In this document: piece after piece, positions 1 to 64,000 of the stretch
Numbering within the stretch: the first letter of the stretch is position 1
Layout of the letters: each line of letters opens with the position of its first letter
The notes under the pieces: generated by a model
What the model was told of the DNA's origin: nothing
Seen by the model: only the letters and a program-made list of their open reading frames with translations
Databases searched by the model: none
NCBI RefSeq assembly: GCF_022865125.1
Contig: NZ_CP094828.1
Span: forward strand, 992,001-1,056,000
Direction: 5' to 3'
Source: Acuticoccus sp. I52.16.1
GTDB lineage: Bacteria; Pseudomonadota; Alphaproteobacteria; Rhizobiales; Amorphaceae
Length of the DNA: 64,000 nt
Translations under genes and position numbers: made by a program

Positions 1-1106
1 TGACCGGCCACGTCGGCCGCGAGGGCACCGGCCTGCACCCGCTGCGCGGGCAGAACAACGTGCAGGGCGCGTCGGACGCGGGCCTCATCCCGATGCTCTA
101 TCCGGACTACATCTCGGTCGAGGATCCGGACGTGCGCGCCCACTACGAGGACGCCTGGGGCCGCACGCTGGACCCCGCCAAGGGCCTCACCGTGGTGGAG
201 ATCATGGACGCGGTGCACGCCGGCGCGATCCGCGGCATGTACGTCATGGGCGAGAATCCGGCGATGTCGGACCCGGACCAGCACCACGCCCGCGCCGCCC
301 TCGCGCATCTCGACCATCTCGTCGTGCAGGACATCTTCCTGACCGAGACGGCCTGGTTCGCCGACGTGATCCTCCCCGCCTCGGCCCAGGCCGAGAAGTG
401 GGGCACCACCACCAACACCAACCGCCAGGTGCAGATGAACCGCCCCGCCATCGCGCCCCCCGGCGAGGCGCGGCAGGACTGGGAGCTGATCGTGGCGCTG
501 GCGCACGGCGTCGGCCTCGATTGGCGATACGGCGGCGTCGACGAGGTGTACGCCGAGATGGCGAGCCACATGCGCTCGCTCGACAACATCACCTGGGCGC
601 GGATCGACGCCGAGCACGCCGTCACCTACCCCTGCGCCGGGCCGGACCAGCCGGGTGCCGACATCATCTTCCGCGAGGCCTTCCCCACCCCGTCGGGCCG
701 GGCCAAGGTCGTGCCGACCGACCTCGTCCCGCCCGACGAGATGCCGGACGCGGACTACCCGCTGGTCCTCACCACCGGGCGGCTGCTGGAGCATTGGCAC
801 ACCGGGGCGATGACCCGCCGGTCCGCCGCGCTGGAGGCGCAGGAGCCGGTGCCGATCGTCGCCATGCACCCGCGCGACATCGAGGGCGGCGGCCTCCGGC
901 CCGGGCAGAAGGTGCGCGTCGAGACCCGGCGCGGCGCCATCTCGCTGACCCTGCGGGCCGACCGGGACGTCACCCGCGGGATGATCTTCATCCCGTTCTG
1001 CTACGGCGAGGCGCCGGCCAACTTCCTGACGAACCCGCAGCTCGACCCGTACGGCAAGATCCCGGAGTTCAAGTTCTGCGCGGCGCGGCTGAGCGCGATC
1101 GACTGA
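1..1106 (+). CDS. fdhF: Formate dehydrogenase alpha subunit, C-terminal part (cut by window edge)
   Basis: C-terminal part of a molybdopterin (bis-MGD) oxidoreductase whose N-terminus lies outside the window. The reading frame is open from base 3. Its first residues read GHVGREGTGLHPLRGQNNVQ, the conserved segment of formate dehydrogenase alpha subunits. It continues with GENPAMSDPD and a VILPAS stretch typical of the cofactor-binding region. The last ~110 residues form the molydopterin-dinucleotide-binding beta-barrel (TTGRLLEHWHTGAMTRR) and end in the family-typical PEFKFCAARL. It would oxidise formate to CO2 in the cytoplasm with partner beta/gamma subunits not seen here. The Fe-S and catalytic Cys/Sec part is off-window, so an fdh-like paralogue cannot be excluded. 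Confidence 0.9.
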   Translation, partial: TGHVGREGTGLHPLRGQNNVQGASDAGLIPMLYPDYISVEDPDVRAHYEDAWGRTLDPAKGLTVVEIMDAVHAGAIRGMYVMGENPAMSDPDQHHARAALAHLDHLVVQDIFLTETAWFADVILPASAQAEKWGTTTNTNRQVQMNRPAIAPPGEARQDWELIVALAHGVGLDWRYGGVDEVYAEMASHMRSLDNITWARIDAEHAVTYPCAGPDQPGADIIFREAFPTPSGRAKVVPTDLVPPDEMPDADYPLVLTTGRLLEHWHTGAMTRRSAALEAQEPVPIVAMHPRDIEGGGLRPGQKVRVETRRGAISLTLRADRDVTRGMIFIPFCYGEAPANFLTNPQLDPYGKIPEFKFCAARLSAID

Positions 1107-1127
1107 GCGGGTCCGCCCCCGCCCGCC

Positions 1128-1529
1128 TCAGTGCGGGATCGCGCGCATCCGCCGGGCGATATACCGGTCCCAGGTCCGCGTTTCGTCGCCGTGGCGGCAA
1201 TAGGCGGCGACGATGCGGCCTTTGACGAGGCTGGTGTGCTCGGCGATGAAATCGAAACACGCCGCCTCGGTCGCGAGGCAGCCGGAGCGGCGTTTCGCGC
1301 CGCCCGCGCCGCTGCCGTCGAAGTAGGTCAGCACCGCGCTCCAGCCGCCGGGCTCGCCGGCCCGGCAGGTCGCGGACGCCGCCGGTGCCGTGCCGAACGC
1401 GAGGAACGTGCCGACGAGGGCGCCCAGCGCCAGGACGGCGATGCCGACGTCGCCGCGCGGCGCCGCGGGCCGGGACATGCCGGCGCGCTCGGGACGCATC
1501 GGGCCGAGAGCTGTCATGATTCCGCTCAT
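1128..1529 (-). CDS. Small hypothetical protein with one N-terminal hydrophobic segment
   Basis: About 133 residues. A basic N-terminus is followed by one hydrophobic stretch (VGIAVLALGALVGTFLAFG), read as an uncleaved anchor or signal segment. A Cys-containing soluble part follows (four Cys after the membrane segment, suggesting disulfides in the periplasm). I do not recognise a family. The start is uncertain: an in-frame TTG lies at 1535 and ATGs at 1529 and 1517, none with a strong ribosome binding site. It is convergent with the formate dehydrogenase gene, 21 bp away, so a role in that pathway is not implied. A chance open frame in GC-rich DNA remains possible. Confidence 0.5.
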   Translation of the reverse strand: MSGIMTALGPMRPERAGMSRPAAPRGDVGIAVLALGALVGTFLAFGTAPAASATCRAGEPGGWSAVLTYFDGSGAGGAKRRSGCLATEAACFDFIAEHTSLVKGRIVAAYCRHGDETRTWDRYIARRMRAIPH

Positions 1530-1601
1530 GCTCAATTGTGCTGAGCGTCAATTATCAGCGGTTTATTGCAGCGCGGTGGCGCTCGGTGGCGGCCGCCCGC
1601 C

Positions 1602-2168
1602 TCAGGCCAGCGCCGGGGCGAGGTGGGGCGGCAGGTCGAACTCGGCGGCCATTCGGGCGCGCGCCTCGGGCGACATCTTGCGCGCGGTCTTGGTCAGGAT
1701 GCGCATCACGTCGTCGTCCTGGTGCTTGGCCGCGAACGCCGCGAAATAATGCCGCACGAAGACGAAGCAGATCGTGTCCTCTAGGAGCTGCGTGTCGGGG
1801 TTGCGCTTGATGCCCTCCTTGCGCAGCAGGCTGGAGACGGCGGCCCGTTCGGCCTCGCCGTAGCCGGCGTCCGCCATCAGCTCGGCCACGCGCTCGGCGT
1901 GGAAGCGGCCGAGGTCGGTGCGCCAGGCGAGGTAGCCGGCGCGCCCCTCGGGGTAGCTCTCGCGCGGGCTCTTCCAGCGCTCGATGTGTTGGCCGCGGGC
2001 GGCGATCTTTACCGCTTCGGGCGCATCCGGGGCGAGGCGGGCGAGCTCCTCGCTCATCCGCTCGCCGTAGAGCACCTCGGCCGGCCGGCCGGTCGCCTGA
2101 TCGAGGTTCGGATCGGCCGCGTTGGCTGCGTCGATGGCCGCGATGACGCGCTCGAAGCGCTCGCTCAT
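1602..2168 (-). CDS. DUF4202 domain-containing protein
   Basis: 188 residues, almost the whole length matching the DUF4202 type (sometimes mis-annotated as a glutamyl-tRNA synthetase relative). Recognisable elements are the N-terminal FERVIAAIDAANAADPN, the central RGQHIERWKSPRESYPEGRAGYLAWR segment and LLEDTICFVFVRHYFAAFAA. The conserved His/Arg/Glu residues in the central segment suggest a metal- or phosphate-binding helical fold. The biochemical function is unknown. It is a single gene on this strand. The upstream base composition and start (ATG after GGGAGCCCCC-like bases) are acceptable. Confidence is good for the family, low for any role. Confidence 0.85.
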   Translation of the reverse strand: MSERFERVIAAIDAANAADPNLDQATGRPAEVLYGERMSEELARLAPDAPEAVKIAARGQHIERWKSPRESYPEGRAGYLAWRTDLGRFHAERVAELMADAGYGEAERAAVSSLLRKEGIKRNPDTQLLEDTICFVFVRHYFAAFAAKHQDDDVMRILTKTARKMSPEARARMAAEFDLPPHLAPALA

Positions 2169-2308
2169 AGGGGGCTCCCGGTTGCGCCATGATGGTGGCG
2201 GCCCCCGGCCCCGCCGGGTGTGCCGCCTCCATCGCTCAGCCCGAGGTTATCCCATTCGCGCCGCTTGTGAACCGGGGGGCGGGCGGCCTCCCCGGCTCCG
2301 ACGCCCCC

Positions 2309-3691
2309 TCAGGCCGCCTCGCGCGCCAACTCGCCGGCGATGTCGTCCACCGCCTTCTCGAAGCGGTCGAACATGTCGTCCACCTCGGACTCGGAGATGA
2401 TGAGCGGCGGGGCGAAAGCGCACGCGTCTCCCACCGGCAGGCCGCGGATGATGAGCTGGTAGGCTTCCTCCGCGCGCTCTTTGATGCGCTTGCCGACGCC
2501 GAGCGAGGGGTCGAAGAAGCGGCCGGACGCCTTGTCGGCCATCAGCTCGACCGCCCCCATCAGGCCCGCGTAACGCACCTCGCCCACCAGCGGGTGCTCG
2601 GCGATGCGGTCCATCCGCGCCGCGAAGCGCTGCGAGACCTTTTTCACGTGGCCGCCGATGTCGCGCCGTTCCATCAGCTCGAGCACCTTGAGCGCCACCG
2701 CGCAGGCCACCGGGTGGCCCGAATAGGTGGTGCCGTGGGCGAAGTAGCCGAGGCCGTGCGAACCGCTCTCCATCCCCTCGTACATCTCGCGGTTCATCAC
2801 GATGGCCGACAAGGGCTGATACGCCGAGGTCAGCCCCTTGGCGAGCGTCATGGTCGCCGGCTGGATGCCCATCGTCTCGGCGCCCCACAGGTTGCCGGTG
2901 CGCCAGAAGCCGTTGATCACCTCGTCGTCCAGGAACAGGATGTCGTACTTGGCGAGGATCTCCTGCACCCGCGCGTAGTAGGGCTCCGGCGGGACGACGA
3001 CGCCGCCCGCCCCGGTCACCGGCTCGGCGATGAAGGCGGCGACCGTCTCCGGCCCGGCGGCGATGATCGTCTCCTCCAGCTCGCGCGCCAGCCGCTCGGC
3101 GAATTCGGAGCGCGTCTCGCCGGGCTGGGCGCCGTGCAGGTAGTTGGGGTCGGCCACATGCAGCACCTGCGGCAGCGGCAGGTCGAACGCGCGGTGGTTG
3201 ACCTGGATCCCGGTCAGGCTCGTCGCCCCCACCGTGGCGCCGTGGTAGCCGTTGATGCGGCTGATGATCTTCTTCTTCTGCGGCCGGCCGATGGCGTTGT
3301 TGTAGTACCAGACGAACTTCATCAAGAAGTCGTTCGCCTCCGAGCCCGACAGCGCGAAGTAGATCATCGGGTCGTCCATCGGCACCATGGCCGACAGCTT
3401 CTCGGCAAGGTCGATCGCCGGGTTCACCGTCTTGTAGGCGACGGTGTGGTAGTAGGGGAGCTTGCGCATCTGCTCCACCGCGGCGTCCACCAGCTCCGAC
3501 TCGCCGAAGCCGAGCGAGGTGCACCACATGCCGCCCGCGCCCTCCAGAAACGGCTTGCCGTTCTCGTCGTGGACGAAGATGCCCTCACCCGCGGTGATGA
3601 CGGAGGGCCCCTTTTCCCGGTGCGCCTTCAGCTCGACATAGCCATGGACGAGGTGGCGCACGTCGCGTGCGGCGGCGGAGTTCTTGAGCAC
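2309..3691 (-). CDS. Class III omega-aminotransferase (putrescine/omega-amino acid:pyruvate type)
   Basis: PLP-dependent fold-type I transaminase of 460 residues, the usual family length. The LDDEVINGFWRTG stretch carries the Asp that holds the pyridine nitrogen. The PLP lysine lies in TLAKGLTSAY, and HGTTYSGHPVACAVA follows as in omega-aminotransferases. The long open frame extends upstream, but GTG at 3691 is chosen because AGGAGA sits 8 nt before it and homology begins there. It probably transfers the amino group of an omega-amino acid, diamine or beta-amino acid to pyruvate. It is divergent from a class IV aminotransferase and near hyuA1, which fits amination/deamination of a ring-opened amide product. 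The exact substrate is not readable from sequence. Confidence 0.9.
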   Translation of the reverse strand: MLKNSAAARDVRHLVHGYVELKAHREKGPSVITAGEGIFVHDENGKPFLEGAGGMWCTSLGFGESELVDAAVEQMRKLPYYHTVAYKTVNPAIDLAEKLSAMVPMDDPMIYFALSGSEANDFLMKFVWYYNNAIGRPQKKKIISRINGYHGATVGATSLTGIQVNHRAFDLPLPQVLHVADPNYLHGAQPGETRSEFAERLARELEETIIAAGPETVAAFIAEPVTGAGGVVVPPEPYYARVQEILAKYDILFLDDEVINGFWRTGNLWGAETMGIQPATMTLAKGLTSAYQPLSAIVMNREMYEGMESGSHGLGYFAHGTTYSGHPVACAVALKVLELMERRDIGGHVKKVSQRFAARMDRIAEHPLVGEVRYAGLMGAVELMADKASGRFFDPSLGVGKRIKERAEEAYQLIIRGLPVGDACAFAPPLIISESEVDDMFDRFEKAVDDIAGELAREAA

Positions 3692-3895
3692 GGGGGGTCT
3701 CCTGTCAGCATTCGGGGCGAGCCTACACGATGCGGCGAAGGCGCGGGGATGCAAAGTGGTCGGCCCGGCCCCGGCGCGACAGGGCCACACTTTGGGCGGC
3801 ACGATCCAACCTCCCTTATTGGCGTGGCCGCGCAGCTGGCCCATGCTGCGATCGCGCGATTGCATCCTGTGCCCACCCAACCCGAGAGGCCCGTC
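3692..3895. promoter_or_regulatory. Divergent promoter region between two aminotransferase genes
   Basis: A 204-bp gap separates the GTG start of the class III aminotransferase (minus strand) from the ATG of the class IV aminotransferase (plus strand), so both promoters must lie here. The segment around 3795-3830 is less GC-rich than its surroundings. I see no convincing -35/-10 pair or operator, so the call rests on gene arrangement. Confidence 0.45.
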
Positions 3896-4837
3896 ATGGC
3901 GCTCGCCGATGCCGAACTCATCCTCCCCGCCCCCGAAATGGCCGCGGGCGGCGCCTACGTCGACGGCGCCTTCGTGCCGATCGAGGACGCCAAGATCTCC
4001 GTGATGGATTTCGGCGTCACCCGGTCGGACTGCACCTACGACGTCGTCAGCGTATGGCAGGGCCGCTTCTTCCGGCTCGACAAGCACCTCGACCGCTTCA
4101 TCGCCAGTTGCGAGCGGCTGCGCCTCGCACTGCCGCTGTCGCGCGCCGAGCTGGAGGCCATGCTGCACCGCCTCGTCGCACTGACCGGGCTGGAGGACGC
4201 CTACGTGTCGATGACGCTGACGCGCGGGCGGCCCCGTCCGAACGGCCCGCGCCGCGACCCGCGCGCCTGCGTGCCGACCTTCTACGCCTACGCGATCCCC
4301 TTCGTGTGGCTGGTCGACGAGCCGACGCGCGCCAACGGCATCGGGCTCAAGATCGCGGACACCGTGACGCGCATTTCACGCCGCTCGGTCGACCAGCGCA
4401 CCAAGAACTACCACTGGCTCGATCTCGAGATGGCCTTGATCGACGCGCTCGACGACGGGGCCGACGCGGTCGTCCTGAAGGACGACGAAGGGCACATCAC
4501 CGAAGGCCCCGGCTACAACGTCTTCGCCTACAAGGACGGCGTGTGGTCGACCCCCGACACCAATATCCTCGAAGGGATCACCCGCGCCACCGTGCTCGAC
4601 ATGCTGAGCGAAATGAACGTCGGCGCGGCGGTGCGGCCGATGGTGCCGGACGATCTTTTCGGTGCCGAGGAAGTGCTGGTGACGAGCACCGCGGGCGGCG
4701 TGATGCCGGTGACCCGCGTCAACGGCGCCCCCGTCGGCGACGGTGCGCCCGGTCCGCAGTTCGAGCGGCTGAAGGCGCTCTACTGGGAGAAGCACACCGA
4801 CCCGGCATGGTCCGTCCCGGTCGACCGCAAGGTCTGA
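3896..4837 (+). CDS. Class IV aminotransferase (branched-chain / D-amino acid aminotransferase type)
   Basis: 313-residue PLP enzyme of fold-type IV. It contains the family opening GGAYVDGAFVPIEDAKISVMDFGVTRSD, the PLP lysine in SVDQRTKNYHWLDLEMA, and the ITEGPGYNVFAYKDG and LVTSTAGGVMPVT blocks that hold the cofactor phosphate. The open frame runs far upstream, but family similarity begins at ATG 3896. It could act on branched-chain or D-amino acids or resemble 4-amino-4-deoxychorismate lyase. The intact ITEGPGYNVF block and the genomic setting favour a transaminase. The gene ends 26 bp before the stop of convergent hyuA1, with no obvious terminator between. Confidence 0.88.
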   Translation: MALADAELILPAPEMAAGGAYVDGAFVPIEDAKISVMDFGVTRSDCTYDVVSVWQGRFFRLDKHLDRFIASCERLRLALPLSRAELEAMLHRLVALTGLEDAYVSMTLTRGRPRPNGPRRDPRACVPTFYAYAIPFVWLVDEPTRANGIGLKIADTVTRISRRSVDQRTKNYHWLDLEMALIDALDDGADAVVLKDDEGHITEGPGYNVFAYKDGVWSTPDTNILEGITRATVLDMLSEMNVGAAVRPMVPDDLFGAEEVLVTSTAGGVMPVTRVNGAPVGDGAPGPQFERLKALYWEKHTDPAWSVPVDRKV

Positions 4838-4863
4838 CCCCAGCCGAGCGGTGTCCGCCGAAC

Positions 4864-6948
4864 CTACACCGCCGCCGCCAGCTGCCTCGCCGGCGTGATC
4901 GCGAGGCTGCCGGAGGCCATCCGCTTCACCGTCGCGTCCGGGTCCACGACCACCGTGGTGAACGGGCTCTCGATGATCGCCGGGCCGGGGAGCGCGGTCT
5001 CGGTGCCCAGGCTGTCGAAGCTGCGCACCGCCGCATCGGTCCAGCCGTAGCCGGGGAAGAAGGCGGGGCGGCGCCCGTCGATCGCCTTGGCGGCGCCGGC
5101 AGTGAGGTCGAACCGATCGGTCTCGCGCAGGCGGCAGGAGACGCGGGCGGCCCAGCCGATCACCTCGATCTCCGATTCCGGATCGTGGATCGCGAACACC
5201 TCTTCGTGCGCGGCGTGGAAGGCGGCGACGAGGGCGCGCACGTCGGCCACGCTCGCGAACCGCGCGGTGGGGACCGCGACCTCGATCTCCCACACCTGGT
5301 CCGGGTAGCGGGCCTCGGCGAAAAGCTCGATCGTGTGGCCGACCGACCCTGCGCCCGGCCCCGCCACGAACGCCTCGCACTGCGCCCGCAACCCGTCGAG
5401 GACGGCGTCGACGGCGGCGGCGTCGAACGCGCCGGTGTGGCTGAACTGGGTGGAGCGGAACTCGGCCGAGAGATCCGACATCAGCGCCCCCGCGGCCGAC
5501 AGCGCCGCCCCGACCTCCGGGATGACGAGGAGCGGGCATTCGAGCCGTGTCGCCACCATCGCCGAGTTGAGGCCGGCCGCGCCGCCGCCGCCGATCAGCA
5601 CCGCACTCGCCGGGTCGATACCCTGGTTGACGGTGATCTCCATGATCGCCTGCACCATGTTCTCGGTCGCCACACGCACCACCGCGGCCGCCGCCTCCTC
5701 CGCCGAGAGGCCGAGCTGGCCGCACAGATGCGCCTCGATCGCCCCGCGCGCCGCATCGACCGACAGCGCCATGGCCCCGCCCAGGAAGTGCGCCGGGTCG
5801 AGGTATCCCAGCACCAGGCAGGCATCGGTGAGCGTGGGCTTGGTGCCGCCCTGACCGTAACTCGCCGGCCCCGGCCTGGCCCCGGCCGACTGCGGGCCGA
5901 CGTGCAGCATGCCGCCGTCGTCGACCCAGGCGATGGACCCCCCGCCGGCGCCGATGGAGCGCACGTCGACGGAGGGGAAGCCCGTCATGTGTCCGCGATA
6001 GGGCGCGCCGATCCACGTCTCGCGGGTGCGCGGGATGCGCCCGCCGCGCACCAGGCTGAGGTCGTAGGTGGTGCCGCCTGTGTCGGCGATGACGGCGTTC
6101 TGGAACGCGGCGTCCTCGCCGGCGAAGTGCCGCCCCGCGACGGGCGCCATCGACGGGCCGGAGTTGATGAGGTGGACCGGATGGGCGGCGGCGTCCGCCG
6201 CGTCGATCACCCCGGCGTTGGAGGTGACGATCAGCGTCCGCCCCTTGAACCCGGCCTCTTCGAGGCGGCGCGTGAGATCGCGCATATAGCTCCCCATCAG
6301 CGGCTTCAACGAGGCGTCGATCACGGTCGAGGACGCACGCCGGTACTCCCGCAGCGACGGGTTGAGCTGGTGGCTCAGCGTATAAGGCACACCGGGCAGG
6401 TGCGTCTCGACGAGCGCGCCGACACGCCTTTCGTGCGCCCCGTTGAGGATCGACCACATGAGGCAGACACCGACCGCCTCCACCCCCTTCGCCTTCATGT
6501 CCGCCAGCGCGTCGACGAGGGCCGCCTCGTCGAGCGGCGTCTTGACCGAGCCGTCGGCGAGCACGCGCTCCGTCACTTCATAAGTGAGAGAGCGGGGCAC
6601 ATAAGGGGCCGGGAAACCGACGGCGAAATTGAAGACATCGGTGCGGCCCCCTTCGCGCAGGACGAGGATGTCGGGATGGCCGCGGGTGGTGAGGAAGGCG
6701 GTCTTGGCGGTGTTGCCCGTGATGATGGCGTTGATCGCGTGGGTCGTCCCGTGGATGAAGAGCTCGCCCTCGCCCAGCAGATCGGCCAGCGTGCGCCCCA
6801 TCCCGTCGGCGGCGACGGCGAGACTGTCGATCACGCCGCGGATGGGGTCGTCGGGCGTGGTGGAAGCCTTGAACATGCGCAGCGCGCCCTCCCCGTCCTC
6901 CACGATGAGATCGGTGAACGTTCCCCCGGTATCGACCGCAAAGCGCAT
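4864..6948 (-). CDS. Hydantoinase/5-oxoprolinase family subunit A (HyuA-like), copy 1
   Basis: 694-residue ATP-using subunit of the hydantoinase A/oxoprolinase family. The N-terminal actin-like phosphate loop DTGGTFTDL lies at residues 6-14, HGTTHAIN at about 66-73, and the second phosphate motif ADTGGTTYDL near residue 288. The family block RSIGAGGGSIAWVDDGG and the GGGGAAGLNSAMVA loop follow. HyuA proteins phosphorylate the carbonyl of a cyclic amide so that HyuB can open the ring. The start is ATG 6948 with GAGGGGGAAG upstream. The partner hyuB1 lies on the same strand at 8081-9856, but an opposite-strand transporter gene separates them. The substrate (hydantoin, lactam, oxoproline) is not determinable here. 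Confidence 0.9.
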   Translation of the reverse strand: MRFAVDTGGTFTDLIVEDGEGALRMFKASTTPDDPIRGVIDSLAVAADGMGRTLADLLGEGELFIHGTTHAINAIITGNTAKTAFLTTRGHPDILVLREGGRTDVFNFAVGFPAPYVPRSLTYEVTERVLADGSVKTPLDEAALVDALADMKAKGVEAVGVCLMWSILNGAHERRVGALVETHLPGVPYTLSHQLNPSLREYRRASSTVIDASLKPLMGSYMRDLTRRLEEAGFKGRTLIVTSNAGVIDAADAAAHPVHLINSGPSMAPVAGRHFAGEDAAFQNAVIADTGGTTYDLSLVRGGRIPRTRETWIGAPYRGHMTGFPSVDVRSIGAGGGSIAWVDDGGMLHVGPQSAGARPGPASYGQGGTKPTLTDACLVLGYLDPAHFLGGAMALSVDAARGAIEAHLCGQLGLSAEEAAAAVVRVATENMVQAIMEITVNQGIDPASAVLIGGGGAAGLNSAMVATRLECPLLVIPEVGAALSAAGALMSDLSAEFRSTQFSHTGAFDAAAVDAVLDGLRAQCEAFVAGPGAGSVGHTIELFAEARYPDQVWEIEVAVPTARFASVADVRALVAAFHAAHEEVFAIHDPESEIEVIGWAARVSCRLRETDRFDLTAGAAKAIDGRRPAFFPGYGWTDAAVRSFDSLGTETALPGPAIIESPFTTVVVDPDATVKRMASGSLAITPARQLAAAV

Positions 6949-7100
6949 GCAACTTCCCCCTCACCTGGCGATCTGGACCGAGCAACTGCGATGCCGGGTG
7001 GCGCCGCAGTGCGCCGCGGTCCGATCTTTTGGTCGCGCGGCCCTCAATCCAACCACGGCGGGAGCGCTCACAGTGGAGCCCTGGCGCGAGGAGGCCGGCG

Positions 7101-8009
7101 ATGACGAATGCTGCGACGAATACGCTCCGCGCCCGGCCGATCGGCATGTTGATCGCCGGTGCGCTGCTCTACGGCCTCTTCTTTCCGTTCAACAAGATGG
7201 CGGCGGAGGCGGGGGCGCCGTTCTTCTCCCACGCCTTCTGGCAGTCGTTCGGGGCGGGCGTGGCGCTTTGGGTGGTGGCGGCGGCGCGCGGCACCCCGGT
7301 CCATGTCTCCTGGCCCTATCTGCGGGCCTACGTGATGATCGGCGGCAGCGGCATCGGTCTGCCGATGGCGCTGCTGACCTTCGTTGCGCCGCACCTGCCG
7401 GCCGGGCCACTGTCACTGGTGATGGCCCTGTCGCCGACCTTCACCTACCTGCTGGCGGTGATGGTAGGGATCGACCGGTTCGTCGCGCTGGGGCTCGTCG
7501 GGATCCTCGTCGGCCTGGCGGGCGTGGCGGTGATCGTGGTGCCGGACGCGGCGCTCCCGTCTCCCGAAGCGGCGGGGTGGTTCATGCTGGCGCTGGCGGC
7601 ACCGGTGATGTTCGCCGTCGCCAACGTGTCGGCCGCGGTGCTGCGGCCACCTGCGACGACATCGGTCGTGCTGGGCTGCGGGACGATGCTGGGCTCGGCC
7701 GCCGTGGTGCTGGTGTGCGCCGTGGCGACGGGCCAGCTGATGCTGCCGACGGAGCCGATGCAGCTGATCCCGGCCGTCGCGACCGCGGCGATCAACGCGA
7801 CCTTCATCGTCCTCTTCGCCGAGATCGTACGGCTCTACGGGCCGACCTTCTTCGCTCAGTTCAACTACCTGGCGGTGATCGCCGCGCTCTTCTGGGGCTT
7901 CGTCTTCTTCGGCGAGCGGCCGAACGGCTTCGTCGCCGTCGCACTGCTTCTGATGGTCGTCGGCGTGGTCCTCACGGAGTTGCGCCACCGCCTGACGCCG
8001 AAGCCCTGA
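7101..8009 (+). CDS. EamA/DMT-family transporter
   Basis: 302 residues with about ten hydrophobic helices in two repeats, the usual drug/metabolite transporter layout. The first begins GMLIAGALLYGLFFPFNKMAA, and the second ends with FFAQFNYLAVIAALFWGFVFFGERP, the characteristic second EamA motif. It is an inner-membrane exporter or permease for small metabolites. ATG 7101 is preferred over the upstream in-frame GTG 7029 because GAGGAGG sits upstream of it and the hydrophobic repeat starts soon after. The gene sits between hyuA1 and hyuB1 on the opposite strand, so it may export or import a substrate or product of that enzyme. That is inference from position only. Confidence 0.88.
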   Translation: MTNAATNTLRARPIGMLIAGALLYGLFFPFNKMAAEAGAPFFSHAFWQSFGAGVALWVVAAARGTPVHVSWPYLRAYVMIGGSGIGLPMALLTFVAPHLPAGPLSLVMALSPTFTYLLAVMVGIDRFVALGLVGILVGLAGVAVIVVPDAALPSPEAAGWFMLALAAPVMFAVANVSAAVLRPPATTSVVLGCGTMLGSAAVVLVCAVATGQLMLPTEPMQLIPAVATAAINATFIVLFAEIVRLYGPTFFAQFNYLAVIAALFWGFVFFGERPNGFVAVALLLMVVGVVLTELRHRLTPKP

Positions 8010-8080
8010 TCGCCGCCGCTCGACGCACTCCGTGCCCGGCCCCACACGGAGAGGAGGCCGGCCACGGGTTCTCTCCGAAG

Positions 8081-9856
8081 CTAGGCTCCGGCCGTCGCGC
8101 GCAGCGCGTCGGTCGCGGCGACGTCCACCGCCCCGTCCGCTCCGACCACGACGCGGTATACCTCACGCGCCCGCGCGGCCGTCACCCACCGCTCGGCGAG
8201 GTCCGCGGCGACCGCGGCGACGGCGCGTTCGGAAGGCTCGCCATACCCCCCGCCGCCGCAGCAGTGGGAGACGATGCGCTCCCCCTCCCGAAGGGTGACC
8301 ACCGTGCACAGATCGATCTCTTGCAGCGCACCGTCGCCACGCTTGACGGCCTGGCGCGCAGCGCCGCCGGTGGACCCGCCGCGTACGCCCTTGGCGGCGT
8401 TGATGGTCCCGTCGGACACGAACGCGACCTGCATCTCGCCGCGCGCGGGCCCGAACTCGACGCGCATCGAAGGGGCGCCCTTGTGGCGCCCGGCGCCCTC
8501 GGTGTCGGCCAGGAAACGGCGCTCCTCGACGAAGAGCGGGTGACGCAGTTCGTCCAGTTCGACACTGTCCTGATAGCACAGACCCGAATTGCCGACGTGG
8601 CCGAGCGTCACCCAGGCGTCGGCGTTCGGGCTTCCGGCGCCACCGGTCATGGCGAGGAAGATCTGGTTGACGTACCGCTCGCCACTCGCCGGGTCGATGC
8701 CGGAGACGACCCCGACGGAGGCCGGCAGGATCGGCCCGCATTCGGCAAGGCCGATGCCGTCGTGCAGCTCGGCCATCGTCGCCTGCACCGCATTGGCGAC
8801 ACGGTCGGCAAGGTTCGTGGTGGCGACGGAGCAGCTCGTCGGATGTCGCGGGATGCCGCAGACCGCGCCCTCGCGCAGGTGGATGTCGAGCCGGCGGAAC
8901 GCGCCGGCGTTCTTCGGCACGGTGGAATCGATCGCGTTGAACACCCCCACCATCGCCGAGGTGCGCGCGCACGCCTCCGAGAGGTTCAATCCGCAGGGGA
9001 GCGCGTCGATGTTGTCGGTCAGGTCGACGGCGATGCGGGCGTTCTCGTTGTCCACCGTGACGGCGACGTGGATCGGGATGCCGTCCGCCGGCGCCCCCGG
9101 CACCGGATCGTGGGTCGACGTCCAGCTCCCCGCGCCGGACGGAATCTTGCGGATGGCGTTGACCATGCGGCTCTCGGAATAGTCGAACCACTGGGCCGTG
9201 AAGTCGTGGAGGCTCTCCCAGCCGACCTCCTCGCCCAGCGCCAGGAGTTCGCGCTCGCCGATGCGCGCCGCGCCGATCATGGCGAGATAGTCGCCCCACC
9301 ACTGCTCGGGCACACGGATGCGCATCCGGCACATGCGCACGATGTCCTCGATGTTGGCGTGGTTCTCCTGCACCTTCACGCAAGGGAAGATGAGCGCCCC
9401 CTCTTCGTACACGTCGCGCGCGGAGCCCATGTAAGTGGTGGGCTGGGAGTTGCCGCAATCGGCCTGGTGCGCCTTGGCGATCAGGGTGAAGTGATGCACC
9501 CCCGCATCGTCGATCACCGGCAGGACGATGGTGTGGTCGGCCGGGTGCGAGCAGCCGTGATAGGGCGAATTGTGCAGGAAGGCGTCGCCCCGTTGGAAGC
9601 CGGGGTGAAACTCCTTCATCGACTTCGCCATCAGGTCCGGACCCGACAGCACGTGGATCGGCAGGCTCTCGGCGGTCGCCAGAAGCTGATCGTCGCGCGT
9701 GACGATACAGCACGAGAAGTCGCGCGCGATGTTGAGGACGCCGGAGCGCCCCGTGCGCAGGAGGGTGTTGGCCATCTTGCGGGCGATCCCCTCGAAGCGG
9801 TTGTTGAACACCGCGAGGCGGACGCCGTCGATGGGCGCCTTGGTGGGCTTGTCCAT
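8081..9856 (-). CDS. Hydantoinase/5-oxoprolinase family subunit B (HyuB-like), copy 1
   Basis: 591-residue HyuB-family protein. Family blocks are MANTLLRTGRSGVLNIARDFSC near the N-terminus, LHNSPYHGCSHPADHTIVLPV with its conserved His and Asp, AKAHQADCGNSQPTTYMG, and the C-terminal glycine-rich CCGGGGYGEPSERA. It should supply the hydrolytic half of an ATP-dependent cyclic amidase with HyuA1. The open frame extends far upstream, but ATG 9856 has GGAAGGAGAG before it and begins the family homology. It starts 26 bp after the stop of the upstream SDR gene on the same strand, so the two are probably co-transcribed. Confidence 0.9.
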   Translation of the reverse strand: MDKPTKAPIDGVRLAVFNNRFEGIARKMANTLLRTGRSGVLNIARDFSCCIVTRDDQLLATAESLPIHVLSGPDLMAKSMKEFHPGFQRGDAFLHNSPYHGCSHPADHTIVLPVIDDAGVHHFTLIAKAHQADCGNSQPTTYMGSARDVYEEGALIFPCVKVQENHANIEDIVRMCRMRIRVPEQWWGDYLAMIGAARIGERELLALGEEVGWESLHDFTAQWFDYSESRMVNAIRKIPSGAGSWTSTHDPVPGAPADGIPIHVAVTVDNENARIAVDLTDNIDALPCGLNLSEACARTSAMVGVFNAIDSTVPKNAGAFRRLDIHLREGAVCGIPRHPTSCSVATTNLADRVANAVQATMAELHDGIGLAECGPILPASVGVVSGIDPASGERYVNQIFLAMTGGAGSPNADAWVTLGHVGNSGLCYQDSVELDELRHPLFVEERRFLADTEGAGRHKGAPSMRVEFGPARGEMQVAFVSDGTINAAKGVRGGSTGGAARQAVKRGDGALQEIDLCTVVTLREGERIVSHCCGGGGYGEPSERAVAAVAADLAERWVTAARAREVYRVVVGADGAVDVAATDALRATAGA

Positions 9857-9882
9857 GCTCTCTCCTTCCGTGGGTCCGCCCG

Positions 9883-10632
9883 TCACCAGGCCCGCCACCC
9901 GCTGTCGACCGGCAGGACCACGCCGTGGACGGCCCGCGAGGCGTCCGAGGCGAGGAAGACCGCGGTGCCGGCCATGTCCGCGGCGGGAATGAAACTCTCG
10001 CCGGTGGGCGTACGGCGGGCCATGTCGGCGGCCCAGGTGGGGTCGGCCTGCAGGTGGGCGTTGAGGGGCGTGGCGGTGTTGCCCGGCGCGAGGGCGTTCA
10101 CGTTGATGCCGAACGGCGCCAGCTCCAGGCACAGCGCCTTGGTGAGGGTGTTGAGGCCGCCTTTGGAGGCACAATAGGCCGCCGAGGACGGAAACCCGCC
10201 GATGCCGGCGATCGAGGTGACGTTGATGATCTTGCCGGCGCGCCTCGCCTTCATCGCCGGCACCACGGCCCTGGCGAGGAAGAAGCAGCCCTTCAGATTG
10301 AGGTCGAGCTGATCGTCCCAGTTCGCCTCGTCGGTCTCCTCGATCGGCCGGGGCGCGAAGAGGCCGGCGTTGTTGACGAGGATGTCCACCGCCCCCAGCG
10401 TCGCGGCCACGTCGGCGACCACCCGGTCGATCTCGGCGACGACGGAGCAGTCCGCGGCGAAGGCCCGCGCCGTGGCGCCGCCCGCGCTCAGCTCGGCGGC
10501 GAGCGCGGCGCCGCGGGCCGAGCGGTTGACGATCGCCACCTTGGCCCCCTCCGCGGCGTAGGCGCGGGCGATCACCTCGCCGATCCCCTGCGAGCCGCCG
10601 GTCACCAACGCCACCCTTCCCTCGAGTATCAC
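9883..10632 (-). CDS. SDR-family NAD(P)-dependent oxidoreductase
   Basis: 249-residue classical short-chain dehydrogenase. The nucleotide-binding TGGSQGIG motif is at residues 11-18. NNAG, the catalytic Ser in NVTSIAGIGG, and the YCASKGG tetrad Tyr/Lys follow, with the C-terminal HGVVLPVDSGW. GTG 10632 is chosen because GGAGG precedes it and the protein then begins MILEGRVALVTGG as usual. It oxidises or reduces an alcohol/carbonyl substrate. It lies directly upstream of hyuB1 and is divergent from a GSAM-like aminotransferase, which suggests a role in processing the carbon skeleton after ring opening and transamination. Confidence 0.92.
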   Translation of the reverse strand: MILEGRVALVTGGSQGIGEVIARAYAAEGAKVAIVNRSARGAALAAELSAGGATARAFAADCSVVAEIDRVVADVAATLGAVDILVNNAGLFAPRPIEETDEANWDDQLDLNLKGCFFLARAVVPAMKARRAGKIINVTSIAGIGGFPSSAAYCASKGGLNTLTKALCLELAPFGINVNALAPGNTATPLNAHLQADPTWAADMARRTPTGESFIPAADMAGTAVFLASDASRAVHGVVLPVDSGWRAW

Positions 10633-10835
10633 CGCCGTCCTCCGCGCGCCGCCGGTCCCGCCCGGCCCGGGTCGGCTTGCGAACCGCGGGCCAGTACCGC
10701 GCCGCCGGGCGCCGGATTCGCCGTGCCGCGGGTGAATGTCGCCTGCTGGCCAAAAGTTGTGCGCCGACGCCATAGTGCGTGACGCCCCGCGCGCGGCATG
10801 TGTGCGGGGTCTCCCCTCCAGACCCGAGTTGCACG
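10633..10835. promoter_or_regulatory. Divergent promoter region, SDR / GSAM-like aminotransferase
   Basis: A 203-bp gap between divergently transcribed SDR (minus) and aminotransferase (plus) genes must hold both promoters. The stretch 10740-10790 contains the least GC-rich bases. I could not identify a convincing -10/-35 pair or palindromic operator by eye. Confidence 0.4.
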
Positions 10836-12161
10836 ATGCCTCATTGGCCCGACCCGTCCAGCCGCTCCGCCGCCCTCTACCAGCGCGGGCTGGACGTTCT
10901 GCCCGGCGGGATCACCCGCCTCCAGCCGTGGCAGGAGCCGTTCCCCGTCTACGCCGCGCGCGGCGAAGGCGCCTACGTGGTCGACGTCGACGGGACACGC
11001 CGGCTCGACTTCCTGAACAACTTCGCCTCCCTGCTGCACGGCCACGCCTATGCCCCCATCGTCGAGGCGGTGTGCCGGCAGGTGGCGCTCGGCACCGCGT
11101 TCACCAACCCGACCGAATCGGAGGTGCAGCTGGCCGAGCTGCTCTGCCGGCGCGTCGCCGGGTTCGAGAACGTGCGTTTCTGCGTCTCGGGGACGGAGGC
11201 GGTGATGAACGCCATCAAGGCCTCGCGGGCGCTGACCGGCAAGCCGATGATCGTCAAGGTGGAGGGCTGCTATCACGGCACCTACGACTACGCCGAGGTG
11301 AGCCTCGACCCGGCGCCGGACGCCTGGGGCAACGAACCGCGCTCGGTCGGCCACGCGGCGGGCACCCCGCAGGGCGTGCTGGCGGACGTCGCGGTGATCC
11401 CGTTCGACGACCCGGAGGCGGCCGAGCGGATCATCGCGCAGCACGCCGACCGGCTGGCGGCCGTGCTGGTGGACGTCGCCCCGTCCTACCTCGGCATGCA
11501 GTTGATGAGCCGCGAGTTCGCCGCCGCGATCAACCGGGCCGCACGCGCGGCCGGGGCGATGATCATCTCCGACGAGGTCATTTCGTTCCGTTTCGCCGCC
11601 GGCGGCGCGGCGGCGCTGGTCGGCCTCGAGGCGGACTTCACCACCTTGGCGAAGATCGTCGGCGGCGGCTTTCCGGTCGGCGCCGTGGCCGGCCCGCGCG
11701 ACACGATGCGCGTGTTCGACCACCGCGCCGGCAAGCCGCTCCTGCCGGCGAGCGGCACCTTCACCGCCAACCCGGTGTCGATGGTGGCCGGACGGCTGAC
11801 GCTGGAGCATATGCCGCCCGAACGGTTCGATGCGCTCAACGCGATGGGCGCGGCCCTGCGCGCCAGGATCACCGAGCGGCTCACCAGCCACCGCCTCCCG
11901 GCGCAGATTACCGGCACCGGCTCGACCTTCATGCTGCACCTCAACCAGCGCGCGCTGTCCGACTATCGCTCGATGTATCCCGGAACGGCGGAGCGGGCGG
12001 CGATGGTCGAGTTGCAGCGCCTGTTGACGCTGGCCGGCTACCAGCTCTCCCCCAGGGGCATGGGCTTCCTCTCCACGGCGATGATCGAGGCCGACCTCGA
12101 CGGTTTCGTCGACGCCCTGATGCAGGCCCTCGGCGCCCTCGACCTCCCCACCGCGACCTGA
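10836..12161 (+). CDS. Class III aminotransferase, glutamate-1-semialdehyde aminomutase-like
   Basis: 441-residue PLP enzyme of the GSAM/class III group. It opens SAALYQRGLDVLPGGITR, and has RFCVSGTEAVMNAIKASRALTGK, the cofactor-holding ISDEVISFRF, and the PLP lysine in TTLAKIVGGGFPVGA, followed by SGTFTANPVSMVAG. The last two segments match the aminomutase-type subfamily rather than omega-transaminases. A true haem-pathway GSAM would be HemL; the catabolic neighbours argue against that. It more likely acts on a beta- or gamma-amino acid. ATG 10836 begins the homology. It converges on the araC-type gene, 12 bp away. Confidence 0.88.
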   Translation: MPHWPDPSSRSAALYQRGLDVLPGGITRLQPWQEPFPVYAARGEGAYVVDVDGTRRLDFLNNFASLLHGHAYAPIVEAVCRQVALGTAFTNPTESEVQLAELLCRRVAGFENVRFCVSGTEAVMNAIKASRALTGKPMIVKVEGCYHGTYDYAEVSLDPAPDAWGNEPRSVGHAAGTPQGVLADVAVIPFDDPEAAERIIAQHADRLAAVLVDVAPSYLGMQLMSREFAAAINRAARAAGAMIISDEVISFRFAAGGAAALVGLEADFTTLAKIVGGGFPVGAVAGPRDTMRVFDHRAGKPLLPASGTFTANPVSMVAGRLTLEHMPPERFDALNAMGAALRARITERLTSHRLPAQITGTGSTFMLHLNQRALSDYRSMYPGTAERAAMVELQRLLTLAGYQLSPRGMGFLSTAMIEADLDGFVDALMQALGALDLPTAT

Positions 12162-12173
12162 CCGGCCTCGGGC

Positions 12174-13178
12174 CTAGGTCGTGCGGAAGTCGCGCGGGCT
12201 GACGCCGACCGCCTCGCGGAAGAGGCGGGAGAAATGGGACGGGTCGGTGAAGCCGACGCGGTAGCCGATGCTGGCGATCGTCTGGGCGCGGCAGGCACGG
12301 TCCTTCAGCAGCCGCTTGGCCTCCTGCACGCGGCGGCTGCGCACGAACCCGGTGACGGTGTCGCCGCGTTCGGCGAAGAGCCGTTGCAGGTATCGCTCCG
12401 ACACGTTCACCGCCTGGGCGATCTGGCTCACGCCGAGGTCCGGGTCGTCGAGATGCGCCTCGATATAATGGACGGCGCGGCGCATGTGGGCGATCTTGAC
12501 CGAGGTGTCACGGACCGCATCCGGCCCCGCGCCGGAGGTGAGCGCGAAGGCGAAGAGCTCGACGAGGAAGTTGGCGGCGATCGCCGCGTCCGGACCCTCC
12601 AGGCCACTGGCGTTGGAGCAGAAGCCGCTCGCATAGTCGAGGAACAGCGCCACCGGCGCCTGCCGGCGCGACATGGTGCGCGCGCTGAGATCCTCGACGC
12701 CGGGAAAGCGCTCGCGCACGACCGAGGTCGGGATCCGCAGGGTGTTCTGGTCGAGTTGCATGGGCTGGTGGTAGCGATAGCGGTCCGCGGTGACGACGAA
12801 CGCCATCTCTCCGGGGCGCACCACCGTCTCGCGCCCGCGCTGCTCCAGGGTGACGGGCGTGTTCAACGGCATGGAAATGTAGATGAAGTCACCGCCGCGC
12901 TGGCTCATGTGACCGCGCCCGCGCTCGACCGTGATGGGGTCGGACTTGATCATCCCGGCGCGAACATCGCCGACATCCTTGATGACGAGGCGCCCGATAC
13001 CGAAGTCGGTCGGGCCGGTCATGTCGAAGGGGTAGAAGGTCTCGCACAGCGAATCGTGCCAGGTGCCGAAGCGTTTGGCGGCGGGCAGTTCGTCCACCTC
13101 GATATGGTAGTCGGACTTCAGCCCGGTCGCCCGGTTCAGCGCGCTGTCGAAGTCGGATGCCCGGTCCAGCCCCAACAC
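12174..13178 (-). CDS. AraC-family transcriptional regulator
   Basis: About 334 residues. The C-terminal ~100 residues form the double helix-turn-helix of AraC proteins (DLGVSQIAQAVNVSERYLQRLFAERG, then TIASIGYRVGFTDPSHFSRLFREAVGVSPRDFR). The N-terminal two thirds resemble the AraC-binding-2 type sensor (RFGTWHDSLCETFYPFDMTGP). The start is unclear: the frame continues upstream to a TTG at 13301 but offers only GTG/TTG codons. GTG 13178 gives a family-typical length, although I see no good ribosome binding site. It sits between aminotransferase and hyuB2 genes and is a candidate regulator of this catabolic island. Confidence 0.8.
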   Translation of the reverse strand: MLGLDRASDFDSALNRATGLKSDYHIEVDELPAAKRFGTWHDSLCETFYPFDMTGPTDFGIGRLVIKDVGDVRAGMIKSDPITVERGRGHMSQRGGDFIYISMPLNTPVTLEQRGRETVVRPGEMAFVVTADRYRYHQPMQLDQNTLRIPTSVVRERFPGVEDLSARTMSRRQAPVALFLDYASGFCSNASGLEGPDAAIAANFLVELFAFALTSGAGPDAVRDTSVKIAHMRRAVHYIEAHLDDPDLGVSQIAQAVNVSERYLQRLFAERGDTVTGFVRSRRVQEAKRLLKDRACRAQTIASIGYRVGFTDPSHFSRLFREAVGVSPRDFRTT

Positions 13179-13467
13179 GGCGCTCAACCCCGCCGCGAGG
13201 CGTGGATGTGGACGCCGCCTGGGGACCGCCCCACCGAAATCGCGCGATATTCGCCGGCATTCGCCAAATATTGAACCGGCGCGCCGGGGTGCTTGCGGCA
13301 ACAGCCGAACTGTTTACTCGCCATGACAACAACCCATCGTCGTGGTTTCTGGATAATAAAGTGAAACAACGATTGACGCCTCGCGCAAGCCAAAGATGAG
13401 AGCAGCGCGAGGCCATGTTTTCATCGAACTGACTGCTTGTCGGTCAGATGGCATGCCGTCGCAGCGG
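13179..13467 (-). promoter_or_regulatory. Upstream region of the araC-type gene
   Basis: 289 bp between the araC-type start and the hyuB2 stop, both on the minus strand. Bases about 13250-13400 are clearly less GC-rich than neighbours and are the likely promoter region of the regulator. The exact regulator start is uncertain, so up to 120 bp of this interval could be coding. No rho-independent terminator for hyuB2 is evident. Confidence 0.4.
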
Positions 13468-15255
13468 TCAGGCGGCGAGACTCCGGCGGCGCGCTTCGGT
13501 GGCCGGGGCATCGATCGTCAACGTGTCGTCGTTCAGTGAGCCGGCGAAGACGACGCCGTAGACCGCGGTGGCCCGCTCCATCGTCTCGAACGATTCCAGC
13601 ACGTCTTTGAGCACCTTGCGCGGGTCGCGCTCCAGGGGGCTGCCGTAGCCGCCGCCGCCCGACTGGTTGCCCTTCACCTGCTCGCCCTTCTTGAGCTGGA
13701 TGACGGCGACGTTGGGCAGCTCCTCTTCCAGGCCGTTGGCGCTGACCTTGAAGTGCCGGCAGGCCATGCCCTCTTGCCCGCCGCGCACGCCCTTGGGCGG
13801 ATAATATGTGCCGTCGCAGGGGAAGATCACGTCCATCGGCTCCCCGCGCGGGCCGTAGCTGACCTCCAGGGTGGGCGCGCCGCGGTACTTGCCCGCCCCG
13901 CCGCTGCCGGGCTTCACCTTCAGGTACTTGAACTCGACCGGGTGCTTCAGCTCGTCGATCTCCACCGAGTCGCGGTACATCAGCCCGCCGACCACCGGGA
14001 TGCCGTAGGTCAGCCACCCGTCCGATACCGGCGTCCCCGGCCCGCCAGACGAGGTGATGATGAGCTGGTTCACGTAGGCCTCGTTGTCGTGCCGGTGGTC
14101 CTTGCCGGAGACCACCGCGAAGCCCGCGCCCATGCCGACGCCGCCTTCCGCGAGGCCCCACCCGTCGCCGATCTGCGCGAACGAGGACTGGGTGATGTTG
14201 ATCAGCCGATCGGCGACGTTGGTGGTCGCCAGCGAGCAGGAGTGCGGGAAGGCCGGCCGCCCCGCCACCGAGCCGTCGCGCAGCAGCAGGCGGATGCGGC
14301 GGAACGAGCCGGAGTTGCGCGGCACCGTCGGATCGATCCCGTTGAAGACACCGGAGAAGGTCGACGCGGTGACGCACGCCTCGCTCTCGTTGAAACCGCA
14401 GTCGACGTTGTCGACGTTGTCGCGCAGGTCCAGCTCGATGGTGGCGTCGTCGGGGTCGATGCGGACGGTGACGTTGAGGGGAATGCCCTCCGGCAGGAGA
14501 TCGCCGAACGGGTCGTGCGCCCCCTTGTTGACGAGGGTCGTCTTGGGCAGCTTCTTGATCGCCTGGATCATGCGCTGCTCGGAATAGTCGAACCAGTTCT
14601 TCAGGTGCGCCTTGATGGCCGCCTTGCCGTACTTCTCGCACAGTTCCTTGAGGCGCCGCTCGGCGACCCGGGCCGAGCCGATGCCGGCGAGGAAGTCGCC
14701 GTACCACTGCCCCGGCACGCGGATGCGCGAGCGGCACATGCGCACGATGTCGTCTTCCATCGTGTAGTCGCGCTGGATGCGCACGGCCGGGAAGATCAGC
14801 GCGCCCTCTTCGTACTGGTCCTTGGCGCCGGCCATGTAGGTGGTCGGCAGCGAGTTGCCGATGTCGGCCTGATGGGCCTTGGCGACGGCGGTGAATAGGT
14901 GCTCCCCCTCGAAGAAGACCGGGACGAGGAAGGTGTGGTCGGCGGCGTGAGTGCAGCCGGTATAGGGGTCGTTGTGGAGGTAGCAGTCGCCCTCCGCGAT
15001 GTCGTCGCCGTGCGCGTCGCACATCGCTTTTGCCTGCATATGGCTACCGAAGATGTGGATCGGCAGGCCTTCGGCGGAGGCGAGGAGCTGGTTGTCGGCG
15101 GTGCAGATGCCGCACGAAAAGTCCCGCGCGGAGTTGATCACCGCCGAGCGGCCGGCCTTCAGCAGCGTGTTCGTCATCTCGCGCACGATGCCGTCGATGC
15201 GGTTGGCGATGATCGCCGTCATGTAGGGGTCGAAGTCTTGCGGCATGTCGGTCAT
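13468..15255 (-). CDS. Hydantoinase/5-oxoprolinase family subunit B (HyuB-like), copy 2
   Basis: 595-residue HyuB homologue. Blocks visible are MTNTLLKAGRSAVINSARDFSCGICTADNQ, LHNDPYTGCTHAADHTFLVPV, AKAHQADIGNSLPTTYMAG, and the C-terminal NQSGGGGYGSPLERDP loop. It pairs with HyuA2, whose stop lies 11 bp upstream of this start, forming a standard hyuA-hyuB operon. The predicted role is ATP-dependent opening of a cyclic amide in the cytoplasm. It shares its architecture with copy 1 but differs at many positions by eye, so the two look like long-separated paralogues rather than a recent duplication. The substrate may therefore differ. Confidence 0.92.
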   Translation of the reverse strand: MTDMPQDFDPYMTAIIANRIDGIVREMTNTLLKAGRSAVINSARDFSCGICTADNQLLASAEGLPIHIFGSHMQAKAMCDAHGDDIAEGDCYLHNDPYTGCTHAADHTFLVPVFFEGEHLFTAVAKAHQADIGNSLPTTYMAGAKDQYEEGALIFPAVRIQRDYTMEDDIVRMCRSRIRVPGQWYGDFLAGIGSARVAERRLKELCEKYGKAAIKAHLKNWFDYSEQRMIQAIKKLPKTTLVNKGAHDPFGDLLPEGIPLNVTVRIDPDDATIELDLRDNVDNVDCGFNESEACVTASTFSGVFNGIDPTVPRNSGSFRRIRLLLRDGSVAGRPAFPHSCSLATTNVADRLINITQSSFAQIGDGWGLAEGGVGMGAGFAVVSGKDHRHDNEAYVNQLIITSSGGPGTPVSDGWLTYGIPVVGGLMYRDSVEIDELKHPVEFKYLKVKPGSGGAGKYRGAPTLEVSYGPRGEPMDVIFPCDGTYYPPKGVRGGQEGMACRHFKVSANGLEEELPNVAVIQLKKGEQVKGNQSGGGGYGSPLERDPRKVLKDVLESFETMERATAVYGVVFAGSLNDDTLTIDAPATEARRRSLAA

Positions 15256-15266
15256 GGCGGAGCCCC

Positions 15267-17345
15267 TTAGGCGATGTCGAGAAGGTAGTTGCCGGCGCCG
15301 GACACGGTCACGCTCATCGCGGGGTAGACGACGAGGGTGGTCGTCGGTTCCTCGATGATAGCGGGTCCGGCGATCCTCGCGCCCGGCTTCAGGTCGGCGG
15401 CCTTGTAGATCGGCGTCGTCAGCGGCGTGGCGTCGCCGAAGTAGCAGTCGCGCGTCGGCGTCGCCGCGCCGTTCAGCTTGAAGACCTCGACCTTGGGGGA
15501 CGAGACCGGGGGCGAGGCCTGGTGGCAGGTGAGGCGTGCCTTCCAGCTCACCACCTCCACCGGGCTCCCCTCGTCGCGCACCGCGAAGACGCGTTCGTGC
15601 GCCTGGTGGAAGGCCTCGACGAGCGCCGCGACGTCCGCCGGCCCCTCGAAACGGGACTTGGCGAGCGGGGTGTCCAGCTCCCAGATCTGCGACTGGTAGC
15701 GCGCCTCGGCGACGTACTCGACCGTGTAGGCGGCGGTGTCGCCGCCGGCGAGCGTGCGGCGGAAGGCGGCGAGGCGGGCCTCCAGCTCGGCCAAGGTCTC
15801 ATTGACGATCTCGGTGTCGAACCGGTTCGACTGGGTGACGTGGCTGGCGGCCTCCTCGGCGACGATGTCGGCGTACTGCATGCCGGCGGCGGAGAGCGCC
15901 GAGGCGATCTTCGGAAGGATGACGTTGCGGCAGCCCAGCTCCTTGGCGATCGTCATGATGTTGATGCCGGCCGCACCGCCGCCGGCGACGATGGTCGATT
16001 CGCGCGGGTTGAAGCCCTCGTTGATGGTGATGTCACCGATGGCGCGCACCATCAGGTCGCCGGCGAGCGACAGGATGCGGAACGCGGTCTCCTCCACCGT
16101 CATGCCGATCCGCTCGGCGACGGTGGTGATGGCAGTCCGCGCCGCCGCGACGTCGAGCGTCATGCGGCCGCCGAGGAAGTAGTCCGGGTCGAAGTAGCCG
16201 AGGACGGCCGCGGCGTCGGACACGGTGGGGAGCGTGCCGCCCTTGCCGTAGCAGGCCGGGCCCGGCTCGGCGCCGGCCGACTGCGGGCCGACGCGCATCA
16301 GGCCGCCTTCGTCGATCCAGGCGATGGAGCCGCCGCCGGCGCCGATGGAGCGCATGTCCACCGCCGAGATCCCCAGGAGGTCGCCGGTGTACATGCCGCC
16401 GAGCCAGGTGTCGCGCGTGAAGGTCAGCCGCCCGTCGCGCACCAGGCCGACGTCGAAGGTGGTGCCCCCGGTGTCGGCGACGATGACGTTCTCGCCGAGC
16501 GCCTCGAGCTGCGACAGCGAGAGCGCCGCGATGGGCGCCATCGCCGGGCCGGAGCCGACCGAGTAGATCGGCTTCTCGACCATGTTGGCGATCTGGTTGC
16601 AGCCGCCGGCGGTGGTGGAGATCAGGATCTCGCCGTCGTAGCCGGAGGCGCGCAGGTCCGCCTCGAGGCCCTTCAGGTGCTCCTGCATCAGCGGCTTCAG
16701 CGAGGCGTCGATGGCGGTGGCCGAGGCGCGGCGGTACTCGCGCACCACCGGGATCAGCCGGTGCGACAGCGTGTAAGGAACGCCCGGCAGCACCTCCTCG
16801 ATGAGGTCGGCGAAGGCGATCTCGTGCGCCGGATTGGCGATCGACCACAGGAAGCACACCGCGATCGCCTCGAACCCGCGCACCTTCAGCGTCTCCAACA
16901 CCTCGCGCGCCTGGCGGGCGTTGAACGGCACCGAGACGTCGCCCTCGGAGGTGATGCGCTCCTCCACCTCGAAGGTGTAGCGACGGGGGATGTAGGGCTC
17001 GGGGTATTCGTCGCGGAAGTCGTGCGGGTTGAACTTGCCGCCCTCCTTCAGCACCAGGATGTCGGGGAAACCCAGCGTGGTGACGAAGGCGGTCTTGGCG
17101 CAGGTCTTGGTGACGATGGCGTTGGTGGCGCGGGTCGTACCGTAGATGAGGCGCGTCGTGTTGCCGACCAGCTCGGCGAAGGGCAGGCCCAGCTCGTCGG
17201 CCGCCGCCTCGATCGCGCCGCGCATTCCGTTGAAGATGCGGTCGCGGGTGGTGAGCGCCTTGCCGATGGTGAGGGCGCCGGTCTCGTCGCTGACGACGAC
17301 GTCGGTGAACGTGCCCCCGGTATCGACGGAGATGTTGAATGGCAT
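15267..17345 (-). CDS. Hydantoinase/5-oxoprolinase family subunit A (HyuA-like), copy 2
   Basis: 692-residue HyuA homologue. DTGGTFTDV lies at residues 8-16, YGTTRATNAIV near 69, VADTGGTTFDVGLV near 290, RSIGAGGGSIAWIDEGG and GGGAAGINIMTIA later, all signatures of the actin-like ATP-binding fold of this family. A C-terminal AGPAIIEEPTTTLVVYP beta domain is complete. It is upstream of hyuB2 with an 11-bp gap and downstream of an ABC binding-protein gene across a 192-bp gap with an intrinsic terminator. The context (amino-acid-type importer, pxp cluster) supports cyclic amide or amino-acid-derivative degradation. Alternatives in the family include N-methylhydantoinase, caprolactamase and acetone-carboxylase-like enzymes. 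Confidence 0.92.
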   Translation of the reverse strand: MPFNISVDTGGTFTDVVVSDETGALTIGKALTTRDRIFNGMRGAIEAAADELGLPFAELVGNTTRLIYGTTRATNAIVTKTCAKTAFVTTLGFPDILVLKEGGKFNPHDFRDEYPEPYIPRRYTFEVEERITSEGDVSVPFNARQAREVLETLKVRGFEAIAVCFLWSIANPAHEIAFADLIEEVLPGVPYTLSHRLIPVVREYRRASATAIDASLKPLMQEHLKGLEADLRASGYDGEILISTTAGGCNQIANMVEKPIYSVGSGPAMAPIAALSLSQLEALGENVIVADTGGTTFDVGLVRDGRLTFTRDTWLGGMYTGDLLGISAVDMRSIGAGGGSIAWIDEGGLMRVGPQSAGAEPGPACYGKGGTLPTVSDAAAVLGYFDPDYFLGGRMTLDVAAARTAITTVAERIGMTVEETAFRILSLAGDLMVRAIGDITINEGFNPRESTIVAGGGAAGINIMTIAKELGCRNVILPKIASALSAAGMQYADIVAEEAASHVTQSNRFDTEIVNETLAELEARLAAFRRTLAGGDTAAYTVEYVAEARYQSQIWELDTPLAKSRFEGPADVAALVEAFHQAHERVFAVRDEGSPVEVVSWKARLTCHQASPPVSSPKVEVFKLNGAATPTRDCYFGDATPLTTPIYKAADLKPGARIAGPAIIEEPTTTLVVYPAMSVTVSGAGNYLLDIA

Positions 17346-17489
17346 GGGTGCGTCTTTCGATCAGCCGGGCGTCCGTGTCGGTGGCGGCCAGTCGGGATGC
17401 GTTCGGGCGCACGATCCCCGTCGCCGGGCGAGCCGGCCGCAGAACGCCGCGGCGGACGAGGCCCACGGCGCCGGATTGTCGATGGTGGC

Positions 17490-17523
17490 AAAAAGAGCCG
17501 GCCGGTTCGGGAGACCGGCCGGC
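17490..17523 (-). terminator. Intrinsic terminator/attenuator after the binding-protein gene
   Basis: A perfect 10-bp inverted repeat (left arm 17497-17506, right arm 17514-17523, 7-nt loop) is followed on the minus strand by TCTTTTT (complement of 17490-17496). It begins 15 bp past the stop of the ABC binding protein and precedes hyuA2. It should end most transcripts after the binding protein and let a fraction continue into hyuA2-hyuB2. Confidence 0.8.
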
Positions 17524-17537
17524 GAAGCGAGCCGCTG

Positions 17538-18740
17538 CTATTTGAGGCGGAAGAGGACCTCGTAGGGGACCGGCTCGGAGACACGGTACTCGTCGACGAC
17601 CTTGTGCTCGTTGTCCTTGACCTCGACGATCATGTACGGCGCGTCGTTCTGGATGTGCAGCTTGTCGGAGAAGGTGCGCGGGCCGAGGATCGTCTCGGCG
17701 TCGGTATAGGTCTCCATGATCGGGACGACCTTGTCGGCGTCGGTGCTGCCGGCTTCCTCGACCGCCTTGGCCCACAGCTCCAGCCACGCGTAGGCGGGGT
17801 AGGTGTACTGCGTCACCGGCAGGCGCCCGAACTTCTCCTCGAAGTCGGCATTGAAGGCCTGAACCGCCTCGCGCGGGTCGTCACCGTAGATCGACGCCTG
17901 GACGGGGATGTAGAAGTCGGTCAGGTCCGGCACCGCGTCGGTCCAATAGGTGCCGTCCATCGACGAACCGTTGAGGATCGGCATGTCGAGACCCGAGGCG
18001 CGGAGCTGACGCACGGCCGAGGCGCCTCCCGGCACATAGGTGCACAGCATGATCGCGTCCGGCGCCTCCGGCAGGCTCTTGATCCGCGTGATCTGCGACT
18101 GGATCGACGGGTCGTCGTTCTTGAAGGTGTCGGACCCCAGGATCTCCAAGCCGTCCATTTTGCCGGCCGCCCAGTCGAACCCGGCGCAGACCGACTTATC
18201 GTACTCGATCGTGGTGTCGAGGAGGACGTAGGCGGTCTTCATGTCGAGGTTGGCGGCGGCCCACTCGGCCATCGTCGCGCCCTGCACCTGGGCGGCGATG
18301 GATGAGGTGAAGGCGTATTTGCCCGCGCCTTCGATGCCCGCCTTCGGGTCCTCGGCGCACAGGAACATGGAGACGATGTCGGCCTGCTGCGCGGCGATCG
18401 CGGCCGGCGCGCCGAAGTCGTAGTCGCAGGAGACGACGACGAGGTCGGCCCCCTCGCGCACCACGTCCTGGCCGGCCTTGGCGCCCTGCACGCGGTCGGA
18501 CTTGGTGTCGGAGGTGACGAAGCTCACCTCCCGCCCCAGAAGGCCGCCTTTTTCGTTCTGGTTGTCGATCCACAGCTTCACGGCGTTGCTCGAGTCGCCG
18601 TCGTAGGCGACCATGAAGCCGCTCTCGGCGATGGCGAGGCCGACGACGATCGGATCGTCGGCCCTGGCGGGGGCGGCCGCCATCCAGATCGTCGCCGCCA
18701 GCGCCGCGAGCGCGACACCCGTGTTCCTAGTCCGCGTCAT
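17538..18740 (-). CDS. ABC transporter substrate-binding protein, branched-chain amino acid type (LivK-like)
   Basis: 400 residues with a Sec signal peptide (MTRTRNTGVALAALAATIWM, cleavage expected after ARA at about residue 27). A type I periplasmic-binding fold begins DDPIVVGLAIAESGFMVAYDGDSSNAVKLW. It should capture an amino-acid-like or amide ligand in the periplasm for LivHMGF. The open frame runs upstream, but ATG 18740 has CAGGAG before it and begins the signal peptide. It is divergent from livG across a 493-bp regulatory gap and followed by a terminator, then hyuA2-hyuB2. This ties import to ring opening. Confidence 0.92.
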   Translation of the reverse strand: MTRTRNTGVALAALAATIWMAAAPARADDPIVVGLAIAESGFMVAYDGDSSNAVKLWIDNQNEKGGLLGREVSFVTSDTKSDRVQGAKAGQDVVREGADLVVVSCDYDFGAPAAIAAQQADIVSMFLCAEDPKAGIEGAGKYAFTSSIAAQVQGATMAEWAAANLDMKTAYVLLDTTIEYDKSVCAGFDWAAGKMDGLEILGSDTFKNDDPSIQSQITRIKSLPEAPDAIMLCTYVPGGASAVRQLRASGLDMPILNGSSMDGTYWTDAVPDLTDFYIPVQASIYGDDPREAVQAFNADFEEKFGRLPVTQYTYPAYAWLELWAKAVEEAGSTDADKVVPIMETYTDAETILGPRTFSDKLHIQNDAPYMIVEVKDNEHKVVDEYRVSEPVPYEVLFRLK

Positions 18741-19233
18741 CCCCTGCTCCTGGGTTCGAGGGTTCAATCGGCATGCGGGCCGGCGGGACGGACGGGCGCG
18801 GTTCCCCCGGCGCGAACCGGACGGCGCGCGTCGCGCATGGCCGACCGAGCCGCGGAGGTGGACCGAGCCGATCCACGGGCACCCGCCCACCTTGCGCGCC
18901 AGCTTGCGCACGCACTGCGGCAAGGGCCCGCGACACCGGGAGGGAGACCGCATTCCGGCGGCTGTCGGCGCGAGTATTACGCAAAGCGGATCGGCCGGTT
19001 ATCACGGGACTGAACATTTCTTTGACACTGAGCGCCCTTGCCTCATTCCTGGGCGTTCGGCCCTTCCGCTGCTGCGTGCGCCTTGCAACAAATCAGGCGG
19101 GGCGACGCCATGGCATGCCGCCGCCAGCCCACCGGAGCGGCCGGCCGGGCGTGGCCCCGCCCTTGCAGAATGCCATTTCGCACCGCGCCGGCCGACGCCG
19201 TGCGCCGAGCGGGCAGGACGAAAGCAGGAGTCT
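18741..19233. promoter_or_regulatory. 493-bp divergent regulatory region between the binding-protein gene and livG
   Basis: No gene is supported here; the open frames crossing it are extensions of flanking frames. It must contain promoters for both transcripts. An exact TTGACA occurs at 19022-19027 on the plus strand, but the bases 17 nt further (ATTCCT) are a poor -10, so this is only a candidate. The interval 18960-19035 is the least GC-rich part. A short direct repeat CTTGCGC occurs twice within about 20 bp near 18892-18910. The length suggests regulator-binding sites, none of which I can define. Confidence 0.5.
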
Positions 19234-20001
19234 ATGACGGTTCAGATCAGCGATCCGCCGCCCTCGTCCGCCGCGGTGGACGCCGCCGTGTTCCGCGCCG
19301 AGAACATCTCCGTCCAGTTCGGCGGGCTCAAGGCGATCTCCGAAGTCAGCCTCGAAGTCGAGCGGCACCAGGTGTTCGGCCTCATCGGCCCCAACGGTGC
19401 CGGCAAGACGACCCTCGTCAATTGCCTGACCGGTTTCCAGCGCCCGACCGCCGGCAAGGTCACGCTGGCCGGAGCCGACACCACCGGCTGGTCGCCGACG
19501 CGCTTCCGCAAGGCCGGCATCGGCCGCACCTTCCAGGCCGGACGGCTGTTCCGTGACATGACGGTCTTGGAAAACGTCGAGGTCACCGCCGCGGCGCTGG
19601 GGCTGTCGCGCCGCCAGGCCCGCCTCTATGCGATGGAGATGCTGGGCTGGCTCGGCATCGCCCACGACGCCGAACGCCTCTGCGGGGGCCTGCCCTACAC
19701 CGACGAGCGCCGCGTCGGCATCGCCCGCGCGCTGCTCCTCAAACCCGCATTCGTCCTGCTCGACGAGCCCGCCGCCGGCATGTCCGACCACGAGTGCGAC
19801 ACGCTCATGCACCTCGTGCGCGAGATCCCCAAGGTCCACGGCTGCGGCGTGCTGCTGATCGAGCACAACATGCGCGTCATCATGGGCCTGTGCGACCGCA
19901 TTCACGTGCTGGACGGGGGGCGCACCATCGCCGACGGCCCGGCCCGCGAGGTGCAGAAGGACCCCACGGTCATCGCCGCCTACCTCGGAGCCGCCGCATG
20001 A
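19234..20001 (+). CDS. livG: Branched-chain amino acid type ABC transporter ATP-binding protein (LivG)
   Basis: 255-residue cytoplasmic ATPase. Walker A GPNGAGKTT is at residues 52-60, Walker B AFVLLDEPAAGM and the switch His in LLIEHNM follow, and GRTFQAGRLF is the LivG-type Q-loop. The signature motif is unusual: it reads LPYTDERR, whereas LivG proteins normally keep a Gly at the fourth position (LSYGQ/LPYGD). It is first in the livGFHM-pxp run; its stop overlaps the livF start by ATGA. The start is ATG 19234, with GCAGGAG upstream. It should energise uptake of the ligand delivered by the divergent binding protein. Confidence 0.92.
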   Translation: MTVQISDPPPSSAAVDAAVFRAENISVQFGGLKAISEVSLEVERHQVFGLIGPNGAGKTTLVNCLTGFQRPTAGKVTLAGADTTGWSPTRFRKAGIGRTFQAGRLFRDMTVLENVEVTAAALGLSRRQARLYAMEMLGWLGIAHDAERLCGGLPYTDERRVGIARALLLKPAFVLLDEPAAGMSDHECDTLMHLVREIPKVHGCGVLLIEHNMRVIMGLCDRIHVLDGGRTIADGPAREVQKDPTVIAAYLGAAA

Positions 20002-20750
20002 CCGACACGCCGATGCTGAGCGTCGCCGAACTGGAGGTGCGCTACGGCCGCCTGATCGCCGTGCGCGACGTCTCGCTTACCGTCGCGACGGGCGAGATCG
20101 TGTGCATCGTCGGCCCCAACGGCGCCGGCAAGTCGACCACGCTGGCCGCCGTCGCCGGCGGTGTCCCCAAGGTGCGCGGGACCGTGACCCTCGCGGGCCA
20201 GGACATCAGCGCCATGAAACCGGAGAACATCGCCAAGCTGGGCGTGTCGCTGGTGCCGGAGGGGCGGCACGTGTTCGCCTCCCTCACCGTCGAGGACAAC
20301 TTGCGCGTCGGCACCTTCATGCGCGGCAAGGTGGACGTCGCGGCCGAGATGGACCGCGTCTTCACCCACTTCCCCCGCCTCGCCGAGCGGCGCAAGCAGG
20401 CGGCCGGCAAGCTCTCGGGCGGGGAGCAGCAGATGCTCGTCATCGGCCGTGCGTTGATGACCGCACCCAAGATCATCCTGGTCGACGAGCCGTCGCTGGG
20501 CCTCGCGCCGATGATCATCGACCAAGTCTACGCCATCCTCGTCGAGCTGCGCGAGCGCGAGGGGCTGACCCTCCTCATCAACGAGCAGTCGTCCGAGCGG
20601 ATGCTGAAGTTCGCCGACCGCATCTACGTCATGCGCGAAGGGCTGATGCAGCTCGAGGGCACCCGCCGCGAGCTGGAGGACGGCAAGGCGATCCAGAGCG
20701 CCTACTTCGGCTTCGACGCGCACACCGCCACGATGGAGGTCGCCGAGTGA
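19998..20750 (+). CDS. livF: Branched-chain amino acid type ABC transporter ATP-binding protein (LivF)
   Basis: 250 residues. Walker A GPNGAGKST lies at residues 39-47, a canonical signature LSGGEQQML and Walker B IILVDEPSLGLAP follow, and the LivF-typical LLINEQSSERML closes the switch region. It forms the ATPase pair with LivG on the cytoplasmic face. The start overlaps the livG stop (ATGA), and its own stop overlaps the livH GTG (GTGA), so translation of the three genes is coupled. Its intact signature contrasts with the altered one in LivG. Confidence 0.95.
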   Translation: MTDTPMLSVAELEVRYGRLIAVRDVSLTVATGEIVCIVGPNGAGKSTTLAAVAGGVPKVRGTVTLAGQDISAMKPENIAKLGVSLVPEGRHVFASLTVEDNLRVGTFMRGKVDVAAEMDRVFTHFPRLAERRKQAAGKLSGGEQQMLVIGRALMTAPKIILVDEPSLGLAPMIIDQVYAILVELREREGLTLLINEQSSERMLKFADRIYVMREGLMQLEGTRRELEDGKAIQSAYFGFDAHTATMEVAE

Positions 20751-21661
20751 TCCCGTTCCTCCAGAACCTCATCGACGCCGTCAGCCTGGGGAGCCTCTAT
20801 GCGCTGGCGGCGCTGGGCATCGGGCTCCTCTTCGGCATCCTGCGCCTCATCAACTTCGCGCATGGCGACTTCATCACCATAGGCGCCTACGCGCTGATCG
20901 TGCCCTCGACCGACGCGGTGGCGCGCATGTTCATCGGCGGCTGGAACTTCATTCCGCTGACGCTCGCCGTCATCCTGGTATGCGTCGCCGCGGCGCTGCT
21001 GTCCGACCGGCTCCTCTTCCGCCACCTGCGCACCGCCAACCCGGCGACGCTGATGGTCGCGTCCTTCGCGCTCGGCTACGTGATCCAGAACCTGCTGCTG
21101 ATGATCTATGGCGCGCGGCCCAAGGCGGTCGGCCTGTGGTCCTCGCTGACCCAGATCGTCGAGATCGGGGCGCTGCGCGTGCCGCTGCTGCAACTCATCA
21201 TCATCTGCGTGACGCTCGCCCTCCTCCTCGGCCTCACCCTCTTCATGACGTACACGCGCTACGGCGTGCAGATGCGGGCGGCCTCCGAGGACTTCGTCAT
21301 GGCCCGCTATCTCGGCATTCGCGCCGACTTCGTCATCGCCCTCGCCTTCGCGATCTCCGGCATGCTCGCCGCCCTCGTCTCGCTGCTGTTCATCACGCAG
21401 ACCGGGGTGCTCTCGCCTCGCATCGGCGTCAGCCTGATGATCTTCGCCTTCGTCGCGACCGTCATCGGCGGCATGGGATCGCTCGCGGGCGCCGTCATCG
21501 GCGGGTTCGTCGTCGGCATCACCAGCGCGATGTTGCAGGCCTACCTCCCGCCCGACATCCGCCCCTTCCGCGACGCCTTCGTGTTCGCGATCGTCATCCT
21601 CATCCTGCTCGTGCGGCCGTCCGGCATCGTGCGTGTCAAAGCGCTGACCGAACGGGTCTGA
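20747..21661 (+). CDS. livH: Branched-chain amino acid type ABC transporter permease (LivH)
   Basis: 304-residue inner-membrane permease with about eight hydrophobic segments. The family opening LGSLYALAALGIGLLFGILRLINFAHGDF, the FRHLR-type loop and the ATPase-contact region MRAASEDFVMARYLGIR (EAA-like) are present, and GGMGSLAGAVIGGFVVG lies near the C-terminus. It starts at GTG 20747 overlapping the livF stop. It forms the transmembrane channel with LivM. Confidence 0.94.
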   Translation: MIPFLQNLIDAVSLGSLYALAALGIGLLFGILRLINFAHGDFITIGAYALIVPSTDAVARMFIGGWNFIPLTLAVILVCVAAALLSDRLLFRHLRTANPATLMVASFALGYVIQNLLLMIYGARPKAVGLWSSLTQIVEIGALRVPLLQLIIICVTLALLLGLTLFMTYTRYGVQMRAASEDFVMARYLGIRADFVIALAFAISGMLAALVSLLFITQTGVLSPRIGVSLMIFAFVATVIGGMGSLAGAVIGGFVVGITSAMLQAYLPPDIRPFRDAFVFAIVILILLVRPSGIVRVKALTERV

Positions 21662-21672
21662 AGGAGCCACCG

Positions 21673-22779
21673 ATGTCTTCTGCCAACATGACCCCCGCGA
21701 AGCCGGGCGCCGGCGAGATAGTGCGCTGGGCCTGGCCGGCCGCGCTCCTCAGCCTGCTCATCCTCGCCATCGCCGTCCTCACCTTCGCCGCCGACTCCGG
21801 CGGCCTGGAACAGACCATCACCGAGATGCTGATCCGCGTCGTCGTGGTGGTCGGCATGTACGTCTTCATCGGCAACTCGGGCATCCTGTCGTTCGGGCAC
21901 ATCGGCTTCATGGCGATCGGGGCCTACGCCTCCGCCTGGCTCACCTGCTGCACGCTGCCGATGGTCAAGCCGCTCTACCTGCCGGGCCTGCCGGAATATC
22001 TGAAGACGACCAGTCAGCCCTTCCTCGTCGGCATCGTGGGAGGGGCGGCGCTGGCGGGCGCGGTGGCCCTCGTCGTCGGCGCGCCGCTGATGCGCCTGCG
22101 CGGCATCGGCGCCTCCATCGCGACGTTCGCGCTGCTGGCCATCATCAACACCGTCTACGGCAACTGGGATTCGGTGACGGCGGGCGCCAGCTCGATCGCC
22201 AACATCCCCGTCGTGGTGAGCTACTGGGTGGCGGCGATCTTCGCCATCGCGGCGATCTGGATCGCCTATGCCTACCAGCAGTCCAAGTACGGGCTGATGC
22301 TGCGCGCCGTGCGCGACGACGAGGTCGCCGCCAACGCCTCGGGCGCGGAGGCGGTGGGACTGCGGCTCGGCGCGTTCGTCCTGTCGGGCGCGCTGGTGGG
22401 CGTCGGCGGTGTGCTCCACGCCAACTTCCTCGGCATCCTGACGATCGACGCCTTCTACCTCGGCATCACCTTTCTCACGCTGGCGATGCTCATCATCGGC
22501 GGCATCGGCAGCCTCACCGGCGCGGTGATCGGCGTCGTGTTCGTGACCTTCGTCGTGGAGGTCTTGCGCGCGCTGGAGAACGGCGTGACCATCGCCGAAA
22601 CGGTGATCGAACTGCCCAAGGGGCTCCAGGAAGTCGGGCTCGGTCTCATCATGATCGTCATCCTGCTGACGCGCCCGGCCGGCCTCACCAAGAGCCGCGA
22701 GATCCCCTTCCCCTTCGGTCGCCGCCGCGGCAAGGACGCGACGCCGGAGCACCCCGTCGCCGCCCAGCCGGCCGAGTAG
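21673..22779 (+). CDS. livM: Branched-chain amino acid type ABC transporter permease (LivM)
   Basis: 368-residue permease with roughly ten hydrophobic segments and the LivM hallmarks GNSGILSFGHIGFMAIGAYASAWLT, LRGIGASIATFALLAII, RAVRDDEVAANASG and IGGIGSLTGAVIG. The charged C-terminal tail (about 30 residues) is cytoplasmic. The start ATG 21673 follows AAGGAGCC and lies 11 bp after livH. The next gene, pxpA, starts 25 bp after its stop with a strong Shine-Dalgarno, so the transporter and the oxoprolinase-type genes form one operon. Confidence 0.94.
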   Translation: MSSANMTPAKPGAGEIVRWAWPAALLSLLILAIAVLTFAADSGGLEQTITEMLIRVVVVVGMYVFIGNSGILSFGHIGFMAIGAYASAWLTCCTLPMVKPLYLPGLPEYLKTTSQPFLVGIVGGAALAGAVALVVGAPLMRLRGIGASIATFALLAIINTVYGNWDSVTAGASSIANIPVVVSYWVAAIFAIAAIWIAYAYQQSKYGLMLRAVRDDEVAANASGAEAVGLRLGAFVLSGALVGVGGVLHANFLGILTIDAFYLGITFLTLAMLIIGGIGSLTGAVIGVVFVTFVVEVLRALENGVTIAETVIELPKGLQEVGLGLIMIVILLTRPAGLTKSREIPFPFGRRRGKDATPEHPVAAQPAE

Positions 22780-22804
22780 CGCGATGCATGGAAAGGAGGC
22801 GACG

Positions 22805-23587
22805 ATGGCGATGACGTCGGTCGACATCAACTGCGACATGGGCGAGGGCTTCGGCCACTGGCAGTATGGCGACGCGCCCGACGCGGCGTTGATGGCGGTC
22901 ATCAGCTCCGCCAACGTCGCCGCCGGCTACCACGCGGGCGACCCCAACATCATGGACGAGGTGGCCCGCCTGTGCGCCGAGCACGGCGTCGGCCTCGGCG
23001 CGCACCCCGGCTACGGCGACCGGCAGGGCTTCGGCCGGCGGGTGATCGACGCCGCCCCCGCCGAGCTGGTGAACGACATCCTCTACCAGACCGGCGCGAT
23101 CCGCGAGTTCGGCCGCCGCTACGGCATCCCGCTCCGGCATGTGAAGCCGCACGGCGCGCTCTACATGACCGCCGCCAACGACGCGGAGCTGTCGCGCCTC
23201 CTGGTGAAGGCGCTGCGCAAGACCGACCCGGACGCCGCCCTCTACTGCATGGGTCCGTCCGAGACCTTCCGCATCGCGCAGGTGGCCGGCCAGCCCACCG
23301 TGCGCGAGCTCTTCGCCGACCGCGACTACGACGCGTCCGGCCAGATCGTGTTCGCCCGCAAGATGCGCCGGCTCGACCCGCAGGCGGTCGCCGAGAAGTG
23401 CCTGCGCGCCTGCACCGAGGGCACTGTCGTGACCGTCGACGGCGAGACGATCGCGCTACCGTTCGAGTCCATCTGCTTCCACTCCGACACGCCCGGCGCG
23501 CTCGAGATCGGCACCGCCATCCACGAGACGCTGACCGGTGCGGGCATCACCATCGCCCCGCCGCCCCGCGTCGCCGCCGCCGCCTGA
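22805..23587 (+). CDS. pxpA: 5-oxoprolinase subunit PxpA (LamB/YcsF family)
   Basis: 260 residues, family-typical length. DINCDMGEGFG at residues 7-17, SANVAAGYHAGDP, GAHPGYGDRQGFGRR and HVKPHGALYM carry the conserved Asp, Glu and His residues of the YcsF TIM-barrel-like fold. The C-terminal IALPFESICFHSDTPGA is also conserved. PxpA with PxpB and PxpC forms the prokaryotic ATP-dependent 5-oxoprolinase in Bacillus. An upstream in-frame ATG exists at 22784, but ATG 22805 is preceded by GGAAAGGAGG and is preferred. Here it is separated from pxpB/pxpC by biotin carrier and carboxylase genes. Confidence 0.93.
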   Translation: MAMTSVDINCDMGEGFGHWQYGDAPDAALMAVISSANVAAGYHAGDPNIMDEVARLCAEHGVGLGAHPGYGDRQGFGRRVIDAAPAELVNDILYQTGAIREFGRRYGIPLRHVKPHGALYMTAANDAELSRLLVKALRKTDPDAALYCMGPSETFRIAQVAGQPTVRELFADRDYDASGQIVFARKMRRLDPQAVAEKCLRACTEGTVVTVDGETIALPFESICFHSDTPGALEIGTAIHETLTGAGITIAPPPRVAAAA

Positions 23588-23619
23588 TCCCCGCTCGCCC
23601 GTCTCACCCGAGGACACAC

Positions 23620-23856
23620 ATGGCCAAAGAGATCCGCTCGCCGCTGCCCGGCACCTTCTACCGCAAGCCCTCGCCGGACGATCCGCCGTTCGTCGAGGAC
23701 GGCGGGTCGGTCGAGGTCGGCACCACCATCGGCCTCGTCGAGGTGATGAAAAGCTTTCACGAGGTGAAGGCCGAGGAGGCGGGCACCAACGTCGTCTTCA
23801 AGGTCGAGAACGAGGACCCGGTGATGGCCGGCCACATCCTCGCCGAGATGGACTGA
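23620..23856 (+). CDS. Stand-alone biotinyl carrier domain protein (BCCP-like)
   Basis: 78 residues, essentially only the biotinyl/lipoyl hammerhead domain: SPLPGTFYRKPSPD at the start, the carrier motif VEVMKSFHEV with the modified Lys expected at residue 44, and a closing HILAEMD strand. It lacks the long N-terminal region and linker of AccB, so it is a shortened, dedicated carrier. It lies 32 bp after pxpA and 9 bp before the biotin carboxylase. I infer that it carries carboxybiotin between that carboxylase and the PxpB/PxpC-type carboxyltransferase. A role in fatty-acid synthesis is less likely given the operon. Confidence 0.9.
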   Translation: MAKEIRSPLPGTFYRKPSPDDPPFVEDGGSVEVGTTIGLVEVMKSFHEVKAEEAGTNVVFKVENEDPVMAGHILAEMD

Positions 23857-23865
23857 CCCGCCGGC

Positions 23866-25245
23866 ATGTCCGCGCCCGGCGACCTTTCCGGCAAGACCCT
23901 CTTCGTCGCCAATCGCGGCGAGATCGCGGTGCGCATCGTCCGTGCCGCCAAGGCGCTGGGCCTTCGCACGGTGCAGGCGCACTCGGACGCGGATGCCGAC
24001 ATGCTGGCCGTCCGCCTCGCCGACGCGGCCGTCTCGGTCGGCCCACCCCAGGCGGCGAAATCGTACCTGAACATCGAGCGCGTCGTCGCCGCCGCCCAGG
24101 AGGCCGGCGCCGACGCGGTCCACCCCGGCTACGGCTTCCTCGCCGAGAACGCGACGTTCGCCGCGGCGGTGGAAGCGGCGGGGATGATCTTCGTCGGCCC
24201 CTCCGCGGAGACGATTGCGAAGATGGGCGACAAGGTCGCCGCCAGGAACGCTGCGCGCGCGGCGAACGTCCCCATCACCCCCGGCTCCGAAGGCCGGCTC
24301 GACGGGCTCGACGCCGCCCGCGCCGTCGCGGGCGAGATCGGCTTCCCGCTGATGATCAAGGCGGCGGCGGGCGGGGGCGGGCGCGGCATCCGCGTCGCGC
24401 ACGACCGGGACGAACTCGCCCGGCTGGTCCCCCAGGCCGAGGCCGAGGCGCGGGCAGCGTTCGGCGACGGCGGCCTCTACATCGAGCGGTTCGTCCCCCG
24501 CGCCCGCCACATCGAGGTGCAGGTGCTGGGCGACGGGACGCGCGCCGTCCACCTCTTCGAGCGCGAATGCTCGCTCCAGCGCCGCCGGCAGAAGGTGTGG
24601 GAGGAGGCCCCGTCCGCCTCGCTCTCACCGCAGGAGCGCGAGGAGATCTGCGCCGCCTCCGTGCGCCTCGCCGAGGCGGCCGCTTACAAGGGCGCCGGCA
24701 CGCTGGAGTACCTGTTCGACGACGAGGAACGGCGCTTCTCGTTCCTCGAAATGAACACCCGCATCCAGGTCGAGCACCCCGTCACCGAGGCGATCACCGG
24801 CATCGACCTCGTGGCCGAGATGATCCGCATCGCCTTCGGCGCGCCCCTGCGCCTCGCACAGGAGGACATCGCGATCACCGGCCACGCCATCGAGGTGCGC
24901 ATCAACGCCGAGGACCCGGCCAAGGACTTCATGCCCTTCCCCGGCGTGTGCGGCGCGATCCACGTGCCGGCGGACGTGCGCTTCGACACGCTCCTCTACG
25001 AGGGCTACCAGATCCCTCCCTTCTACGATTCGCTGCTCGGCAAGCTCGTCGTCCACGGCGCGTCCCGCATGGAGGCGATCACCCTCCTGCGCGAGGCGCT
25101 CGCCCGCACCGGCTTCGAGGGCCTCGTCACCACGCTGGCCCTGCACGAGGCGCTCGCCGCCGAGGGCGACGTCATCGGCAACCGCATCCACACCAACTGG
25201 CTCGAGGAATGGCTCGCCACGAAGCCCTTCGAGGCGACATCATGA
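23866..25245 (+). CDS. Biotin carboxylase subunit (AccC-type)
   Basis: 459-residue ATP-grasp enzyme. The N-terminal KTLFVANRGEIAVRIVRAAKALG, HPGYGFLAENATFA, the glycine loop KAAAGGGGRGIRV (about residues 162-174), the ECSLQRRRQK block and the catalytic FLEMNTRIQVEHPVTE region are all intact, as is the C-terminal biotin carboxylase domain. It should carboxylate biotin on the preceding carrier protein using ATP and bicarbonate. It is embedded between the carrier and pxpB homologue, so it is probably a dedicated copy rather than the housekeeping AccC. The start ATG lies 9 bp after the carrier stop. Confidence 0.92.
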   Translation: MSAPGDLSGKTLFVANRGEIAVRIVRAAKALGLRTVQAHSDADADMLAVRLADAAVSVGPPQAAKSYLNIERVVAAAQEAGADAVHPGYGFLAENATFAAAVEAAGMIFVGPSAETIAKMGDKVAARNAARAANVPITPGSEGRLDGLDAARAVAGEIGFPLMIKAAAGGGGRGIRVAHDRDELARLVPQAEAEARAAFGDGGLYIERFVPRARHIEVQVLGDGTRAVHLFERECSLQRRRQKVWEEAPSASLSPQEREEICAASVRLAEAAAYKGAGTLEYLFDDEERRFSFLEMNTRIQVEHPVTEAITGIDLVAEMIRIAFGAPLRLAQEDIAITGHAIEVRINAEDPAKDFMPFPGVCGAIHVPADVRFDTLLYEGYQIPPFYDSLLGKLVVHGASRMEAITLLREALARTGFEGLVTTLALHEALAAEGDVIGNRIHTNWLEEWLATKPFEATS

Positions 25246-25261
25246 CGGGAGGCGCCGCCAC

Positions 25262-26137
25262 ATGAAGACCCGCTACTCCTACGGAGGCGACGAGCACATC
25301 TTCGTCGAGGTGGACGACGAGATGAGCCTCGACGCCTTCTTCAAGGCGCTCTCCATCACCGGCGCGGTCGCCGAGAAGAAGATCCCCGGCGTCACCGAGA
25401 TCTGCCCCGCCAACGCCTCCTTCCAGGTGAAGTTCGACCCCGACGTCATCGCCCCCGAGACGATGATGGAGACGCTGAAGTCGCTTGAGGCGGAAGCCGC
25501 CGAGACCCCCAACCGGATGACGACGCGCATCATCGAGGTGCCGGTCTACTACCAGGACCCTTGGACGCACGAGACCCTGATGCGCTTCCGGGAGCGCCAC
25601 CAGGACCCGGCGGGCAGCGATCTCGACTACGCCGCCCGCGTCAACGGGTTCGCCAGCGTGGCGGCGTTCATCGAGGCGCACCACGCCAACCCGTGGTTCG
25701 TCTCCATGGTGGGGTTCGTGTCGGGGCTGCCGTTCCTCTACCAGCTCGTCGAGCGCGAGCGGCAGCTCCAGGTGCCCAAATATCTGCGCCCGCGGACCGA
25801 CACGCCCAAGCTCACCGTCGGCTACGGCGGGTGCTTCGCCTGCATCTACTCGGTGCGCGGGGCAGGCGGATATCAGATGTTCGGCATCACCCCGATGCCG
25901 ATCTACGACCCGACGCAGACCGTCTCCTACATGAAGGACTTCATGGTCTTCTTCCGGCCGGGCGACATCGTGAAGTGGGACCCGATCGACCGGGCCGAGC
26001 ACGACCGCATCGAGGCGGCGGTGCGGGACGGGACGTGGACGCCGAAGATCGCCGAGGTGGAGTTCGACCTCGCCGCCTTCAACGCCGACGTCGACGGCAC
26101 CAACAAGCGACTGATGGAGGCGCTCCATGCCGGCTGA
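25262..26137 (+). CDS. pxpB: PxpB/KipI-family protein (carboxyltransferase subdomain A type)
   Basis: 291 residues, longer than typical KipI/PxpB (about 240). The fold is recognisable from VEVDDEMSLDAFFKAL, IIEVPVYYQDPWT (residues 90-102), NPWFVSMVGFVSGLPFLYQL, RPRTDTPKLTVGYGG and PGDIVKW. After PGDIVKW about 50 extra residues follow, including DGTWTPKIAEVEFDL. By recollection this resembles the tail of urea-carboxylase carboxyltransferase domains. The usual GGxxGIYP loop is replaced by YGGCFACIYSV, with Cys191 and Cys194. Its end overlaps the pxpC homologue by 11 bp. The assignment to 5-oxoprolinase proper is therefore less sure than the fold. Confidence 0.85.
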   Translation: MKTRYSYGGDEHIFVEVDDEMSLDAFFKALSITGAVAEKKIPGVTEICPANASFQVKFDPDVIAPETMMETLKSLEAEAAETPNRMTTRIIEVPVYYQDPWTHETLMRFRERHQDPAGSDLDYAARVNGFASVAAFIEAHHANPWFVSMVGFVSGLPFLYQLVERERQLQVPKYLRPRTDTPKLTVGYGGCFACIYSVRGAGGYQMFGITPMPIYDPTQTVSYMKDFMVFFRPGDIVKWDPIDRAEHDRIEAAVRDGTWTPKIAEVEFDLAAFNADVDGTNKRLMEALHAG

Positions 26138-27104
26138 GATCGAGGTCATCAAGCCCGGCATCCTGACGACGATCCAGGACCTCGGGCGCCCCGGCTACTT
26201 CCACCTCGGCATCCCGATGGGCGGGGCGATGGACCGCCTCGCCTTCGAGGCCGCCAACCGCCTCGTCGGCAACCCGGAGGACGCGGCGGGCCTCGAGGCG
26301 GTCTTCATCGGCCCCGAGATCGCCTTCCGCTCGGACGCCACCGTGGCCGTGACCGGCGCGACGATGCCGATCAGGATCGACGGCGAGGAGAAACCCGGCT
26401 GGACGGCGCTCGCGGTGAAGGCGGGGCAGACCCTCTCGTTCGGCTACCTCCAGGACGGCGCGCGCATCTACATCGCGATCTCCGGCGGCATCGCCACCGA
26501 GCCGATGCTGGGCTCGCGCTCGACCTACGCGATCGGCGCCCTGGGCGGGGTCGGCGGGCGCGCGGTGGCGGCGGGCGACGTGATCCCGCTCGGCGAGGCG
26601 GCGGGCGCCGCGGAGGGTCGGTCCGTGCCCGAGGCGCTCAGGCGCAAGCCGGGCAGCCCGGCGGAGATCCGCGTGCTCCCCGGCCTCTACTGGCACCGCA
26701 TCACGCCGGCCTCGCAGGCGAACTTCTTCGCCGACACCTGGATGGTCGCGGCCGAGGCCGACCGCATGGGCTACCGCTTCAAGGGCGGCCGGCCGCTGGA
26801 GTTCGTGCCGCGCGAGCCGCCGTTCGGCGCCGGCTCGGACCCGTCCAACATCGTCGACGGGTGCTATCCCTACGGCTCGATCCAGGTGCCGGGCGGGACC
26901 GAGCCGATCTGCCTCCACCGCGACGCGGTCTCGGGCGGCGGCTACTTCATGATCGGCACGGTGATCTCGGCCGACATGGACCTCATCGGCCAGCTCCAGC
27001 CCAACGTGAAGGTGACGTTCATCGAGGTGGACATGCCGGCCGCGCTCGCCGCCCGCAAGGCCCGCGCGGCGCTGGTGGAGGAGATGCGCGCCGCGCTCGC
27101 CTGA
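26127..27104 (+). CDS. pxpC: PxpC/KipA-family protein (carboxyltransferase subdomain B type)
   Basis: 325 residues, usual family length. It has the opening IEVIKPGILTTIQDLGRPGYFHLGIPMGGAMDRLAFEAANRLVGN, then VTGATMPIRIDGEE, IAISGGIATEPMLGSRSTYAIGALGG, and the C-terminal DRMGYRFKGG and PPGG-like VPGGTEPICLHRDAVSGGGY blocks. These match the biotin-dependent carboxyltransferase/KipA family. It is expected to form a heterodimer or larger complex with the PxpB homologue, whose reading frame it overlaps by 11 bp. It is the last gene of the livGFHM-pxp operon. No strong terminator follows; a 7-bp GC hairpin lies at 27114-27129. Confidence 0.9.
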   Translation: MPAEIEVIKPGILTTIQDLGRPGYFHLGIPMGGAMDRLAFEAANRLVGNPEDAAGLEAVFIGPEIAFRSDATVAVTGATMPIRIDGEEKPGWTALAVKAGQTLSFGYLQDGARIYIAISGGIATEPMLGSRSTYAIGALGGVGGRAVAAGDVIPLGEAAGAAEGRSVPEALRRKPGSPAEIRVLPGLYWHRITPASQANFFADTWMVAAEADRMGYRFKGGRPLEFVPREPPFGAGSDPSNIVDGCYPYGSIQVPGGTEPICLHRDAVSGGGYFMIGTVISADMDLIGQLQPNVKVTFIEVDMPAALAARKARAALVEEMRAALA

Positions 27105-27231
27105 CGCTCCGGCGGGCGCCCCGGCGCCCTCCCCCCGCGGTCGTCAGCGCGATAAACGGGTTTACCTCGTGCCGTTGCCGGGCCAACGTCCGGCGACGCC
27201 GGAGCCGACCGGCCCGCACGAGGGAGGACCG

Positions 27232-27273
27232 ATGATGACCCGCCGCCGCACCGCCCGTGGGGCGTTCCATTGA
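27232..27273 (+). CDS. Putative 13-codon upstream ORF coupled to the CitE-like gene
   Basis: A GGGAGG sequence sits just before ATG 27232, which starts a 13-codon frame (MMTRRRTARGAFH). Its TGA stop overlaps the ATG of the following lyase gene (TGATG). It may be a short leader that couples translation, or simply an alternative initiation site. The downstream gene has no obvious Shine-Dalgarno of its own. A near-palindrome TAAAC-GG-GTTTA lies upstream at 27153-27164. No independent function is claimed. Confidence 0.35.
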   Translation: MMTRRRTARGAFH

Positions 27274-28130
27274 TGCGCTCGTTCCTGTTCGTGCCGGGCG
27301 ATTCGGAGAAGAAGCTCGCCAAGGCCTACGATTCGGGCGCCGACGTCGTCATCCTCGACCTCGAGGACTCGGTCTCGGCCGACCGCAAGGCCGCCGCGCG
27401 GGGTCTCGTCGCGGAGGCGGCGACGGACGCGCCCGGCTACGTCGCCGTTCGCGTCAACGCGCTGGACACCGGCCTCGTCGACGACGACCTCGCCGCGGTG
27501 ATGGGCGCGCGCCCGGCGATGATCGTGCTGCCGAAGAGCGAGACGGGGGCGGACGTGGCGCACCTGGGGGCCAAGCTCTCGGTGGCGGAGGCCGAGGAGG
27601 GGATCGCCGAGGGGGCGACGAAGGTGCTCGCGATCGCGACGGAGACGGCGCGGGCGATGTTCGGTCTCGGCACCTACGATGCGGCCGGCCCACGGCTCGC
27701 GGCGATGACGTGGGGGCTGGAGGACCTGTCGGCGGCGCTCGGCGTGTCGCGCACGCGCGACGAGGCGGGCCGCATCACCGCGGCGTTCGCGCATGCGCGC
27801 ACGCTGTGCCTCGCCGGCGCCAAGGCGGCCGGCGTGTTGCCGATCGATTCCGTCTATACCGACTTCCGCGACCTGGACGGCCTCGCCGCAGAGGCGCGCG
27901 AGGCGGCGGCGGACGGCTTCCTGGGCAAGCTGGCGATCCACCCTGCGCAGGTGGCGGTCATCAACGAGGCGTTCACCCCGTCGCCCGAGGCGGTCGCGGC
28001 GGCCAAGCGCATCGTCGCCGCGTTCGACGCCGCGCCCGGAGCCGGCGTCGTCTCGCTGGACGGCAAGATGGTGGACCGCCCGCACCTCGTGAACGCGCAG
28101 CAGCTGCTGGCCCGCGCCGGCGAGGGCTGA
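27273..28130 (+). CDS. CoA ester lyase-like protein (HpcH/HpaI, CitE family)
   Basis: 285 residues of the CitE-like TIM-barrel lyase family. It opens RSFLFVPGDSEKKLAKAYDSGADVVILDLEDSV, followed by VRVNALDTG, a MIVLPKSE strand, ATETARAMFG, TWGLEDLSAALG (metal-binding Glu/Asp) and the C-terminal GKLAIHPAQVAVINEAFTPS. Relatives split malyl-, citramalyl- or beta-methylmalyl-CoA, or hydrolyse such CoA thioesters. It follows the pxp operon by 168 bp and may process the acid formed there or belong with methylmalonyl-CoA metabolism; neither is proven. The start is ATG 27273; TTG 27270 is a less likely alternative. Confidence 0.9.
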   Translation: MRSFLFVPGDSEKKLAKAYDSGADVVILDLEDSVSADRKAAARGLVAEAATDAPGYVAVRVNALDTGLVDDDLAAVMGARPAMIVLPKSETGADVAHLGAKLSVAEAEEGIAEGATKVLAIATETARAMFGLGTYDAAGPRLAAMTWGLEDLSAALGVSRTRDEAGRITAAFAHARTLCLAGAKAAGVLPIDSVYTDFRDLDGLAAEAREAAADGFLGKLAIHPAQVAVINEAFTPSPEAVAAAKRIVAAFDAAPGAGVVSLDGKMVDRPHLVNAQQLLARAGEG

Positions 28131-28287
28131 CCCTTCCCGCCGCTTCCTCCGCCGCCTCCTCCGTCTCCGCCTACCGCTCCCCCCTCGAAGGCCGACCCGA
28201 GACGCCGACCCCCGACGCCGACCTCTGACGCTGGGCCTCCCGCGCACGGCATCTCCCCATCGTCGCGCCACGGCAGGGCGGTCGCTG

Positions 28288-28437
28288 TCGCCTGTTCCTC
28301 GGAGCCGTCCGTCGCTGAAGCCCGATCAGCGCCGGGGCGGTGCGGGGTGCAAGGCCGAAGAGCGAAGCGTGCCTTGCGGCCTGCGCCGCCCCGGTGCCGG
28401 GCGTCTTCAGCGATGGGCGGCTCCGAGGGACAGGCGA
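28288..28437. repeat. Long imperfect inverted repeat (about 150 nt)
   Basis: Arms 28288-28320 and 28405-28437 are each 33 nt and complementary except for a few positions. Pairing resumes inward between 28321-28355 (…CCGGGGCGG…TGCAAGGC) and 28371-28404 (GCCTTGCGG…CCGCCCCGG…) with small bulges, leaving a loop of roughly 15 nt. Such a size exceeds an ordinary terminator. It could be a non-autonomous intergenic repeat or a folded RNA. Copy number elsewhere in the genome is unknown. Confidence 0.75.
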
Positions 28438-28502
28438 CCTCCCCTGTTCCTTGGTGAGTTCCCGAGCCCCTGCGGCGCGTGCGTCAGTGCCGCCCCCATC
28501 GC

Positions 28503-28531
28503 CCCTGCGGCGGCGCGCCTCCGCCGCAGGG
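28503..28531. terminator. Perfect 11-bp hairpin downstream of the GST gene
   Basis: Arms 28503-28513 (CCCTGCGGCGG) and 28521-28531 (CCGCCGCAGGG) are fully complementary with a 7-nt loop. It lies 9 bp beyond the stop of the minus-strand GST gene. No T-tract follows on either strand, so it may be a Rho-assisted or structural transcript end. Confidence 0.5.
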
Positions 28532-28539
28532 TGTCGACG

Positions 28540-29166
28540 TCACCCCGGGTAGGTCTCGGCGAATGCCGGGATTTGCATCGCGCGTTCGGCGTGCGCCGTC
28601 AGCTTCGGGTATCGGCCTTCGACGAGGAAGGGGTTCGTCGCCTTGGCCTGATGGAAGGTGCAGACGAAGGCGATGTCCGACCCGTCGGGTGTCTCGCCGC
28701 CGAAAAACCCGGCCTCCGGGGCGAGCGCTTCCATGGCGGTGAAGCCGCCCTCGATCTGGGTGAGGACCCGCTCCTGCCAGTCCTTCCAGTGGAACGCCTC
28801 GGGCCGGCGGTTCTTCTCGTAGACCAGCGAGATGACCTTCTCGACCGACGAGTGGGCGAGGCCGATCCGCTGCATGCAGTCGCGCCGGGGAATGCCGGTC
28901 GCGGGGACGAGGCGCTCGTCGGGGAGCGAATCGTCCAGCCAGTCGCAGATCGGGATCGTTTCCAGAAGCTTGGTGCCGTCGTCCAGGACGAGGACGGGCA
29001 CGCGCATTCCGGGGTGGAAGCTCTTGATCGTGTCGGCCTGGGCGGGGTCGGTCGCGGCGACGGGCAGCACCTCGATCTCGCGTCCCTGCAATGCGCACCA
29101 GATCGCGACGCGCCGCACGTAGGGCGAGAGCATGCGCCCCACCAGTTTCATCGAAGCCTCGGCCAT
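28540..29166 (-). CDS. Glutathione S-transferase family protein
   Basis: 208 residues. The N-terminal thioredoxin-like domain reads KLVGRMLSPYVRRVAIWCALQGREIEV, and RVPVLVLDDGTKLLETIPICDWLDD contains the glutathione-binding cis-Pro and the usual ES position replaced by ET. An all-helical C-terminal domain follows. The start ATG 29166 has GGGAGGACG upstream; TTG 29169 is an alternative. It lies 61 bp after the VOC gene on the same strand, so ndk-VOC-GST could be one transcript. The substrate is unknown. Confidence 0.88.
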   Translation of the reverse strand: MAEASMKLVGRMLSPYVRRVAIWCALQGREIEVLPVAATDPAQADTIKSFHPGMRVPVLVLDDGTKLLETIPICDWLDDSLPDERLVPATGIPRRDCMQRIGLAHSSVEKVISLVYEKNRRPEAFHWKDWQERVLTQIEGGFTAMEALAPEAGFFGGETPDGSDIAFVCTFHQAKATNPFLVEGRYPKLTAHAERAMQIPAFAETYPG

Positions 29167-29227
29167 CAACGTCCTCCCGTTTCTCTTTCGCCGCGCGCCG
29201 ACGCGCCCGGTCGAGGATCGATCCGGG

Positions 29228-29707
29228 TCAGCCGTTCGGCGCGCTCTGCAGCGTGGCGATGTCTAGTTTAACCATTTGCAACATCGCCGCTACCACGCGC
29301 GCGGCTCTGGCCGGGTCGGGGTCGTTCAGCAAGTCGCGCAGGATGGTGGGGACGATCTGCCAGGAGAGGCCGTAGCGGTCGGTCAGCCAGCCGCATCGGG
29401 CGGGGGCGCCGCCACCGGCGAGGAGGGTGTCCCAGTAGCGGTCGATCTCGTCCTGGGTGTCGCACAGGACGGTCATCGAGAGGGCTTCGGTGAATGGCTT
29501 GTCGACCCCGCCGTTCATGGCGGTGACCGACTGTCCGAAGAGTTCGAACTCGACGGTCAGGACGGCGCCTTGCGGGCCGGGCCCGCCCGGCGGCCAGCGC
29601 GTGGTGCGCACCAGCGCCGAGTCGGGAAAGGTGGCCACGTAGAACTCTGCCGCCTTGAGCGCCTCGGAGGCGAACCACAGGGCGGGGACGAGTTGCTGCG
29701 TGGCCAT
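29228..29707 (-). CDS. VOC-family protein (PhnB/UbiG-like glyoxalase fold)
   Basis: 159 residues of the PhnB-like vicinal-oxygen-chelate family often named 3-demethylubiquinone methyltransferase-like. It opens VPALWFASEALKAAEFYVATFPDSALVRT, and continues VLTVEFELFGQSVTAMNGG, DEIDRYWDTLLAGGG and CGWLTDRYGLSWQIVPTIL. The fold usually binds a metal, but members of this branch are largely uncharacterised. The start is 7 bp downstream of the ndk stop, so it is co-transcribed with ndk. A link to nucleotide metabolism is not implied. Confidence 0.88.
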   Translation of the reverse strand: MATQQLVPALWFASEALKAAEFYVATFPDSALVRTTRWPPGGPGPQGAVLTVEFELFGQSVTAMNGGVDKPFTEALSMTVLCDTQDEIDRYWDTLLAGGGAPARCGWLTDRYGLSWQIVPTILRDLLNDPDPARAARVVAAMLQMVKLDIATLQSAPNG

Positions 29708-29714
29708 CGCAGCC

Positions 29715-30137
29715 TCAGCCGACGATCTCGTTGCCGCCGAACCAGAAGGCGATCTCTTCGGCGGCGGTCTCCGGGGCGTCCGAGCCGTGGACGGAGTTCT
29801 CGCCGATGGAGGTGGCGAACTCCTTGCGGATGGTGCCCGGCGCGGCCTCGGCCGGGTTCGTGGCGCCCATCACTTCGCGGTTCTTGGCGATGGCGTTCTC
29901 GCCTTCCAGCACCTGCACGACCGTCGGGCCGGAGGACATGAACTCGGTCAGCTCGCCGTAGAACGGGCGCGCCTTGTGGACCTCGTAGAACTTCTCGGCC
30001 TGCTGCAGGGACATCCACACGCGCTTGGAGGCGACGACGCGCAGGCCCGCCTCCTCGAGCTTGGCGGTGATCGCGCCGGTCAGGTTGCGCTTGGTGGCGT
30101 CCGGCTTGATCATGGAAAAGGTGCGTTCGATGGCCAT
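29715..30137 (-). CDS. ndk: Nucleoside-diphosphate kinase
   Basis: 140 residues, the standard length. It has [15 protein letters not shown], the Lys at residue 11, the conserved [15 protein letters not shown] block and the phosphorylated active-site His at 117 within NSVHGSD, followed by AAEEIAFWF. It transfers gamma-phosphate between nucleoside triphosphates and diphosphates in the cytoplasm. The start ATG 30137 begins the canonical sequence; the open frame upstream is spurious. It is divergent from the DinB gene over 120 bp. Confidence 0.98.
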
Positions 30138-30257
30138 GGTATCCTCGAGTTGCCGCGGGCGGCGTGTGTCGGGTGGTGTCGCCGGCGACTGTCGCGCCGG
30201 GGTGTTGCGCTCGCTATAGGATGGCCCAGCCCACAACCGCAACAGGAGGCACCCCGC
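30138..30257. promoter_or_regulatory. Divergent promoter region ndk / dinB-like
   Basis: A 120-bp gap between divergent ndk and the DinB-family gene. A relatively AT-rich GCTATAGGAT at 30213-30222 could serve as a -10 for the plus-strand gene. No matching -35 is clear, so the call rests on arrangement. Confidence 0.35.
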
Positions 30258-30761
30258 GTGAACGCATTCCCGATGCTGGCCCGCTACAACCGGTGGGCCA
30301 ACGAGCGCGTCTACGACGCCGCCGCCGCCCTCCCCGATGCGGACTACCATGCCGATCTCGGCGCCGCGTTCGGCTCCATCGCGGCGACACTCAATCACCT
30401 CGTCGTCGGCGATCTGATCTGGCTGTCGCGCTTCGCCGGGACGCCGGCGCCGCAGCTGTCGCTGGATTCCACGGTGGCCGAGGACCTCCCCACGCTGCGG
30501 CAGATGCGCCAGACGCTCGACACCGAGATCGTCACATTCGCCGATCAGCTCACCGATGCGGCGATCGGCGCCACCTTCAGCTACACGCGCGCCACCTCGC
30601 CCGAGACGCTGACCGAGCCGATCGCCCCGGCGCTGGTGCATTTCTTCAACCACCAGACGCACCATCGCGGCCAGGTCCACGCGATGCTCACGCGCCTCAC
30701 CGGCGAGGCCCCGGCGCTCGACCTCATCTACTTCTCGCGTCTGCACGGCGCGGCGGCTTGA
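30258..30761 (+). CDS. DinB-family metal-binding protein
   Basis: 167-residue four-helix-bundle protein of the DinB family. The metal-binding His triad is visible as His47 in [16 protein letters not shown] and a pair in the C-terminal [13 protein letters not shown] segment (about residues 132-136). Members include thiol-dependent transferases and stress-induced proteins; the exact activity here is unknown. It starts at GTG 30258 with CAGGAGG upstream. It is divergent from ndk, and the GH8 gene follows 78 bp later. Confidence 0.92.
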
Positions 30762-30839
30762 TCCGGCGGCGCACCTTTGCCCTCCCGCCACCCATCTGCC
30801 AATACTGACCCGGATCGGTCGAGGCCGGCGGAGGGCGTC

Positions 30840-31952
30840 ATGAGGTGGATCGCAGAGGCGGCGGCCGGCTCGCGCGCGCTTGTCGCCACGCTGGCCGTGG
30901 CGCTGGCCGTGGCCGGTGCGGGCGCAGCGCAGGCGCAGCTCTACCAAGGCCCCATGGCCAGCGAGCTGAGCCCGCAATTCTACGCCTGGCTGCGCCAGCA
31001 TTCCGACGCTTTCTTCGCTGCCTACATGACACCGGACGGCCGCGTCTTCGATCCCGAGAATGGCGGCATCACCCACTCCGAGAGCCAGGCCTACGGGATG
31101 GCCATCGCCTACGATGCCAACGACGCCGAGACCTTCGACCGGATCTGGACGTGGACGCGCGATACCCTTCGCAACGCCGACGGGCTGCACGCCTGGCGCT
31201 ACGAGCCCGGCCGCGGCGTGGTCGACCGCAACAACGCCACCGACGCGGACCTGATCATCGCGGCGATGCTCAGCCTCGCCGCCAAGCGCTGGAACCGGGG
31301 CGACTACCTCCGCGCCGCGGTGCAGACCGCGAGCACACTCGGCGATGCGGTGCTGCTGCGCCACGAGGGGGTCGTCGTCATGCTGCCGGGCCGCAGCGGC
31401 TTCACCCGGCCCTCGCAGCCGGACGGACCGGTGGTGAACCTCTCCTACTACCACTTCGACGTGATGCGCATCGTCGCCGACCTCGACCCGTCGCACCCCT
31501 GGGACGAAGCGATTTCGGCCGGGCTGGACTTCTATGAACGGGTGGTCGACGCGTGGATCCCCAGCGACTGGACCTCCGTGGCCGATCCGCAGAGCCCGGT
31601 TCCGGCCGAGCGCTTCCCGCGGCGCGCGTCCTACGATGCGGTGCGCGGCCCCATCAACCTCCTGGCGATCCCGTGGGACAGGCAGGGCGAGCTCCTGCGG
31701 ATCGTCGACCGCCGCTTCGCCAGCCATGGCGCGGTCCCCGGCATCTACGATCCGCACCGCGGCGTGCGCACGGCGGACCTCGCGGGCACCGGCTACGAGC
31801 TGATCGCCGCTGCCGTCCACTGCGCGGCGACCGGGACGCAGGTGCCGATGCGGTTCTTCGCGTTCCGCCCCGAAACCTACTTCAGCTCCGCGCTCCAGCT
31901 CCTGGTGATCCACCAGCTCTACACCAAGTATCCCCGCTGCATCCCGATCTGA
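30840..31952 (+). CDS. Exported glycosyl hydrolase family 8 protein (BcsZ-type endoglucanase)
   Basis: 370 residues with a Sec signal ([10 protein letters not shown] then [19 protein letters not shown], cleavage near residue 32). The mature GH8 barrel has [18 protein letters not shown], carrying the putative proton-donor Glu, and [26 protein letters not shown] with the Asp that positions the substrate. [11 protein letters not shown] lies near the end. BcsZ-like enzymes cut beta-1,4-glucan in the periplasm and usually sit in cellulose-synthase operons; none is visible here. ATG 30840 follows GGAGGG. A different beta-glucan or chitosan substrate is possible. Confidence 0.88.
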
Positions 31953-32038
31953 CCGGGCTGCCACACGAGGGTCGCGGGAGGGTCGGGGGGCCGCATGTCG
32001 CGCTTGCCTTCGGCGCGGCGGTGACGATAGTTCCGGCC

Positions 32039-33934
32039 ATGCTGACGATCCGCAACCTCACCTACCGTATCGACGGGCGCACCCTCCTCGAGGGCGCCGA
32101 CGCGACCGTGCCCGCGGGGGCCAAGGTCGGCCTCGTGGGCCGCAACGGCTGCGGAAAGACCACCCTCTTCAACCTCATCTGCGGCGAGCTGTCCCCCGAA
32201 TCGGGCGATATCTCCCTCGCCGAGGGCCAGCGCATCGGCCGCGTCGAGCAGGAGGCGCCCGGCAACGACGCGACCTTGATCGAGACCGTGCTCGCCGCCG
32301 ACACCGAGCGCGCCGCGCTGCTGGTCGAGGCCGAGACCGCGACCGACCCCCACCGCATCGGCGAGATCCACAACCGCCTCGCCGACATCGACGCCTACTC
32401 CGCCGAATCGCGCGCCGCCTCGATCCTCGCCGGCCTCGGGTTCGACGACGCGGCGCAGAAGCGGCCGTGCTCGGCGTTCTCCGGCGGGTGGCGGATGCGG
32501 GTCGCGCTGGCGGCGATCCTCTTCCTGCAACCGGACCTGTTGCTGCTCGACGAGCCGACCAACTACCTCGACCTCGAAGGGACGGTCTGGCTGGAGACCT
32601 ACCTGCAACGCTACCCGCACACCGTCATCGTCATCAGCCATGACCGCGACATGCTGGATTCGGTCGCCCGGCAGATCATCCACGTCGACAACGGCAAGCT
32701 CGTCCCCTACCGCGGCAACTACTCCGAGTTCGAGCGCCAGCGGCGCGAGCGGGCCGAGGCGAAGGCGCGGCAGATCGAGCGGCAGGCGGCCGAGCGGGAA
32801 CACCTGCAGGCCTTCGTCGACCGTTTCCGCGCCAAGGCCTCGAAGGCCAAGCAGGCGCAGAGCCGCGTCAAGAGGCTCGAAAAGATGAAGTCGCTGGAGC
32901 CGATCCTCGACGAGACGATGCCGCCGATCCGCATCCCCTCGCCCAAGCGCCAGCTCTCGCCGCCGATCATCGCCGCCGACCGCGTCGTCCTCGGCTACGA
33001 CGGCAAGTCGGTGCTGCGGCGGGTCAACATCCGCGTCGACGACGACGACCGGATCGCGCTTCTGGGCGCCAACGGCAACGGCAAGTCGACGCTCGCCAAG
33101 ATGCTGGCCGGGCGGCTCGATCCGATGGACGGCTCCGTCACGCGGGCCGATCGGATGAAGATCGCCTACTTCGCCCAGCACCAGCTCGACGAGCTGCGGC
33201 CGAAGGAGACGCCGGTCGAGCACGTCCAGGCGCGGCTGAAGTTCGAGGAAGACGAGAAGGACGTACGCGCCCGCATCGCCCAGATGGGCCTCGCCGGCGA
33301 GAAGATGGACACGCCCGCCAGGGACCTCTCCGGCGGCGAGCGGGCCAAGCTGCTCCTCGGCCTGGCGACCATGGGCGGCGCCAACCTCCTCATCCTCGAC
33401 GAGCCGACCAACCACCTCGACATCGACTCGCGCGCCGCCCTGGTGGACGCCATCAACGGCTACGAGGGCGCGGTGATCCTCATCAGCCACGACCGCTACC
33501 TGGTCGAATCGTGCGTCGACCGGCTGTGGCTCGTGGCCGACGGCACCGTCGACGCGTTCGACGACGACATGGAGGCCTATCGCGCGCTCATCCTCGGCAA
33601 CGCGCGCAAGGGCAAGGGGGACGACAAGCCCGGCGACAAGCCGAGCGCCGCCGACCGCCGCCGCGAGGCCGCCGAGGCGCGCGCCCAGCTCGCCCCCTTG
33701 CGCAAGAAGGTGCAGGCGGCCGAGAAGGACATCGCCCGGGCCGAAGGCGAAATCGCCAAACTCGACGCCAAGCTGGAAGACCCGGACCTCTACACCAGGG
33801 ACCCGGCCAAGGCGACGCAGCTCTCCAAGGCACGGGCCGACTGGGTGCGCGCGCGCGAATCCGCCGAGGAGGCATGGCTGGAAGCGTCCGAGGCCTACGA
33901 GGCGGCCGAGGCCGGTACCGCACTCGCCGGCTGA
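32039..33934 (+). CDS. ABC-F family ATP-binding protein
   Basis: 631 residues with two ABC ATPase domains and no membrane segments. Walker A motifs GRNGCGKTT (first) and GANGNGKST (second) are present, with signatures FSGGWRMR and LSGGERAK and two DEPTN Walker B/D-loop motifs ([30 protein letters not shown]). The charged P-site linker between them is rich in Arg/Lys. The C-terminal ~90 residues form a coiled coil ([21 protein letters not shown]). ABC-F proteins act on ribosomes (EttA/Uup/YheS types); the C-terminal coiled coil favours a Uup/YheS-like member. ATG 32039 begins the family sequence. Confidence 0.93.
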
Positions 33935-34128
33935 GCGCCACGCCTTCACGTGCGGACAACCTGTGTGGCCCTATTGATGGCGGGCAGCATTTCCTCGCTT
34001 TATTGATGAGTGCGGAGCGGAAGCTGCCGCGACGCCGGCGGGAAGACCGGCGAGCGGCCGCGTCGGCCGGTGCGGCGCCACGGCACCAGCGCCCCCGGCG
34101 GCGGCCCGAGCGCCGAGGAGAGGGACGG

Positions 34129-35004
34129 ATGAGACGAGCCGCGATCTTATGTGCCGCCCTGATCGTCGTCGCCGGCATCGTGCCGGCTGCGGCGCAGCGG
34201 CTACCGCCGCAGAAGGACGACCGCTTCGCCTATCCGGGCGTGCTCGTTTCCGAAGACGGCGGCGCCTACCGCGTCATCGACTACGACGAGATGCGCGACG
34301 TGAACCGGCGCGACGCGGTGCCGGAGCGGCGTGTCCACTCGCAATATATCTCGCTCGGAATCCGGCGCAATCAGGCCGATATCCTCGCCCGGACCGACGC
34401 GGGGGACGTGATGCACGTCGCCGTCGGCCGGCGCACCGGGTCGAAGCTCATCGTCATCTACATCCACGGCCAGGGCGGCAGCCGCAAGCAGGGCGTCGAC
34501 GACCTGATGTTCGGCGGCAACTTCAACCGCATCAAGAACATGGTCGCCGCGGCCGGGGGCGTCTACCTCTCGCCGGACTTCGCCAACTTCGGTGCCAAGG
34601 GGGCCGCCCAGGTCGCCGCCCTCATCAAGGTCTACCGCGCCACAGCGCCCAACGCGCCGGTCTTCGTCGCGTGCGGGTCGATGGGCGGGGCGATCTGCTG
34701 GCTGCTGTCGCGCGACCCGGCCGTCGCGCCGATGCTGGGCGGGCTCCTGCTGCTCGGCTCCTTCCCCGATCCCGACTTCACCGAGAGTCCCGCCTTCCGC
34801 GACCGCGTGCCCATCCTCCTCGCGCAGGGGAGCGCCGACCCGGTGATGCCCGTCGCCAAGACCGAGGCCTTCTACCGCTCCATCCGCGCCGCCGCCCCGG
34901 ACTATCCGGTCCGCATGCTGCGCTTCGAAACCGGCAAGCACGGCACGCCGATCCGCATGACCGACTGGCGCGAGACGATCAACTGGATGCTGTCGGCCAA
35001 GTAG
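34129..35004 (+). CDS. Exported alpha/beta-hydrolase fold protein
   Basis: 291 residues with a Sec signal peptide (MRRAAILCAALIVVAGIVPAAAQ, cleavage near residue 22). The alpha/beta-hydrolase fold is read from KLIVIYIHGQGGSRKQG (oxyanion region), the nucleophile elbow VACGSMGGAICWLL, the acid QGSADPVMP and His in ETGKHGTP. The elbow is CGSMG rather than the usual GxSxG, with Cys two before Ser. It is probably a periplasmic esterase or peptidase-like enzyme; the substrate is unknown. The start ATG 34129 has GGAGAGGGA upstream. It converges on the racemase gene 20 bp away. Confidence 0.8.
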   Translation: MRRAAILCAALIVVAGIVPAAAQRLPPQKDDRFAYPGVLVSEDGGAYRVIDYDEMRDVNRRDAVPERRVHSQYISLGIRRNQADILARTDAGDVMHVAVGRRTGSKLIVIYIHGQGGSRKQGVDDLMFGGNFNRIKNMVAAAGGVYLSPDFANFGAKGAAQVAALIKVYRATAPNAPVFVACGSMGGAICWLLSRDPAVAPMLGGLLLLGSFPDPDFTESPAFRDRVPILLAQGSADPVMPVAKTEAFYRSIRAAAPDYPVRMLRFETGKHGTPIRMTDWRETINWMLSAK

Positions 35005-35024
35005 AACGGGGCGCGGCCCGCCCG

Positions 35025-35735
35025 TCAGGCCGCCCGGTGGTGACCCGTCAGCGCGCGGTCGACCGCCGCCCGGCAATGCAGCTCGGTGGTGGAGAAAGCC
35101 GGCAGCGGCGATTGTTCGGGGCTGATCAGCAGCGGGATCTCGGTGCAGGCGAGCGCCACGCAGTCGGCACCGCGCGCGCCGAGATCCTCGATCACGCCCC
35201 GGTAGAGCGCACGGGTCCGGTCGAGAAAGCGGTTGTGCACCAGCTCGTCGTAGATGCTCTCGTGGATGAAGCGCTTCTCCGCCTCGACCGGGATCACCGC
35301 CTCGAGGCCGTATCGCGCGAAGATCTCCGGGTAGAAGTCGCTCTCCATCGTTTTGCGGACGCCGAGGACCGCCGGGCGCTTCAGCCCGCGCGCGGCGATC
35401 GCCTCGCCCGTCACGGCGGCGATGTGCAGGAACGGGATGGAGAGCGCCGGCTCGATCTGCGGCACGAAGCGGTGGACGTCGTTGCAGGTGATGACGACGA
35501 AGTCCGCGCCGGCCGCCTGGAGAGCCTGCGCGGAAGCTGCGATCTGATCGCACGCGGCGGCCTCGTCGCCCCGATCGATCACCGCCGCCACGTAGTCCTG
35601 ACGGTCGACGCTCTCGAGGACGATGCGCGCGGAGGCGACGCCGCCCAGCCGAGCCTGCATCAACTCGTTGATGCGCTTATAATATTCGGCGGTCGACACC
35701 CAGCTCAACCCGCCGATCATTCCGATCTTTTGCAC
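35025..35735 (-). CDS. Aspartate/glutamate racemase family protein
   Basis: 236 residues of the cofactor-independent racemase family. The two catalytic cysteines are in VVITCNDVHRF and VALACTEIPLLI, and the opening MQKIGMIGGLSWVSTAEYYKRINELM is the YgeA-type signature. The first Cys is followed by Asn-Asp as in aspartate racemases. It would interconvert L and D forms of an acidic or related amino acid in the cytoplasm. It starts with GTG 35735 after GGGGGGAG. It is 13 bp downstream of the polysaccharide deacetylase stop, so both are probably in one operon. Confidence 0.92.
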   Translation of the reverse strand: MQKIGMIGGLSWVSTAEYYKRINELMQARLGGVASARIVLESVDRQDYVAAVIDRGDEAAACDQIAASAQALQAAGADFVVITCNDVHRFVPQIEPALSIPFLHIAAVTGEAIAARGLKRPAVLGVRKTMESDFYPEIFARYGLEAVIPVEAEKRFIHESIYDELVHNRFLDRTRALYRGVIEDLGARGADCVALACTEIPLLISPEQSPLPAFSTTELHCRAAVDRALTGHHRAA

Positions 35736-35748
35736 CGACTCCCCCCCT

Positions 35749-36615
35749 CTACGACGCCTTGACGTCGCACGCCGGCGAGCCTGCCGGCACCAGGGCGACC
35801 ACCCTGTAGCCGTCGCGGCGCAATGCGGCGAGGAACCCCGGCAACATCGAGGCGGTGCGGGCGTGAATGTCGTGGAAGAGGATGATGCCGCGGCCCCGTT
35901 CCTTCAGGCGTGCCAGCGTGCGGCGCATCACGGTGTCGCCCGGAGTGCGCACGTAGTCCTTGGAGTCGATGTCGACGTCGATCACCACGGTGCCGCGCTT
36001 GGCGAGAGTGTGGCGCAGGTTCGCGGTGTCCGCCAGGTAGGGGAAACGGAAGAAGGGCGCCATCGCGTGGCCGGAGCCCGCCAGCGCCTTCGCCACCGCG
36101 CGCTCCCCGGCGGCGATCTCGGCGAGGGCGGCCGGTCCGCTCAGCTTGGCGAGGTTGGCGTGGTCGTAGGTGTGGGACCCGATGGTGTGGCCGCGCCGGG
36201 CGACCTCGCGGGCGATGTCCGGGTAGGCCGCCGCCATCTGCCCGACCATCAGGAAGGTCGCCTTCACCCCTTCGGCGTCGAGCGCGTCGAGGATGCGCTT
36301 CGTCTTGCCCGGCATCGGCCCGTCGTCGAAGGTGAGCACCACCTCGCCCGGCTCGAGGTCGATGTCGCTGACGCGTGAGATGGGAAGGACGCGCCCCGCG
36401 AGGAGGCTGCGCGGACGGCCGGCGGTGCCGCACTGGCCGCGCGGTGGCACCGTGGCGCTCGCCACGACCGGCGTCGGCGCGGGGTCCGCGGGCGCGACGA
36501 TCGTGATCGGCCGGGGGTCGTAGTAGGCGAGCGTGGTGTTCGTCGATGACGACTGGCACCCGGCGACGAGGGCCGCGACGAAGGCGAGGAGCGCGGCGAC
36601 GAGCGGCGGTCTCAT
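35749..36615 (-). CDS. Polysaccharide deacetylase family lipoprotein
   Basis: 288 residues. A lipoprotein signal (MRPPLVAALLAFVAALVAGC, lipobox LVAGC, lipidated Cys20) is followed by a short linker and a NodB-homology domain. EVVLTFDDGPMPGKT holds the catalytic and metal Asp pair, and IGSHTYDHANL supplies the HxxxH metal ligands. RFPYLADT and the C-terminal GIILFHDIHARTASMLPGFLAALRRDGY complete the fold. It should remove acetyl groups from a periplasmic polysaccharide or peptidoglycan. An inverted repeat lies 22 bp before the start. The racemase gene follows in the same direction. Confidence 0.92.
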   Translation of the reverse strand: MRPPLVAALLAFVAALVAGCQSSSTNTTLAYYDPRPITIVAPADPAPTPVVASATVPPRGQCGTAGRPRSLLAGRVLPISRVSDIDLEPGEVVLTFDDGPMPGKTKRILDALDAEGVKATFLMVGQMAAAYPDIAREVARRGHTIGSHTYDHANLAKLSGPAALAEIAAGERAVAKALAGSGHAMAPFFRFPYLADTANLRHTLAKRGTVVIDVDIDSKDYVRTPGDTVMRRTLARLKERGRGIILFHDIHARTASMLPGFLAALRRDGYRVVALVPAGSPACDVKAS

Positions 36616-36636
36616 GCGGGGAGCCTATGTTGGGCT

Positions 36637-36652
36637 ATGGTTTCCCAACCAT
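36637..36652. promoter_or_regulatory. Small inverted repeat upstream of the deacetylase lipoprotein gene
   Basis: ATGGTT at 36637-36642 and AACCAT at 36647-36652 form a perfect 6-bp inverted repeat around TCCC, within a more AT-rich patch (36625-36670). TTGGG at 36630-36634 also pairs with CCCAA at 36644-36648. The position, 22 bp upstream of the start, suits an operator or promoter element. No regulator is known. Confidence 0.3.
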
Positions 36653-36780
36653 TGCGGGGACTGGTTAACGCCCGGTTGCCCCGCTCCGCTCAATTCGCCC
36701 GCCGTGCCCTCCGCGCAGGCCGCCTCCCCCGTCCGGCCGGGGCGCCGATGCCCCGCCGGGGCCGCGACGCCCCTCCGGGC

Positions 36781-38163
36781 TCAGAGCGCCGCCAGCACCC
36801 GCGCCCAGGAGCGGATGCCCTTGTGGAACGAGGACATGTTGAACTTCTCGTTCGGCGAGTGGACGTTGTCGTCCTCCAGCGCGAAGCCGATCATCAGCGT
36901 GTCCATGCCGAGCCCGTGCTTGAAGTCGTGGACGATGGGGATCGAGCCGCCCATGCCCACCATCGCGGTCTCCTTGCCCCACTCCTCGGCGAGCGCCCGG
37001 CGGCCGATCTCGAGGATCGGCCAGTCGCCCGGCACGCGGAAGGCCGGCCCGTTGCCGTGCTTCTTGAACTCGACCGTGCAGTCCGCCGGCACCCGCTCGG
37101 CCACGAAGGCGCGGAACGCTTCGCGCAGCTTGTCCGGGTCCTGATCGCCGACGAGGCGGAAGGAGATCTTGGCGTGCGCCTCGGCGGGGATGACGGTCTT
37201 GAAGCCGGCGCCGGTGTAGCCGCCCCACATACCGTTCACCTCCAGCGTCGGCCGCGCCCACACCTGTTCGAGGACCGTGCGCCCCTCCTCGCCCGCCGGC
37301 GTCTCCAGGCCGATCGGGCCGAGGAACTTCTCGGCCGTCATGTCGAGGTTGGCCCAGTTTTCCAGCGTCTCGGGCGGGGTCTCGGTCACGCCTTCGTAGA
37401 ATCCCGGCACGGTGACGCGGCCGGTCTCGTCGTGCAGGTCGGCGATGATCTTGGCGAGGACGTGGTTGGGGTTGCGCGCCGGGCCGCCGAACTGGCCCGA
37501 ATGCAGGTCGCGGTTGGCGCACTTGACGGTGATCTCGTCGCCCACCAGGCCGCGCAGACTGAGCGCGATCGCCGGCGTCGCCGCGTCCCACATGCCGGTG
37601 TCGCACACGAAGGCGGCATCGCAGCGGATCTCGTCGGCCGATTTGGCGAGGAAGCCCGGAAGGCTCGGCGAGCCGGACTCCTCCTCGCCCTCGATCAGCA
37701 CCGAGACCGGCACCGGCAGCTTGCCCTCGACGGCGAGGATCGCGCGCACCGCCTCGATGAAGGTCATCAGCTGGCCCTTGTCGTCGCAGGCCCCGCGCGC
37801 GACGATGATCTTCGAGCCGTCCTCGCGGGTGACGACGCGCGGCGCGAAGGGCTCCTCGTCCCACAGTTCCAGGGGATCGACGGGCTGCACATCGTAGTGG
37901 CCGTAGAAGAGGATGTGCGGCTTACCGCTCTCGGGACCCTCGGCCGGCTTGGCGAGGACCATGGGCTTGCCCTCGGTGTCGCGCACCTCGGCGGCGAAAC
38001 CGAGCGAGGCGAGGTCGTCCTTGATCCAGGTCGCGGCCTCGCGGCACTGGGCGTCGTAGGCGGGGTCGGTGGAGATCGACGGAATCCGCAGCAGCGCGAA
38101 CAGGCGCTCCAGGCTCTGGTCGAGATCGTCGTCGATGCGCTTGAGGATCGCGTCGATGTTCAT
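36781..38163 (-). CDS. M20 family metallopeptidase (dipeptidase-like)
   Basis: 460 residues of the M20 di-zinc peptidase family. The zinc ligands and catalytic residues appear in order: His in FYGHYDVQP, Asp in RGACDDKGQ, the Glu pair in LIEGEEESGSPSL, Asp in VCDTGMW, and the C-terminal His in EDDNVHSPNEKF. The lid/dimerisation domain lies between (about residues 210-370). It cleaves dipeptides or N-acyl amino acids in the cytoplasm. Carnosinase-like CNDP enzymes are close relatives. ATG 38163 has GGGAGGA upstream. It is divergent from mutA. Confidence 0.93.
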   Translation of the reverse strand: MNIDAILKRIDDDLDQSLERLFALLRIPSISTDPAYDAQCREAATWIKDDLASLGFAAEVRDTEGKPMVLAKPAEGPESGKPHILFYGHYDVQPVDPLELWDEEPFAPRVVTREDGSKIIVARGACDDKGQLMTFIEAVRAILAVEGKLPVPVSVLIEGEEESGSPSLPGFLAKSADEIRCDAAFVCDTGMWDAATPAIALSLRGLVGDEITVKCANRDLHSGQFGGPARNPNHVLAKIIADLHDETGRVTVPGFYEGVTETPPETLENWANLDMTAEKFLGPIGLETPAGEEGRTVLEQVWARPTLEVNGMWGGYTGAGFKTVIPAEAHAKISFRLVGDQDPDKLREAFRAFVAERVPADCTVEFKKHGNGPAFRVPGDWPILEIGRRALAEEWGKETAMVGMGGSIPIVHDFKHGLGMDTLMIGFALEDDNVHSPNEKFNMSSFHKGIRSWARVLAAL

Positions 38164-38177
38164 GAGGGTCCTCCCGG

Positions 38178-38205
38178 TTGCCTTCCGGCATCGTCTGACA
38201 ATAAT
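38178..38205 (+). promoter_or_regulatory. Candidate sigma-70-type promoter for mutAB
   Basis: TTGCCT at 38178-38183 and AATAAT at 38200-38205 are separated by 16 bp, on the plus strand. The -10 matches consensus at five of six positions. The ATG of mutA is 20 bp further. This is the only visible AT-rich patch in the 62-bp gap between the divergent M20 and mutA genes. Confidence 0.45.
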
Positions 38206-38225
38206 GCACTCGGGGGGAAAGCAGT

Positions 38226-39677
38226 ATGAGCACTTCAGCGCAAGCTTCCTTATTGGAGGCGTGGCGCCCGCTGGCGGAAAAAGCCCTCAAAGGCCAAAGC
38301 CTTGAGACGCTGGATACCGAGACCGCGAGCGGTCTCAGGATGGGTCCGCTCTATGCGGCGGCCGAACCCTGCTATCTGGGGCGCCCTTATGCCGGGCCGT
38401 GGCAGGTCGTCGCGCGGGCGGACGCGTCCGGCACCGCCGCGCAGGCCCTCGCCGACCTCGAGAGCGGCGCCGCGGTGCTGGAGCTGGTGTTCGCCGGCGC
38501 CCCATCCGCGTTCGGCCGCGGCCTGAGCGTCGGCACCGTCGCCGACCTCGACGCTGCGCTCGCCGGCGTCGTGCTCGACCTGGTGCCGATTCGCCTCGCC
38601 GCCGGCTCCTCCGGCCTCGCCGCCGCCGCGCTCTTCGCCGCTCTCGCCGAGCGACGCGGCAGCCGGCCGGCCAGCCTCCACGCCGGGATCGACCCGGTCG
38701 GCGCCTTCGCCTTCACCGGCGCTGCGCCGCCCTGGCTCGACCCGGTGGCCCTGGTCGACGCGGTCGCCGGTATCGAGGCGATCGGCGCGCCGGGCACTGC
38801 GTTGCTGGCCGACGGGCGCATCGCCGCCGAGGCCGGCGCCGCCCCCGCGACCGAAATCGCCTTCGCTCTCCACGCCATGGCGACGATGATGCGCCTCGCC
38901 GATGCGGGCGGCCTGGGCGCGGACAAGGCGCTGGCGGCGACGGCGATGGCGCTCTCGGCGAGCGAGAACCAGTTCGCCACCATCGCCAAGTTTCGCGCCG
39001 CCCGACGGCTCCACGCACTGATGGCGGAGGCCGTCGGCCTGACCGCGCCGCTGATGCTGCACGGCGAGACGCTGCACCGCATGCTGGCTTTCAACGACCC
39101 GCAGACGAACCTGCTGCGCCTCACCATCGCCGCCTTCTCGGCCGGCGTCGGTGGCGCGGATTCGGTGTCGGTGCTGCCGTTCGACGCGGCGGCGACGCCG
39201 TTCGCCCGCCGGATGGCCCGCAACATCCAGACGCTGCTGATCGAGGAATCGCACGTCGGCCGCCTGTCCGACCCCGGTGCCGGCGCAGGCGCGGTCGAGG
39301 CCTTCACCGACGAGCTGGCCGAGATCGCCTGGAGCCGCTTCCAGCTCCTCGAGAGCGAGGGCGACGCCGTCGCCACCGGCAAGCTCGCCGAGATGGTCGC
39401 CACCGACCGTGCCACCCAGCTCGAGCGCCTGAAGGACAAGGAGCGCGCCATGATCGGCGTGACGATCCACCCGCCTCAGACGCCCGCCGCTGTGCCACCG
39501 GAGCCGTCCGCCGCGCCGCTGCCCGCCGGCGCGCCCGTCGCCCGCGACTTCGCCGGGTTGCAGGCCGCCGCCGCCGGCGGCACGCCGTTCGCCGACATCG
39601 CCGCCGCACCGGCGGGCGACGCCGCCACCTGTCCCCCGTTGACGCCGGTGCGCGTCGCGGCGTCCTTCGGAGGCTGA
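38226..39677 (+). CDS. mutA: Methylmalonyl-CoA mutase small (alpha/beta-partner) subunit MutA
   Basis: 483 residues related to the N-terminal TIM barrel of methylmalonyl-CoA mutase, with the terminal cobalamin-binding part degenerate. Supporting blocks are GPLYAAAEPCYLGRPYAGPWQVVARAD, PFDAAATPFARRMARNIQTLLIEESHVGRLSDPGAGAGAVEAFTDELAEIAW, and a Pro/Ala-rich tail. It lacks DxHxxG, as expected for the non-catalytic subunit. It dimerises with MutB. ATG 38226 has GGGGGGAAAG upstream. The mutB start lies 3 bp past its stop. The module links propionyl-CoA to succinyl-CoA. Confidence 0.93.
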   Translation: MSTSAQASLLEAWRPLAEKALKGQSLETLDTETASGLRMGPLYAAAEPCYLGRPYAGPWQVVARADASGTAAQALADLESGAAVLELVFAGAPSAFGRGLSVGTVADLDAALAGVVLDLVPIRLAAGSSGLAAAALFAALAERRGSRPASLHAGIDPVGAFAFTGAAPPWLDPVALVDAVAGIEAIGAPGTALLADGRIAAEAGAAPATEIAFALHAMATMMRLADAGGLGADKALAATAMALSASENQFATIAKFRAARRLHALMAEAVGLTAPLMLHGETLHRMLAFNDPQTNLLRLTIAAFSAGVGGADSVSVLPFDAAATPFARRMARNIQTLLIEESHVGRLSDPGAGAGAVEAFTDELAEIAWSRFQLLESEGDAVATGKLAEMVATDRATQLERLKDKERAMIGVTIHPPQTPAAVPPEPSAAPLPAGAPVARDFAGLQAAAAGGTPFADIAAAPAGDAATCPPLTPVRVAASFGG

Positions 39678-39680
39678 GCC

Positions 39681-41834
<2,154 letters not shown>

Positions 41835-41836
41835 CC

Positions 41837-42262
41837 GTGACGCTCGCCGAGGAGGATGCCGCGCTCGTCGCCGCGGCGCGCGAGGCCGCGGCCCGCGCCT
41901 ACGTCCCCTATTCCGGCTTCCACGTCGGCGCGGCGGTCCGCGCCGAGGACGGGCGCGTCTTCGCCGCCGCCAATGTGGAAAACGCCTCCTACGGCCTGTC
42001 GCTCTGCGGCGAGACCAATGCGGTGATGGCCGCCGCGCTCGCCGGCGCGCGCAGGCTGACCCATGTCGCCGTGGTGGGCTACCGCGCCGCGGAGCCCGAA
42101 GGCTCGGCGATGGCGATGCCGTGCGGACGCTGCCGGCAGATCATCAACGAGTTCGCCGGCCCGCAGGCCCGCGTCATCGTCAGCGACGTCAGCGGCGACG
42201 AGGTGCTGGCGACGACGCTCGGCGCGCTGCTGCCGCACGCCTTCGGCCCCGAACGTCTCTAG
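41837..42262 (+). CDS. cdd: Cytidine deaminase
   Basis: 141-residue homotetrameric-type cytidine deaminase. VPYSGFHVGAAVRAEDGRVFAAANVENASYGLSLCGE contains the substrate Asn/Glu and the zinc Cys57 with catalytic Glu59, and PCGRCRQIINEF supplies Cys96 and Cys99. It deaminates cytidine and deoxycytidine. GTG 41837, 2 bp after the mutB stop, is the only start giving the standard length. Its placement in the mutAB run is unusual and may reflect co-transcription without shared function. Confidence 0.95.
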   Translation: MTLAEEDAALVAAAREAAARAYVPYSGFHVGAAVRAEDGRVFAAANVENASYGLSLCGETNAVMAAALAGARRLTHVAVVGYRAAEPEGSAMAMPCGRCRQIINEFAGPQARVIVSDVSGDEVLATTLGALLPHAFGPERL

Positions 42263-42270
42263 GCCCCGCG

Positions 42271-42843
42271 ATGCCGGACGAGATCGACGCCTATTTCGAG
42301 CGGACCGAGTGGCAGGAGGAGGCCGCCGCGCTGCGCCGCATCGTCCTCGCGACCGGCCTGACCGAGGAGGTGAAGTGGCACCAGCCCTGCTATACGTGGG
42401 GCGGCCACAACATTGTGCTGCTGCACCGGCTGAAGGCCGCGATCGGGCTCGCCTTCATGCGCGGGTCGCTGCTGAAGGACCCCGCCGGCATCCTCGAGGC
42501 ACCGGGCGAAAACTCGCGCCACGGCCGCCGCGCGATGTTCACGAGCGTCGCCGGGATCACCGCTGCCGAGGCGACGCTGACCGCCTACATCCACGAGGCG
42601 GTCGGGCTCGCCGAGGCCGGCGTCCGTGTCGAAAAGCCGGCCGGCTTCGACCTGCCGGACGAGTTGGCGGCGGCGCTCGAGGCCGACGCCGCGCTCCAGG
42701 CCGCCTTCGAGGCGCTGACGCCGGGACGCCGACGGTACTACGCGATCTACTTCGGCGAACCGAAAAAGGCCGAGACGCGGGTCGCGCGGATCGCGAAATA
42801 TCGCGACAAGATCCTCTCCGGCCGCGGCGTCAACGACCGCTGA
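42271..42843 (+). CDS. YdeI/OmpD-associated family protein (DUF1801-like N-terminus)
   Basis: 190 residues. The N-terminal half (EAAALRRIVLATGLTEEVKWHQPCYTWGGHNIVLLHRLKAAIGLAFMRG) is the YdhG/DUF1801-type fold, and the C-terminal half (AAFEALTPGRRRYYAIYFGEPKKAETRVARIAKYRDKIL) matches the YdeI bacteriocin-protection/OmpD-associated tail. The biochemical role is unknown. ATG 42271 lies 8 bp after the cdd stop, in the same run. It converges on the IlvD/Edd gene. Confidence 0.88.
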   Translation: MPDEIDAYFERTEWQEEAAALRRIVLATGLTEEVKWHQPCYTWGGHNIVLLHRLKAAIGLAFMRGSLLKDPAGILEAPGENSRHGRRAMFTSVAGITAAEATLTAYIHEAVGLAEAGVRVEKPAGFDLPDELAAALEADAALQAAFEALTPGRRRYYAIYFGEPKKAETRVARIAKYRDKILSGRGVNDR

Positions 42844-42876
42844 TCGCCGCGCGCGGAGCATCGGGGCGCGCGCGTC

Positions 42877-42924
42877 GACCGGCGCGCGCGGCCCCGGATC
42901 GAGGCGGCACCGCGCGCGCCGGTC
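42877..42924. terminator. Perfect 15-bp inverted repeat between convergent genes
   Basis: Left arm 42877-42891 (GACCGGCGCGCGCGG) and right arm 42910-42924 (CCGCGCGCGCCGGTC) pair completely with an 18-nt loop. It lies in the 129-bp gap between the convergent ydeI-like and ilvD/edd genes. The stem is very stable but has no U-tract, so bidirectional termination is likely but not typical intrinsic termination. Confidence 0.55.
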
Positions 42925-42972
42925 CCGTGCCGATCAGGCTGCGGGTCGCCTCCCCGCCCCTCCGCTGCCGCG

Positions 42973-44688
42973 TCAGACCGGCCGTGGGGTGGCACGCAGG
43001 AAATTGAAGTCGCAGCCGTCTTCGGCCTGCAACACCTCGTCGAAGTAGAGCTTGGCGTAGCCGCGGGTGGCGCGGGTGTGCGCCGGTGCGGTCCACGCGG
43101 CACGTCGCACCGCCAGCTCGTCTTCGTCCACCATCAGCTCTAGTTCGCCGGCGGGAGCGTCGAGGCGGATCATGTCGCCCGTGCGCACCAGCGCCAGCGG
43201 CCCCCCCTCGGCCGCCTCCGGCGAGATGTGCAGGACGATGGTGCCGAAGGCGGTGCCGGACATGCGCGCGTCCGAGATCCGCACCATGTCTTTCACCCCG
43301 GTTGCGGCGAGCTTCTTCGGGATCGGCAGGTAGCCCGCCTCGGGCATCCCGGGCCCGCCCTTGGGACCGGCGTTCTGCAGCACCAGGACGTCGTCGGCGG
43401 TGACGTCGAGGTCGGGATCGTCGATCCGCGCGGCCATGTCCTCCAGCGAGGCGAAGACCACGGCGCGGCCGGTGTGGGTGAGGAGCCGCTCGGTCGCCGC
43501 CGCCTGTTTCACGATCGCCCCGCCCGGCGCCAGGTTGCCGCGCAGCAGGCGGATGCCGCCGCCGGAGTGGATCGGGTCGGCGACCGTGCGCACCACGTCC
43601 TGCGTCCAAGCCGGGGCGGCCTCGGCGAGGTTCTCGCCCACGGTCTTGCCGGTGATCGTCATGCAGGAAGTGTCGACGAGGTCCTCGATCTCGCGCAGCA
43701 CCGCGGTCAGGCCGCCGGCCTTGTAGAGATCCTCCATGTAGTGCTGCCCGCTGGGCTTGAGGTCGACGAGCACCGGCGTCTCCGCGCCCAGCCGGTCCAT
43801 GGCCGCGAGGTCGAAGTCGAAGCCCAGGCGCCCGGCGATCGCCGCCAGGTGGACGACCCCGTTCGTCGATCCGCCGATCGCCTGCAGCACGCGCACCGCG
43901 TTGGCCATCGAGGCCTCGGTCATGATGTCGCGCGGGCGAAGGCCCTCGGCGGCGATCTCCACCACGCGGGCGCCCGTCGCCTCGGCGTGGCGCAGCCGGT
44001 CGGCGTGGACGGCGGGGATCGCCGCACCGCCGGGCAGCATCATCCCCATCGCCTCGGAGACGAGCGCCATCGTCGAGGCGGTCCCCATCACCATGCAGGT
44101 GCCCGGTCCGGGTGCCAGCGCGCCGGAGATCTCCTCGATCTCCTCGGCGTCGATCTTGCCGGCGCGGTGCTGGCCCCACAGGCGCCGGCAGTCGGTACAG
44201 GCGCCCAGCCGCTCGCCCCGATAGCTGCCGGTGATCATCGGCCCGGTCACGGTGAGGATCGCCGGCTTGTCGGCGCTGGCGGCGGCCATCAGCAGCGCCG
44301 GCACCGTCTTGTCGCAGCCGCCGATCAGCACCACCGCGTCCATCGGCTGGGCGCGGATCATCTCCTCGGCGTCCATCGCCATCAGGTTGCGCAGGAACAT
44401 CGAGGTCGGGTGCGAAAAGCTCTCGTGCATCGACACGATCGGAAAGTCGACCGGCAGGCCGCCCGCGAGCATGATCCCGCGCTTCAGCGCCTCGATGATC
44501 TCGGGGACGTTGCGGTGGCAGGCATTGTAGCCGGAGTAGGTGTTGGTGATACCGATGATCGGCCGCTCCAACGCCGCATCCGAGTAGCCCATCGCCTTGA
44601 TGAACGCCTTGCGCAGGAACAGCGAGAACTCCGCGTCGCCGTAGTTCGCCAGCCCCTGGCGCATGCCGGTCTTCTTGTCGTTTGCCAT
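42973..44688 (-). CDS. IlvD/Edd family dehydratase (sugar-acid dehydratase type)
   Basis: 571 residues of the IlvD/Edd family. Cluster-binding cysteines are visible at Cys57 (YNACHRN), Cys125 (GGCDKTVPA) and Cys198 (GPGTCMVMG); GACTDCR adds two more nearby. The active-site Ser/Lys region (ISDARMSGTAFGTIVLH) is intact. Homology is closest by eye to L-arabonate/D-xylonate-type dehydratases rather than to IlvD proper, because of the YSGYNACHRN and WGQHRAGKI blocks. It dehydrates an aldonic acid to a 2-keto-3-deoxy acid. ATG 44688 begins the family sequence. A branched-chain biosynthetic role is less likely. Confidence 0.88.
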   Translation of the reverse strand: MANDKKTGMRQGLANYGDAEFSLFLRKAFIKAMGYSDAALERPIIGITNTYSGYNACHRNVPEIIEALKRGIMLAGGLPVDFPIVSMHESFSHPTSMFLRNLMAMDAEEMIRAQPMDAVVLIGGCDKTVPALLMAAASADKPAILTVTGPMITGSYRGERLGACTDCRRLWGQHRAGKIDAEEIEEISGALAPGPGTCMVMGTASTMALVSEAMGMMLPGGAAIPAVHADRLRHAEATGARVVEIAAEGLRPRDIMTEASMANAVRVLQAIGGSTNGVVHLAAIAGRLGFDFDLAAMDRLGAETPVLVDLKPSGQHYMEDLYKAGGLTAVLREIEDLVDTSCMTITGKTVGENLAEAAPAWTQDVVRTVADPIHSGGGIRLLRGNLAPGGAIVKQAAATERLLTHTGRAVVFASLEDMAARIDDPDLDVTADDVLVLQNAGPKGGPGMPEAGYLPIPKKLAATGVKDMVRISDARMSGTAFGTIVLHISPEAAEGGPLALVRTGDMIRLDAPAGELELMVDEDELAVRRAAWTAPAHTRATRGYAKLYFDEVLQAEDGCDFNFLRATPRPV

Positions 44689-44880
44689 CGGTCTCCCCCG
44701 TTTCTTCGAGCGCCGGTGCGCGGCGGCGCGGCCCGTGCGTTCGATCGCTTATGCAGTGATCTACAGCACAACGGCCGACGGAATGCTCGCTTAGATCAGG
44801 GGCGTCGGCGGGTCACGGGCCCGATCGGCACCGCCAACCGGGCCGTTTCCGGGTGCGCGGGAATTTCACCAAGCGCTTTC

Positions 44881-44926
44881 GTCCGGGTCGGACCGCCCCC
44901 TTTTTCAAGGCGGCTCCCGCCCGGAC
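44881..44926. repeat. Imperfect inverted repeat in the 44.7-45.2 kb gap
   Basis: Arm 44881-44897 (GTCCGGGTCGGACCGCC) pairs with 44909-44926 (GGCGGCTCCCGCCCGGAC), with GTCCGGG/CCCGGAC and CCGCC/GGCGG stems and a few internal mismatches around an 11-nt loop containing five T. It lies about 65 nt before the terminator-like hairpin on the same strand. Confidence 0.55.
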
Positions 44927-44989
44927 AGGCCCCCACCCTCGGCTTTTCCGGTGGGCGGCATCGTTTCGAGCCATGTCTTTCAGTCGATC

Positions 44990-45022
44990 GCGCCGCTCCG
45001 GGTCTCCGGGGCGGCGCTTTTT
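44990..45022 (+). terminator. Intrinsic terminator on the plus strand with no gene ahead of it
   Basis: GCGCCGC at 44990-44996 pairs with GCGGCGC at 45011-45017, an inner CCGG/CCGG stem adds stability, and TTTTT follows at 45018-45022. It is a textbook rho-independent terminator for plus-strand transcripts. The nearest upstream plus-strand gene ends 2.1 kb earlier, behind the antisense dehydratase gene. Confidence 0.75.
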
Positions 45023-45174
45023 CGTGGATCGCGCTGTGGCCGATCGGCCACGCCGCATCGTAGACCTTGCCCGGCGGCCGGGGTTCGGAACAATTGCGCA
45101 TTCGCGCTTCGGGCTTCGTTCAAGGGTGGGATGCTCAGGGTGCGGGCGCTTTGGCCTCCAAAGGCGTTCAATTC

Positions 45175-45750
45175 ATGCCACGTTCCCTCGCTCTCGTTCT
45201 CGCCGCCTCCGCCGCCCTCGCCGGCTGTGTCGCCGGTCCGTCCGAACCCCTCACCGAAGACCGGGTCTCCTCCAGCACCTGGCTGGTGATGACCGACGAC
45301 GGCATCGGCCCGGTGCGCTCCGGCACGCCCTACCGCGAGGCGGAGATGGCCGTCGTCGCCCCCGGCGCCGAGATCCGCACCATCCAGACCGCCAACGAGA
45401 CCCGCACCGAGTGGACCCACGCCGCGTTCATCGGCGAGGTGCAGGCGGTGCAGTTCTTCAAGGGGTCGGACAATACCGTCGAGGAGATCCACGGCGTGTC
45501 GCAGCACCTGGCGGGGCCGAACGGCGAGCGGATCGGCATGACGATGGGCCAGGCCCGCGTGACCCGCCGCGACTGCCGCGTCGGCGAGAACCTGTGGCGC
45601 GGCATGGCGGTGTGCAAGGCGCGCGGGGCGCCCCACATCAGCCTTGTATTTTCGATCCCGCAATATGACGGTCCCTTCGACGAACTTCCTCCCAACGAGG
45701 CTCTGAAGGACGCCGAGCTGCAGCGAATCGTGTGGCACGCGAAGGCTTAG
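45175..45750 (+). CDS. Putative lipoprotein of unknown function
   Basis: 191 residues with a lipoprotein signal (MPRSLALVLAASAALAGC, lipobox ALAGC, Cys18), then a globular part with two further Cys. STWLVMTDDGIGPVRSGTPYREAEMAVVAPGAEIRTI and GSDNTVEEIHGVSQHLAGPNGERIGMTMGQARVTRRDCRVGENLWRGMAVCKARGA may be two related halves, vaguely like the DUF1131 (YfeY) lipoproteins. That assignment is tentative. ATG 45175 is chosen for the signal peptide. Its last 19 bp overlap the start of meaB in another frame, so meaB expression depends on this transcript. Confidence 0.75.
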   Translation: MPRSLALVLAASAALAGCVAGPSEPLTEDRVSSSTWLVMTDDGIGPVRSGTPYREAEMAVVAPGAEIRTIQTANETRTEWTHAAFIGEVQAVQFFKGSDNTVEEIHGVSQHLAGPNGERIGMTMGQARVTRRDCRVGENLWRGMAVCKARGAPHISLVFSIPQYDGPFDELPPNEALKDAELQRIVWHAKA

Positions 45751-46697
45751 ACGACCTCGCCGCCCGGATCCGCTCCGGCGAGCGTGCCGCGCTGGCGCGG
45801 GGGATCACGCTCGTCGAATCGCGCCGTCTGGAGCACCGGGCCGACGCGGCGGCGCTGATCCAGGCCGTGCTGCCGGCGACCGGAGAGGCCGTGCGCGTCG
45901 GCATCACCGGCGTCCCCGGCGTCGGCAAGTCCACGATGATCGACGCGCTGGGCACGTTGCTGATCGACGAGGGACACCGCGTGGCGGTCCTCGCCATCGA
46001 CCCCTCCTCGACCCGCACCGGCGGCGCCATCCTGGGTGACAAGACGCGCATGGCCAACCTCGCCGCGCGGCGCGAGGCGTTCATCCGCCCCTCCCCCTCG
46101 GCCGGCTCGCTCGGCGGCGTCGCGGCGCGCACGCGCGAGGCGATGCTGCTCGCCGAGGCCGCGGGGTTCGACGTCATCATCGTCGAGACGGTCGGCGTCG
46201 GCCAGTCCGAGCTGGCGGTGGCGGACATGGTCGACACCTTCCTGGCGCTGATGCTGCCGGGGGCGGGCGACGAGTTGCAGGGCATAAAAAAGGGCCTCCT
46301 GGAGCGGGCCGACATCATCGCCGTGAACAAGGCGGACGGGGACGCGCTGCACCCCGCGCGGCAGGCCGCGGCGGAATTGTTGAGCGCGGTCAAGATCCTC
46401 GCCGCCGACGCACCGCCCGAGATCCTCACGGTCTCGGCCCGCACCGGCGAGAAGCTCGCCGCGCTGTGGGCCTCGGTGACGGCACACCGCGACCGATTGG
46501 CCGCCTCCGGCGCGCTGGCGGAGCGGCGGCGCGAGCAGAACGTGGTGTGGATGCGCGACATGATCGCCGACGGCTTGCAGGCCTACCTGGCGGCCCGCGC
46601 CGGCGAGGCGCTCGACGCCGCGACGCAGGCCGTGCGTCGCGGCGACCTCGCCCCCAGCGCCGCCGCCCAGGACATCCTCGGCCGCCTCCCCGGCTGA
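45732..46697 (+). CDS. meaB: Methylmalonyl-CoA mutase-associated GTPase MeaB
   Basis: 321-residue G3E-family P-loop GTPase. The Walker A GITGVPGVGKST is at about residues 57-68, followed by LAIDPSSTRTGGAILGDKTRM, FIRPSPSAGSLGGVA, VIIVETVGVGQSE and the NKADG base-specificity motif. MeaB guards and reloads the cobalamin of methylmalonyl-CoA mutase. The start is GTG 45732, inside the end of the lipoprotein gene. The mutase subunits are on the same strand about 4 kb upstream, separated by cdd, a ydeI-like gene and the opposite-strand dehydratase. Confidence 0.95.
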   Translation: MAREGLDDLAARIRSGERAALARGITLVESRRLEHRADAAALIQAVLPATGEAVRVGITGVPGVGKSTMIDALGTLLIDEGHRVAVLAIDPSSTRTGGAILGDKTRMANLAARREAFIRPSPSAGSLGGVAARTREAMLLAEAAGFDVIIVETVGVGQSELAVADMVDTFLALMLPGAGDELQGIKKGLLERADIIAVNKADGDALHPARQAAAELLSAVKILAADAPPEILTVSARTGEKLAALWASVTAHRDRLAASGALAERRREQNVVWMRDMIADGLQAYLAARAGEALDAATQAVRRGDLAPSAAAQDILGRLPG

Positions 46698-46797
46698 CCG
46701 CCCAGCACTCCGGCTCCGGTTCCCGCGAACGCGCGCGCAACGCCCCCGCCAGTCTCACCTGCTACCGCTTCGGGACAGTTTGGGAGCGCGACGGGTT

Positions 46798-47598
46798 ATG
46801 CCGCGGGACTATTGTCGACAATGTCAGCCGGACGACGGGCTCGGGTTCGAATTCACGTTCGCCTTTCAGCCGATCGTCAACGTCATGACCCGCGAGGTCT
46901 ATGCCTACGAGGCCCTGGTGCGCGGGCCCCAGGGGGAAGGCGCCGAGACCGTCCTGTCCCAGCTCGACACCACCAACCGCTACCAGTTCGACCAGGAGGC
47001 CCGCGTCTCGGCGATCCGCCTGGCCTCCGCCTTGTTCGGCAAGACCGACGCGAAGCTCTCGCTCAACATCATGCCCAACGCGGTCTACGACCCGGTGCGC
47101 TGCCTGCGCGCGACACTGCGGGCCGCCAAGGAGTACGACTTTCCCCTCACCCGGCTGATGTTCGAGTTCACCGAGCATGAGCGCGTCGCCGATGTGGCGC
47201 ACCTGCGGCGGATCGCCAGGCACTATGCCTCCTGCGGCTTCATCACCGCGATCGACGACTTCGGCGCCGGCTTCGCGGGGCTTCGCTTCCTCGCCGAGTT
47301 CGTGCCCAACGTGGTGAAGATCGACCGTCACCTCGTGCGCGAGTTGCAGCACGACCGCGTGCGGCAGGCGATCATCAACGCGATCCTCACCGTCGCGCGC
47401 GACCTCGACATCACCATCGTCGCGGAAGGGATCGAGACGGCCGACGAATACGGCTTCCTGGTCGACATGGGGGTCGAGCTGTTCCAGGGCTACTACTTCG
47501 CCCGCCCCGCCTTCGAGCAGGTGCCCGCGGTCAGCTTCGGTGGGCCGATCACGCTCGGCGTCAACACCTACGCCGGCACGGTCCCCTCGGCGACCTGA
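46798..47598 (+). CDS. EAL-domain protein (cyclic-di-GMP phosphodiesterase type)
   Basis: 266 residues, a single EAL domain with an N-terminal CxxC (Cys6, Cys9). The signature reads EALVRGP (Glu38), with the metal and catalytic residues in LSLNIMPNA, MFEFTEHE, ITAIDDFGAGFAGL, VVKIDRHLV and TIVAEGIETADEYG all present. It should therefore be an active cyclic-di-GMP phosphodiesterase, or a partner of a blue-light/other sensor. No GGDEF or sensor domain is fused. ATG 46798 is preferred; TTG 46780 is an alternative. It converges on the ABC exporter, 3 bp away. Confidence 0.93.
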   Translation: MPRDYCRQCQPDDGLGFEFTFAFQPIVNVMTREVYAYEALVRGPQGEGAETVLSQLDTTNRYQFDQEARVSAIRLASALFGKTDAKLSLNIMPNAVYDPVRCLRATLRAAKEYDFPLTRLMFEFTEHERVADVAHLRRIARHYASCGFITAIDDFGAGFAGLRFLAEFVPNVVKIDRHLVRELQHDRVRQAIINAILTVARDLDITIVAEGIETADEYGFLVDMGVELFQGYYFARPAFEQVPAVSFGGPITLGVNTYAGTVPSAT

Positions 47599-47601
47599 GG
47601 G

Positions 47602-49539
47602 TCACTCCGCCGCCTCCACCAGGAAGCCGCCGGACTGGCGGGCCCAGAGTTCGGCATAGAGGCCGCCCTTGGCCAACAGCTCGGCATGCGGCCCGGATTC
47701 GACCACGCGGCCGGCGTCCAGCACCACGATGCGGTCCATCGCGGCGATGGTCGACAGGCGGTGCGCGATGGCGATGACGGTCTTGCCCACCATCACCCCG
47801 GCGAGCGCATCCTGGATGTCGGCCTCGACCTCGCTGTCGAGCGCGCTGGTCGCCTCGTCCAGCACAAGGATCGGCGCGTCTTTGAGGATGGCACGGGCGA
47901 GCGCGATCCGCTGGCGCTGGCCGCCGGAGAGCTTCACGCCCCGCTCGCCCAGATGCGCCTCGTAGCCGAGGCGGCCCTTCATGTCCGCGAGGTCGGTGAT
48001 GAAGTCGTGCGCGCGGGCCCGGCGTGCGGCCGCATACGCCGCGTCGCGTCCCGCCTCCGGCCGGCCGTAGAGGATGTTGTCGAGCGCCGAGCGGTTGAAG
48101 ATCGCGGTCTCCTGCGTGACCGTCGAAATCGCGCGGCGCAGCCCGTCCTGCGAGAGCTGGCGCACGTCCGTCCCGTCGAGCAGAATGTCGCCGCCCTCCA
48201 CGTCGTGCAGGCGCAACAACAGCGACACGGCGGTCGACTTGCCCGCGCCCGAGCGGCCGACGAGGCCCACTTTCTCCCCCGGCGCAATGTCGAGCGTGAG
48301 GCCCGAGACGCCGCCGACCGGCCGCCCGTAGCGGAAGGTGACGTCGCGGAACTCCACGTGGCCGCGGGTTCCGCGGGGCTCCACGGCGTCCAGCTCGTCG
48401 ACGATGTCGTGCGGCGGGGAGAGGGTGTGCGCGCCATCTTCGATGGTGCCCAGTTCACCGAAGATCGACAGGGCGGACTGCGCGATCCAGTTCGACATCG
48501 CGCTCAGCCGCAGCGTCATGATCGAGGCCATGGCGATGACGCCGATGGTCCCCTCGCCGGTGTGGAAGAGCCACAGCGAGAGGCCGATCAGCGCCAGCGT
48601 CAGCGCCACATTCATGACCGCCAGGATGACACGCATCGCCATCATGCCGCGACCGAAGGCGATGCCGGCCTTACGGAAGGCGGCGATCGCCTTGCGCGCG
48701 GCCTCCTGCTCGCGGTTGGCGTGGGCGAAGAGCTTGACCGTCTTGATATGGCTCAGACTGTCGACCAGCTGGCCGGTGACCGTCGCGCGGGCGGCCGCCC
48801 GGGCCTTGGCCCGCGCGCGGATCCGCGGCACGCCCCAGCGCAGCGCCAGGCAGAAACCGACCGCCCACACCACGACGACCGCCGCCAGCAGCGGCTCGGC
48901 CGTGGCCAGCAGGATGACGATGGTGACGATGTAGGCCGCCAGCATGCCCAGCGAGGAGAGCGAGTCGACCACCACGCTGGTCAGCGCGTTGGAGGTCTGC
49001 GTCTGCTTCTGGGCGATGCGGCCGGTGAAGTCCTCCTCGAAGAAGCGCATCGACTGGCCGAGCGTGTGCCGGTGCAGTCGCCAGATGGTCATCGGGTTGA
49101 GGCCGGGGCCGACGGCGAGCGAGGTCATCGCGCTCTGCCCGAGCTGGGTGAGCGGCTTGGCGAAGACCACCACCGCGACGATGCCGGCGAGCCAGGGCCA
49201 CTCCTGCGCGAACAGCGCCTCCGGTCCCGCGGCCGCGGCCCGGTCGACCAAGCCGCCCACGAGATAGAAGACGAGACCTTCGGTCGCCCCGACCGCCAGC
49301 GAGAACACCGCCAGCATCGCGACCGGCCAGCGCACGTCCCGCAGGCTCCACTTGAGGAAGGGAACGAGGGCGCCGGGCGGTCGCGTGTCGTCGTAGGCGC
49401 GGAAGGGGTCGATCAGGGACTCGAACGGGCGGAACAGGCGGGTAAACGGCTCCTCGTCCGGCAGGCTCTCCGGATCGGGCGTTCGGATGATGGGCTTCAC
49501 ACGGTACCTCTTCGCAGGGCTCGCAGAGTGAGCCGTCAC
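47602..49539 (-). CDS. ABC exporter, fused permease and ATPase
   Basis: 645 residues. A ~60-residue N-terminal soluble extension precedes six transmembrane helices (about residues 70-360), then an ABC ATPase domain: Walker A GRSGAGKSTAVSLLLRL, Q-loop TQETAIFNRS, signature LSGGQRQRIALARAIL, Walker B ILVLDEATSALDSEVE and the switch His in IAIAHRLSTI. It is a half-transporter of the MsbA/LmrA type working as a homodimer in the inner membrane. The substrate is unknown (lipid, peptide or drug). The start codon is GTG 49539; a hairpin lies 67 bp upstream. It shares strand with the araC-type gene upstream. Confidence 0.92.
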   Translation of the reverse strand: MTAHSASPAKRYRVKPIIRTPDPESLPDEEPFTRLFRPFESLIDPFRAYDDTRPPGALVPFLKWSLRDVRWPVAMLAVFSLAVGATEGLVFYLVGGLVDRAAAAGPEALFAQEWPWLAGIVAVVVFAKPLTQLGQSAMTSLAVGPGLNPMTIWRLHRHTLGQSMRFFEEDFTGRIAQKQTQTSNALTSVVVDSLSSLGMLAAYIVTIVILLATAEPLLAAVVVVWAVGFCLALRWGVPRIRARAKARAAARATVTGQLVDSLSHIKTVKLFAHANREQEAARKAIAAFRKAGIAFGRGMMAMRVILAVMNVALTLALIGLSLWLFHTGEGTIGVIAMASIMTLRLSAMSNWIAQSALSIFGELGTIEDGAHTLSPPHDIVDELDAVEPRGTRGHVEFRDVTFRYGRPVGGVSGLTLDIAPGEKVGLVGRSGAGKSTAVSLLLRLHDVEGGDILLDGTDVRQLSQDGLRRAISTVTQETAIFNRSALDNILYGRPEAGRDAAYAAARRARAHDFITDLADMKGRLGYEAHLGERGVKLSGGQRQRIALARAILKDAPILVLDEATSALDSEVEADIQDALAGVMVGKTVIAIAHRLSTIAAMDRIVVLDAGRVVESGPHAELLAKGGLYAELWARQSGGFLVEAAE

Positions 49540-49605
49540 TCGCGCAACTCGAGGGGCGGCCGGATAGACGCAAGGCGCGCGCCGCCTCCCGCGGTGGTGC
49601 CCGGT

Positions 49606-49650
49606 GACGGGCCCGCGACCGGCGCCGGCCGCACGTGCGGCGGGCCCGTC
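49606..49650. terminator. Perfect 11-bp inverted repeat between the pobR-like and ABC exporter genes
   Basis: GACGGGCCCGC (49606-49616) and GCGGGCCCGTC (49640-49650) pair perfectly with a 23-nt internal segment that is itself partly self-complementary. It sits downstream of the minus-strand regulator and in the leader of the ABC exporter. No U-tract follows, so it may be a Rho-type end or leader structure. Confidence 0.4.
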
Positions 49651-49754
49651 CCGGTCGACGCCCCGGTGGCTGGCCCATCATATAGGGCTCCGGCCCTGGC
49701 GGCGCCCCCCGCCGTGCCCGGCGCCCCCTGCGCTTCGGGGCGGGCCGCGGCGGT

Positions 49755-50642
49755 TCAGGCCTCTGCGGTGCGCACCGGTCCTTCGGCGACGCGGGCGCGG
49801 AAGGCGGACGGCGTCATGCCGGCCGAGCGGGTGAACGCGCGTGTGAAGTAGGCGGGGTCGACGAAGCCGAGATCCACCGCGATCCGCCCCACCGGGTGCG
49901 CCGTGTAGGCCAGCAGCCGCCGCGCCTCCTTCATGAGGCGCATCTCAATCACGCGCGAGGCGCCGCCGCCCATCTCGGCGCGTGTCAGTCGCGACAGGTG
50001 CGTGGTCGAGATGCCGAGGGCGGACGCATAGTCCGCCACGCGCCAGTGGTTGCGGTAATGCGTCTCCAGCAGCGCCTCGAAGCGGCGGATCAGGGGCGAG
50101 CCCTCACTGCCGACCTCCGGGGCGATCTGCTCGGCGACGCGTGCGGCGATCAGCGTCGCCACCGCCGCGAGGCATTGGCTGCGCGCCGGCCGCGTCTCGG
50201 CGAACTCGTCGGCCACGTCGCCGAACAGCGTCGCCAGACGCGGCCCGGCATCGACGATCGCCGCCGTTCCCAGCATGGGGCAGGCACCCAAGGTCGCGTC
50301 CAGCGCTTCGACCGGGACGGTCAGCACCGTTCCCTTGGTTTGCGGCACGAAGCGGAAGCCGTGCACCGATCCTGCCGGCAGGTTCACGACAGCGGCGCGC
50401 AACAGGGTCGATTCGCGGTCTTCCAACAGCACCGTGGCACTGCCTTCGGCGAGGTGGAGGAACTGGTGCAGACGTTCGTGGCGGTGCGGCTGGATGGCCC
50501 ATCCGTGCAAGCTCGACCGATCGGCGATCGTCTCGCAATGGACCACATCCGGCAGAAGCGCGCGCTCTCCGTATAGCTCGAACTTGGGAATCCTGGCGGT
50601 GTCGAGGTTCGAATAGTGCAAGTCTGAGGCGTCCACGTCCAT
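49755..50642 (-). CDS. pobR: AraC-family regulator, PobR-like
   Basis: About 295 residues. The N-terminal cupin sensor (IQPHRHERLHQFLHLAEGSATVLLEDRE, VNLPAGSVHGFRF) and the C-terminal AraC helix-turn-helix pair (WRVADYASALGISTTHLSRLTRAEMGGGASRVIEMRLMKEARRLLAYT, then GRIAVDLGFVDPAYFTRAFTRSAGMTPSAFR) are clear. It is divergent from pobA over about 49 bp, matching AraC-type PobR activators of 4-hydroxybenzoate hydroxylase genes. ATG 50642 is preferred to the upstream GTG 50669, because a 7-bp inverted repeat lies just ahead of it; neither has a good ribosome binding site. Confidence 0.88.
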   Translation of the reverse strand: MDVDASDLHYSNLDTARIPKFELYGERALLPDVVHCETIADRSSLHGWAIQPHRHERLHQFLHLAEGSATVLLEDRESTLLRAAVVNLPAGSVHGFRFVPQTKGTVLTVPVEALDATLGACPMLGTAAIVDAGPRLATLFGDVADEFAETRPARSQCLAAVATLIAARVAEQIAPEVGSEGSPLIRRFEALLETHYRNHWRVADYASALGISTTHLSRLTRAEMGGGASRVIEMRLMKEARRLLAYTAHPVGRIAVDLGFVDPAYFTRAFTRSAGMTPSAFRARVAEGPVRTAEA

Positions 50643-50644
50643 TC

Positions 50645-50661
50645 CCGAGGGGCGCCCTCGG
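50645..50661. promoter_or_regulatory. Candidate PobR operator between pobR and pobA
   Basis: CCGAGGG at 50645-50651 and CCCTCGG at 50655-50661 form a perfect 7-bp inverted repeat around GCG. It lies 30 bp before pobA and immediately before the preferred pobR start, so it could control both genes. If translation begins at GTG 50669 instead, the repeat would be coding. Confidence 0.4.
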
Positions 50662-50691
50662 TCGCACACTCACATAGGGAGGACCAGACCA

Positions 50692-51855
50692 ATGAAAACA
50701 CAGGTGGTAGTCATCGGCGGAGGGCCCGCGGGTCTTCTCCTCGCCCGATTATTGATGCAAAATGGCATCGCGACGGTCCTTCTCGAGCGACGCAGCCGGG
50801 CCCATGTCCTGTCGCGCATCCGCGCCGGTGTCCTCGAATGGGGATCGGTCGAGACGCTTCGCCGCGCAGGCGTCGGCACGCGGATGGACGGCGAAGGCGA
50901 GATCCACCACGGCGTCGCCCTCGGCCACACCAACCACCAGTTCCGGATCGACTTTGCCGAGCGGGCGGGCCGGGCCGTCATGGTCTACGGCCAGACCGAG
51001 ATCACCAAGGACCTCTACACCGCGCACGACGCCGCCGGCAGCACCATCATCGACAACGCCGAGGACGTCACCCTCCACGACGTCACGGGCCGCCCCCGCG
51101 TCACCTGGCACAAGGACGGGCGCAGCCACGAGATCGAGGCCGACTTCGTCGCCGGGTGCGACGGCTTCCACGGCGTCTCGCGGCAGACCATCCCGGCGGA
51201 CGCCCGCACCGAGTACGAGCGCGTCTTCCCGTTCGGCTGGCTCGGCATCCTGTCGGAGACGCCGCCGGTGTCGCACGAGCTGATCTACTCCAACCACGCG
51301 CGCGGCTTCGCCCTCGCCTCCATGCGCAACCCCCATCTGTCGCGCTACTACGTTCAGGTGCCGGCGGACGACACGGTCGAGGGGTGGAGCGACGAGCGCT
51401 TCTGGGACGAGCTGCGCCGGCGCCTGCCGCACGACGCGGCCGAGGCGATCGTCACCGGGCCGTCGATCGAGAAGTCGATCGCGCTGCTGCGCTCCTTCGT
51501 GTGCGAACCGATGCGATGGGGCAATCTCTTCCTCGCCGGCGACGCGGCGCACATCGTGCCGCCCACCGGGGCGAAGGGGCTGAACCTCGCGATCGGCGAC
51601 GTCGCCCTCCTCGCGGAGCTGATGAGCGCCCATTTCGCCGGCGACACGGCCGCGCTCGCCACCTACTCGGACCGCGCGCTGGAGCGGGTCTGGGCGGCGA
51701 TCCGCTTCTCGGTCTCGCTCACCGGGCTGCTGCACCGCTTCCCCGGCCAGAGCGCCTTCGAGCAGCGCCTGCAGGAGGCGGAGCTGGCCCAGATCGAGCG
51801 GTCCGACTCGGCCCAGACGACCTTTGCCCGCAACTATACCGGCCTGCTCACCTGA
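50692..51855 (+). CDS. pobA: 4-hydroxybenzoate 3-monooxygenase
   Basis: 387-residue FAD enzyme, the family-standard length. The ADP-binding loop GGGPAGLLLARLL is near residue 9, RIRAGVLEWGSVE follows, the DG motif is GCDGFHGVSRQ, and FLAGDAAHIVPPTGAKGLNLAIGD is the FAD/NADPH site. The substrate Tyr is in SRYYVQVP and another lies in the C-terminal NYTGL. It hydroxylates 4-hydroxybenzoate to protocatechuate using NADPH and O2. The divergent pobR gene and a shared palindrome support regulated expression. The ring-cleavage genes are not in the window. Confidence 0.96.
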   Translation: MKTQVVVIGGGPAGLLLARLLMQNGIATVLLERRSRAHVLSRIRAGVLEWGSVETLRRAGVGTRMDGEGEIHHGVALGHTNHQFRIDFAERAGRAVMVYGQTEITKDLYTAHDAAGSTIIDNAEDVTLHDVTGRPRVTWHKDGRSHEIEADFVAGCDGFHGVSRQTIPADARTEYERVFPFGWLGILSETPPVSHELIYSNHARGFALASMRNPHLSRYYVQVPADDTVEGWSDERFWDELRRRLPHDAAEAIVTGPSIEKSIALLRSFVCEPMRWGNLFLAGDAAHIVPPTGAKGLNLAIGDVALLAELMSAHFAGDTAALATYSDRALERVWAAIRFSVSLTGLLHRFPGQSAFEQRLQEAELAQIERSDSAQTTFARNYTGLLT

Positions 51856-52002
51856 CCCGCGCCGGCCCCCGAGGGCCGATCGCCGGCCCTACCCCGCCAC
51901 CGCCGGCCGGCGCAGTGCTCGCCAGCACACCCGGCGCGGTCCATCGCCACCATCTGCCCCCCGCAAGTGGGGCGTACGCTCCTACAAAATCCGGAGAGCG
52001 AG

Positions 52003-53055
52003 ATGGATCAAAAGCGATTGGAGGCGTTCGTCGGGCGCATGCTCGGCGATCTGGGGGCGGCGACCAGCGTCACCCTCGCCCGCCTGGGCGACAAGCTGGG
52101 CCTCTACAAGGCCCTTTATGCCCACGGGCCGATGACGTCCGCGGAGCTCGCGACGACGACGAGCTGCGCCGAACGCTACGTGCGCGAATGGCTCGCCCAG
52201 CAGGCGGCCTCCGAGTATCTCACCTACGACCCCGCCACCCGCCGCTTCGCCCTGCCGCCCGAGCACGCCATGGTGTTCGCGGTGGAGGACAGCCCGGTCT
52301 TCATGATGGGCGCGGTCGACCTCGCCGGCTCCATCTCGCGCGAGGCCGACAGCGTCCTCGCCGCCTTCCGCTCCGGCGAAGGCATCGACTACGACAGCCG
52401 CGAGGGCTGCCTTTTCTGCGCCATGGCGCGCTTCTTCCGCACCGGCTATCGCAACGAGCTGCTCGGCAGCTGGATCCCGGCGCTCGGCGGGATGGTGGCA
52501 AGGCTCGAGGCCGGCGCGCGCGTCGCCGATGTCGGATGCGGCCACGGCCATGCGCTCATCATGCTGGCCGAGGCGTTCCCCCGCTCGAGCTTCGTCGGCT
52601 ACGACTTCCACGAAGGGTCCGTCACCGCCGCCCGCGAGCATGCCGCCGAGCACGGCGTCTCCGAGCGCGTCACCTTCGAGGTGGCGGCGGCCACGTCCTT
52701 CCCCGGCCGCGACTTCGACCTCGTCGCCTTCTTCGACACCCTGCACGACCTCGGCGACCCTGTGGGCGCGGCGGCGCACGTGCGCCGGGCGCTGGCCCCC
52801 GGCGGTACGCTGATGGTCGTCGAGCCGCAGGCCGCCGACCGGCTGGAGGAAAACCTCAACCCTATCGGCCGGCTTTATTACGGGGGCTCCACGATGATCT
52901 GCGTGCCGGCCTCGCTGGCGCAGGAGACCGGCCGCGCCCTGGGCGCGCAGGCGGGCGAGGCCGCGCTCACCGGCGTCCTCAACGAGGGCGGCTTCTCCAG
53001 CGTGCGCCGCGTCGCCGACAGCCCGTTCAACATGGTGCTCGAAGCCAGAGCCTGA
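52003..53055 (+). CDS. Class I SAM-dependent methyltransferase with winged-helix N-terminus
   Basis: 350 residues. The N-terminal ~90 residues form a winged-helix dimerisation segment (LGDKLGLYKALYAHGPMTSAELATTTSCAERYVREWLAQQAASEYLTYD). The C-terminal Rossmann domain has the SAM motif VADVGCGHGHALIMLAEAFP, the acidic VGYDFHEGSV and FDLVAFFDTLHDL. This resembles small-molecule O- or N-methyltransferases of the hydroxyneurosporene/caffeate type. ATG 52003 with CCGGAGAG upstream is preferred. It is separated from pobA by 147 bp with no marked feature and ends before an intrinsic terminator. Confidence 0.88.
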   Translation: MDQKRLEAFVGRMLGDLGAATSVTLARLGDKLGLYKALYAHGPMTSAELATTTSCAERYVREWLAQQAASEYLTYDPATRRFALPPEHAMVFAVEDSPVFMMGAVDLAGSISREADSVLAAFRSGEGIDYDSREGCLFCAMARFFRTGYRNELLGSWIPALGGMVARLEAGARVADVGCGHGHALIMLAEAFPRSSFVGYDFHEGSVTAAREHAAEHGVSERVTFEVAAATSFPGRDFDLVAFFDTLHDLGDPVGAAAHVRRALAPGGTLMVVEPQAADRLEENLNPIGRLYYGGSTMICVPASLAQETGRALGAQAGEAALTGVLNEGGFSSVRRVADSPFNMVLEARA

Positions 53056-53088
53056 CCGCCGCCCACACCCTCGGCACCGACCACGAGA

Positions 53089-53117
53089 AAAGGCGCGGGG
53101 GGCCCCCCCGCGCCTTT
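53089..53117. terminator. Bidirectional intrinsic terminator
   Basis: AAAGGCGCGGGG at 53089-53100 pairs with a C-rich arm ending CGCGCCTTT at 53117. The A-run on the left and T-run on the right give U-tracts in both directions. It lies between the convergent methyltransferase and TRAP permease genes and should end both transcripts. Confidence 0.88.
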
Positions 53118-53146
53118 CGTTCGTGTCCGCGATGCTGCCGGCCGGG

Positions 53147-55021
53147 TTACTGCGCCGGCTTGCTCGACAGCTGGGCGTTGCGGCCGACGACGTACTGGAA
53201 GGCCAGCACCGCCCCCGCCATCGCGATGCCGGTCAGGTCGGTCCACAGCCCCGGCTTGATCAGCGTGATGGCCGCCGCGATCAGGATCAGCCGTTCGACG
53301 ATCGACGCGCGGGCGATCAGGAAGCCCGTCATGCCGCCGGCGAGACAGACCACGCCGATCAGCGCCGTCATCAAGGTGGTGACGATCACCGGCCACTCGC
53401 CGATGAGCAGGATCGACGGGCCGAAGACGAACATGAACGGGATGATGTAGCCCGTCGCGCCCAGCTTCAGCGCCGCGAAGCCGGTATCCCACAGCCCCGC
53501 GCGCGAGATGCCGTTGGCCGCATAGACCGCCATCGCCACCGGCGGCGTGATGGCCGAGAGGATCGCATAGTAGAAGACGAACATGTGCGCCGCCTCGACC
53601 ATGACGCCGAGCTTCACCAGCGCCGGGACCAGCAGCGCCACCTGGACGATGTAGGCCGGCGTGGTGGGCATCCCCATGCCCAGGACGATGCCCGCGATCA
53701 TCGTCAGCACCAGCGCCAGCACCAGCGAGTCCTGCGAGACCGCGATGACGAGGCCGGTGAACTCGGTGCCGAGGTTGGTGAGCGTGATGCAGCCGACGAC
53801 GATGCCGGCGCAGGCGCAGGCGAGCGCCACGGGCACGGTGTTCTTCGCACCCGAGATCAGCGCGTCGCCGATCATGTCGAGGCTGATGTCCTTGCGCGTC
53901 TCCTTGCGCAGCATCGCCGTCGGAACCACCGACACGATGCCCGCCAGCGCCGAGAGCGGCGCCGAGTAGCCCATCAGCAGCGTCACGATGATGATGATGA
54001 GCGGCAGGAAGAGGTGGCCGCGCGTCAGCAGCGTTTCCTTCAGGCTCGGCAGCTCGGACCGGGGCAGGCCGACCATCCCGGTGCGCTTGGCCTCGAAGTG
54101 CACCGCCATGAAGAGCGCGACGTAATAGAGGATGGCCGGGAACAGCGCGAAGGCTGCGACCTCAAGGTAGCCGATGCCCAGGAACTCGGCCATCACGAAG
54201 GCGGCCGCGCCCATGATCGGCGGCATGATCTGGCCGCCGGTGGAGGCCACCGCCTCGACCGCGCCGGAGAATCCCTTCTTGTAGCCGATGCGCTGCATCA
54301 GCGGGATCGTGAAGACGCCGGTCGTCATGACGTTGGCGACCGCCGAGCCCGACACCGAGCCGAAGAGGCCCGAGGTGACGCACGCGACCTTCGCCGGACC
54401 GCCGGCCGCGTGACCGGTGAGGCTCATGGCGAAGTCCATGAAGAGCCGGCCCGCGCCGGACCGCTCGACGAGGGCGCCGAACAGGATGAAGAGAACGATG
54501 TAGGTCGCCGAGACGCCGAGCGGGATGCCGAAGATGCCCTCGGTCGTCAGGTAGAGCTGGTCGAGCGTGATCTCGAGCCCGAAGCCCATCCAGACCAGCG
54601 TGTAGATGAGGAAGGCCGCCGCCGTCGCCGGCAAGGCCCAGCCGACCGCGCGGCGCGTCGCCTCCAGCACCAGCAGGATGAGCGCCGAACCGAAGACGAA
54701 GTCCGCGATTCTCAGCTCATCCACATAGTACATGCGGTTGACGAAGTAGTCGTAGAAGAAGATCGGATAGGTCGACGCCGCGACGGCGATCACCAGCAGG
54801 ACGATGTCGAAGATGCCGGGCTTGCCGGTCTGCGGGTCGCGATAGCCGCGGCCGGGCAGCATCAGGAACGCGATCGCCATGACGAAGGTCAGGTGGATCG
54901 CGCGGAATTTCTGAGCATCCGGCGGGCCGAAGAAGGCCACCCAGAGGTGGTAGAGCGACATGGTCAGGGCGACCGCCCCCACCGCGGTCACCCCCCAGTT
55001 CGAAGTCAGTCGTTTCATCAT
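53147..55021 (-). CDS. TRAP transporter fused permease (TAXI type)
   Basis: 624 residues. The N-terminal ~170 residues carry four to five hydrophobic segments (DctQ-like), and the rest the DctM-like large permease: GLFGSVSGSAVANVMTTGVFTIPLMQRIGYKKGFSGAVEAVASTGGQIMPPIMGAAAFVMAEFLG, and MGMPTTPAYIVQVALLVPALV. The fusion is characteristic of TAXI-TRAP systems. It uses an ion gradient to import the ligand of the binding protein encoded upstream. Two adjacent ATGs (55021, 55018) start it. A hairpin separates it from the TAXI gene. Confidence 0.94.
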   Translation of the reverse strand: MMKRLTSNWGVTAVGAVALTMSLYHLWVAFFGPPDAQKFRAIHLTFVMAIAFLMLPGRGYRDPQTGKPGIFDIVLLVIAVAASTYPIFFYDYFVNRMYYVDELRIADFVFGSALILLVLEATRRAVGWALPATAAAFLIYTLVWMGFGLEITLDQLYLTTEGIFGIPLGVSATYIVLFILFGALVERSGAGRLFMDFAMSLTGHAAGGPAKVACVTSGLFGSVSGSAVANVMTTGVFTIPLMQRIGYKKGFSGAVEAVASTGGQIMPPIMGAAAFVMAEFLGIGYLEVAAFALFPAILYYVALFMAVHFEAKRTGMVGLPRSELPSLKETLLTRGHLFLPLIIIIVTLLMGYSAPLSALAGIVSVVPTAMLRKETRKDISLDMIGDALISGAKNTVPVALACACAGIVVGCITLTNLGTEFTGLVIAVSQDSLVLALVLTMIAGIVLGMGMPTTPAYIVQVALLVPALVKLGVMVEAAHMFVFYYAILSAITPPVAMAVYAANGISRAGLWDTGFAALKLGATGYIIPFMFVFGPSILLIGEWPVIVTTLMTALIGVVCLAGGMTGFLIARASIVERLILIAAAITLIKPGLWTDLTGIAMAGAVLAFQYVVGRNAQLSSKPAQ

Positions 55022-55145
55022 GGCGCACGCCGCCAGCGGATCGCGCCGGCGTCCTCTTCACCCAGCCGTCAGGGAAAAAGCGCAACGGCGCCGCCGGTCC
55101 GTCCTGGTGTGCGGATCGGGCCGGCAGCGCCGCGCAGACACATGG

Positions 55146-55166
55146 CCGGCCTCCACGGGAGGCCGG
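55146..55166. terminator. Hairpin between the TAXI binding protein and TRAP permease genes
   Basis: CCGGCCTCC (55146-55154) and GGAGGCCGG (55158-55166) form a perfect 9-bp stem with a 3-nt loop, 16 bp after the TAXI gene stop. No U-tract follows. It probably protects or partly ends the binding-protein transcript and so lowers permease expression. Confidence 0.55.
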
Positions 55167-55182
55167 TGAAGGAGTCCGCGCC

Positions 55183-56121
55183 TCAGCTGGCGCCGGCCTC
55201 GTCGTAGAAGCGCTTGGCGCCCTCGTGCAGCGGCACGCCGATATCGCGGCCCATGTCCTCGGGGGTCGCACCCTTCATCGCGCTGGCGATGGAGGAGAGG
55301 TCACCGACATGGTCGGCGAGGTTCTTCAGGACGTTGTAGACGAGGTCCGCGTCGAGGTCGCACTGCGCGATGATGTGCGTCGCGTAGCCGATCGTCTGCA
55401 CGTCCTCGTCCTGCCCCGGATAGGAGCCGGCCTTGATGGTGATCGGCTTATAACCGGGGTTCAGCTCCTGCATCTTGGCGAGCGCCTCGCCCTCGATCGG
55501 CACGACCTTGATGTCGCGCGCGGAGGCCAGATCCATCACGGCGCCGGCCGGGACGGTGGTGCCGAGGCTGAACCACTCGGCGTTGCCGTCCTTCATCAGG
55601 GACACCGAGTCGGTGTACGAGCCGTGGTTGACGCGCGGCAGCTCGTCGTAGCTGGTGCCGATCGACTGCATCAGGTGGCCGGTGATCGCCTCACCCGTGT
55701 TGCCCTTCGGCTGCACGGCCGCGGCCTTGCCGGCGAGGTCGGCCGGGGTGTTGATACCCGAGTCGGCCAACGCGATGACCTGGAAATATTGCGGGTAGAG
55801 CGTCGCGACGTTGCAGATGTTGGTCGCCTTGCCCTCGAACGGGGCGTTGCCCTGGATGGCGTCGACGGTCGACACCGAGTTGGCAAAGCCCATCTGCGCC
55901 TTGCCGGCCTCGATCGCCTTCACGTTGGCGATGCCCGCGCCCGGCAGAACCTGCACGCTCGCACCGTCGACATTGCTTTCGACGATGTTCTGGATGGCAC
56001 CGCCGAGCGGGTACCAGGAGCCGCCTTGCGGTCCGGTCATCAGGCGGATCTGCTGGGCTTCGGCCGAGCCGGCCACGAAGACGGCGCCGACCGCGACTGC
56101 GGCCAGGAGATGGCTCTTCAT
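55183..56121 (-). CDS. TAXI-family TRAP transporter solute-binding protein
   Basis: 312 residues with a Sec signal (MKSHLLAAVAVGAVFVAGSAEA, cleavage near residue 22). The TAXI fold reads IRLMTGPQGGSWYPLGGAIQNIVESNV, GIANVKAIEAGKAQMGFANS, LADSGINTPADLAGK and VQPKGNTGEAITGHLMQSIG. It delivers a small acid or amino acid (glutamate-like in known cases) to the fused permease encoded downstream. ATG 56121 is preceded by GGGAGGATATT. It is divergent from a GST gene. The ligand cannot be deduced. Confidence 0.94.
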   Translation of the reverse strand: MKSHLLAAVAVGAVFVAGSAEAQQIRLMTGPQGGSWYPLGGAIQNIVESNVDGASVQVLPGAGIANVKAIEAGKAQMGFANSVSTVDAIQGNAPFEGKATNICNVATLYPQYFQVIALADSGINTPADLAGKAAAVQPKGNTGEAITGHLMQSIGTSYDELPRVNHGSYTDSVSLMKDGNAEWFSLGTTVPAGAVMDLASARDIKVVPIEGEALAKMQELNPGYKPITIKAGSYPGQDEDVQTIGYATHIIAQCDLDADLVYNVLKNLADHVGDLSSIASAMKGATPEDMGRDIGVPLHEGAKRFYDEAGAS

Positions 56122-56293
56122 AAATATCCTCCCACTGGGCGGCTGTCATTCGCCGCTCCTTGGACTGGTATATTAATGGATTGGCCATTCGGAGCAAGGC
56201 CCGCCGGGATCCGGTTGCCGCTGCCCCTCAAAATATGGCCTGCGCAATCAACGCCGTGCTAAAGCGCCGCAACTCAAGAAGAGAGGAACCGCC
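56122..56293. promoter_or_regulatory. Divergent promoter region TAXI gene / GST gene
   Basis: 172 bp between divergent genes. The patch 56166-56195 (TGGTATATTAATGG and neighbours) is the most AT-rich stretch in several kb and is the likely promoter core. On the minus strand TTGCTC and TAATAT are spaced 16 bp, a weak sigma-70 match. The plus-strand GST has GAGAGGAAC before its start. No operator is established. Confidence 0.45.
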
Positions 56294-56923
56294 ATGACGA
56301 TCGATCTCTATACGTGGGGGACGCCCAACGGGCGCAAGGTCTCCATCATGCTCGAGGAGGTCGGGCTCGCCTACACCGTCCATTCGGTCAATATCACCAA
56401 GGACGAGCAGTTCGACCCGGCGTTCCTCAAGGTCGCGCCGAACAACAAGATTCCCGCGATCGTCGACAACGACACCGGCCTGTCGCTGATGGAGTCGGGC
56501 GCCATCCTCCTCTACCTTGCCGAAAAAACAGGCAAGTTGATGCCGACGGAAAGTGCCGATCGTTGGCATGCAATCGAGTGGCTGATGTGGCAGATGGGCG
56601 GCTTCGGCCCCATGCTCGGCCAGACCCACCACTTCCACCGCTTCAACAAGGGCAAGTCCGACTATGCCGAGGACCGTTTCCTGAAGGAGACGCAGCGGCT
56701 CTACGGGGTGCTCGACAAGCAGCTCCAGGACCAGGAATACATCGCCGGCTCCTACTCCGTCGCCGACGTCGCGACATGGCCGTGGGCCGCGCGGTTCGAG
56801 TGGCACGGGGTCGACATCAACGCCTTCCCCAACGTGAAGCGCTGGTATCTCGCGATCGCCGCGCGCCCCGCGGTGAAGCGCGGCTACATGGTGCCGACCG
56901 AGCAAGAGATCCCGATGCCCTGA
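56294..56923 (+). CDS. Nu-class glutathione S-transferase (YfcG/YghU type)
   Basis: 209 residues. IDLYTWGTPNGRKVSIMLEEVGLAYTVHSVNITKDEQFDPAFLKVAPNNKIPAIVDNDTG contains the Nu-class TPNGRK and the cis-Pro, and MESGAILLYLAEKTGKL the glutathione-binding Glu-Ser. The helical C-terminal domain includes QMGGFGPMLGQTHHF. YfcG-like enzymes reduce disulfides using glutathione disulfide. ATG 56294 has AGAGGAACC upstream. A 10-bp GC hairpin follows 25 bp after the stop. Confidence 0.93.
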   Translation: MTIDLYTWGTPNGRKVSIMLEEVGLAYTVHSVNITKDEQFDPAFLKVAPNNKIPAIVDNDTGLSLMESGAILLYLAEKTGKLMPTESADRWHAIEWLMWQMGGFGPMLGQTHHFHRFNKGKSDYAEDRFLKETQRLYGVLDKQLQDQEYIAGSYSVADVATWPWAARFEWHGVDINAFPNVKRWYLAIAARPAVKRGYMVPTEQEIPMP

Positions 56924-56948
56924 GGCGCCTTCGCGCCGTCCGACGACC

Positions 56949-56975
56949 GGCGCCGCGCCCGGCGCGCGCGGCGCC
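56949..56975. terminator. GC hairpin after the Nu-class GST gene
   Basis: GGCGCCGCGC (56949-56958) and GCGCGGCGCC (56966-56975) pair fully around a 7-nt loop, 25 bp beyond the GST stop. There is no T-tract, so the termination call is tentative. A TTGACG at 57033-57038 could be a -35 for the following ABC operon, but its -10 is not convincing. Confidence 0.4.
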
Positions 56976-57091
56976 CCCCGACCAGCACCGCCCGACTCTG
57001 TCCGCCTTTGTCCCATGCCTCGCGGCGCTCTCTTGACGCCCGCCATGGCATAGGACTTGCTGCATTAAACGGCACATGGGGGGAGAGGCGG

Positions 57092-58096
57092 TTGCACGAG
57101 GCAGAGCTGGAACTCATCGGTGTCGCCAAGCGCTACGGCGACGTGACCGCGGTGCGCAGTGTGGATCTGAAGGTCCCCGCGGGCGCCTATTGCTGCCTCC
57201 TCGGCCCGTCCGGCTGCGGCAAGACCACCACCCTTCGCATGATCGCCGGCCACGAGGTCGCCTCGGACGGTGACGTCATCCTCGGCGGGCGCAACGTCAC
57301 CGGGCTGCCGCCGGCGGAGCGCGGCACGGCGATGATGTTCCAATCCTACGCCCTCTTTCCGCACATGAGCGTGGTCGACAACGTCGCCTTCGCGCTGCGG
57401 GTGCGCGGGATGAAGAAGGCCAAGCGCCGTGAAGAGGCGATGAGGCGGCTGGACCTGGTCGAGATGACCAAGTACGCCGCGCGCCGCCCGGCGGAACTCT
57501 CCGGCGGTCAGCAGCAGCGTGTCGCCCTGGCCCGCGCGCTCGTCACCGACCCGTCGATCCTCCTCCTCGACGAGCCGTTGTCGGCCCTCGACCCGACCCT
57601 GCGCCTCAGGATGCGCGCCGAGTTGAAGCGCCTGCAGCACGACCTCGGCATCACCTTCGTCCACGTCACCCACAGCCAGGACGAGGCGCTCGCCCTCTCC
57701 GATCTCGTGGTGCTGATGAAGGACGGCCACATCGAGCAGTCCGGCACCCCGCGCGAGGTGTTCGACACACCCAGGACCGCCTTCGTCGCCCGCTTCATCG
57801 GCTCGCACAACGTGCTGACCGAGGCGGGGCGCCAGGTGTCGCTGCGCGCCGACCGGCTGAAGATCGTCGACGTCGCCGCCGGCCGGCGCACCGCCACCGT
57901 CTCCTCCGTCGAGTACCAGGGCCACTACGTGCTGGTGCGGCTCGGCGGCGGCGACGAACTCGCCGCGATCGTCGGCGAGGACGCGATGCTCGCCCGTCCG
58001 GTCAGCGAGGGCGACACGGTCGGTCTCGACTGGCGCGACGGCGACGTGGTCGCGCTCGGCCGCCCGGAGGCCGACGAAACCCGCGCCGCGGCCTGA
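57092..58096 (+). CDS. Polyamine-type ABC transporter ATP-binding protein (PotA-like)
   Basis: 334 residues. Walker A GPSGCGKTT lies at residues 38-46, then the Q-loop MFQSYALFPHMSVVDNVAF, signature LSGGQQQRVALARAL, Walker B ILLLDEPLSALD and switch His HVTHSQDEALALS. The C-terminal TOBE domain (VSLRADRLKIVDV…EYQGHYVLVRLGGGDELAAIV) is typical of PotA/FbpC. TTG 57092 with GGGGGGAGAGG upstream is chosen because homology begins there; no ATG fits. The binding protein follows 110 bp later. Known relatives move spermidine, putrescine, Fe or opine-like compounds. Confidence 0.9.
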   Translation: MHEAELELIGVAKRYGDVTAVRSVDLKVPAGAYCCLLGPSGCGKTTTLRMIAGHEVASDGDVILGGRNVTGLPPAERGTAMMFQSYALFPHMSVVDNVAFALRVRGMKKAKRREEAMRRLDLVEMTKYAARRPAELSGGQQQRVALARALVTDPSILLLDEPLSALDPTLRLRMRAELKRLQHDLGITFVHVTHSQDEALALSDLVVLMKDGHIEQSGTPREVFDTPRTAFVARFIGSHNVLTEAGRQVSLRADRLKIVDVAAGRRTATVSSVEYQGHYVLVRLGGGDELAAIVGEDAMLARPVSEGDTVGLDWRDGDVVALGRPEADETRAAA

Positions 58097-58206
58097 GCGC
58101 CCGGCGTGCGGCCCCCCTTCCCCCACTCCGCCCCGCCGGCCCAGACGCCGCGACGGGCGCGGACGGCTCGAGAAGCCGCAGTTCAACGAGAAGCGATGGA
58201 GCATCT

Positions 58207-59490
58207 ATGACCGACCGTCCGAGCCGTCCCGGCGGCCTGAACCGCCGCAAGTTCCTCTACGGTGCCACCGCCACCACCGCGCTGGCCGCCTCGTCGAACC
58301 TCTTCGCCCCCGCCATCCGTGCGCAGGAAGCCGTCACCCTGCGCTACCTCGGCACCGCGGTGAACCAGTCGGCCGAGATCGCCGCGAAGGTCAAAGAGGA
58401 CCTCGGCATCGTCATCGAGTACATCCCCGTCACCACCGACGAGGTGACGCGGCGCGTGGTGACGCAGCCCAACACCTTCGACCTCGTCGACATCGAGTAC
58501 ATGTCGCTGAAGAACGTCGTCCCGACGGGCAACCTGAAGGGCATGGACACCTCGAAGATCAAGGAGTCCGACAACATCACGACGCTGTTCACCGAGGGCA
58601 CCATCGACGGCAAGGCCGTGGGTGACCAGGGCACGGCGCCGAAGAAGGTGATCTGGCTGCCCGGCGAAGAGGCGAAGGACTTCGCCGACGAGCCGACCGG
58701 CTTCATGTCGCTGATCCCGACCGTCTACAACGCCGACACGCTGGGCATCCGCCCCGACCTGATCGGCCGTCCGATCGAGAGCTGGTCCGAGCTTCTGAAC
58801 CCCGAGTTCAAGGGCAAGGCCTCGATCCTCAACATTCCCTCGATCGGCATCATGGACGCCGCCCTCGTCGTCGAGGCGCTCGGCAAGCACCAGTATGCCG
58901 ACAAGGGCAACATGACCCGCGAGGAGATCGACCTCACCGTCGACACGCTCATCGAGGCCAAGCGCGCCGGCCAGTTCCGCGCCCTGTGGCAGGACTTCAA
59001 CGAGAGCGTGAACCTGATGGCCTCGGGCGAGGTGGTCATCCAGTCCATGTGGTCGCCGGCCGTCACCGCCGTGCGCACGCAGGGGATCGACTGCGTCTAC
59101 CAGCCGCTGAAGGAGGGCTACCGCGCGTGGGCCGCCGGCTTCGGCCTGCCGTCGACCGCCGAGGGCAAGAAGCTCGACGCCGCCTACGACTTCATCAACT
59201 GGTTCCTGTCGGGCTGGGCCGGCGCCTTCCTCAACCGCCAGGGCTACTACTCGGCCGTGCTCTCCACCGCCAAGGAGAACATGGAGCCCTACGAGTGGGC
59301 CTACTGGATGGAAGGCAAGCCCGCCGAGCAGGACATCATGTCCCCGTCCGGCCAGCTGCTGGCCAAGGCCGGCACCACCCGCGACGGCGGCTCCTATCAG
59401 GAGCGGCTCGGCGCCATCTCCTGCTGGAACGCGGTCATGGACGAGAACGTCTACATGGTCCGCAAGTGGAACGAGTTCGTCGCGTCGTGA
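58207..59490 (+). CDS. Polyamine-type ABC transporter substrate-binding protein, Tat-exported
   Basis: 427 residues. The N-terminus carries a twin-arginine signal (LNRRKFLYGATATTALAASS, cleavage after IRA at about residue 39), unusual for most ABC binding proteins but common in this family. The type II binding fold follows: TLRYLGTAVNQSAEIAAKVKEDLGIVIEYIPVTT, FDLVDIEYM, PTVYNADTLGI and SWSELLNPEFKGKASILNIPSIG. It delivers a ligand to the coupled permeases. Its stop overlaps the first permease start (GTGA). Tat export suggests a cofactor, an early-folding protein or an assembly need. Confidence 0.92.
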   Translation: MTDRPSRPGGLNRRKFLYGATATTALAASSNLFAPAIRAQEAVTLRYLGTAVNQSAEIAAKVKEDLGIVIEYIPVTTDEVTRRVVTQPNTFDLVDIEYMSLKNVVPTGNLKGMDTSKIKESDNITTLFTEGTIDGKAVGDQGTAPKKVIWLPGEEAKDFADEPTGFMSLIPTVYNADTLGIRPDLIGRPIESWSELLNPEFKGKASILNIPSIGIMDAALVVEALGKHQYADKGNMTREEIDLTVDTLIEAKRAGQFRALWQDFNESVNLMASGEVVIQSMWSPAVTAVRTQGIDCVYQPLKEGYRAWAAGFGLPSTAEGKKLDAAYDFINWFLSGWAGAFLNRQGYYSAVLSTAKENMEPYEWAYWMEGKPAEQDIMSPSGQLLAKAGTTRDGGSYQERLGAISCWNAVMDENVYMVRKWNEFVAS

Positions 59491-60479
59491 CCACGACCGA
59501 GCAGGCCACCGGGGGCGCCCGCGCCCCCACCGCCGGAGGGCGAGCGCACACAGCGCTCGTCACCCCGGACAGCGACGCGGCGTCCGCCCATGGCGTGAAG
59601 CGCCGCAAGAGCCTGCTCGACCAGCCCTACGCCCTGGCGAGCCCCCTGATCCTCGTCATGGCGTTCTTCTTCGTGGGACCGCTGATCCTCACCATCATCG
59701 TCTCGTTCTGGGAATACACGCAGTATTCCATCGAACCAGCGGTCGTCACTACGAACTATAGTGATGTGTTCTACGGCTGCGTCGCCAAGCTGCCGGACCT
59801 CTGCGTCACGTTCAAAACCTATCTGTCGACGCTGAAATTCTGCTTCATCGTCTGGGCGGTGACGCTGCTCCTGGGCTTTACGCTCGCCTGGTTCATCGTC
59901 TTCGAGGTGAAGAAGACTTCGACGCAGATCGCCCTCTTCCTCATCTGCACGATCCCGTTCTGGACCTCCAACGTCATCCGGATGATGGCGTGGATCCCGC
60001 TGCTCGGCCGCAACGGCCTCGTCAATCAGACGCTCATGTCGCTCGGCATCGTCTCCGAGCCGCAGGAGTGGCTGCTTTATTCCGATTTCGCGGTCATCCT
60101 CGCCTTCATCCACCTCTACACGATGTTCATGATGGTCCCGATCGTGAACTCCATGCTGCGCATCGACCCGGAGATCATGGAGGCCGCGCGCGACGCCGGC
60201 GCCGGGATCTGGACCATCGCGCTCTCGGTCATCGCGCCGCTGTGCCGGCCGGGCATCGTCATCGGCTCGATCTTCGTCATCACCATCGTGATGGGCGACT
60301 ACATCACCGTCGGCGTCATGGGTGGGCAGCAGATCGCCTCGGTGGGCAAGACCATCCAGGTGCAGATGCAGTATCTGCAGTTCCCCATCGCCGCCGCCAA
60401 CGCGGTGGTGCTCCTCGGCGCCGTGCTGATGATCATCTTCGCGATGACGCGGCTGGTGGACGTGAGGCGCGAGCTATGA
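59487..60479 (+). CDS. Polyamine-type ABC transporter permease (PotB-like)
   Basis: 330 residues with a ~50-residue soluble N-terminus (Ala/Gly/Thr-rich) before six hydrophobic helices (the first YALASPLILVMAFFFVGPLIL). The ATPase-contact EAA loop reads IDPEIMEAARDAGAGIWTIALSVIAPLCRPGI. It forms the inner-membrane channel with the next permease. GTG 59487 overlaps the binding-protein stop. Its own stop overlaps a six-codon micro-ORF leading into the next gene. Confidence 0.92.
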   Translation: MTTTEQATGGARAPTAGGRAHTALVTPDSDAASAHGVKRRKSLLDQPYALASPLILVMAFFFVGPLILTIIVSFWEYTQYSIEPAVVTTNYSDVFYGCVAKLPDLCVTFKTYLSTLKFCFIVWAVTLLLGFTLAWFIVFEVKKTSTQIALFLICTIPFWTSNVIRMMAWIPLLGRNGLVNQTLMSLGIVSEPQEWLLYSDFAVILAFIHLYTMFMMVPIVNSMLRIDPEIMEAARDAGAGIWTIALSVIAPLCRPGIVIGSIFVITIVMGDYITVGVMGGQQIASVGKTIQVQMQYLQFPIAAANAVVLLGAVLMIIFAMTRLVDVRREL

Positions 60480-60496
60480 GCGAGACCCACCGATGA
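60476..60496 (+). CDS. Six-codon bridging micro-ORF between the two permease genes
   Basis: ATG 60476 overlaps the stop of the first permease (ATGA), reads MSETHR and ends in a TGA overlapping the ATG 60493 of the second permease. The 9-mer ATGAGCGAG occurs at 60476 and again at 60493, so the arrangement looks like a small tandem duplication of the start site. It could act as a ribosome relay; a stand-alone peptide role is unlikely. Confidence 0.4.
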   Translation: MSETHR

Positions 60497-61347
60497 GCGA
60501 GAACCGGGGCCGCCGCTTCTACGTCCTCGCCGGCATCTTCACCCTCTTCGTGCTCTTCCTCTACGGGCCGATGTTCGCGATCTTCGCCCTCTCGTTCCAG
60601 GGGCCGGAGGGCGGGCTCACCTTCCCCATGCGCGGCCTCTCCACCCATTGGTTCGTCGAGCTGTGGAAGGGTGTCGGCGTGGTCGACATCTGGGCCGCGT
60701 TCTACCGCTCGCTGCGCCTCGGCGCGGTGGTCGCGGCGCTGACGCTGGCGATCTCGCTGCCCGCCGCGCTCGCCTACCGCCTCGGATTCCGCGGCGCGAC
60801 CTTGCTGTTCTACACGGTGATCGCGTCGCTGATCGTGCCGTCAATCGTCGTCTCGCTCGGCATCGGGCTGGAGTTCCGCCTGTTCGACGATGTGGTCAAA
60901 GAGGTCGTCACCGGCCACCAGACGTCGACGGGGCTCTTCACCTCGGCGCTCGGCGCGCACCTGACCTGGACGCTCCCCTTCGGTCTCCTCATCCTGCTCG
61001 CCGCCTTCAACCGTTTCGACCGGCGCTTCGAGGAGGCGGCGCGCGACCTCGGCGCCTCGCCGTGGCAGACGCTGTGGCTCGTCATCCTGCCGATCATCGC
61101 GCCGTCGCTGATCGGCATCGGCCTCTTCGGCTTCACCTTGTCGTGGGACGAACTGGCGCGCACCAGCCAGGCGATCGGTGGGCGCAACACGCTGCCGCTC
61201 GAGCTGCGCGGCCTGACGCAGACGGTGACGACCCCGTCGGTCTACGCGCTCGGCACGGTGGTGACGGGCGTGTCGCTGTGCGTGATCGGCGTGTCGCTGG
61301 CGCTGATCACGGTGCTCGGCCGCAGGCGGGCGCGGCTGGCGAAATGA
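60493..61347 (+). CDS. Polyamine-type ABC transporter permease (PotC-like)
   Basis: 284 residues with six hydrophobic helices. The EAA loop is visible as FDRRFEEAARDLGASPWQTLWLVILPIIAPSLIGIG, and TLSWDELARTSQAIGGRNTLPLEL is typical of the second permease. It pairs with the preceding permease. Its start ATG 60493 overlaps the micro-ORF stop, and its stop overlaps the next gene start (ATGA). The tight coupling with an MmgE/PrpD gene implies that import and metabolism are linked. Confidence 0.93.
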   Translation: MSENRGRRFYVLAGIFTLFVLFLYGPMFAIFALSFQGPEGGLTFPMRGLSTHWFVELWKGVGVVDIWAAFYRSLRLGAVVAALTLAISLPAALAYRLGFRGATLLFYTVIASLIVPSIVVSLGIGLEFRLFDDVVKEVVTGHQTSTGLFTSALGAHLTWTLPFGLLILLAAFNRFDRRFEEAARDLGASPWQTLWLVILPIIAPSLIGIGLFGFTLSWDELARTSQAIGGRNTLPLELRGLTQTVTTPSVYALGTVVTGVSLCVIGVSLALITVLGRRRARLAK

Positions 61348-62615
61348 TCGCCGCGCCCCTCGCCGAAGCGTTCGCCGGCTTCACCGCCGAGCGCCTGCCC
61401 GCCGCCACCCGCGCCCATGCCGCCGGGGTCTATGCCGACACGGTCGCCTGCATGGTCGCCGGGCTCACCGACCCGGAGGTGGCCGTCTTCGCCAAGCGCT
61501 TCGCCGGCCATGGCGTCACCGAGCCGCTGACGGGGCTGAAGGCCGCCTACGGCAACCTCGCGCTGGTCCTCGGCTTCGCCGCCACCGCGCTGGAGCTGGA
61601 CGACGGCCATTACGACACGGGCAGCCATCCCGCCGCCCACGCCGCGGCCGGCGCGCTCGCCGTCGCCGCCCATCTCGGCGCGGACGACGCGGCCCGGTTC
61701 GACGCCTTCCTGGTCGGCTACGAGGTCGGCGCGCGGGTCGGCGCCGGCACCAGCCTGCGGGCGGACGCGCACGGCCACGGCACCTGGGGCGCGATCGGCG
61801 CTGCCGCGGCCGCCGCCCACCTGACGCGCCGGGATCCGGCCGCCTTCGCCGCGATCCTCGACATGGCCGGCGGACTGGGCCTCGCCACCAGCGTCACCGC
61901 GCCGATGAAGGGCGGCACGATCCGGTCCGCCTGGGTCGGCGTCGCCGCGCGCAACGGCCTCCTCGCGCTCGACCTGTTCGATGCCGGGGTCACGCCCGAG
62001 CCGGGCGGCATCGAGGCCGTTTTCGGCAAGGTGATCGGCAGCGCGTTCGACGCGCGGGCCGCCGCCGCCGGCCTCGGCGAACGCTGGCTGATCGCCAACA
62101 ACTTCATGAAGGTCGACGCCTCGTGCCGGGAGACGCAGGGCGCGCTCGCGGCCTTCCGCGCCGCCTGGCCGGCCGGGCGCCCCGCCGGCGACATCGCGCG
62201 GGTCGAGATCGAAACGTTCGTGCCGGCCGCCGACCTCGCCGAGCGCGAGCCGGTCAACATCATGGGCGCGCGCTTCTCGATCCCGGCGACGCTCGCCCTC
62301 GCCGCGCACGGCTGGCAGATCACCGCCGACGGCTACGCGAGGGCCTTGAAGGACCCCGCCGCGCTCGACCTCATGCGCCGCGTCACCGTCGTCGCCGACC
62401 CGGCGATGACCGCCGCCCTCCCCGTGCGCCGGACCCGCGCCACGGTCCACCTCGTCGACGGCGGCCACCTCGCCGCGACGGTGGACGGTGCGCCGGGCGA
62501 CGCGGACCAGCCGCTCGAGGCGGACGCGCTGCGGGCGAAGTTCGGCGCGCTCTTCGCCGAAGCCGGCCGCACCGACGCGGCCGAGATGTACGCCCGCCTC
62601 ACCGCCGCGGCCTGA
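61344..62615 (+). CDS. MmgE/PrpD family protein
   Basis: 423 residues of the 2-methylcitrate dehydratase/immune-responsive-1 superfamily. Blocks seen are the N-terminal helical bundle RAHAAGVYADTVACMVAGL, TALELDDGHYDTGSHPAAHAAAGALAVA (with the His/Asp of the active site), GYEVGARVGAGT, HGHGTWGAIGAAAAAAHL, and LIANNFMKVDASCRETQGAL. Members dehydrate or decarboxylate small tricarboxylates; it need not be methylcitrate here. It is coupled to the transporter permease by ATGA, so its substrate probably enters through that ABC system. Confidence 0.9.
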   Translation: MIAAPLAEAFAGFTAERLPAATRAHAAGVYADTVACMVAGLTDPEVAVFAKRFAGHGVTEPLTGLKAAYGNLALVLGFAATALELDDGHYDTGSHPAAHAAAGALAVAAHLGADDAARFDAFLVGYEVGARVGAGTSLRADAHGHGTWGAIGAAAAAAHLTRRDPAAFAAILDMAGGLGLATSVTAPMKGGTIRSAWVGVAARNGLLALDLFDAGVTPEPGGIEAVFGKVIGSAFDARAAAAGLGERWLIANNFMKVDASCRETQGALAAFRAAWPAGRPAGDIARVEIETFVPAADLAEREPVNIMGARFSIPATLALAAHGWQITADGYARALKDPAALDLMRRVTVVADPAMTAALPVRRTRATVHLVDGGHLAATVDGAPGDADQPLEADALRAKFGALFAEAGRTDAAEMYARLTAAA

Positions 62616-62654
62616 CCCGCCGCGGCACGGGTCCGTCGGTCGTCCCGCCCCGCC

Positions 62655-63842
62655 TCAGGCGATCTGCCGCTCGGTGCGCGGCGCGCGGGCCATCTCGGCG
62701 AGGCGGCCGCACGCCTCGGCGAGGTCCTCGTCCGGAACGGTGAGGCTGATGCGGATGAAGTCCTTCGCCTGTTCGCCGAACGAGGCGCCCGGCATCACCG
62801 CGACCCCCTTGTCGAGCGCGGCCCAGGCGAAGGCCTCGCCGCCCATCCCGACGCCGGACACGTCGACCAGAATGAACATGCCCGCGTCCGGCATCAGCGG
62901 CGCCAGGCCCGAGCCCTCCAGCCGGTCGGCCACCAGCTCGGCCCGGCGCTTGTAGGTCTCGCGCAAGGTCGCCGCGGTCGGCGACGGCTCGGTGAGCGCG
63001 TAGGTGGTCATGTCGGCGATGAAGGGCTGATTGCCGAACAGCATCGTCTCCGACACCGGCAGCAGCCGGGCGCAGAACTCCGCCGGCCCGACCGCCCAGC
63101 CCGACCGGAAGCCGGGCGCCGCATGCGACTTGGAGATCGACGACAACGCCACCGAGCGCTCCGCCAGCTCCGGCAGGTCGAACGGCGAGACGAACCGGCC
63201 CTCGAAGATCAGCTCCTCGTACACCTCGTCGCACACGATCCACAGGTCGTGTCGCCGGCACACCTCGCCGATCGCCTCGATCTCCGGCCGTGTCAGGATC
63301 GCCCCGGTCGGGTTGTGCGGCGAGTTGAGGAGCACGACCCGCGAACGCGGCGTGATCGCCCGCTCCAGGTCCTCGGCACGCATGTGGAAGCCGTTCGCCG
63401 CGTGCAGGGCGACAGTGCGCATCTCCGCCCCCGCCGCGCCGATCACGCCGGCATAGGTGGCGTAGAGCGGGTCGCCCACGAGCACCTCGTCGCCGCGCTC
63501 GGCAAGGCCCATCATCGAGGCGTAGAGCGCGGTCTGCGTGCCGGGGAAGGCGAGCACGTTGGCGGGCAGGATCGTGCGGCCGGTGCGGCGCGAATATTTC
63601 GCGGCGATCGCCTCGGCGAGCTCCGGATCGGCCCCGCCGCCGATGCCGTAGCCGGTGCGCCCGGCGTGCATCGAGGCGCTGCACACGTCGAGCAGGTCGT
63701 CCTCCGGAGGAATGTCGGGCTCGCCGATGGTCAATTCTATGATCGCGTCGCCGGCCTCAGCGCGTCGTCGTGCTTCGAAATGCACGGCCCACTTGCCGGA
63801 TCCGAGACCGCGAAGCCTGTCCGTGATCGATGCATATCGCAT
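62655..63842 (-). CDS. Class I/II pyridoxal-phosphate aminotransferase
   Basis: 395 residues of fold-type I aspartate-aminotransferase-like enzymes. It has IIELTIGEPDIPPEDDLLDVC, TGYGIGGGADPELAEAIAAKYS, VLLNSPHNPTGAILT, IVCDEVYEELIFEG and the PLP lysine in SSISKSHAAPGFRSGWAVG. It transaminates an amino acid using a keto acid, probably aspartate- or aromatic-type. ATG 63842 has CGGAGGCAGCC upstream; the longer open frame from 63974 lacks family similarity. It converges on the PrpD gene, 39 bp away. Confidence 0.93.
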   Translation of the reverse strand: MRYASITDRLRGLGSGKWAVHFEARRRAEAGDAIIELTIGEPDIPPEDDLLDVCSASMHAGRTGYGIGGGADPELAEAIAAKYSRRTGRTILPANVLAFPGTQTALYASMMGLAERGDEVLVGDPLYATYAGVIGAAGAEMRTVALHAANGFHMRAEDLERAITPRSRVVLLNSPHNPTGAILTRPEIEAIGEVCRRHDLWIVCDEVYEELIFEGRFVSPFDLPELAERSVALSSISKSHAAPGFRSGWAVGPAEFCARLLPVSETMLFGNQPFIADMTTYALTEPSPTAATLRETYKRRAELVADRLEGSGLAPLMPDAGMFILVDVSGVGMGGEAFAWAALDKGVAVMPGASFGEQAKDFIRISLTVPDEDLAEACGRLAEMARAPRTERQIA

Positions 63843-64000
63843 GGGCTGCCTCCGGTTCGTCTTCGAGAAGTTGGGGCGATCTGCCCGCAACCTCAACCTG
63901 CTAAGGGGCTCCTTCCCCGCCTCACCGGTTCGTTCAGCCATGTACCAGGCTGAAAAGCCCACCGTTTCAGGCACAAACCCGGTGAACCGAGGCGCGAGAA
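63843..64000. other. Right end, upstream of the aminotransferase
   Basis: The last 158 bp show no supported gene. They carry the aminotransferase's ribosome binding site and presumably its promoter; no clear -35/-10 pair is visible. Confidence 0.4.

Follow-up and report, generated by a model that had tools for sequence, protein, structure and literature searches.

The window analyzed here is a stretch of 64,000 nucleotides from Acuticoccus sp. I52.16.1. At positions 22805-27104, it encodes, in one run behind livGFHM, a PxpA-like protein, a biotin carrier of 78 aa, biotin carboxylase (BC), and PxpB- and PxpC-like proteins, just as the sequence-only reading had described. Only 25 nt separate livM from pxpA, the successive gaps within the five-gene run are 32, 9, 16, and -11 nt, and a CitE-like ORF begins 165 nt downstream of pxpC. 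The features are as follows:

13468-15255, minus strand: HyuB-like protein (hydantoinase B/oxoprolinase family), matching two NCBIfam equivalogs, both under cut-off
15267-17345, minus strand: HyuA-like protein (hydantoinase/oxoprolinase/caprolactamase alpha family), matching three NCBIfam equivalogs, all under cut-off
17538-18740, minus strand: periplasmic binding protein (Peripla_BP_6, from family profile matches), divergent from livG
ORF end at 20001: livG, directly upstream of livF, named from sequence
19998-22779, plus strand: livF (19998-20750), livH, and livM of a branched-chain-amino-acid/amide type ABC importer, named from sequence
22805-23587, plus strand: pxpA-like gene (LamB/YcsF family, 260 aa; PF03746, 284.5 bits; NF003814, 280.5 bits, cut-off 226)
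23620-23856, plus strand: biotin carboxyl carrier gene, 78 aa (NF005457, 118.5 bits, cut-off 87; aligns with E. coli BCCP)
23749-23751, plus strand: codon of carrier Lys44, the predicted biotin-bearing lysine (EVMKSF), from alignment to E. coli BCCP K122
23866-25245, plus strand: BC gene, 459 aa (NF009471, 716.3 bits, cut-off 686)
25262-26137, plus strand: PxpB-like carboxyltransferase subunit (CT_C_D, PF02682), 291 aa, urea-carboxylase type by profile score (urea_carbox above PxpB) and tree
25778-25780, plus strand: codon of PxpB-like Lys173, the putative equivalent of K. lactis urea amidolyase K1605, from alignment and a column survey
26127-27104, plus strand: PxpC-like carboxyltransferase subunit (CT_A_B), 325 aa, PF02626 and TIGR00724 over cut-off, urea-carboxylase type by tree

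The labels PxpB and PxpC, carried over from the first reading, were only partly apt. Homologues of both are present, but each scored higher to urea carboxylase than to its namesake family. Among NCBIfam profiles, the PxpB-like protein reached 119.8 bits to urea carboxylase vs. 68.8 bits to PxpB (TIGR00370, cut-off 145.55, a weak test alone because the classical PxpB of the window genome also falls under it at 109.9 bits). The PxpC-like protein reached 233.3 bits to urea carboxylase vs. 200.8 bits to PxpC_5OPro (NF045499, cut-off 500), and no single window protein attained the TIGR02712 cut-off of 1304 bits.

The column of K. lactis urea amidolyase K1605, which PMC5770610 reports as the general base of yeast urea carboxylase, held lysine in 128 and arginine in 59 of the 187 sequences we surveyed, hereafter Lys-type and Arg-type. 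The window protein has Lys173 there, an equivalence that comes from an alignment of distant proteins. In a PxpB-plus-PxpC tree built, like our other trees, by a quick method, all 57 Lys-type rows grouped together on the urea-carboxylase side (SH-aLRT 100), and the other 59 rows were all Arg-type. The 27 window-type rows formed one group (SH-aLRT 100) outside the 24-row group of fused urea carboxylases, and many positions fixed within each of these groups differed between them. The AlphaFold model of the PxpB-like protein had a mean pLDDT of only 66, with residues 171-229, including K173, below 50; a fold search with this weak model placed urea amidolyase/carboxylase on top, ahead of E. coli YbgJK, and was taken for ranking only. 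Judged from sequence, the pair is of the urea-carboxylase type and distinct from the 5-oxoprolinase type, and its place in the tree agrees with the kinship to urea carboxylase suggested earlier.

The carrier and the BC both keep the residues expected of working partners. A Met-Lys at the biotinyl site was retained in 94/94 carriers examined, and the alignment of carrier K44 with E. coli BCCP K122 predicts biotinylation. The carrier also has an insert, YRKPSPDDPPF, which we take to resemble a BCCP-type thumb. The window BC is 48% identical to E. coli AccC and keeps 14 of the 15 AccC active-site residues considered, the exception being H236, which is Arg. In the BC tree, the BCs from Lys-type loci were scattered over several parts, a pattern consistent with repeated BC recruitment, and the window BC was placed apart from the urea-carboxylase BCs. 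We rejected the idea that BC and carboxyltransferase were inherited as one unit, as haloarchaeal BCs grouped with Arg-type fused-locus BCs (99) and the BCs of loci L044 and L046 grouped with urea-carboxylase BCs (91).

The PxpA tree divided as the carboxyltransferase did, into 38 and 51 rows with one change (SH-aLRT 96), and the window PxpA fell on the Lys-type side. In 51 classical PxpAs, Cys40, Asn121, and Arg184 (window numbering) are invariant; the window protein carries Ala, Met, and Ala at these positions and Ser in place of the classical Gly227. The classical residues, like Arg at the K1605 column, are marker features that we derived here from classical sequences.

To compare gene order across genomes, as had been proposed, we examined the best 80 of at least 553 genome-collection stretches encoding a relative of this carboxyltransferase. 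Of these 80 loci, 73 had all five genes in the window's order, although the counts are not independent because the loci were chosen by similarity to the window and two of them (L035 and L060) come from one contig. Six of the remaining seven were interrupted by contig ends, and one was a broken copy (L133). Because the same genes recur in the same order, the five-gene run is not a product of chance. In two haloarchaea and R. jostii RHA1, the genes were reshuffled yet still lay near one another. Azospirillum lipoferum 4B, Tistrella mobilis, Roseibium aggregatum, and Rhizobium johnstonii 3841 are among the other bacteria with the set.

We also looked for relatives with separate carboxylase genes, which the earlier reading had named as a refuting case. 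BC was adjacent in window-type loci with sufficient contig, but it was not found within the 20 kb examined around L045, a more distant Lys-type relative. When loci were drawn evenly from the phylum of the window and the window was added, BC lay in cis with 26/26 Lys-type carboxyltransferases (21 fused, 5 split) vs. 9/43 Arg-type. Among all 59 Arg-type loci, BC was within the limit used at 11, and a twelfth (L144) has a BC start at the record end. A strict rule of BC with Lys-type and no BC with Arg-type was rejected on account of these loci and L045. BC linkage is therefore no proof of Lys-type chemistry, since BC and carrier also adjoin some Arg-type PxpB/PxpC. The biotin-transporter gene bioY was found within 6 kb of 12/104 Lys-type split loci vs. 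0/83 others (p 0.0013, uncorrected), and in the Acidiphilium copy bioB lies 322 nt downstream of pxpC.

Several known systems resemble this set in part. Urea carboxylase/urea amidolyase, with BC, CT, and BCCP fused (K. lactis 3va7, 5i8i), shares BC, CT_A_B plus CT_C_D, and a biotin carrier, as well as the lysine at the general-base position, the side of the tree, and the best fold matches (from the weak PxpB model). By contrast, the window has five separate genes, a 78-aa BCCP-like carrier, PxpA instead of the usual allophanate-hydrolase-type amidase, a BC from elsewhere on the BC tree, and many differing fixed residues. PxpABC, the 5-oxoprolinase that depends on ATP (ybgJKL in E. coli; pxpTABC in C. 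glutamicum, PMC13274462), has homologous PxpA, PxpB, and PxpC in an operon. However, Arg replaces the lysine in all 59 surveyed classical sequences, the classical PxpA invariants are absent from the window PxpA, and no BC or carrier adjoins E. coli ybgJKL or the second, classical pxpABC of the window genome (no BC within 16 kb around that copy). The discovery of PxpABC was reported in Niehaus 2017. Arg-type PxpB/PxpC with BC and BCCP, including those of Lactiplantibacillus and Klebsiella plasmids, bring together PxpA, PxpB/PxpC, BC, and carrier as the window does, but their carboxyltransferase and PxpA are classical and they do not form one tree group.

We consider it likely that the five products constitute a biotin-dependent N-carboxylase plus hydrolase in which PxpA replaces allophanate hydrolase and the substrate is a cyclic compound other than 5-oxoproline, given the linkage, the Lys-type carboxyltransferase, the kept BC and carrier residues, the co-divided PxpA, and the proximity of bioY. 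The earlier view, in which PxpA joins a split enzyme of the urea-carboxylase type, is well supported by the tree, the K1605-equivalent lysine, the BC and carrier residues, the linkage, and the co-dividing PxpA. In such a complex, which we infer the products to form, BC would carboxylate the biotin of the 78-residue carrier from bicarbonate, using ATP. With Lys173 as general base, PxpB/PxpC would transfer the CO2 to a nitrogen, amide or ureido, in a small molecule brought in from outside. PxpA would next hydrolyze the activated N-carboxylated C-N bond, by analogy with allophanate hydrolase acting after urea carboxylase, and the product would lose CO2.

The same N-carboxylation and ring opening could instead act on L- or D-5-oxoproline. 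This biotin-dependent 5-oxoprolinase is unlikely in our estimation, even though PxpA, PxpB, and PxpC each show homology to 5-oxoprolinase and, of the 16 genomes with a Lys-type split locus that were examined, 9 showed no classical pxpABC. D-glutamate cyclase (PF07286) and NRAMP genes sit beside some Arg-type biotin-linked loci (the cyclase within 6 kb in 4/11), suggesting 5-oxoproline as the substrate there. By contrast, the cyclase was within 6 kb of 0/104 Lys-type split loci vs. 7/59 Arg-type loci, a classical pxpABC is retained in the window genome as well as in 6 of the other 15, and the window PxpA lacks the classical invariants.

A split urea or guanidine carboxylase feeding ammonia assimilation, with PxpA incidental, would fit the carboxyltransferase's side of the tree and the weak, below-cut-off matches of the window binding protein to urea-binding proteins. 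It would also fit the SAR11/HIMB59 FArhodopsin gene cluster, which is similar by annotation and which its authors (PMC10308929) suggest may degrade urea. We nevertheless find it improbable. In a search with two amidase queries from one cluster, an amidase lay within 6 kb of only 4/104 split loci vs. 16/24 fused urea carboxylases, and no allophanate-hydrolase-type amidase occurred among the nine window proteins scanned. Moreover, PxpA is present in the 73 intact loci and the broken copy, the other six being cut, and it divides together with a carboxyltransferase whose group-fixed positions often differ from those of urea carboxylase. The last alternative, extra acetyl-CoA carboxylase parts merely adjoining a 5-oxoprolinase operon, follows the names NCBI gives to the carrier and BC. 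It was already disfavored and appears highly improbable, as another BCCP+BC pair (L055) exists elsewhere in the genome, the nine neighboring window proteins scanned included no AccA/AccD-type protein, and the genes stay linked in other phyla and where they have been reshuffled.

For the favored biotin-dependent N-carboxylase and hydrolase, the neighborhood gives a weak hint of the substrate, because just 15/104 Lys-type split loci have HyuA within 6 kb and importers vary among loci. The solved chains nearest the window binding protein are named as Leu/Ile/Val, branched-chain amino acid, or amino acid/amide binders, at low score, and those nearest the Peripla_BP_4 proteins common among relatives are the CUT2 protein 4yhs and TorT. 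We rejected inferring a substrate from these neighbors, which point to none. Caprolactamase CapAB/HyuAB (PMC8453981) opens amide rings with ATP, as we propose here, but these proteins are unrelated to the window set and have no biotin carrier; HyuAB-like genes do occur close to the window operon. A cyclic amide, imide, or urea is the probable substrate, with 5-oxoproline or urea itself less likely. The predicted chemistry, in which an imported cyclic amide or urea-like nitrogen would be carboxylated before the ring opens, is plausible.

Annotated records call these genes acetyl-CoA carboxylase, allophanate hydrolase or carboxyltransferase, and 5-oxoprolinase, and we found no paper treating the five as one enzyme in searches of the open-licence PMC literature. 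More tentatively, and with a little less than even confidence, we suggest that they may represent a distinct class of biotin enzyme using CO2 as a throw-away activating group. Such a class would N-carboxylate lactams, imides, or cyclic ureas on a split urea-carboxylase core and open the ring with a dedicated PxpA clade, and it would be common among Alphaproteobacteria, marine and other, and extend to haloarchaea and actinobacteria. If this is true, the gene names have hidden the complex, so that a biotin enzyme and a pathway for nitrogen scavenging went unnoticed, and there would be a direct route to asking how amides are activated by PxpB/PxpC with biotin (Lys) vs. without it (Arg).

The sequence-only reading had claimed that pxpA, a biotin carrier, a biotin carboxylase (BC), and pxpB/pxpC form a single run behind livGFHM, and this arrangement is present in the window:

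22805-27104, + strand: five-gene run of pxpA, carrier, BC, PxpB-like, and PxpC-like genes
Upstream of the run, opposite (-) strand: periplasmic binding protein gene
Upstream of the run, opposite (-) strand: HyuA/HyuB-like genes (hydantoinase/oxoprolinase/caprolactamase families)

Gaps within the run are 32, 9, 16, and -11 nt, livM lies 25 nt ahead of pxpA, and the last four products measure 78 aa (carrier), 459 aa (BC), 291 aa (PxpB-like), and 325 aa (PxpC-like). The HyuA/HyuB-like products score under the cut-offs of the equivalogs they match.

Judged from its sequence, the window PxpB/PxpC pair is a carboxyltransferase of the urea-carboxylase type. The PxpB-like protein scored 119.8 bits with the urea carboxylase profile vs. 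68.8 with the PxpB profile, and the PxpC-like protein 233.3 bits vs. 200.8 with the PxpC profile. This pattern was reversed in E. coli PxpB (PxpB profile 355.6 bits vs. urea carboxylase 24.4), and the second PxpB of the window genome scored 109.9 vs. 24.7 bits. Moreover, K1605 of Kluyveromyces lactis urea amidolyase aligns with window Lys173, a column that held Lys in 128 and Arg in 59 of 187 PxpB-type sequences (Lys-type and Arg-type). When PxpB and PxpC were placed in one tree (116 rows, quick method, SH-aLRT support only), a single branch (SH-aLRT 100) set apart all 57 Lys-type rows, with the window on this urea-carboxylase side. Profile scores, Lys173, and tree position thus support the earlier proposal of a split urea-carboxylase-type set. 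The fused urea carboxylases formed a single group (24 rows, 100), as did the window-type rows (27 rows, 100), which haloarchaeal and Rhodococcus rows joined (30 rows, 100). An AlphaFold model of PxpB alone was weak (mean pLDDT 66); its top PDB matches were urea amidolyase and urea carboxylase, with E. coli YbgJK ranking lower.

Among the 128 Lys-type sequences, 100 were split with a BC within 6 kb, 24 were fused urea carboxylases, and 4 had no BC within 6 kb. Two of these four (L100, L137) start at contig ends with only a BC fragment, L143 has its BC about 8 kb off, and in L045 no BC was found in 20 kb of sequence. L045 (8738-11447) holds Lys-type PxpB/PxpC with PxpA, and the second Lys-type locus of its genome, L046, has a BC; L045 may borrow a BC from elsewhere in its genome. 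The 59 Arg-type sequences comprised 48 without and 11 with BC, L144 being entered as BC-less although a BC starts at its record end; L035 and L060, one contig, were both counted in the survey. Because 80 of the surveyed loci were picked by similarity to the window, an even Pseudomonadota draw is the fairer sample. From 150 genomes, this draw gave 69 places, window included, with BC in 26/26 Lys-type (21 fused, 5 split) vs. 9 Arg-type loci, the other 34 having none (Fisher p about 1e-11, mostly owing to fused loci). For split loci alone, BC accompanied 5/5 Lys-type vs. 9/43 Arg-type.

The window BC and carrier look functional. The BC shares 48% identity with E. coli AccC and retains 14 of the 15 residues taken to form the AccC active site, the exception being H236 (Arg). 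Carrier K44 aligns with BCCP K122, and Met-Lys is kept in 94/94 carriers (93 of Lys-type loci, 1 of Arg-type L144). The Acuticoccus genome has six BC-type genes, window copy included, and of the other five, one (L055) adjoins its own BCCP, and one match to the biotin/lipoate ligase family. In a BC tree, BCs of Lys-type loci split over several groups: the window type fell on the AccC side, next to Rhodococcus (92), those of L044 and L046 grouped with urea-carboxylase BCs (91), and haloarchaeal BCs joined the BCs of fused Arg-type loci (99). Since these BCs are not one group, the same kind of carboxyltransferase seems to have taken up BC more than once.

PxpA has diverged along the same line. 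In a tree of 89 rows, PxpAs found with Lys-type (38) vs. Arg-type (51) carboxyltransferases were separated by one change (SH-aLRT 96). Comparing 98 Lys-type with 51 Arg-type sequences, we found many conserved polar residues common to both, including N9, D11, E14, H43, H67, K114, H116, D172, H226, and D228, which are probably catalytic. By contrast, Cys40, Asn121, and Arg184 are 100% conserved in the Arg type and substituted in most Lys-type sequences, and Gly227 (96% of Arg type) is Ser in 95% of the Lys type. PxpAs of window-type loci form two subgroups, one of 16 rows that also takes in L044 and one of 17 rows (both 100), vs. a single PxpB/PxpC group, and the module may serve two substrates.

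A genome-collection scan returned at least 553 stretches encoding relatives of the carboxyltransferase. In the best 80 of these, mostly from alphaproteobacterial genera (L093 is a MAG labelled Gammaproteobacteria), the five-gene order, whose conservation the earlier reading had left to be compared, was complete in 73 (66 from ORF starts, 7 added from aligned parts, 3 of the latter with extra PxpA- or PxpB/PxpC-type pieces). Six others open with BC at a contig end, and in L133 the carrier was not detected and the frames of pxpA and BC are split. In L125 (3905-5912), further PxpA, PxpB, and PxpC-like pieces lie directly upstream of a complete set, perhaps a second or decayed copy. A CitE/HpcH-HpaI-type lyase gene (window 27270-28130) starts 165 nt 3' of pxpC; its single match among these 80 loci was in L107 (33% identity). 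Among 10 close-type loci from 9 genomes, the five genes were adjacent in 8; one of the others is cut by its contig, and one has pxpA about 6 kb off. The same order occurs on plasmids of Rhizobium johnstonii, Azospirillum lipoferum, Acidiphilium multivorum, and Methylobacterium aquaticum, and reshuffled sets occur in Haladaptatus, Natronorubrum, and Rhodococcus jostii RHA1, where several genes separate the two halves. On RHA1 plasmid pRHL2 (L143, 1795-8725), repeated microcompartment sets (BMC and EutN/CcmL proteins), accompanied by aminotransferase and aldehyde dehydrogenase genes, lie a few kb from the module. Carrier family NF005457 exceeded its cut-off in 21/289 genomes of the window's class.

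Seven loci (L158, L163, L171, L176, L177, L180, and L225, the last at 7899-11227) represent a second biotin-linked kind with Arg-type PxpB/PxpC, fused in six and separate in L177. A BC matching a Klebsiella BC-carrier fusion adjoins PxpB/PxpC, PxpA is present, and L158, L177, and L225 also have D-glutamate cyclase and an NRAMP transporter, which suggests a biotin-linked 5-oxoproline system other than the window's. A Lactiplantibacillus plantarum plasmid (L224, 9872-16146) carries the run pxpB-pxpC-carrier-BC-D-glutamate cyclase-pxpA-NRAMP, with Arg-type PxpB. PDB entry 9yx5, titled as a mycobacterial long-chain acyl-CoA carboxylase with bound MSMEG_0435-0436 (PxpB/PxpC-type proteins), has an Arg-type PxpB stretch by alignment, an independent sign that this family, Arg-type included, can bind biotin enzymes. 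In the open-licence PMC literature, we found no paper that treats the five genes as one enzyme. PMC12427679 reports an additional BCCP+BC as well as pxpB/pxpC in Lactiplantibacillus pentosus but does not connect them; PMC10308929 describes a SAR11 rhodopsin cluster with a biotin-dependent carboxyltransferase, carboxylase, and PxpA-like genes, for which urea is suggested. According to PMC13274462, growth of C. glutamicum on 5-oxoproline requires pxpTABC, and "carboxylase" occurs 0 times in its main text.

Neighbours within 6 kb of PxpB were counted from BLAST searches that used a few members per cluster, and one member of each cluster was run against Pfam; p-values are uncorrected for relatedness or multiple testing. 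The biotin transporter family bioY was found near 12/104 Lys-type split loci vs. 0/48 Arg-type without BC, 0/11 Arg-type with BC, and 0/24 fused urea carboxylases (p 0.0013). HyuA followed suit (15/104 vs. 1/48 and 0/11 Arg-type without and with BC; p 0.011), as did the Peripla_BP_4 binding protein (48/104 vs. 0/59 Arg-type). By contrast, D-glutamate cyclase was near 0/104 vs. 3/48 and 4/11 (p 0.0006), and amidase near 4/104 and 2/48 (Arg-type without BC) vs. 16/24 fused loci. A LysR-type regulator cluster was present in 66/97 gene-called window-type loci (whole stretch). The R. johnstonii surroundings encode an allantoate-amidohydrolase-type enzyme, an annotated amidase, and a deacetylase-family protein weakly similar to allantoinase PuuE. 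Together, the neighbours favour use of cyclic-amide or ureide nitrogen, singling out no one substrate.

The sequence evidence supports a complete split carboxylase encoded by the module. Classical pxpABC, with Arg at the K1605 column verified in each case, accompanies a Lys-type split locus in 7/16 genomes (G000, G004, G007, G018, G058, G126, and G203) and was not found in the other 9, so the module is not simply replacing it. In a scheme inferred by analogy with urea carboxylase and allophanate hydrolase, BC would make carboxybiotin, PxpB/PxpC would pass its CO2 to an amide nitrogen, and PxpA would then cut the activated bond.
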